A DNA stretch of 23,099 nucleotides from a virus, in IMG/VR virus record IMGVR_UViG_3300020457_000106, positions 1 to 23,099 of that record; one strand, given 5' to 3'. The notes beneath the pieces were generated by a model, which did no database searches, had not been told where the DNA came from, and saw only the letters and a list, made by a program, of their open reading frames with translations. Below, one piece after another: positions 1 to 23,099 of this stretch. A program made the position numbers and the translations under genes. Within the stretch, counting starts at the first letter, position 1. Every line of letters starts with the position of its first letter.

Positions 1-894
1 CAAAACGCGGCAAAAAATCTTTCCAGTGCATTCCAAGGAACACAAACAAGTTTTCTAGATTTCATGGGAGACCTTTTAGGAACAGGTACAGGTTCACTCA
101 ATGAAGCAATGAATACTCTTGCCGAAGACATCAAAGGTTTAAACAAAGGAACACAGGCCGCTGTGTTTGCCGCTAAAGAAATTGTCACAACCGGTGCAAG
201 TATGTTAAGAGAAACTGCACCTATCACAGCAGGAACTTATGCCGCATTGAAACTGTGGGGACCAATGGGGCCAGGATACGGATTCATGGGTGGTGGAAAA
301 GGTTTCATGGGCAAAGCCGCAGGTTTCATGGGCAAGGCAGGTGGCTTAGGTTTAGGTATTGGTGGCACAATGATGGGTGGAAATATTGCCGACCAGGCAG
401 AATCAACCGGAGGAAAACTGTTAGGAGTTGGTTCAAGTGCGGCCAGTGGTGCTCTTGCAGGTGCCATGTTTGGACCATTAGGTGCATTGATCGGAGGAAT
501 TGCCGGAGGAGCATATGGGGCCTTCAGAGCAACTGATCTAGATGACAAATTAATGGAAGCAATTGGCATGAAACAGCAAGGAACTATCGGTACAACTGGT
601 AATTTACGAGAAACTCGTACTAATTTGTCAACAATTCACGCAGGAGAACGTGTTTTAACCAAAGCAGAAACAGATGCATACCTTTCTAGCCAGGCTACAG
701 GCGGTGATAGTGGTGCTTTACAAACAATGAATTCAACATTTAACAACATGAATACCAAAATGTCAGCAGTGGTAAATGAAATGAAAACCTTTAATAAGAA
801 CGTAAATACCCTTGTAAGTATTAATACCGATGTCGCAAGAAATACAGATAAAACGCAAAGAAGACTTGCAAACCAGACAGAAAGTATAGTATAA
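1..894 (+). CDS. Glycine-rich tail/tape-measure-like protein, C-terminal part (5' truncated by window)
   Basis: The reading frame is open from base 1. The first ATG at 64 is internal, because the codons from base 1 continue without a stop, so the true start lies outside the window. The visible protein has a long glycine- and alanine-rich hydrophobic segment (bases about 226-540) that includes three close copies of a GFMG(G/K) unit (bases 281-342). A motif HAGERVLTKAE follows near base 640, then a C-terminal stretch rich in N, T, K and M with coiled-coil character. Membrane-like glycine-rich segments followed by an 'H-x-GE-x-V' type motif occur in phage tail tape-measure and internal virion proteins, hence the cautious call. 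It ends 6 bp before the portal gene, consistent with cotranscription. It is not T4 gp19, which normally precedes gp20. The family assignment is inference. Confidence 0.5.
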   Translation, partial: QNAAKNLSSAFQGTQTSFLDFMGDLLGTGTGSLNEAMNTLAEDIKGLNKGTQAAVFAAKEIVTTGASMLRETAPITAGTYAALKLWGPMGPGYGFMGGGKGFMGKAAGFMGKAGGLGLGIGGTMMGGNIADQAESTGGKLLGVGSSAASGALAGAMFGPLGALIGGIAGGAYGAFRATDLDDKLMEAIGMKQQGTIGTTGNLRETRTNLSTIHAGERVLTKAETDAYLSSQATGGDSGALQTMNSTFNNMNTKMSAVVNEMKTFNKNVNTLVSINTDVARNTDKTQRRLANQTESIV

Positions 895-900
895 TAAGTT

Positions 901-2628
901 ATGGCTTGGAAAAAATATTTTAAAGACGCGAACCTTTCACCTATATCAGGTGACAGCAGACCAAATTTTGCAAAGAGAAATTACTCTTCATATCTACCTG
1001 ACGTTTACACAGGACATCCTAATAGGATACAAAGATACTTTCAATATGACCAAATGGATTCTGATTCAGAAATAAATGCGGCACTTGATATACTTGCAGA
1101 ATTTTGTTCACAAAAAAATCAAGAGAATGAAACTCCATTTAATATTGTATTCAAAGATGAAGTTACAAGTCACGAAGTAAAACTTTTAAAGAAAGCATTA
1201 CAACAATGGACAAAAGCAAATCAATTTTCAAAAAGAATTTTTAGAATTTTTAGAAATGCATTAAAATATGGAGACTGTTTCTTTGTTCGAGATCCTGAAA
1301 CAAATAAATGGTTGTATGTCGACAACGCAAAAGTAGATAGAATAGTTGTAAATGAATCTGACGGAAAGAAACCAGAACAATATGTCATAAGAGATATCAA
1401 TCCAAATTTACAAAGACTATCTGCAACATCAATTACACCTAACCAAGTATACGGTGGCGGTGGAACAACAGGTGGTGCTCATAGTCAACAATATGCAGGA
1501 GCAGGACAAGGTTCAAATATGACCAATGCTTCAACTGCCGCGGCCGGTGGTAGATTCTACAGAACAATGAATCAGTACAGCATCAATGCAGAGAACGTTG
1601 TGCATTTAACAATGTCAGATGGGTTAGACAACTTATTCCCATTTGGTCAGTCTGTGCTAGAACAAGTTTTCAAAGTTTACAAACAGAAAGAATTATTAGA
1701 AGATGCAATTATAATCTACAGGGTACAGAGAGCACCTGAAAGAAGAGTATTCTATATCGATGTAGGTAATATGCCAACACACTTGGCAATGCAATTTGTT
1801 GAAAGAGTTAAAAACGAGATCAATCAAAGAAGAATTCCAAGCACATCAGGTGGTGTCAACTATGTTGATGCTACTTACAATCCGATGTCAATCAATGAGG
1901 ATTACTTTTTTCCACAGACAGCAGAAGGTAGAGGATCAAAAGTTGACACACTGCCTGGTGGTACTAACCTAGGTGAGATAGATGACTTGAGATTCTTTAC
2001 TAATAAACTGTTCAGAGGTTTAAGGATACCAAGTTCTTATCTTCCAACAGGTGCAGAAGATGGAAACCAAACTTATAATGATGGCAGAGTAGGAACTGCT
2101 TACATACAAGAATTAAGATTCAACAAATATTGTATGAGACTACAAAGTATGTTGTCTCCAACATTTGACCAAGAATTTAAAATTTGGGTAAAAGCCAAAG
2201 GTTACAATTTAGATAATGGAATGTTTGAAATTAAATTCAATCCACCACAAAACTTTGCGGCATACAGACAAACTGAAATGGACCAAGCAAGAGTAAACAC
2301 ATTTACACAGGTGGCAGAACTGCCTTATATGTCTAAAAGATTTGCGTTAAGCAGATATCTCGGTTTAAGTGAAGAGGAAATGGCAAGAAATGCTGATCTC
2401 TGGGCAGAAGAAAATGCAGTATCTCAAAAATCTCAAACAAAATCAACACAACTTAGATCAGGAGGAGTATCACAAGCAGGTATTTCAGCAGATCTAGATC
2501 AGTTTGATGAGCCAGAAACACCAGATGGTGCACCACCACCAGAAGGAACTGCACCAGGCACAGGCGGAACGGGTGGCGGAACTCCAGGAGGAACACCTCC
2601 TACTCCGGGCGGAACTAACACGGTTTAA
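901..2628 (+). CDS. 20: Portal vertex protein of head (gp20-like)
   Basis: This 575-aa protein is the dodecameric portal through which DNA is packaged and to which the neck and tail attach. It is recognised from blocks typical of T4-like gp20: DSEINAALDILAEF near the N-terminus, then EDAIIIYRVQRAPERRVFYI, NEDYFFPQTAEGRGSKVDTL and LRFFTNKLFRGLRIPSSYLP in the middle. The length matches the family (T4 gp20 is about 520 aa) plus two extensions: a Gly/Ser/Thr-rich insertion around residues 180-215 and a Pro/Gly/Thr-rich C-terminal tail of about 40 residues. The ATG at 901 has no clear SD and lies 6 bp after the preceding stop, so translation may depend on coupling. It heads the portal, core, protease, scaffold, capsid order of T4-like head modules. 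Confidence 0.97.
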   Translation: MAWKKYFKDANLSPISGDSRPNFAKRNYSSYLPDVYTGHPNRIQRYFQYDQMDSDSEINAALDILAEFCSQKNQENETPFNIVFKDEVTSHEVKLLKKALQQWTKANQFSKRIFRIFRNALKYGDCFFVRDPETNKWLYVDNAKVDRIVVNESDGKKPEQYVIRDINPNLQRLSATSITPNQVYGGGGTTGGAHSQQYAGAGQGSNMTNASTAAAGGRFYRTMNQYSINAENVVHLTMSDGLDNLFPFGQSVLEQVFKVYKQKELLEDAIIIYRVQRAPERRVFYIDVGNMPTHLAMQFVERVKNEINQRRIPSTSGGVNYVDATYNPMSINEDYFFPQTAEGRGSKVDTLPGGTNLGEIDDLRFFTNKLFRGLRIPSSYLPTGAEDGNQTYNDGRVGTAYIQELRFNKYCMRLQSMLSPTFDQEFKIWVKAKGYNLDNGMFEIKFNPPQNFAAYRQTEMDQARVNTFTQVAELPYMSKRFALSRYLGLSEEEMARNADLWAEENAVSQKSQTKSTQLRSGGVSQAGISADLDQFDEPETPDGAPPPEGTAPGTGGTGGGTPGGTPPTPGGTNTV

Positions 2629-2629
2629 G

Positions 2630-2637
2630 GTTAAATA
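2630..2637 (+). promoter_or_regulatory. Late-promoter-like motif (GTTAAATA)
   Basis: The TAAATA core ends 6 nt before the ATG at 2644, directly after the gp20 stop codon. By T4 late-promoter spacing the transcript would start about 1 nt before the ATG. There is no SD. It belongs to the short-spacing class of late motifs in this window. Confidence 0.5.
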
Positions 2638-2643
2638 TAGAAA

Positions 2644-2880
2644 ATGAAACTATTTGAATTCTTTAGATACGGCGAAGACGGCTTTGAACAGGATAAAAAT
2701 TACGATCCTGAACAAGATATTTCTATATTAGACAAAGAAGACACTAGAAAAACTAGATTATCATTAAAAGACATCAAAGGCATTAGATTATCTTCAGAAG
2801 AGCATGATGCTCAACAACACGAAGAGGCAATATTTGTCCAGAAGATGTACGGAGCACCACCAACAGAAGATACATTATAA
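2644..2880 (+). CDS. Small acidic protein of head module, function unknown
   Basis: This 78-aa charged protein begins MKLFEFFRYGED. It has no signal peptide or membrane segment and is rich in Asp, Glu, Lys and Gln. It sits between the portal gene and the sugar-transferase-like gene, 15 bp after gp20 and 5 bp before the next ATG. By position it could be a small prohead or core component (T4 has gp67 and gp68 here), but I see no sequence match to either. The downstream 313-aa acidic gene is the better gp67 candidate. The ATG lacks an SD and is preceded at 6 nt by a late-promoter-like motif. Confidence 0.8.
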   Translation: MKLFEFFRYGEDGFEQDKNYDPEQDISILDKEDTRKTRLSLKDIKGIRLSSEEHDAQQHEEAIFVQKMYGAPPTEDTL

Positions 2881-2885
2881 GTGTA

Positions 2886-3500
2886 ATGGAAGTTGCATTT
2901 GTACTAGGAAACGGAGAGTCCCGAAAAGGAATCCAGATCGAAGATCTAAAGAAGATAGGTAAAGTATTTGCCTGTAACGGAGTATATCGTTCTGATAATC
3001 CTGATGTATTGGTTGCAGTAGATCCCAAAATGCTTTTAGAAATTGCTGAAAGCGATTACATGGACAATAATATAGTATGGTCCAATTATAATGCCATGTA
3101 TGAGAAACACGCCAAAATTTTACAAAAAGTACAGTTCTTTCAACCCTCATTGGGATGGTCCTCTGGCCCAACAGCACTCAAATATGCGGCAGATCACAAG
3201 CCAAAAACAATCTATATACTGGGTTTTGATTATCAAGGACATAATAATAAGCAACATAAAAAGTTTAACAACCTATTCAAAGATACAAGAAACTATAAAA
3301 AGTCCACTGAAGAAGCAACCTTCTTTGGAAACTGGCTCAATCAGACCAAACGAGTCTTAAAAGACTATCCTGCAACAGAATTTGTGAGAGTAACACCTCG
3401 AGGATGGTTCCGTCCTAACGATTTGGAGTGGAATAAAAACTTAAAACACCTAGATATCGAAGAATTTCTTAAGATACATAATTTACAACTCCGGTTTTAA
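2886..3500 (+). CDS. GT42/DUF115-like sugar-transferase-fold protein
   Basis: This 204-aa protein begins with a strand and glycine loop, LGNGESRKG (residues 7-15). It continues with FACNGVYR (28-35), a VAVDP block near 43-47, and SSGPTALKYAA (92-102) leading to IYILGFDYQG (109-118). This order (GNGxS loop, 'cN..y', SSGxxAxxxA, then hydrophobic strand ending GxD) is that of CstII-type sialyltransferases (GT42) and the related DUF115/MAF glycosyltransferases. That suggests a nucleotide-sugar-dependent transferase fold. Activity is not proven, and the acceptor could be virion protein, host glycan or nothing. It starts 5 bp after the preceding stop without an SD, so it is probably translationally coupled. 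Having it between portal and core genes is a departure from T4 itself. Confidence 0.75.
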   Translation: MEVAFVLGNGESRKGIQIEDLKKIGKVFACNGVYRSDNPDVLVAVDPKMLLEIAESDYMDNNIVWSNYNAMYEKHAKILQKVQFFQPSLGWSSGPTALKYAADHKPKTIYILGFDYQGHNNKQHKKFNNLFKDTRNYKKSTEEATFFGNWLNQTKRVLKDYPATEFVRVTPRGWFRPNDLEWNKNLKHLDIEEFLKIHNLQLRF

Positions 3501-3543
3501 TCAAAAACTGGTCAAAATCCGCCATTTTTGTCATAAAGAACGC

Positions 3544-3551
3544 CCTAAATA
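3544..3551 (+). promoter_or_regulatory. Late-promoter-like motif 1 upstream of core protein gene
   Basis: CCTAAATA followed by C, in the 122-bp gap before the gp67-like gene. With a second copy at 3562-3569 it forms a tandem pair 18 bp apart on the same strand, suggesting strong late transcription of the head core/capsid operon. Confidence 0.6.
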
Positions 3552-3561
3552 CGGCTGGTCG

Positions 3562-3569
3562 CTTAAATA
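3562..3569 (+). promoter_or_regulatory. Late-promoter-like motif 2 upstream of core protein gene
   Basis: CTTAAATA followed by T. The predicted start near 3575 abuts the 12-nt perfect palindrome ACTTAATTAAGT (3576-3587). The strong SD AAGGAG follows at 3608-3613 before the ATG at 3623. This is the long-leader class of late motif. Confidence 0.65.
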
Positions 3570-3622
3570 TATATTACTTAATTAAGTTTAATGCCGATAT
3601 TAAAAAAAGGAGCACGAGTCAT

Positions 3623-4564
3623 ATGACAACACCAAGCAATAAGTTCGAAGCATTACTTGAACTGCTTATCAACGAAGAAAACGAAAAAGCAGAACAAATG
3701 TTTCACGAAATAGTGGTAGAGAAGTCTAGAGACATTTACGAGAATCTAGCATCTACAGAAACTAAAGAAGAATCTGTTGAAGAGACAGCAGAAGAGTCTA
3801 AAGAAGAAGCAGTTAAAGAAACAGAAGCATCTGATAAAGAAGATGAAAAAGTAGAAGAAACTGCTGAAGAATCTAAAGATGAAAAAGTAGAAGAAACTTC
3901 AGAAGAAAAAGTTGAAGAAACTTCAGAAGAAGAAAAAGCAGACGAATCAGCAACAACTGAAGAAGAGTCAATTGAAGAAGTTGGTGGCGACGCTACTGAT
4001 GATTTAATTAAAGACGTTGCTTCAGATGAAGAAGGTGATGCAGAAGCATCAGCGGACGACATGGGTGCAGATATGGATGCTGGCGCTGAAGATGGCGACA
4101 CTGAAGAAAGAGTTTCAGATTTAGAAGACGCTTTAGAAGATCTTAAAGCAGAATTTGAAAAAATGATGGGTGACAAAATGGGCGACGATGACAAAGAAGA
4201 TGAGTCATTAGAAGTTGCACCAGAAGTTACTCCTGAGATACAACCTATGGAAGCAAAAGCAGATACAAAGGAAACTGTAAAAGAATACAAAATCCAAAAA
4301 TCTGCAGATACAGCCGACCACGCAGATGTTAAAAAATCTCCAGTGGCTTCAAACGCGAAAGCACCAACTGGCGCTTCAGCACACAAAATTGGCGGAGCAG
4401 AAGAGTCAGGAAGACCTGCACCATCAACTAGTGATATGAAATCAGGTGGTTTTGAAAACACAGGCGGTAAAGACAAATCTACTTCTTTCAAGAAGCAAGA
4501 GAAGGCTAATACCTCTGACGGTGCTGACAATAAAAAATCACCAGTAGTACCTGCTAAAAAGTAG
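3623..4564 (+). CDS. 67: Acidic prohead core protein, gp67-like, greatly expanded
   Basis: The N-terminal segment (about residues 7-43: EALLELLINEENEKAEQMFH and onwards to RDIYENLA) resembles the helical start of T4 gp67. It is followed, as in gp67, by a very acidic low-complexity region. T4 gp67 is about 80 aa; this protein is 313 aa. The middle carries tandem imperfect repeats of (K)VEETxEE (bases about 3770-3950) and several D/E-rich blocks up to about residue 200. The C-terminal third is Ser/Ala/Lys-rich and basic. The likely role is internal scaffold/core of the prohead, later degraded by gp21. A strong SD lies 10 nt upstream and two tandem late motifs precede it. The gp67 assignment rests on position, the N-terminal pattern and composition. 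A gp68-type or novel core protein is possible. Confidence 0.7.
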   Translation: MTTPSNKFEALLELLINEENEKAEQMFHEIVVEKSRDIYENLASTETKEESVEETAEESKEEAVKETEASDKEDEKVEETAEESKDEKVEETSEEKVEETSEEEKADESATTEEESIEEVGGDATDDLIKDVASDEEGDAEASADDMGADMDAGAEDGDTEERVSDLEDALEDLKAEFEKMMGDKMGDDDKEDESLEVAPEVTPEIQPMEAKADTKETVKEYKIQKSADTADHADVKKSPVASNAKAPTGASAHKIGGAEESGRPAPSTSDMKSGGFENTGGKDKSTSFKKQEKANTSDGADNKKSPVVPAKK

Positions 4565-4586
4565 TACTGGATAAAGGAGTCAACTG

Positions 4587-5216
4587 ATGTCTATACATCT
4601 ACGAGAACACTTAACGTACGATCAGGCTAGGATGTCCATTCTTCACGAAGGTGAAAATGGCAAAGACTTGTACATGAAAGGGATTTGCATCCAAGGTGGT
4701 ATTAAAAATGCTAACCAAAGAATTTACCCAGTAAATGAAATTGGAAAAGCAGTTAAAACACTGAACGATCAAATCTCTTCAGGGTACTCAGTCCTAGGAG
4801 AAGTAGATCATCCAGACGATTTAAAAATTAATTTGGACCGTGTGTCACACATGATTACTGAGATGTGGATGGATGGACCAAATGGATACGGCAAAATGAA
4901 AATTTTGCCAACACCGATGGGTCAACTTGTCAAAACAATGTTGGAATCAGGTGTGAAATTAGGCGTGAGTTCCAGAGGTAGCGGAAATATATCCGAGTAT
5001 GGAAACGGCGAAGTTTCAGACTTTGAGATCATCACTGTTGATGTTGTGGCCCAACCTTCGGCTCCAGGTGCTTACCCAACGCCAATATACGAACACCTAT
5101 TGAATACAAAAGGTGGTATGAAGGCAAAGGGTCTGGCAGAAGAAGTGAGAAACGACAAACGAGCACAAAAGTATCTAAATGATGCTTTAACTAACATAAT
5201 AAAGGACCTAAAATAA
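4587..5216 (+). CDS. 21: Prohead core protease (gp21-like, family S77)
   Basis: This 209-aa serine protease would cleave scaffold, core and capsid proteins during head maturation. Visible hallmarks are NxxNQRIYP near residues 41-48, GEVDHP with the candidate catalytic His75, GVSSRG with candidate nucleophile Ser128/Ser129, and VDVVAQPSAPGA near 150-160, which is typical of herpes/T4-type prohead proteases. The length fits T4 gp21 (about 212 aa). The SD AAAGGAG lies about 10 nt before the ATG. Its stop codon overlaps the start of the scaffold gene (ATAATG at 5213-5218), so the two are translationally coupled. It lies directly upstream of gp22 and gp23, as in T4. Confidence 0.95.
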   Translation: MSIHLREHLTYDQARMSILHEGENGKDLYMKGICIQGGIKNANQRIYPVNEIGKAVKTLNDQISSGYSVLGEVDHPDDLKINLDRVSHMITEMWMDGPNGYGKMKILPTPMGQLVKTMLESGVKLGVSSRGSGNISEYGNGEVSDFEIITVDVVAQPSAPGAYPTPIYEHLLNTKGGMKAKGLAEEVRNDKRAQKYLNDALTNIIKDLK

Positions 5217-6283
5217 TGATAGACGCAATATCAAAACTAGTAGAATCCGGAGCAATATCAGAAGATACTCAAAAAAGTATCCAAGAGGCTTGGGATTTAA
5301 AAGTTAAAGAAAACAGAGAAACTGTAGGTGCTGAGTTAAGAGAAGAATTTGCTAAAAGATACGAGCATGACAAATCAAACATGATCGAAGCAATTGACAA
5401 AATGATGACTGACAAGTTATCAGAAGAAATTAGCAAATTTGTCGAAGACAGAAAAGCACTAGCACAGGAAAAAATTGCTTACAAAGAAAACGTAGGCAAA
5501 CATTCTGGTAAATTGCAAGAGTTTATAATGCAAAAATTATCAGAAGAGTTAACTGAACTACACAACGACAGAAAAGGTGTTCACGAAAACTTTAAGAAAA
5601 TGGAAGAGTTCGTAGTAAATGCTCTTGCAAAAGAAATTAAAGAGTTCCATGAAGACAAAAAAGGCGTTGTGGAAACGAAAGTTAAATTAGTGGCTGAAGC
5701 GAAAAAACAAATGGCTAAGATGAAAGAAGCATTTATTTCTAAATCTGCTAAAATTGTTGAACAAGCAGTTACTAAAAAATTGGGCGAGGAACTTGCTCAA
5801 CTTAAAGAAGACATTACTAAGGCTAGAGAATCTAACTTTGGTAAAACAATTTTTGAGGCATTTGCATCTGAGTACCAGGCTTCTTATCTCAACGAGAAGT
5901 CAGAGACTGCAAAACTAATGAAGGTTGTTGATGAAACAACATTGAAATTAGCAGAAGCCGAGAAATCCATCGAAGAGAAGAAAACGGTGATTGAATCTAA
6001 AGAAGCAGAAATGCAAAGAGCAAAAGATTTGATGGAACGTAAGGAAACGATGGCAGAGTTGCTCAAACCATTGGGCAAAGAGAAAAGTGAAGTAATGAGT
6101 CAGTTGTTGGAATCAGTTTCAACAGCGAAACTTGAGGCTTCATACAACAAGTATCTTCCACACGTGATGGCTGACGAGAAACCGGTTGCTAACACTAAAC
6201 AGATTATTAGTGAAGCAAGTGGCGACAGAGCACAAAGGGATGATGCAGAAATAACAGACATTCGTAAATTAGCGGGTGTTTAA
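5216..6283 (+). CDS. 22: Prohead core scaffold protein (gp22-like)
   Basis: This 355-aa protein is almost entirely charged and helical, with long heptad-like stretches and repeated units of the form LSEEI/L...DRKxxx...K (near residues 55-90, 105-130, 135-160 and 180-205). This fits a coiled-coil scaffold that shapes the prohead. T4 gp22 is shorter (about 269 aa), and marine relatives are often longer. Near the C-terminus, IISE|ASGD (cut after about Glu333) matches the gp21 cleavage preference (L/I-x-E, then A/S/G). It would release a 22-residue tail peptide. The start overlaps the gp21 stop. The assignment is by position and architecture; such coiled-coil proteins show weak sequence identity. 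Confidence 0.92.
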   Translation: MIDAISKLVESGAISEDTQKSIQEAWDLKVKENRETVGAELREEFAKRYEHDKSNMIEAIDKMMTDKLSEEISKFVEDRKALAQEKIAYKENVGKHSGKLQEFIMQKLSEELTELHNDRKGVHENFKKMEEFVVNALAKEIKEFHEDKKGVVETKVKLVAEAKKQMAKMKEAFISKSAKIVEQAVTKKLGEELAQLKEDITKARESNFGKTIFEAFASEYQASYLNEKSETAKLMKVVDETTLKLAEAEKSIEEKKTVIESKEAEMQRAKDLMERKETMAELLKPLGKEKSEVMSQLLESVSTAKLEASYNKYLPHVMADEKPVANTKQIISEASGDRAQRDDAEITDIRKLAGV

Positions 6284-6309
6284 ACTATAAACTAAAGGGG
6301 AAAGATCAA

Positions 6310-7479
6310 ATGTCAGAAATATTTGAATCTAAATGGAGCGAAACTAAAACCGCTCTTACTGAAGGTTTAGAGGGCAACAAGAAAAAAACTATGGACGTTG
6401 TCTTAGAAAATACTAAAAGGTATTTGTCTGAGGCGGCTACTGCTGGTGCAACAAGTGCCGGTAACGTTGCTACTTTAAACAGAGTGATTCTTCCAGTAAT
6501 CAGACGGGTTATGCCGACTGTAATCGCTAACGAAATCGTTGGTGTACAGCCGATGACTGGTCCGGTTGGACAGATCCACACACTAAGAATAAGATATGCA
6601 GACACATCTTCAGGTACTACATCTACTGTACCGGGTGAAGAAGCACTATCTCCATTCAAAATAGCAGAAGCATATTCTGGTGATAACTCTTCTACAAAAG
6701 CAGGTTCAACTGCTTCATTAGAAGGTTCAGCAGGAAAAAGATTGTCAATTCAGATCTTAAAGCAGGCAGTTGAAGCGAAAAGCAGAAAACTATCAGCAAG
6801 ATGGACTTTTGAAGCGGCACAAGATGCTCAAGCACAACAAGGTATCGATGTAGAAGCAGAAATCATGGCGGCGTTAGCACAAGAGATTACTGCTGAGATT
6901 GACCAAGAAGTTATCCAGTCACTAAGATCATTAGCGACTACACAGGAAACTTTTGATCAAGCGGCTGTATCAGGTACTGCAACTTTCGTTGGTGACGAAC
7001 ACGCGGCTTTGGCTGTGTTAATCAACAGAGTTGCTAACAACATCGCGGCAAGAACAAGAAGAGGCGCTGGTAACTACGCAGTAGTATCACCAACTGCTTT
7101 AACTATTCTTCAATCAGCAACAACTTCAGCGTTCGCAAGATCAACTGAAGGTACTTTTGAAGCACCGACTAACACTAAATTTGTTGGTACGTTAAATGCT
7201 TCAATGAGAGTATACGTTGACGGTTACGCAACTGATGCCACTCCGGTATTAGTAGGATACAAAGGTTCAAGTGAAGCAGATGCTCCGGCATTCTACTGTC
7301 CTTACATTCCTTTAATGTCTTCAGGTGTTGTACTTGATCCATCAACTTTTGAACCAGTAGTTGGTTTCTTAACTAGATACGGTTATGTAGAGTTAACAAA
7401 CACTGCATCATCTCTAGGTAATGCACAAGACTACGTTGGCGAAGTTGCGATCACAAACGGTAACTTGAAGTTTGCATAA
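6310..7479 (+). CDS. 23: Major capsid protein precursor (gp23-like)
   Basis: This 389-aa HK97-fold capsid protein is recognised from RVILPVIRRVMPTVIANEIV followed by GVQPMTGPVGQIHTLRIRY (residues about 57-97), a signature of T4-like gp23. It is also supported by the C-terminal block ending in FLTRYGYVELTN near residue 360. It is shorter than T4 gp23 (521 aa), as in marine T4-like phages that lack the insertion domain. The sequence YLSE|AATAG places a likely gp21 cut after Glu41, giving a mature chain of about 348 residues. The SD is AAAGGGG. No good late motif lies just upstream (only TATAAAC at 6286-6292), so expression may rely on upstream promoters. A terminator follows at 7511-7542. Confidence 0.97.
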   Translation: MSEIFESKWSETKTALTEGLEGNKKKTMDVVLENTKRYLSEAATAGATSAGNVATLNRVILPVIRRVMPTVIANEIVGVQPMTGPVGQIHTLRIRYADTSSGTTSTVPGEEALSPFKIAEAYSGDNSSTKAGSTASLEGSAGKRLSIQILKQAVEAKSRKLSARWTFEAAQDAQAQQGIDVEAEIMAALAQEITAEIDQEVIQSLRSLATTQETFDQAAVSGTATFVGDEHAALAVLINRVANNIAARTRRGAGNYAVVSPTALTILQSATTSAFARSTEGTFEAPTNTKFVGTLNASMRVYVDGYATDATPVLVGYKGSSEADAPAFYCPYIPLMSSGVVLDPSTFEPVVGFLTRYGYVELTNTASSLGNAQDYVGEVAITNGNLKFA

Positions 7480-7510
7480 TCTATTTTGATTATCAAAATT
7501 TGAATAATGG

Positions 7511-7542
7511 AAAGGGCGAAACATTAATTTGGTTCGCCCTTT
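7511..7542 (+). terminator. Rho-independent terminator after gp23
   Basis: The stem AAGGGCGAA pairs with TTCGCCCTT around a 12-nt loop and is followed by a short T run. It ends the capsid operon 32 bp after the gp23 stop. The stem core GGGCG is shared with three other terminators in the window. Confidence 0.9.
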
Positions 7543-7569
7543 TCGTGTCTTTAACCAGGAGGAAACGAA

Positions 7570-7680
7570 ATGAACTTCAAAAATAAATGGCTTTGGGCAG
7601 GTGCAGTGATTGTTGTAGCATTAGTGCTATGGCAAATGGGTGTGTTTACACCAGCAGAAGTACCAGCAGAAGCACAATAA
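7570..7680 (+). CDS. 36-aa single-pass membrane peptide
   Basis: This short ORF starts with ATG at 7570 after a strong SD (AGGAGG, 7557-7562). It encodes a basic/aromatic N-terminus (MNFKNKWLW), one hydrophobic membrane segment (about residues 9-26, GAVIVVALVLWQMG) and a Pro/Glu/Ala-rich tail. The strong SD, proper stop and placement between two terminators support it as a real gene. No late motif is visible between the upstream terminator and the ATG, so it is probably expressed by read-through from the gp23 transcript, giving low expression relative to capsid. A role at the membrane (lysis accessory, superinfection or head-membrane contact) is possible but not shown. Confidence 0.7.
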   Translation: MNFKNKWLWAGAVIVVALVLWQMGVFTPAEVPAEAQ

Positions 7681-7700
7681 TTTAATTAAAGAACACTTAA

Positions 7701-7737
7701 AAGAGGGCGACAACGAATTTTGAATCGCCCTTTTTTT
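7701..7737 (+). terminator. Rho-independent terminator after 36-aa peptide gene
   Basis: The stem AGGGCGA (7704-7710) pairs with TCGCCCT (7725-7731) across a 14-nt loop and is followed by a run of T residues. The stem is nearly the same as that at 7511-7542, with a different loop. Confidence 0.92.
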
Positions 7738-7741
7738 ACGA

Positions 7742-7749
7742 CTTAAATA
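7742..7749 (+). promoter_or_regulatory. Late-promoter-like motif (CTTAAATA), short-spacing class
   Basis: It lies right after a terminator, and 5 nt (TCATT) separate it from the ATG at 7755. With T4 late-promoter geometry (+1 six nt after the last A) the transcript would begin at the A of the ATG. No SD is present. The stretch TAAATATCATT also precedes the ATG of the minus-strand gene starting at 12977. Confidence 0.7.
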
Positions 7750-7754
7750 TCATT

Positions 7755-8423
7755 ATGCACAAAATATTTTCAAATGGTTGTAGTTTTTTAACTCCGAGAC
7801 CAAAAGACGGTGTTAATACATTTGTGAGTGATATCATTGCTAAAGAATACAAGTGTGAGTTAACAAATTTAGCGATGGGCGGTAGAGGCAACGATAGGAT
7901 CAGTTTCAGCACAAAAGTTTGGTTCGAGCAAAACAATACAAAAGATATTTTTGCTATTATTGGATGGTCCAGTATGCACAGGAACGACTATGTAACTAAC
8001 GATGGTTGGAAAAAAGGCAGAATACCACAGACAGATTTAACCTGGAGAACATGGAAAACTTTGGACAATGTCAGTTTCATTCGTGAAAAAAGCGGATGGG
8101 ACATTGAAAATAATGGAATAATGAACTTCCTAGACAACGTGTTTGATTTGCAAAACTATTTTGAAAGGAAAAATATTCCTTATGTGATGTACAATGCTTT
8201 GCCAAACAGTTTTCAAACAGATGTAAGAGACTTTGAAGTGATAAAAAGTTGCCTCAACATGAAAAGATTTTTCATGCCCAACCTAAGTCACTACGAATTT
8301 ATCATTGATAAAAAATATTTTGTAAGTCAACAGGATCCACATCCAAGTTTACAAGGTCATAAAGAATGGGCCAAAATGTTAGTAGATTTCATAAAAGAAA
8401 ATAAATTAACTGACACTATTTGA
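7755..8423 (+). CDS. SGNH/GDSL hydrolase-like protein
   Basis: This 222-aa protein has the block order of SGNH hydrolases. FSNGCSF (residues 5-11) supplies a candidate nucleophile Ser10. NLAMGGRGNDRI (about 38-49) supplies Gly and Asn oxyanion residues. IIGWSSMHR (about 68-76) is a block III-like strand. DPHPSLQGH (about 193-201) near the C-terminus supplies the Asp/His pair. Such enzymes are esterases or acetyl-hydrolases, often acting on glycans. In a phage late region a role in deacetylating host surface polysaccharide or modifying virion glycans is plausible but inferred. It has no signal peptide. It has no SD, and a late motif sits 5 nt before the ATG. It follows a terminator, so it forms its own transcription unit. 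Confidence 0.7.
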   Translation: MHKIFSNGCSFLTPRPKDGVNTFVSDIIAKEYKCELTNLAMGGRGNDRISFSTKVWFEQNNTKDIFAIIGWSSMHRNDYVTNDGWKKGRIPQTDLTWRTWKTLDNVSFIREKSGWDIENNGIMNFLDNVFDLQNYFERKNIPYVMYNALPNSFQTDVRDFEVIKSCLNMKRFFMPNLSHYEFIIDKKYFVSQQDPHPSLQGHKEWAKMLVDFIKENKLTDTI

Positions 8424-8486
8424 AAAAAATCCACAGTCATACGATCCTAAGACAAAATAAGGTATTATAATCGATAAAATCATGGC

Positions 8487-8494
8487 TCTAAATA
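8487..8494 (+). promoter_or_regulatory. Late-promoter-like motif (TCTAAATA) with leader hairpin
   Basis: The TAAATA core (8489-8494) is followed by T. The predicted start is near 8500, immediately followed by a 5-bp hairpin GATTC(AATAAA)GAATC (8502-8517), then the strong SD AAGGAGG (8524-8530) of the 77-aa membrane protein gene. This is the long-leader class. Confidence 0.6.
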
Positions 8495-8536
8495 TTTCAC
8501 CGATTCAATAAAGAATCAAAACAAAGGAGGTCCAAC

Positions 8537-8770
8537 ATGGATTATCTTAACAAAGTAAAAGGATGGGCAAAAGGAATTGCTGACGTCGGTGTATCTTTCA
8601 TCGCATTAGGAATTGTTTTAGAAATTCTTTTTAATGGTCAAGGTATTCCGTTCTGGCCAAATGTTTCTGTAATAGGAAATGTCCAGGGCGTACTGCAAGG
8701 CTTTTCAGATCAAGGTTTGATCGGTTTAGTAGCAGTTTGGATTTTATATCATATCTACAATAGAAAATAA
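8537..8770 (+). CDS. Small two-helix membrane protein
   Basis: This 77-aa protein has a short amphipathic start (MDYLNKVKGWAKGIADVG), a first membrane segment (about residues 18-33, VSFIALGIVLEILF) and a linker with IPFWPNVSVIG. A second membrane segment (about 59-73, GLIGLVAVWILYHIY) is followed by a basic end, NRK. It has a strong SD, its own late motif upstream and a terminator downstream, so it is expressed as a monocistronic late gene. Small late two-helix membrane proteins can be holins, and similar proteins are common near gp23 in marine T4-like phages. No lysin lies next to it, so the holin role is only one possibility. A virion or membrane-remodelling component is another. Confidence 0.85.
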   Translation: MDYLNKVKGWAKGIADVGVSFIALGIVLEILFNGQGIPFWPNVSVIGNVQGVLQGFSDQGLIGLVAVWILYHIYNRK

Positions 8771-8801
8771 TATAAAAATCTAAAAATACATAATATCTGT
8801 G

Positions 8802-8838
8802 AGAGTGGTGTGACACATTAATTTGTTATCACCACTCT
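8802..8838. terminator. Bidirectional terminator between convergent genes
   Basis: The inverted repeat AGAGTGGTG (8802-8810) / CACCACTCT (8830-8838) has a further partial pairing TGACA/TGTTA inside. It lies between the plus-strand membrane protein gene and the minus-strand radical SAM gene. The T tract on the plus strand is weak, and on the minus strand the flank is A-rich upstream. It could serve both directions. Confidence 0.65.
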
Positions 8839-8843
8839 TTCAA

Positions 8844-9839
8844 CTAGTTGAATAATGCTAAAGTAGTATTTTGACTTGCAAGTATTTTTGAAGTTTGATC
8901 TGGAGTAATTTTAAATCTTGCTCTACTACAAGTATTACAGATCAATTTTTTCTTTTGTTTAGAATACATTTTATTATAAATCAATTTGTGTTCGTCCTGT
9001 AAATTTTTCCATACTTTTTCGATACCATCTGTAAAAACATTTCCATAATTTGTTAATTTTGTAGCATCATCACAACAAAGTACAGCAGTCCCGTCGACTA
9101 ATATTTCTATTCTTCTTAAAATTTTACCCATATCCATTACACATCCTTGCACAAATTGATCCTCATTGATAGCAAAGTTTTTTGATTCGGTCCATACTCC
9201 GTCTCCCTGTGACATCCTATTATGCAACCACCCTTGTTTTATTTTTACTTTACCTAAAGTGTAATTTAAAAATTCTTTTTTCAGTTCCGTTGCTTTAGCG
9301 TCAGATATAGGTCTATCTAGAGCATCCTTGATTCCAATCCTCATGAGTTGAGATACTTCTGGGTATTTGTTCTTTGCATTGATAAATCTTTTCTTGGTAA
9401 CTTCCCAATTTACACCCATGTACTTTTTAATATCTTCTGCGTTTATTCCAATAATAGATATATTCATTTTTTTTACAAGATGTCTATACTTGCTTATAAT
9501 TTTACAATTTTTATCTGTAAAAGAAATTCCGTTTGTTGTGATTGTTACCTGCATTTTGTTTTCGTTTGCTAGTTCTAAAATTAATTCCAAGTCAGGACAT
9601 ACCAAAGGATCAGAAAATCTCCATGGTTGAACGTGTGCTGTCCATGGCCTAACTTTATACTTTGTAAGTATGTTTGCAAAGTCTGTCATTAATGATCTTA
9701 TTTGTTCAGTTGACATTTTTTTGCCTCTATATTCTTTACTTTCTCCAAGCCAAGAGTAAGGACAACAATAACATTTTGCATTACACAAATTGATTGGCTC
9801 GAAAGATAGTTCTGTTGGTATAGGCAATAATGGGTACAT
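8844..9839 (-). CDS. Radical SAM/SPASM-domain protein
   Basis: This 331-aa protein has the radical SAM 4Fe-4S motif CNAKCYCC, which reads as CxxxCxxC with Cys19, Cys23 and Cys26, directly after the first strand (ELSFEPINL). ITTNGISF follows later. A C-terminal SPASM/twitch-like region carries a Cys in VQGCVM, then ILVDGTAVLCCDD, YGNVFTDGIEKVW and CNTC near the end, as in peptide- or protein-modifying SPASM enzymes. It would use SAM and iron-sulfur clusters for a radical modification, and the substrate is unknown. It lies alone on the minus strand within late genes, with a late motif (AATAAATA) ending 7 nt before its ATG and no SD, so it should be transcribed late. It could modify a small phage or host peptide or a virion protein. 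Confidence 0.9.
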   Translation of the reverse strand: MYPLLPIPTELSFEPINLCNAKCYCCPYSWLGESKEYRGKKMSTEQIRSLMTDFANILTKYKVRPWTAHVQPWRFSDPLVCPDLELILELANENKMQVTITTNGISFTDKNCKIISKYRHLVKKMNISIIGINAEDIKKYMGVNWEVTKKRFINAKNKYPEVSQLMRIGIKDALDRPISDAKATELKKEFLNYTLGKVKIKQGWLHNRMSQGDGVWTESKNFAINEDQFVQGCVMDMGKILRRIEILVDGTAVLCCDDATKLTNYGNVFTDGIEKVWKNLQDEHKLIYNKMYSKQKKKLICNTCSRARFKITPDQTSKILASQNTTLALFN

Positions 9840-9846
9840 ACAAGAA

Positions 9847-9854
9847 TATTTATT
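9847..9854 (-). promoter_or_regulatory. Late-promoter-like motif (AATAAATA), minus strand, short-spacing class
   Basis: On the minus strand the motif is followed by TTCTTGT and the ATG of the radical SAM gene (7 nt apart). T4-type initiation would give a leader of about 2 nt. There is no SD. Confidence 0.6.
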
Positions 9855-9878
9855 GAGTATTAATTATTATTAAAAACT

Positions 9879-9886
9879 GCTAAATA
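9879..9886 (+). promoter_or_regulatory. Late-promoter-like motif (GCTAAATA)
   Basis: The motif is followed by C. The predicted start near 9892 gives a leader of about 80 nt that contains two hairpins (9906-9942) and the SD AAGGAGG before the ATG at 9972. It is divergent from the minus-strand motif at 9847-9854, with 24 bp between them. Confidence 0.6.
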
Positions 9887-9903
9887 CAGTTGTCTAAAAT
9901 GAG

Positions 9904-9942
9904 AACCAACTTAAAGTTGGACTTATGCGGAACCAACCGCGT
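9904..9942 (+). repeat. Tandem leader hairpins with repeated AACCAAC
   Basis: Hairpin 1 is the palindrome CCAACTT/A/AAGTTGG (9906-9920). Hairpin 2 is GCGG (9927-9930) with CCGC (9937-9940), extended by A-T and G-U pairs, around the loop AACCAA. The heptamer AACCAAC occurs in both (9904-9910 and 9931-9937). They lie in the 5' leader of the 140-aa structural gene, upstream of its SD. Confidence 0.6.
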
Positions 9943-9971
9943 AGACCTAAAACGTCAAGGAGGACAATAAA

Positions 9972-10394
9972 ATGGGAAGACCAATAAAAAAAAGTAAAAT
10001 GGCTAGCGGAGCAAATGACTTCGGTGGTAACCTTTCAGGAAAAATCGCAGTAACGGCTTATAGACCATCAGGTGGTTCATTAGTTAATTCAACTACTGCT
10101 TACATTGTTTCACAAAGAGGATCAAGAAAGTTTAAAATACACTTAGAAGATTCATCTGAAGCAGTTTTTGAACTGAAAGCAGTTGCTCCAGGTTCATTAG
10201 CAAACACATCTAACCAGTTCTGTGTACAAATTATATTAGATGACTCAACAGTCGCTTATGTAAGTAAATTCTTTAACAACACAGTACACTATGTTACAGC
10301 CGGCGGTGTAACAGGTTCTAAACCTTACACACTAAAAGCAGAAGGAACTGACGAAGGTCAAGATTCTGGTAAAGCGAACATCGACGTTAGATAA
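9972..10394 (+). CDS. Virion structural protein of the MGRP family
   Basis: This 140-aa, beta-rich protein begins MGRPIKKSKMASG and continues with GGNLSGKIAVTAYRPSGG, YIVSQRGSRKFKIHL and a serine/glycine-rich end. Small proteins with an MGRP start are common virion structural proteins in T4-like marine phages. I recall this only as a family pattern, so the exact role (decoration or fiber accessory) is unknown. It has a strong SD (AAGGAGG, about 8 nt from the ATG), its own late motif and a structured leader. A terminator-like hairpin follows. It opens the tail-fiber/decoration cluster. Confidence 0.75.
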   Translation: MGRPIKKSKMASGANDFGGNLSGKIAVTAYRPSGGSLVNSTTAYIVSQRGSRKFKIHLEDSSEAVFELKAVAPGSLANTSNQFCVQIILDDSTVAYVSKFFNNTVHYVTAGGVTGSKPYTLKAEGTDEGQDSGKANIDVR

Positions 10395-10422
10395 TACTTA
10401 ATCAAGTAAAATTCGTGCTTTT

Positions 10423-10443
10423 GGGGGAGTATAATGCTCCCCC
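10423..10443 (+). terminator. Hairpin terminator after MGRP structural gene
   Basis: GGGGGAG (10423-10429) pairs with CTCCCCC (10437-10443) around a 7-nt loop, followed by ATTCTTT. The stem is strong but the T tract is interrupted, so termination may be partial. Confidence 0.7.
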
Positions 10444-10451
10444 ATTCTTTA

Positions 10452-10459
10452 CATAAATA
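10452..10459 (+). promoter_or_regulatory. Late-promoter-like motif (CATAAATA), short-spacing class
   Basis: Eight nt separate it from the ATG at 10468. The predicted leader is about 3 nt, with no SD. It lies directly after the hairpin at 10423-10443. Confidence 0.6.
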
Positions 10460-10467
10460 ATAGCAAT

Positions 10468-11310
10468 ATGTCAAAAACGGTAAGAAGTTCACAAGATATT
10501 ACTTTAAAAGCAGGTGCAGGATCTGGTGGTTCGCACAGGATCACTCTCGATGCAAAAGATGTGAGAATTCCTGGAAACCTATCTGTTGATGGAACACAAA
10601 CTACTATCAATTCCACTACACTTACTCTTGAAGACCAATTCATGGAAGTTAACAGAAATAACTCCACAGCAGGAACAGAAGACTCGGGAATATTTTTCAA
10701 TCAAGGATCAAGCAACAATCAAATATTTTTCTTTGATGCAGATCAAAACGAATTTGTTATAGGTCAAACAACACACGGATCAACAGTAAACACAATTTCA
10801 AATATTACTCCAGGACAAATTAAAATTGCGACAACTCCAGCACAAGGTGACCATGCCGCATCAAAAAGTTATGTGGACGCACAGGTATCAGGTGGTGGAT
10901 TCAGTATAGGATTTAGAGGTGATGACTCGGCAGTAGTTGCAGTTACTTCCGGAAACTCAGTACATATTGCAGGAGCAACAAACTTATCAACTGCGGCCAC
11001 TGAAGCGGACACAGTAACAATAACACTGGATTCAGACCTTACAAATATCACTTCAATTACATCAGATTCATCTAATGGAAATTTGACTTTAAAAGCAAAT
11101 GGAACTGGTGATATTGTAGTAAATGACACATTAACGTTTTCAAATGCGGCAAGTACTCCAACTGCATCAGCAGTAACAAAATTATACAACAAAACAGCAG
11201 GTGGTGGTGGAACTGGCCTGTATTTTAACAACTCAAATATCAGTTCTGGTACAGAAGGAGAACTGATAAGTAAAAGTAAAGCAACGGCATTAGCCATTGC
11301 ATTAGGATAA
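10468..11310 (+). CDS. Tail-fiber-like virion protein
   Basis: This 280-aa Ser/Thr/Asn/Gly-rich beta protein carries at residues about 35-64 the module GNLSVDGTQTTINSTTLTLE and onwards to VNRNNS. That module recurs in three other proteins here. It is followed by GIFFNQGSSNNQIFFFDADQ (compare GIMINRG...LYWDESNDKF in the 1221-aa protein) and by AASKSYVDAQV, a pattern seen in phage fibers. The C-terminal part has LTLKANGTGDIVVND repeats of fiber type. It is likely a fiber or baseplate-attached adsorption protein. The start codon has no SD and a late motif ends 8 nt before it. It is followed closely (7 nt) by the next structural gene. Confidence 0.75.
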   Translation: MSKTVRSSQDITLKAGAGSGGSHRITLDAKDVRIPGNLSVDGTQTTINSTTLTLEDQFMEVNRNNSTAGTEDSGIFFNQGSSNNQIFFFDADQNEFVIGQTTHGSTVNTISNITPGQIKIATTPAQGDHAASKSYVDAQVSGGGFSIGFRGDDSAVVAVTSGNSVHIAGATNLSTAATEADTVTITLDSDLTNITSITSDSSNGNLTLKANGTGDIVVNDTLTFSNAASTPTASAVTKLYNKTAGGGGTGLYFNNSNISSGTEGELISKSKATALAIALG

Positions 11311-11317
11311 AAAATAT

Positions 11318-11632
11318 ATGGCGATAACAAATTTTCAAGTAGCGGCAACAACAGGCTCAGCGGCCTTTACTGCATCTGCGGACACGGCTGTGACTGTAAT
11401 TTACATCACAAACAAAACAGATGGCGACGGTACTGTTGACATATATGTTACTCCAAATGGTGCATCAGTTAGTGCAAATCATCTAATTTATTCACAACTT
11501 ACTATTAAAGCAAGAGACACTTATATTTTAGATACTGAGAAACTAATATTAGAAACAGGTGCCAAAATTTATATAGTAGCACCAGACTCGGCGGCACAGT
11601 TCAACGCAACGATTTCAACTATAGGATTATAA
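11318..11632 (+). CDS. Small beta-sandwich virion protein
   Basis: This 104-aa protein begins MAITNFQVAATTGSAAFTAS, then VIYITNKTDGDGTVDIYVTP and a C-terminal strand block ending in FNATISTIGL. The alternation of hydrophobic strands and Thr/Asp/Asn turns suggests one compact beta-sandwich, like the C-terminal domain of the 843-aa fiber downstream. It is probably a virion decoration or fiber accessory protein. It lies 7 nt after the preceding gene and 4 nt before the next, so the three form one transcript. No clear SD is present. The function is inferred from shape and context. Confidence 0.7.
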   Translation: MAITNFQVAATTGSAAFTASADTAVTVIYITNKTDGDGTVDIYVTPNGASVSANHLIYSQLTIKARDTYILDTEKLILETGAKIYIVAPDSAAQFNATISTIGL

Positions 11633-11636
11633 TCTC

Positions 11637-12056
11637 ATGGGTAGATATGTAAAAAACCCACAACTAGTACAAGGTGGATCCACTGGAGTAGGTAATGTTA
11701 TTCCTGTTGGAACTACATCACAAAGGCCTGCAACATCATCAGCAGGATCAATGAGATACAACTCAACTCTTAATATGTTAGAATTCCATAACGGTACTGA
11801 ATATGTTCAAGTAAGAGGTGCTGTAAACGGACAACATCCAGTTACAGTTGATAATTTTACGTTAGATGGTTCAACGACTGCATTCACAATGAGTTTGACT
11901 CCAAAACATGAAAGAAATATTTTAGTGTTCATGGAAGGGGTATTTCAAAAACATAGTACGTATTCAGTTTCATCAAACACACTTACCTTAACACCATCAT
12001 ATCCAGCAGATGCAACTAAAGTTGTAACTGTTATTCACGGTTTAGATTTTGTTTAA
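11637..12056 (+). CDS. Short fiber/attachment protein with two shared fiber modules
   Basis: This 139-aa protein opens MGRYVKNPQLVQGG. It then has GTTSQRPATSSAGSMRYNST (the GTTAQRP-RYNST module found in three other places here). A C-terminal module follows, with DGSTTAFTMSLTP, RNILVFMEGVFQ, YSVSSNTLTLTP and ends in HGLDFV. The same C-terminal block closes the 344-aa protein and precedes the tail of the 843-aa fiber (DGSSTVF, VxIDxVMQEP). It is therefore a minimal version of a reusable fiber end. Its stop abuts the stop of the minus-strand fiber-like gene with no terminator between. Confidence 0.75.
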   Translation: MGRYVKNPQLVQGGSTGVGNVIPVGTTSQRPATSSAGSMRYNSTLNMLEFHNGTEYVQVRGAVNGQHPVTVDNFTLDGSTTAFTMSLTPKHERNILVFMEGVFQKHSTYSVSSNTLTLTPSYPADATKVVTVIHGLDFV

Positions 12057-12977
12057 TTAGATTGGAGATACGTTTCCAATTTCGCACCAAGTTCCAGGTG
12101 CACCAGACTTAACACATACCCATCCTAAAGTTTTTCCGGGTTCAGGTTTTGCATTCCAAACAATATCCCCTTGCTCATGATTGCCATTTGATGGCATAGA
12201 ATTTGCATAAGAATGAGTTTGTCCTTGATATCTTATTGCACCTGCAACTTCTAAATCTTCTTTGGGTGCTTTGACTTTTATTCCAATTTTATTGTCATGT
12301 GAAACAATTAATGTTGGTTCTCTGTTTGTACCTATTGCAAATTTATCAGATGTGTTTGTGCCTATGAATGGTGTATTTCCAACGACATCAAAAACTATTT
12401 CTAGACCATCTTTTGCAATTCCTAATACACCGCCAGGCGTTTCAACATTTATTCCAACTCTGCCTCCTTCGACAGTAAAAATATCTGCAACATTAATTTG
12501 CTTTAGGACACCTACTTCTGTTAGTTTTGATGATTTGACAGAATTTCCTAACCTATCTCTCCATAAAACTTCATTTCCACCTATTCTCACAGAGTTAGAT
12601 AACTCTAAATTTGTTGCGTTGGCAGTACTATAATGTAATGTATCACAATTAATTTGTCCTTTGATGTGTATATCATTTTCTACAGTAATTTTGTCATCGG
12701 CAATAGTAAGTTTTCTCTCAGAAGCATCATCTTTTATACCAGTTGATGCAAAAGTAGTAATTGTTCCACCATCTATTTTGTCGCCTGATACTTCGTTGTC
12801 AAAAAGGTCATTATTCCGCGAAGACAACTTTTCTAATGTTTCGTTTAATTTTTTTTCAGTCCAGTCAAGACGAGTTTGTAGGCTATAATTGTCACTAGAT
12901 AACTTGTCAAATCTGGCTTTTACTGCCTTTTCTACAAGTTCTTTGACTACTTCGTTAATGCTGTTTTCTATGGACAT
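12057..12977 (-). CDS. Minus-strand fiber-like protein with N-terminal coiled coil
   Basis: This 306-aa protein has a charged helical, coiled-coil-like N-terminus (about residues 1-60, including LQTRLDWTEKKLNETLEKL). It then has beta-rich fiber segments GTITTFASTGIKDD and ITVENDIHIKGQINCDTLHY, and two copies of a VGINVETPGG / IGIKVKAPKEDLEVAGAI motif that resembles the RIGIGTDSPG element of the MAIxRIxG proteins. It ends with GDIVWN, GWVCVKSGAPGTWCEIG, a C-terminal pattern seen on phage fiber and host-binding proteins. It is read from the opposite strand to the surrounding fibers. An exact T4 late octamer TATAAATA ends 6 nt before its ATG, with no SD. It is likely an alternative or accessory receptor-binding protein. 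Confidence 0.8.
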   Translation of the reverse strand: MSIENSINEVVKELVEKAVKARFDKLSSDNYSLQTRLDWTEKKLNETLEKLSSRNNDLFDNEVSGDKIDGGTITTFASTGIKDDASERKLTIADDKITVENDIHIKGQINCDTLHYSTANATNLELSNSVRIGGNEVLWRDRLGNSVKSSKLTEVGVLKQINVADIFTVEGGRVGINVETPGGVLGIAKDGLEIVFDVVGNTPFIGTNTSDKFAIGTNREPTLIVSHDNKIGIKVKAPKEDLEVAGAIRYQGQTHSYANSMPSNGNHEQGDIVWNAKPEPGKTLGWVCVKSGAPGTWCEIGNVSPI

Positions 12978-12983
12978 TAATGA

Positions 12984-12991
12984 TATTTATA
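12984..12991 (-). promoter_or_regulatory. T4-consensus late promoter (TATAAATA), minus strand
   Basis: Exact T4 late octamer on the minus strand, followed by TCATTA and the ATG of the minus-strand fiber gene. The predicted leader is about 1 nt. There is no SD. Confidence 0.75.
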
Positions 12992-13016
12992 GTGTTGTTT
13001 TGAGCGTCTAGAATAA

Positions 13017-13024
13017 AATAAATA
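13017..13024 (+). promoter_or_regulatory. Late-promoter-like motif (AATAAATA) before giant fiber gene
   Basis: Ten nt separate it from the ATG at 13035. The predicted leader is about 5 nt, with no SD. It is divergent from the minus-strand promoter at 12984-12991, with 25 bp between the two octamers. Confidence 0.55.
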
Positions 13025-13034
13025 ATTGTTAGTT

Positions 13035-16000
13035 ATGGCAATACAGCGAATACCAGGTGAATTATTACAATCTAATCTAACACGTAGTGGTGTGGATTTG
13101 GCGTTTGAAACGAACTTACTATACTTAGATGTTAGTAACGGACGTATCGGTATAGGTACGGACTCTCCTGGAGCATTCAAACTGGATGTAAACGGCACAG
13201 CACGTTTTCAAAATAATGTAACAGTTAACGGTGACCTAACCGTAACTGGCTCAACCACAACTGTAGATTCTAAAAATTTATCAGTTGAAGACAATATTCT
13301 TACACTAAATTCAGGCTCAAGTACAGCCACTTCCGCAGGTATAATGATCAACAGAGGATCTGCAGGTAACCCGGCTGTTTTATATTGGGATGAATCAAAC
13401 GATAAGTTCAAACTTGTAACAACAACATCAGATGGATCAACAACTTCTACCATAACTGACTCCGCATTCGCCAAACTGGCAGGTGCAGATCCAACTGCCG
13501 CTGACGACTTTGTGACCAAAAGATATTTTGAGGCAAATGCCGCTGGCGGAAGTGTTGTTGGAACAAATGTGACGGTCGGTACACCTGCCGACTCTAGTTT
13601 TGGTGATGGTGCCCTTGTAAGTTTAGGTTCAGCATCTTCTGTAACAGATGCATTAGACGACCTAAATGAAACAATGGAAAACATCAGAAACAATACATAT
13701 GTTAAATCTGTTGACTTCACTGCTGACGTCACGGCAGGCTCCGCCGGTCTTACTGTAACTCTTACCATAACAACAGTAGGTGGGGGAGCCAGCAGATACA
13801 ACATTGATTGGGGTACAGGTGAAACACCAACAAATGCTACCACGGATACAACTCCGTCACACACATATAGTTCAAATGTCAACTCGCCATTTACAGTAAC
13901 GGTAAGGGCATTCAATCATTCTGCTACTTCAGGATCAGCAGGATCGTTTGCAGAAAAAACTAGAGCAAACTTTATAACAATATTCACAGCACAACCGGTG
14001 CCTAACTTCTTCATATACGCGGCACCATCGGGAGGATCACCGATTACTAAAGCGGATAATGGTGCAACCGTATATTTAGAAAACACAACAACTAATACTT
14101 CAATGGCATCAGTAACTTATGATATAGATTGGGGCGACAGTTCTGAAAACTCTATTGCAAGTGATGGCGCCGCAGGTGGTGTAGGAGGAGGAAGACTTGC
14201 ACACACTTATACTAATAGTGCAGGTGATGATGGATCAACAATTGGTACAGGTACTGGCGATACAAGATACTCACCTAAACTTACATTGAGAACACACACA
14301 ACAGCAGACCCATCAGTGATACCGGCAAATGCACAGAAAAACTTTGATGTGTATTCTACTCATACCGCTCTTTACTCGGTTGCAGATTCTACTGTTAGAG
14401 GAATTAATGAAGAAGCAACATCAGGATTCCCTGTAACATTTACTAATAACACAGCAACTAATCCAGGTCCGCAATCAACCTTTACTGGTAACGTTTACAG
14501 TTGGAACTTTGGTGAAGGTGCAGGAAATCAAAATGTCAATGTTGGTTCAAACGCAAGTGGTGACACAAATAGAACTATTTCAAACACGTTCAATTTGTCA
14601 TCAGGACAACAAAATGCAGGTACAACTGTAACTTATACTACTTCTTTAAGTTTGGCAAACGGACATAGTACATCACCTTTCGCGGCTGATATGAAAATTA
14701 TTGTTGAGCCTGATGTTAGAGCAAACATTTCTGGTTCCGCTCCTATTGTTTCTACGAAAAGTGGAGATAATGCAAGAGACTTATACGATGTTACTGACCT
14801 AGATGGAGCCAACAGAGCATTAGTTAATTTCACAAATACTTCGCAACACGCAGATGATTACACATATGATTTCAAAGATGACTCGAGTGATACATTAAGT
14901 ATAGTAGAAGATGGATCAACTGCAGGTGTAGTTGGTGCAAACTTACAAAAAAACTTTGCAGGTACAAGTGCAGGAAACTTCACAACTAGATTTAGAGCAC
15001 ACGGAACACCAGACACAATTGAGCAAGACGACGAAGAAACAATAATTTTCACTATGAATTCAACTCCTAGTGCACCAGCAAATCTAAGCACAAAAAGTTT
15101 AACATTATCAGATTCAGCACAAGGTATAAATCCACATCTATGTGCAAATTTTGATGATGCTACTGGTTCAGCGCCAACATTGGCCGCAGGAACTTCTCTA
15201 GAATCATCTACTGCAAGACGTTATACAAGTGGTACAATAGATACAAACACAGCATCAAACTTTTTAACAAATAGTTGTAACGGAACAGGTTCTAATGTAA
15301 ACCAAACTGTTACAGCAAATATAAATGGTAGTGCCAGCGGTGCTAGAACTTTTACTACATCTGAGGGTGGTGCTAACAACAGTACTTTCACAAAACTTGT
15401 TATCACTAATCACAGAGATGCAGATGAGATTGGTGCGTTCCCTCAAAGATTATTTTTAGTTGCAACTGCAAAAATTACACAGGCACTTACTGATTACTCT
15501 ACTGGATTGAACGCTCAAAGAATTGAGAGTTCGGTAGGAGGTAACACTGGTTACGTACACGTGGTCAGAGACCTACTTACTGGTTCACCAACAGCATCTA
15601 TAGGATCTGTAACGCAGAATGCGGCAGGAAATTTAAGATATATTTCTGGTGTACCTTACTACAACGACGGTTCTCCAAGTTTGACAGTAACAGGATCGAC
15701 TGTGGCCAACTTCACAGGACAGGCATATCAAGATGCTTCAGATCCAGTTGAAATAGATCCAGGTACTAACCATGAAAGTACGTCTGGAAACATTATCAGT
15801 AACTTAGGTTTCACTTATGCAAATATAGACGGTGCGTCAACAATGTTAAGCAGTGGTATACCTGTAAAAAATACTGGAGTAGGCAGTGCATACACATTAG
15901 GAGCACTCACAGTACCTCTAGTAAACACACAAAGACGTTCAATTCAAAGTATTAAGATGAGAGCAAAGAACTGCAACGGTACAAGTGGTTATTCAGAAAA

Positions 16001-16700
16001 TGCCACAAAAGTGCAGATGTATTCAAATTCTTTATTAACAATGGACAACGAACAGGGAGGTATTACAGTTTCTGATTCATTAGGAGCAACTTTCGATGAT
16101 GATGCAAAACGTATATTTGACTTTGCTGGTGACACAACAGACACTCCATCCTATAATGGATCAACAAATTTCTATACAAACAATTTGTTTACAGGTGCTA
16201 AAACAGTTGAAGGAACAAGAGAAGCCATTGCAAGATTTGGAACTATAAAACATTTCACAACAGATTTAAGCAGTGGTTATCTACCAGTAGGTCCTGATCT
16301 AAACACAGGCAGATCGGGTGCTCAGTATTACACTTTTGCATTTAGAAGATCAACTGTATCTCAATTTTCAATAACGCTTTCTGGTAAGGTATCAGGTGCC
16401 TTTATTGCTTTACCAGGTTCAGGAACAGACACATCATCAGGAGCAAACGGTTGGTTAGATCTATCAACTCAATATAACGGTGCGGGTCAACCAGGTTCAG
16501 GAACTGGAGGAAATGGTTCAGATGGTGTTGCTAAAACAGGTGGAGATAGAATAATTGATAACACAACATATTCTTCTCAAAAATTTGATGTAACTTTAGG
16601 TACAGAGAGTATGTCTAATTCTACAGGAAACGTTTGTCTTGTTAGATTTAAAATAGAATCAGGAGATAGTATCACAGCACTATCAATAGGAACAGTATAA
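13035..16700 (+). CDS. Giant virion adhesin with four PKD-like repeats
   Basis: This is a 1221-aa protein. The start is set at ATG 13035, giving MAIQRIPGELLQSNLTRSG, because two other proteins here begin with the same MAIxRIxG block; a TTG at 13026 in frame is less likely. The N-terminal anchor (residues 1-60, ending RIGIGTDSPG) is followed by the GDLTVTGSTTTVDSKNLSVE module (66-94). Next come four PKD/Ig-like repeats, each with a Y-x-(I/W/Y)-(D/N)-(W/F)-(G/K) strand, at about residues 256, 362, 488 and 609; the first two keep a clear HTY strand. The remaining ~500 residues are unique, beta-rich and likely receptor-facing. PKD folds are common in surface proteins that contact glycans. It is likely a long side or tail fiber. 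The stop overlaps the next start (ATAATG). Confidence 0.8.
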   Translation: MAIQRIPGELLQSNLTRSGVDLAFETNLLYLDVSNGRIGIGTDSPGAFKLDVNGTARFQNNVTVNGDLTVTGSTTTVDSKNLSVEDNILTLNSGSSTATSAGIMINRGSAGNPAVLYWDESNDKFKLVTTTSDGSTTSTITDSAFAKLAGADPTAADDFVTKRYFEANAAGGSVVGTNVTVGTPADSSFGDGALVSLGSASSVTDALDDLNETMENIRNNTYVKSVDFTADVTAGSAGLTVTLTITTVGGGASRYNIDWGTGETPTNATTDTTPSHTYSSNVNSPFTVTVRAFNHSATSGSAGSFAEKTRANFITIFTAQPVPNFFIYAAPSGGSPITKADNGATVYLENTTTNTSMASVTYDIDWGDSSENSIASDGAAGGVGGGRLAHTYTNSAGDDGSTIGTGTGDTRYSPKLTLRTHTTADPSVIPANAQKNFDVYSTHTALYSVADSTVRGINEEATSGFPVTFTNNTATNPGPQSTFTGNVYSWNFGEGAGNQNVNVGSNASGDTNRTISNTFNLSSGQQNAGTTVTYTTSLSLANGHSTSPFAADMKIIVEPDVRANISGSAPIVSTKSGDNARDLYDVTDLDGANRALVNFTNTSQHADDYTYDFKDDSSDTLSIVEDGSTAGVVGANLQKNFAGTSAGNFTTRFRAHGTPDTIEQDDEETIIFTMNSTPSAPANLSTKSLTLSDSAQGINPHLCANFDDATGSAPTLAAGTSLESSTARRYTSGTIDTNTASNFLTNSCNGTGSNVNQTVTANINGSASGARTFTTSEGGANNSTFTKLVITNHRDADEIGAFPQRLFLVATAKITQALTDYSTGLNAQRIESSVGGNTGYVHVVRDLLTGSPTASIGSVTQNAAGNLRYISGVPYYNDGSPSLTVTGSTVANFTGQAYQDASDPVEIDPGTNHESTSGNIISNLGFTYANIDGASTMLSSGIPVKNTGVGSAYTLGALTVPLVNTQRRSIQSIKMRAKNCNGTSGYSENATKVQMYSNSLLTMDNEQGGITVSDSLGATFDDDAKRIFDFAGDTTDTPSYNGSTNFYTNNLFTGAKTVEGTREAIARFGTIKHFTTDLSSGYLPVGPDLNTGRSGAQYYTFAFRRSTVSQFSITLSGKVSGAFIALPGSGTDTSSGANGWLDLSTQYNGAGQPGSGTGGNGSDGVAKTGGDRIIDNTTYSSQKFDVTLGTESMSNSTGNVCLVRFKIESGDSITALSIGTV

Positions 16701-17734
16701 TGGCTATAACAGACGCAAAGAAAATTGATTATCTCTGGAAAAAAGTTGGTTACGGTGCAACCAAAACAGATACTAACGCGGCCAAGGCGGCACCCAACGA
16801 AGCCATTGCATCTCCATTATTATTAAGAGGTGATAAAACTTGGAACCAAGCAAGTTCAATTCCTGCAACACAACCAGGAGCAAGTTCGGGTGTAGTTACA
16901 GTTTATCCTGCTTCGGCACCAACTGAAACTACTGCTGATGCAACAGCAACAGCAAACAGAACCTGGAAGACAGGATTAACAGATTACATACCACCAGAGT
17001 TTGGTGCAACATACGGAGTAAAAGTTTATATTCACACATCGGGTGATGCCGGCAATGCCGCTTCGTCAGGTACAAGAGTGTTTCCTGGAGGTTCTGGAAA
17101 CAACGATGAATTTTTCTTTGATTACCAATCTGGTGTCTTACATTTCATAGGAACTAACTTACCTAATGGCGTAAACTTTTCGGGTAAGTCTGTTTATATT
17201 TGTGGTGCAAGATATACAGGACAAATAGGATTACAAAATCTTTCGACTGGTGGATCTATAGGTGACTTAACAATCACTGGGTCAACAATTTCTGCCCCAT
17301 CAAATGCAGATATAACTTTTGACAATGCTGGTACAGGTGGATATGTATTTGAAGGTACATCTTCAATAACAATTCCAAAAGGTACAACTGCACAAAGACC
17401 ATCAGCGGCAGAAGGTGTGATGAGATTCAACACTACAACAGGTAAATTTGAAGTTTCGGAAGATGGATCAACATTTACTGAACTAAGAACTGAACATACT
17501 TCTCAGGAAGTTTCAAAAGATGTTTTTACAGGTGATGGTTCATCTACTGTGTTTACATCACCACACGTTGCTACACAACCTGAAAACTTAATTGTGTACA
17601 TCGATGGAGTCATGCAGGAACCTTCTGAGAGTTATACCACGGACGGATCAACATCGTCAATTACAATAAGTGAACCTCCACACATGGGAGCAAGAATTGT
17701 GATCATGTCTGGCTTCTCTGAAGCACAAACTTAA
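16700..17734 (+). CDS. Virion structural/fiber protein with shared C-terminal end modules
   Basis: This 344-aa protein begins MAITDAKKIDYLWKKVGYGA and continues with SPLLLRGDKTW. This opening is typical of a conserved structural protein family of marine T4-like phages. A middle domain contains YIPPEFGATYGVKVYIHTSG and FFFDYQSGVLHFIGTNLP. The C-terminal part has GTTAQRPSAAEGVMRFNTTT and then DGSSTVFTSPH, NLIVYIDGVMQEPSESY and GARIVIMSGF, the same end modules as in the 139-aa and 843-aa proteins. The start overlaps the stop of the giant adhesin gene, implying coupled translation and possible assembly with it. Its stop overlaps the stop of the convergent minus-strand gene by 4 bp (TTAA). Confidence 0.8.
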   Translation: MAITDAKKIDYLWKKVGYGATKTDTNAAKAAPNEAIASPLLLRGDKTWNQASSIPATQPGASSGVVTVYPASAPTETTADATATANRTWKTGLTDYIPPEFGATYGVKVYIHTSGDAGNAASSGTRVFPGGSGNNDEFFFDYQSGVLHFIGTNLPNGVNFSGKSVYICGARYTGQIGLQNLSTGGSIGDLTITGSTISAPSNADITFDNAGTGGYVFEGTSSITIPKGTTAQRPSAAEGVMRFNTTTGKFEVSEDGSTFTELRTEHTSQEVSKDVFTGDGSSTVFTSPHVATQPENLIVYIDGVMQEPSESYTTDGSTSSITISEPPHMGARIVIMSGFSEAQT

Positions 17735-18105
17735 ACTACTGAAAATCCTGTAGGTTGATAAACTAAATCAAAACTTTTAAATTCTCCATTTAAAGAATTA
17801 ATTGTTCCAATTTTTGGATGTATTTCCCATTCGAACTCTGGTTGTCTTATAATAAATTCATAGAGATCCTGTCCCGAAGAAAATTGTATTTTTACTCCAG
17901 CAACACTATGTTTATAATCAACTTTGTAAGGTTTTTTTAAAATTAATTTTGTTACATTTTCAACTTTTTGCATAAAATGATTCATTTCTTGCATGATGTC
18001 TGGTCTCTCTTGTAATGTTTCTACGGATCTGTTACGAGCAAGTTGTGGCCACTGCAACGTAACTGTATATTTGTAAAAAATTTCTTTATTTTTTTTGTTT
18101 TGCAT
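17731..18105 (-). CDS. Unknown protein, second gene of minus-strand pair
   Basis: I place the start at the ATG at 18105 (MQNKKNKEIFYKYTVTLQWP), giving 124 aa. A more upstream ATG at 18135 would overlap the preceding gene by 50 bp, and an AGGA lies about 11 nt before the chosen start. The overlap with the upstream gene is then 20 bp, suggesting coupling. The protein is basic in its first half (NRSVETLQERPDI, KLILKKPYKVDYKH), with strands VAGVKIQF and FKSFDLVYQP near the end. I do not recognise a family. There is no membrane segment or signal. It converges on the 344-aa structural gene with a 4-bp stop overlap and no terminator. Confidence 0.65.
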   Translation of the reverse strand: MQNKKNKEIFYKYTVTLQWPQLARNRSVETLQERPDIMQEMNHFMQKVENVTKLILKKPYKVDYKHSVAGVKIQFSSGQDLYEFIIRQPEFEWEIHPKIGTINSLNGEFKSFDLVYQPTGFSVV

Positions 18106-18631
18106 ATGCAGTATATTCCTTATAATCCAACACATTTAAATTTTTTATTGAATCAAACAATTTTATCTTGTTGACATTTGGCTTTCTAACATAATAGAAT
18201 TTTATGATTGGATTGTTTTCAGCAACTTTCATGAATAAATCTCTTTCTTTCAAATTTTGTATATCGTATCCAAAACAATACACAGCAGAATACTCACACC
18301 AACAAGCAAGTAATAAAGAAAGCAGTTGAGAAGAACAATTATCTACGTCTATATCTATAGTTGCATTGTCAGAAAAACTAGGCACATATTCAATATTATC
18401 AAAAAACATATACTTCTTGTACAATGCTAGGGAGGTAACTATTGGTATGTTCCTCAAATTAGGGGAATTTAACATATTTTGCAGTTCTAACTCATTATTT
18501 GTTACTGCGTATCTGGAACCAGGTGATTTATTGGTCAAACCAGACACTATTAACTCTCCGTGTTTAAGACAGTTTCTAGTGTCATAGTCCACCGTTAAAT
18601 TTCCAGTTATAGATATATGCGTATATTTCAT
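18086..18631 (-). CDS. Unknown protein, possibly divergent sugar-transferase fold
   Basis: This is a 181-aa protein. Residues 99-124 (CSSQLLSLLLACWCEYSAVYCFGYDI) have the same layout as SSGPTALKYAADHKPKTIYI plus LGFDY in the GT42/DUF115-like gene at 2886: a paired Ser, a helix, a hydrophobic strand and G-(Y/F)-D. The N-terminus has a strand-loop HISITGNLTVD where that family has a glycine loop, but the GNGxS signature is absent. It may be a divergent or inactive member, and this is weakly supported. It leads a two-gene minus-strand island and has a late motif (CTTAAATA) ending 10 nt before the ATG with no good SD. An unrelated hypothetical protein is equally possible. Confidence 0.6.
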   Translation of the reverse strand: MKYTHISITGNLTVDYDTRNCLKHGELIVSGLTNKSPGSRYAVTNNELELQNMLNSPNLRNIPIVTSLALYKKYMFFDNIEYVPSFSDNATIDIDVDNCSSQLLSLLLACWCEYSAVYCFGYDIQNLKERDLFMKVAENNPIIKFYYVRKPNVNKIKLFDSIKNLNVLDYKEYTAYAKQKK

Positions 18632-18641
18632 GCCTTAATGG

Positions 18642-18649
18642 TATTTAAG
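18642..18649 (-). promoter_or_regulatory. Late-promoter-like motif (CTTAAATA), minus strand
   Basis: The motif is followed by C. Ten nt lie between the last A and the ATG at 18631, so the predicted leader is about 5 nt. The only purine run (AAGG) is too close to the ATG to be a good SD. Confidence 0.6.
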
Positions 18650-18670
18650 CATACAAATTTGGGTGGTTAC

Positions 18671-18678
18671 AATAAATA
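18671..18678 (+). promoter_or_regulatory. Late-promoter-like motif (AATAAATA) before 843-aa fiber gene
   Basis: The motif is followed by T. The predicted start near 18684 gives a 44-nt leader that includes the 14-nt perfect palindrome at 18699-18712 and the SD AAGGAG. It is divergent from the minus-strand motif at 18642-18649. Confidence 0.6.
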
Positions 18679-18698
18679 TGTTACATATTATATAATAT

Positions 18699-18712
18699 AA
18701 CTTTCGAAAGTT
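18699..18712 (+). repeat. Leader palindrome AACTTTCGAAAGTT
   Basis: A 14-nt perfect palindrome that ends 1 nt before the SD AAGGAG (18714-18719) of the 843-aa fiber gene. In RNA it could fold as a short hairpin next to the ribosome site. As DNA it could be an operator. Confidence 0.6.
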
Positions 18713-18727
18713 TAAGGAGAAAATAAC

Positions 18728-21259
18728 ATGGCAATAGGACGTATATCAGGACAGATGTTAAAAGCCAATCTCGAGAGATCGGGAACGGATTTAGCGTTTG
18801 AAACAAATCTATTAGCCTTAGACGTGACAAACTCTAGAGTGGGTGTTGGGACAGCGAGTCCAGCCACTACATTCCACGTTTCGGCTACAGATGCAATAAG
18901 ACTTCCATCAGGAACGACTGCACAAAGACCTGGTTCACCATCAAACGGTGATATCAGATACAACTCCACTACTTCTCAAATCGAAGGATTCAGCAATGGT
19001 CAATTTAGATCAATGGTTGGATCTGGTATCAGCAACGTTGTTGAAGATACTACGCCTCAACTAGGTGGAGATTTAGATATTAATGGAAATGCAATAGTTT
19101 CAACATCAGATGGAAACATAGCAATTACACCAAATGGAACTGGCGAAGTTGACATATCAAAAGTTGACATTGACAGCGGTGCTATCGACGGAACAGCAAT
19201 TGGAGCCAACAGTGCTTCAACTGGTGCTTTTACAACATTATCAGCAACAGGTAACGTTGTTCTTGGAGATGCAACAGGTGATTCAGTAACAATTACAGGT
19301 AACTCAATTGTATTATCAAATACACCAACAGTTACAGGTACCTTTGCAGACTTAGGTACTGTAACAACAGTTGACATCAATGGTGGTTCAGTTGACGGTG
19401 CAGTAATTGGTGCTAACTCAGCCGCGGCAGGTACATTTACAAACTTAACAGCAAGTGGTACAACTATTTCAATCACAGATTCAAATGGATCTGGAACGAT
19501 TGATGGTGTTAACATTGGTTCATCAACAGCAGGATCTGGAGCATTCACAACATTAGAAACTTCAGGTGCATTGACAGTTGGTGGTAACTTAACAGTTAAC
19601 GGTACAACTACAACAATCGATTCAGCAACATTAACAGTTGAAGATCCGATGATTCAATTAGCGAAGAATAACTCAGGTGGAGCGGCGAATGCCTTTGACC
19701 AAGGTTTATTCTTTAACAGAGGATCATTATCAAATGTTGTCTTCCTATGGGACGAATCCGCAGACGAATTTGTTGCGGCAGTTTCGGCTTCAGAGGATGG
19801 AACAACAGCAGGTAACGTAACACTAGACAGTTATGCAGGACTACACGTTGGTGTACATAAAGCATCAGAAGTACAAACTGGTACTATTAAAGCGGCTGAC
19901 GGTACAGCAAGTTCAACAATAGCAAACTCAACAGGTGTACACACAATCGCTAGTTCAGTATTAACAACTACTGACATTAACGGTGGTACAATTGATGGAG
20001 CAACTATTGGTGGATCATCTGCAGGAGCAGGTACGTTTACAACTTTAGCATCAACAGGTAATACTACAATTGGTGATGCAAGTGGTGATACAACTACTTT
20101 CAACTCTGCAAGTTGGACACTAGCAAACGCAACTACAATATCAGGTACGTTTGCAGATCTTGGAACTGTAACAACAGCGGACATTAACGGTGGTACAATA
20201 GACGGTACAGCAATTGGTGGTTCATCAGCAAGTACTGGTGCATTCACAACAGTTGATGCATCTCAAGGTATTGACATTCCGGCTGACTCTCAATCATTGA
20301 GAATTGGTGCAGGTAATGACTTTACAGTACAGCACGATGGATCAAACACAGCGATTGCAAACGCAACTGGTAACTTAACAATTACTACTGCGGCAAGTTC
20401 AAGTGTTGTTATTAACGAAGACTCAGCAGATGTAGACTTCAGAGTAGAATCAAACGGTAATACTCATGGTTTATTTGTAGACGCTGGTAACGACAGAGTG
20501 GGTGTAATGACATCTTCTCCAGGTTATGCTTTAGACGTATCAGGATCAACTGATGCACTTAAATTACCTACAGGTAATACAGCACAAAGACCAACTGCAA
20601 CAGCGGGTATCATCAGATACAACTCTCAAACTTCTAAGTATGAGGCTTGTAACGATGGATCTACTTACGTTGAATTAGCGATAGCAGGTGATGTACCTTC
20701 TATTTCTAAAGTGAGTGCAACTGGAGATGGATCATCTACAGTATTTGGTTCATTCTTTGGATCAGCACCAGAAACAGTAAACAACGTTTTAGTGTTTATT
20801 GACAACGTTATGCAGGAACCGACTGAGAACTACACAGTATCAGGAACTACAATTACATTTACTTCTGCTCCACACAGTGGTGCAAGAATATTTGCTTTGA
20901 CTGGTTTTGATAATACTGCGTTAGCATCAAGCGGTGTTGCAAGAACACAAACTTCATCAGTATCATTTGAATCAACTGCTACTACGATCATGAGTTTCAA
21001 CCAAGCATCGTACAGATCAGCAGAATTATTGATTACAATAACTGACGCGGCAAACACTGAGTACTCAGTACAAAAAGCAGTTGTTATCCATAACGGATCA
21101 ACAGCATTTGGATCAGTGTATGCTGTAACAAATACTGGATCTACTGATTTAGCAACTATCACATTCAACCATGATGGTTCTAACACAATAGAAGTTAAAG
21201 CGACTAGTACAGGTGGCGCACAAACGGCACTAGTACAGTACTCTTTACAAGCAGTATAA
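18728..21259 (+). CDS. Large tail fiber protein with internal repeats
   Basis: This 843-aa protein begins with the shared anchor MAIGRISGQMLKANLERSG, then RVGVGTASP. It has GTTAQRP...RYNSTT (about residues 60-85), and five copies of a unit near (T)DINGGxIDGxxIGxxSAxxGxFTTL beginning near bases 19163, 19370, 19498, 19970 and 20175. The NLTVNGTTTTIDSATLTVED module (about 285-316) is followed by FFNRGSLSNVVFLWDESADE. Next are a second GNTAQRP...RYNSQT, and the DGSSTVFGSF / VLVFIDNVMQEP / GARIFALTGF end module. A final beta-sandwich closes the protein. These are trimeric-fiber style repeats. SD AAGGAG is present, a terminator follows, and its own late motif precedes it, so it is a monocistronic late gene for a host-binding fiber. 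Confidence 0.85.
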   Translation: MAIGRISGQMLKANLERSGTDLAFETNLLALDVTNSRVGVGTASPATTFHVSATDAIRLPSGTTAQRPGSPSNGDIRYNSTTSQIEGFSNGQFRSMVGSGISNVVEDTTPQLGGDLDINGNAIVSTSDGNIAITPNGTGEVDISKVDIDSGAIDGTAIGANSASTGAFTTLSATGNVVLGDATGDSVTITGNSIVLSNTPTVTGTFADLGTVTTVDINGGSVDGAVIGANSAAAGTFTNLTASGTTISITDSNGSGTIDGVNIGSSTAGSGAFTTLETSGALTVGGNLTVNGTTTTIDSATLTVEDPMIQLAKNNSGGAANAFDQGLFFNRGSLSNVVFLWDESADEFVAAVSASEDGTTAGNVTLDSYAGLHVGVHKASEVQTGTIKAADGTASSTIANSTGVHTIASSVLTTTDINGGTIDGATIGGSSAGAGTFTTLASTGNTTIGDASGDTTTFNSASWTLANATTISGTFADLGTVTTADINGGTIDGTAIGGSSASTGAFTTVDASQGIDIPADSQSLRIGAGNDFTVQHDGSNTAIANATGNLTITTAASSSVVINEDSADVDFRVESNGNTHGLFVDAGNDRVGVMTSSPGYALDVSGSTDALKLPTGNTAQRPTATAGIIRYNSQTSKYEACNDGSTYVELAIAGDVPSISKVSATGDGSSTVFGSFFGSAPETVNNVLVFIDNVMQEPTENYTVSGTTITFTSAPHSGARIFALTGFDNTALASSGVARTQTSSVSFESTATTIMSFNQASYRSAELLITITDAANTEYSVQKAVVIHNGSTAFGSVYAVTNTGSTDLATITFNHDGSNTIEVKATSTGGAQTALVQYSLQAV

Positions 21260-21276
21260 TAACTAAACAAGATTAG

Positions 21277-21306
21277 AAAAGGGCGGCTTTATGTCGCCCT
21301 TTTTTT
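21277..21306 (+). terminator. Rho-independent terminator after 843-aa fiber gene
   Basis: The stem AAAAGGGCG (21277-21285) pairs with CGCCCTTTT (from 21295), with a 9-nt loop and a long T tract. It has the same GGGCG core as the other terminators. Confidence 0.92.
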
Positions 21307-21346
21307 GTGACTTTTTAATAGTACAATACAAAATCACTTAAAAATT

Positions 21347-21354
21347 GGTAAATA
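21347..21354 (+). promoter_or_regulatory. Late-promoter-like motif (GGTAAATA)
   Basis: The motif is followed by T, between a terminator and the 337-aa fiber gene. The predicted start near 21360 gives an 80-nt structured leader. The two bases before the core (GG) are atypical. Confidence 0.5.
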
Positions 21355-21356
21355 TT

Positions 21357-21434
21357 ACTGTTAAACATTTCGTTTGACAGTTTAACAACAATGATGTTGT
21401 TAAATTTAAATTAATCAATCATGTGGGAGACATG
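21357..21434 (+). repeat. Three successive leader hairpins, the last with the SD in its loop
   Basis: Hairpin A is ACTGTTAAAC (21357-21366) with GTTTGACAGT (21372-21381), 10 bp with one G-U pair. Hairpin B is TTTAACAACA (21381-21390) with TGTTGTTAAA (21395-21404), 10 perfect bp with loop ATGA. Hairpin C is CATGT (21420-21424) with ACATG (21430-21434), with GGGAG, the likely SD, as its loop. The ATG is at 21440. Confidence 0.75.
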
Positions 21435-21439
21435 GAACC

Positions 21440-22453
21440 ATGACAGCAAGAAACTTTAGAGTACATAACGGTCTTGATTGCGGTGACGTATCTATAAATG
21501 CATCTTCAGGTGCATTAACAGGTGTCTCTGCTTTGACGCTAGATAACACATCGGCGCCAGATGCAGACGCAAAATTGGCCAACAAAAAGTATGTTGATGA
21601 TCAGTTAACTGCTAAAACTAGCCTAGTATCTGGATCAAACAACGTAACAGTTTCAGGTTCATCAGTATCATTAGATATCGGTGGAACTGATCAACTTATC
21701 GCGACTGCAGGACTAGTAAGAATTACTGGTAACTTAACAGTTGACGGTACAAGAACTGAACTTAACACTGCAACACTATCAGTTGAAGACAACATGATAG
21801 AAGTTAACAGAAACGTATCAGCGGCTTCTGGTATGCCAAACTTCTCTGGTTTAAAAGCCAACAGAGGTGCAACATCATCAGCAACTGAAGAAGATCTTTT
21901 CTGGGTTTGGGATGAAACATTCGCAGATGACGGAACAACTGTACACGGTAACGCAGGTGGTGCCTGGACAGCATACAGATCTGATGACGACTTATCTAAC
22001 AAAGATTTAGTTGACATTAGAGCAAATGTTGTACACGCAAGAGCAACGTCGGCGGCATACGCGGACGTGGCGGAGCGTTTCGAAGCAGACGCTCCTATGT
22101 CAGAAGGTGCAGTAGTAACACTAGGTGGATCAGCAGAAATTACTGAGTCAGTTGGTGAATTAAACAACGAAGTATTTGGTGTTGTTTCTACTCAACCAGC
22201 ATTCATGATGAATGCAGAAGCAGGTAACAGCGAATCTCATCCTTTTATAGCAATGACAGGTAGAACTCCAGTGAGAGTTACAGGTGCAGTTGCAAAAGGA
22301 CAAAGATTAGTAAGTTCATCTGTAAAAGGTACTGCAAGAGCAGTAACAGAAGGTGAAACTATCACTCCATTCCACGTAATCGGTAGAGCACTTGAGGCTA
22401 AAACTGATGCAGGAATTGGTTTAGTTAACGCAGTAGTTAGAACAAACAACTAA
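21440..22453 (+). CDS. Tail fiber protein with conserved C-terminal head domain
   Basis: This 337-aa protein begins MTARNFRVHNGLDCGDVSIN, then KLANKKYVDDQL, a short fiber pattern. It carries the shared GNLTVDGTRTELNTATLSVE module at residues about 97-125 and then LFWVWDETFADDG. The last ~130 residues start at YADVAERFEADAPMSEGAVV and include GVVSTQPAFMMN and GRTPVRVTGAVAKGQRL. This C-terminal domain type occurs on phage fibers, sometimes near intramolecular-chaperone or peptidase_G2-like regions. I do not see proof of self-cleavage. The start ATG at 21440 follows GGGAG. A second ATG at 21432 is out of frame. Codons at the domain border (22045-22080) are unusually GC-rich. A terminator follows. 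Confidence 0.85.
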   Translation: MTARNFRVHNGLDCGDVSINASSGALTGVSALTLDNTSAPDADAKLANKKYVDDQLTAKTSLVSGSNNVTVSGSSVSLDIGGTDQLIATAGLVRITGNLTVDGTRTELNTATLSVEDNMIEVNRNVSAASGMPNFSGLKANRGATSSATEEDLFWVWDETFADDGTTVHGNAGGAWTAYRSDDDLSNKDLVDIRANVVHARATSAAYADVAERFEADAPMSEGAVVTLGGSAEITESVGELNNEVFGVVSTQPAFMMNAEAGNSESHPFIAMTGRTPVRVTGAVAKGQRLVSSSVKGTARAVTEGETITPFHVIGRALEAKTDAGIGLVNAVVRTNN

Positions 22454-22477
22454 TTTAAAGCATTAAACTAATATTTT

Positions 22478-22509
22478 AAAGGGCGGGTTTTTACTCGCCC
22501 TTTTTTTTT
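22478..22509 (+). terminator. Rho-independent terminator after 337-aa fiber gene
   Basis: The stem AAAGGGCG (22478-22485) pairs with CGCCCTTT (22496-22503) across a 10-nt loop and is followed by a run of T. It has the same GGGCG core as the other terminators. Confidence 0.92.
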
Positions 22510-22514
22510 AGGCG

Positions 22515-22522
22515 TATAAATA
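22515..22522 (+). promoter_or_regulatory. T4-consensus late promoter (TATAAATA)
   Basis: Exact T4 late octamer followed by C, just after a terminator. The predicted start near 22528 gives a leader of about 79 nt. It contains a weak stem CGGTC (22536-22540)/GACCG (22555-22559) and the SD GAGGAG before the ATG at 22607. Confidence 0.8.
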
Positions 22523-22606
22523 CTATTACTGCTGTCGGTCGGCAACGATAAAGAGACCGTGTATGGCGTTTGCTGTACTAACATAATTATAGAGAGGAGC
22601 CAACAT

Positions 22607-23099
22607 ATGGCCATTGGTCGTATATCTGGGTCGGTCCTAAAGTCTAACTTGACTAGAAGTGGAGTCGACCTTGCGTTTGAAACAAACCTATTATACCTTG
22701 ATGTAACTAACTCACGAGTAGGTATTGGCACCTCGGAACCAGCAACAACATTTCACGTAAACGGAACAATTAGAGGATCAAGCATTAATGTTAATAATGC
22801 TTACACTCTTCCTACATCTGATGGTACAGCAGGACAGCAACTCACAACCGACGGAGCCGGAACTGTTACATGGGCAGACAAAGATGGATCATCAAATATT
22901 TCTTTTTCAGGTACAACAATGGCATCAGATGGAGCACTCACTCTAGATGCAACAACAGACATTACACTAGACGCCGGCGGTGCAGATATATTATTAAAAG
23001 ATGATGGTACAGCATTTGGTGGTTTCTCAAACTCAAGCACAGACCTTGTAATCAAAGCAGGTACTACACCAACAACAGTTTTAACATTATCAAGCAGTG
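22607..23099 (+). CDS. Fiber protein of MAIxRIxG family, 3' truncated by window
   Basis: The frame is open from the ATG at 22607 to the window end (164 codons and one base). It starts MAIGRISGSVLKSNLTRSG and continues with DLAFETNLLYLDV and RVGIGTSEPATTFHVNGT, the anchor block also seen in the 1221-aa and 843-aa proteins. It then has YTLPTSDGTAGQQLTTDGAG, TVTWAD, ASDGALTLDATTDITLDAGG and ADILLKDDG, typical of phage tail fiber shafts. The SD GAGGAG lies about 7-8 nt from the ATG, with its own T4-consensus late promoter. The C-terminal part, which would show receptor-binding modules, is beyond the window. Confidence 0.85.
   Translation, partial: MAIGRISGSVLKSNLTRSGVDLAFETNLLYLDVTNSRVGIGTSEPATTFHVNGTIRGSSINVNNAYTLPTSDGTAGQQLTTDGAGTVTWADKDGSSNISFSGTTMASDGALTLDATTDITLDAGGADILLKDDGTAFGGFSNSSTDLVIKAGTTPTTVLTLSSS

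Follow-up and report, generated by a model that had tools for sequence, protein, structure and literature searches.

A Fiber Gene Block of a Marine T4-Superfamily Phage: Slot-Inherited Modules, Variable Middles, and a Putative Two-Gene Joint

The fiber block and its shared modules

The window, by which we mean the entire stretch of 23,099 nucleotides analyzed here, comes from a marine T4-superfamily phage and contains its fiber block, which lies downstream of the major capsid gene. Its fiber genes, named here by their start positions, are on the (+) strand, and three genes inside the block are on the (-) strand: one at 12057..12977, whose product resembles phage tail fiber proteins at its C-terminus, and two small ones at 17731..18135 and 18086..18631. 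As the first-pass annotation had recognized, the fiber proteins draw on a common kit of modules, and this sharing exceeds chance. The anchor (MAIxRIxG...RIGIGT) opens genes 13035 (13035..13196), 18728 (18728..18889), and 22607 (22607..22768), the last of which extends beyond the window end. In all three pairs blastp recovers it in alignments that start at residue 1 and span 45-57 residues (69-80% identity, E 6e-16 to 6e-25), and HMMs match it as well. The NLTV module is found in genes 10468 (10498..10797; blastp and HMM), 13035 (13167..13454; HMM borders that overlap the anchor), 18728 (19508..19813), and 21440 (21662..21955). Five of the six gene pairs align over it by blastp (27-47% identity, E 2e-8 to 1e-15). 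For the sixth, 13035/18728, there is no separate NLTV alignment, although HMMs detect both copies. The TAQRP and DGSS end modules occur one after the other in genes 11637 (11697..11816 and 11799..12053), 16700 (17369..17488 and 17465..17731), and 18728 (20561..20680 and 20660..20941), where both blastp (3/3 pairs, 33-46% identity, E 1e-12 to 2e-30) and HMMs retrieve them. The DGSS module of 11637 is strongly diverged, and that of 16700 is matched by Pfam DUF4183 at 26.0 bits against a cut-off of 25.1, the only Pfam domain above cut-off in the fiber genes.

Gene 18728 is more elaborate than had been appreciated. Its TAQRP module at 20561..20680 is the second of two, the first being detected by HMM at 18899..19018, and it further displays an internal RIGIGT-like stretch and four or five copies of an INGGxIDGxxIG repeat, HMM matches to which begin at 19148, 19355, 19955, and 20162. 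Its C-terminus (20930..21256) is predicted to form a beta-sandwich with the fold of the T4 gp9 C-terminal domain (gp9 residues ~167-288): in a model of otherwise low confidence (mean pLDDT 56.6), residues 741-840 constitute a block with pLDDT 81-91, and residues 735-843 superimpose on residues 169-284 of 1qex_A with a Z-score of 14.1 and an rmsd of 2.0 over 108 aligned positions at 20% identity. Tailspike tips are among the structures that rank next (Z 11.1 to 7.1), and the gp9-like fold is therefore no proof of a connector role. Two apparent similarities between modules were discarded. A MAFFT misalignment had prompted the idea that NLTV and TAQRP are a single module, which was rejected by hhalign profile comparison (score 8.9; 100 column-shuffled controls averaged 8.3 and reached 14.5 at most), and the similarity of the TAQRP and DGSS profiles (25 columns at 97% probability) is in all likelihood an artefact produced where the module borders overlap.

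Descent of modules within gene slots

Comparison with close relatives indicates that the fiber proteins descend slot by slot, with conserved ends and variable middles. Across 31 genomes, the window included, 405 of 409 module copies have their nearest relative in the corresponding slot of another genome, and the order of modules per slot is nearly constant, the exceptions being the number of repeats, weak HMM hits, and a single clade with a fused gene. Residues 1-90 of 18728 are covered in all 29 orthologs, three of which end at contig ends, as compared with 8-9 of the 29 for residues 421-480; in 22607, residues 91-330 are covered in only 1-5 of 26. The variable middle of 18728 (19148..20272) includes INGGxIDG repeats around the NLTV module. 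Among more distant relatives, NLTV frequently goes undetected in slot 13035: of the 91 in this broader set, 43 show the anchor alone and 30 the anchor-NLTV combination. The TAQRP module of slot 11637 has a median likeness of 0.41 to its orthologs versus 0.49 to the best paralog in the same genome; its nearest neighbours nonetheless lie in the slot. We suggest that the anchor, NLTV, TAQRP, and DGSS modules, which may serve for N-terminal attachment and as end domains, are structural frames that were duplicated long ago and are inherited by slot among close relatives, and that variation is channelled into the unshared middles, mainly those of 18728 and 22607. Slot-inherited frames and an unshared variable part, which had been merged in the earlier reading, can thereby be told apart.

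A match of 24 of 25 bases between 19583-19607 and 21728-21752, within the NLTV modules of 18728 and 21440, had been taken as a sign of recent recombination. The count of 24 in 25 is correct, and both copies are in frame; the match does not clearly go beyond chance, as in 9.6% of synonymous resampling trials some pair among the seven fiber genes shows one of this type (0.1% for the 18728/21440 pair alone, but that pair was picked after the fact). Recency is not supported, as each copy is nearer to its own ortholog than to the other copy in the window: 151/161 and 149/154 bases are shared with the orthologs in one of the two nearest relatives, L108, as against 51/61 between the window paralogs. 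In L108 and the other nearest relative, L109, the two copies differ by two mismatches, and the window is therefore separated from them by one synonymous base.

Modules have moved between fiber genes at some time, as was proposed, and exchange between slots is real but rare. Genomes L198 and L129 carry additional NLTV modules that are nearest to slot 21440, and L110 has an exact run of 35-39 bases common to its genes 16700 and 18728. With L198 left out, exact matches of at least 23 bases between slots are in excess within genomes (3/449 versus 8/12,803; Fisher P 0.005), and word lengths of 17, 20, 26, and 30 give P values of 0.09, 0.01, 0.13, and 0.03. The first-pass annotation went further and saw in the block an active system that recombines host-range modules between fiber genes. 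Apart from the sharing of modules and the exchanges just listed, such a system might be read into the near-identical contigs L201 and L203, which are at odds over 80 residues of 22607, but this difference falls outside the kit modules. Conservation in these proteins resides in the shared modules and variability elsewhere, nearly all copies remain in their slots, and L108 and L109 have the 24/25-base match too, save for one synonymous base. Fixed combinations without peaks of DNA identity had been named as what would speak against mixing: the constancy of the slots agrees with this, combinations differing between close relatives only in the fused-gene clade, L198, and L129, whereas the exchanges in L198, L129, and L110 depart from it, as do the excess of exact matches within genomes and the frequent lack of a detected NLTV module in slot 13035 of more distant relatives. 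The three opposite-strand genes keep the same orientation among the relatives listed, and hence there is no sign of an invertible segment, for which the window sequence, with no long inverted repeats listed around the fiber genes, offers no support either. Taken together, we consider an active switching system very improbable.

A linked domain pair at the junction of two fiber genes

Genes 13035 and 16700 meet at a TAATG (16698..16702) in which the stop of the first overlaps the start of the second. The C-terminal part of 13035 (15066..16688; residues 677-1219) matches positions 161-650 of the 652-position phrog_8578 profile, its C-terminal three quarters (E 6.5e-58), and the N-terminus of 16700 (16700..17269; residues 1-191) matches positions 1-199 of 231 in phrog_9417 (E 1.7e-31). 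Both families are labelled as of unknown function in PHROGs. Their profiles give no meaningful match to sequences of solved structures, and a predicted model of phrog_8578 (pLDDT 88) has no Foldseek match to solved structures with E < 0.001. Among predicted viral structures, the model is closest to phage proteins, including those of CcrColossus and Atu_ph07; a phi812 baseplate chain, with a best Z-score of 6.5, was too weak to be accepted as a relative.

The two families are tightly linked. In the loci examined, which overlap one another, phrog_9417 adjoins every phrog_8578 C-terminus, giving 243 neighbouring pairs, and a search by phrog_8578 alone finds phrog_9417 alongside in 80/80 of the loci listed. 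The phage records matching one family, phiCbK-type siphophages among them, are those matching the other (52 of 50,697, with 77 places each); many of the 52 are near-copies that stem from few lineages. In 116 dereplicated junctions, phrog_9417 begins at residue 1, 2, or 5, and in 115 of them no more than 6 residues separate the end of phrog_8578 from the stop; in the remaining one, from Phosso, the match is partial and a wider HMM extends it to 2 residues from the stop. A 1-base gene overlap, always reading TAATG, is present in 87 of these junctions, and the parts that follow phrog_9417 range from 41 to 3,644 residues. The exception is L166, where a diverged phrog_9417 follows an ORF without detectable phrog_8578; eight further partnerless phrog_9417 copies are all at contig or stretch ends. 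In eight named phages every phrog_8578 found is C-terminal and every phrog_9417 found N-terminal, and six of them encode a middle protein with phrog_9417 first and phrog_8578 last. The divergence of phrog_9417 correlates with that of the phrog_8578 C half (Spearman 0.56), and less so with TAQRP (0.41) and DGSS (0.36) of its own gene; this co-divergence is not decisive, because the phrog_8578 C half tracks DGSS equally well (0.58).

One marine clade, to which all of the fused-gene genomes belong (L116, L121, and L125 among them), has in place of the two genes a single one with the architecture anchor-NLTV...TAQRP-DGSS and without the pair. The stretch missing from the fused gene of L116 and L125 corresponds approximately to 13524..17257 of the window, that is, the body of 13035 and the start of 16700. 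Neither family is present in 4/4 fused-gene records, and the control record L108 has both. A quick tree nests this clade among pair-bearing genomes (fork support 90), so that loss of the pair is favoured over gain, with the qualification that the tree is midpoint-rooted and that, in 18 selected records, 13 have both families and five neither.

A proposed two-gene fiber and its alternatives

From the order of genes and domains, we propose that 13035 (anchor-NLTV-...-phrog_8578) and 16700 (phrog_9417-TAQRP-DGSS) make up one fiber, in which the phrog_8578 C-terminus and the phrog_9417 N-terminus would form a putative end-to-end joint between the proximal and the distal segment. A fiber gene that acquired the pair would encode a two-piece fiber, to which a middle protein of the type phrog_9417-...-phrog_8578 would add one more segment, as is suggested by the gene order in CcrSC, CcrColossus, Bajun, Gurke, Phosso, and Atu_ph07. 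Slot-inherited frames, variable middles, and a two-gene fiber with such a joint probably offer the best explanation of the block as a whole. More tentatively, and with somewhat less than even confidence, we extend this to a general putative fiber coupler across T4-superfamily marine phages, phiCbK-type siphophages, and other jumbo phages, by which segments would be added and lost, with changes in the reach and partners of the fiber, and the joint would stay constant. If the pair is a joint, it would show where the segments of two-piece fibers meet in many phages of the marine and jumbo types. No description of it as a joint was found in the titles and abstract openings listed, a survey that takes in few subscription papers.

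Steady operon linkage by itself would look identical in any two-gene structural operon, and the proteins with phrog_8578 and phrog_9417 might accordingly be neighbouring virion components, for instance of the base or neck, which carry fiber modules and have no mutual joint; phiCbK, where both genes directly follow head genes, fits this picture. It leaves unexplained why phrog_8578 is always C-terminal and phrog_9417 always N-terminal, why middle proteins occur in six of the eight named phages, and why the single-gene version keeps the outer modules of both genes, and we judge it rather unlikely. A different question is where the fiber sits. In the window the major capsid gene precedes the block, and 38 of 116 dereplicated stretches have a gp23-type capsid gene upstream of the pair, at a distance of 0.9-7.2 kb, its absence from short stretches being uninformative. 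In phiCbK the pair lies between the capsid genes and gp76, the most probable head filament according to its authors, who do not regard this as conclusively established (PMC3556154), and Atu_ph07, which carries two pairs, has whiskers described as apparently mainly capsid-associated (PMC6102473). Head fibers, which would be compatible with the joint, are set against the C-terminus of 18728, with its predicted resemblance to gp9, a tail-side fold in T4, and against the Atu_ph07 and Phosso genes, which adjoin genes annotated as tail proteins; on balance we think it unlikely that the block encodes head rather than tail fibers.

Comparison with known systems

The host recognition cluster of pelagimyophages and cyanomyophages likewise places a variable fiber region amid conserved structural genes, but it sits between VrlC and gp14 (PMC7029224), whereas the block in the window follows the capsid gene. 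For T4 fibritin, too, old module replacement followed by vertical descent has been described (PMC3797505); this is a different protein, and in the window several paralogous genes share modules.

A close parallel to the pair itself is phiCbK gp73/gp74 (Dolichocephalovirinae), which are homologs of both domains in the same order, 9 bases apart, in a phage that differs in having a prolate siphophage virion (PMC3556154). If it is a joint, the pair is a candidate for how capsid-adjacent genes of phiCbK build an appendage. The outer parts of gp73/gp74 show no match to the anchor, NLTV, TAQRP, or DGSS at E 0.01. Either phiCbK gp074 or the second protein of CcrSC has a short tail resembling the INGG repeat. 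As relatives of 9972, 10468, 11318, and 11637, phiCbK gp070-gp072 and gp075 were rejected: no blastp alignment is better than E 0.55, and HMMs give no credible match once the profile built for 11637 (444 positions), evidently mixed with 16700 orthologs and matching through phrog_9417, is set aside.

Conserved docking elements with variable outer parts are also a feature of the T4gp10-like systems of G7C, K1-5, Klebsiella phages, CBA120, and RaK2 (PMC6872550, PMC10253068). There, a T4gp10-like domain takes up the conserved N-terminal peptide of another protein, which results in branches; in the window, a C-terminal domain would be paired with the N-terminal domain of the next gene, which, going by the genes, would result in a line. 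Neither Pfam nor PHROGs lists a T4 gp10-like domain in the 10 fiber-block proteins scanned. At the knee of the T4 long tail fiber, the C-terminal end of gp34 is described as meeting the distal half, presumably gp35 and/or gp36 (PMC3004832). This arrangement (gp34 - gp35 - gp36/gp37) employs a monomeric third protein, gp35, unlike the joint proposed here, which would be made by two genes.

A paired domain at the junction of two fiber genes

The C-terminal 540 residues of the protein encoded by gene 13035 (genes are named by their start positions) match phrog_8578, and the first 190 residues of the product of the next gene, 16700, match phrog_9417. Tblastn searches with both proteins recovered phiCbK-type Caulobacter and Brevundimonas phages, Salicola phage SCTP-2, and Sinorhizobium phage Phosso, with no cyanophage among the 50 and 49 records matched by 13035 and 16700, respectively. 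With the phiCbK versions as queries, the two domains hit an identical set of 52 records out of 50,697 from phages, at 77 places each, and Agrobacterium phage Atu_ph07 joined the list; because many of these records are near-copies, they represent a handful of lineages. The loci examined for pairing, some of which overlap, came from metagenomic virus contigs, MAG contigs, and named phages; they contain 243 adjacent pairs, and every phrog_8578 C-terminus in them is accompanied by phrog_9417. Nine copies of phrog_9417 were partnerless, eight of them at contig or stretch ends and one internal. Scanning with phrog_8578 alone gave an adjacent pair in all of the best 80 loci, and scanning with phrog_9417 in 77 of the best 80, the other three being at contig ends. 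The internal partnerless copy (locus L166, 7466-8737) encodes a diverged phrog_9417 protein; the 705-residue ORF ahead of it shows no detectable phrog_8578 and possibly encodes a different proximal partner. Contigs assigned to a Rickettsiales MAG (MED657; L331-L333) also carry the pair; one of these, L332, is identical in length and coordinates to the virus contig of L255, and therefore phage contigs were probably binned into this MAG.

The position of the two domains at the junction is constant. After removal of near-copies, 116 junctions remained, in all of which phrog_9417 begins at residue 1, 2, or 5; phrog_8578 runs to within 1-6 residues of the stop in 115, and in 87 the stop of the first gene overlaps the start of the second as TAATG. 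No ORF among those holding both families has phrog_8578 ahead of phrog_9417. The flanking parts vary widely: in the largest group of phrog_8578 proteins (n = 91, with three more falling outside it), 89-841 residues lie upstream of the domain, comprising the anchor module (MAIxRIxG...RIGIGT) alone in 43, anchor-NLTV in 30, TAQRP in 5, and no recognized module in 13. Downstream of phrog_9417 lie 41 to 3,644 residues, with TAQRP-DGSS, alone or with further modules, in 89/107. Records G023 and G024 (loci L245 and L244) hold open frames of about 3,800-4,060 residues that start with phrog_9417 and encode a giant fiber-like protein; NLTV modules occur in the cluster of downstream parts to which L245 belongs, in some members as repeats. 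In eight named phages, searched with HMMs widened with those phages' own proteins, every phrog_8578 detected is C-terminal and every phrog_9417 N-terminal, and in six the gene order is [x-8578] [9417-8578] [9417-y].

This arrangement is what a chain of segments linked by one type of joint would look like. In such a chain, the C-terminus of one fiber protein would hold the N-terminus of the next, a contact suggested by gene layout. The divergence of the two domains, when compared, weakly favored the joint. The predicted model of phrog_8578 is good (pLDDT 88); a structure search returned no clear solved relative, and its best predicted relatives include proteins of CcrColossus and Atu_ph07.

A single-gene form also exists. 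In loci L116, L121, and L125, one gene of 335-622 residues replaces 13035 and 16700, combining the anchor and NLTV of the former with the TAQRP-DGSS of the latter; a full-length relative (75% identity) occurs in L232 and L233. Neither phrog family was found in the records of L116, L121, L125, and L233 (0/4), and the control record of L108 has both; all of these records are fragments. As L116, L121, and L125 group together as a single clade in a midpoint-rooted tree built from 27 genomes, the pair was more simply lost, at least under this rooting.

Shared modules and their movement between genes

The sharing of modules among the fiber genes, noted in the first-pass annotation, was confirmed: module-sharing gene pairs have best blastp E values of 2e-8 to 2e-30, and copies were placed by profile HMMs, which alone detected the NLTV pair of 13035 and 18728. 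The same annotation had read a match of 24 of 25 bases between 19583-19607 (18728) and 21728-21752 (21440) as recent recombination, a reading that was not supported. When all proteins were kept unchanged and synonymous codons redrawn in 1,000 trials according to codon usage in the window, a match over 25 bases with no more than one mismatch arose between some pair of seven fiber genes in 9.6% of trials; for the pair 18728/21440, picked after the fact, the figure was 0.1%. Relatives are a better guide here: the two copies differ at 2/25 positions in L108 and L109 and at 5/25 in L110 and L111, and a single synonymous base separates 23/25 from 24/25. The 18728 module of the window matches its L108 ortholog at 151/161 bases and the window's own 21440 module at 51/61. 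As L108 and L109 show the same likeness, it predates the split from them.

Module order was compared by HMM, slot by slot (a slot being the same gene position across relatives), in 31 hand-chosen genomes including the window, most of them fragments without some slots. It reads NLTV in 10468 and 21440, TAQRP-DGSS in 11637 and at the end of 16700, anchor-NLTV in 13035, anchor-TAQRP-repeats-NLTV-repeats-TAQRP-DGSS in 18728, and anchor in 22607, and is kept except for repeat numbers, some missed HMM matches, a TAQRP present in 22607 of roughly half the genomes, and departures in L198, L129, and the clade with the single-gene form. The nearest copy in another genome belongs to the same slot for 405/409 modules (anchor 107/108, NLTV 101/104, TAQRP 117/117, DGSS 80/80). 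The exceptions are one anchor and two NLTV modules of L198 and an NLTV module in 22607 of L129, which is the sole example of its kind, so that a same-slot neighbor is impossible. The clearest transfer of a module between genes was observed in the 18728 homolog of L198 (3452-7357), two of whose three NLTV modules have their closest counterparts in slot 21440 of other genomes. Against a simple picture, TAQRP of slot 11637 has a median ortholog identity (0.41) below that of its best own-genome paralog (0.49).

Outside L198, one clear within-genome tract was found, an exact run of 35-39 bases common to 16700 and 18728 of L110. With L198 left out, exact inter-slot matches at word length 23 were in excess within genomes (3/449, versus 8/12,803 between genomes; Fisher P 0.005), as they were at word lengths 20 and 30 (P 0.01 and 0.03), the excess being unclear at 17 and 26 (P 0.09 and 0.13). 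Because of this excess and the L110 tract, set against the 405/409 same-slot copies, exchange between slots is real but rare. The earlier view of the kit as a system for mixing host-range parts is not supported beyond this rare exchange (L198, L129, L110), the copies otherwise staying with their slots. Over longer distances, as the varied HMM-detected modules of the 91 slot-13035-type proteins show, the modules within a slot do change.

Variable regions and genomic setting

Along the fiber genes, conservation marks the shared modules as the stable ends. Residues 1-90 of 18728 are covered in 29/29 orthologs (three truncated by contig ends) and residues 421-480 in 8-9/29; residues 91-330 of 22607 are covered in 1-5/26. 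Near-identical contigs differ precisely in these variable stretches, assembly error being possible. L201 and L203, at least 99.9% identical elsewhere, differ by a stretch of 80 residues toward the end of 22607 (L201 about 14181-14447, L203 about 17950-17976); the flanking bases differ too, which points to allele replacement rather than simple deletion, or to assembly error. L116 and L117 differ by a 51-residue repeat in 22607, and L114 and L116 by 4 residues in 18728.

The window, a virus record of 23,099 bases, opens with T4-type head genes (portal 901, capsid 6310), and the fiber block follows from 9972 onward. Among named phages, the portal protein is closest to its counterparts in jumbo phages, with 51.5% for Sinorhizobium phage Phosso and 49% for PA5oct-type phages. 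This capsid-gene neighborhood of the pair would place the fibers on the head, as would gp76, the candidate head filament of phiCbK, but the C-terminal domain of 18728 points to the tail instead: its predicted model folds like the C-terminal domain of T4 gp9 (Z 14.1, rmsd 2.0, 108 residues, 20% identity). Tailspike tips with a gp9-type fold appear in the same list of matches, and such a C-terminal-type fold is reported for RaK2 gp529 (PMC10253068). The evidence thus points both ways.

A radical SAM + SPASM gene (8844-9839, minus strand; Pfam above cut-off) lies after the capsid gene and ahead of the fiber block. The protein at 2886-3500, between the portal and scaffold genes, matches phrog_4603 (alpha-2,3-sialyltransferase family) weakly (E 9e-5) and phrog_30607, of unknown function, strongly. 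Two intrinsic-terminator-like hairpins (GGGCG...CGCCC followed by a T run; 21269-21306 and 22470-22507) are 74% alike; in several relatives, stretches immediately following the capsid gene match the first at 91-95%.

Comparison with known systems

A C-terminal/N-terminal pair with one-, two-, and three-gene forms was not found in the literature searched, an incomplete set of titles and abstract openings. Conserved elements are known to dock several fiber proteins in T4gp10-like anchor-branch systems (PMC6872550, PMC10253068) and at the T4 knee (PMC3004832), and marine phages are known to carry modular fibers that include variable parts (PMC3909814, PMC7029224). In itself, therefore, the module kit is ordinary.
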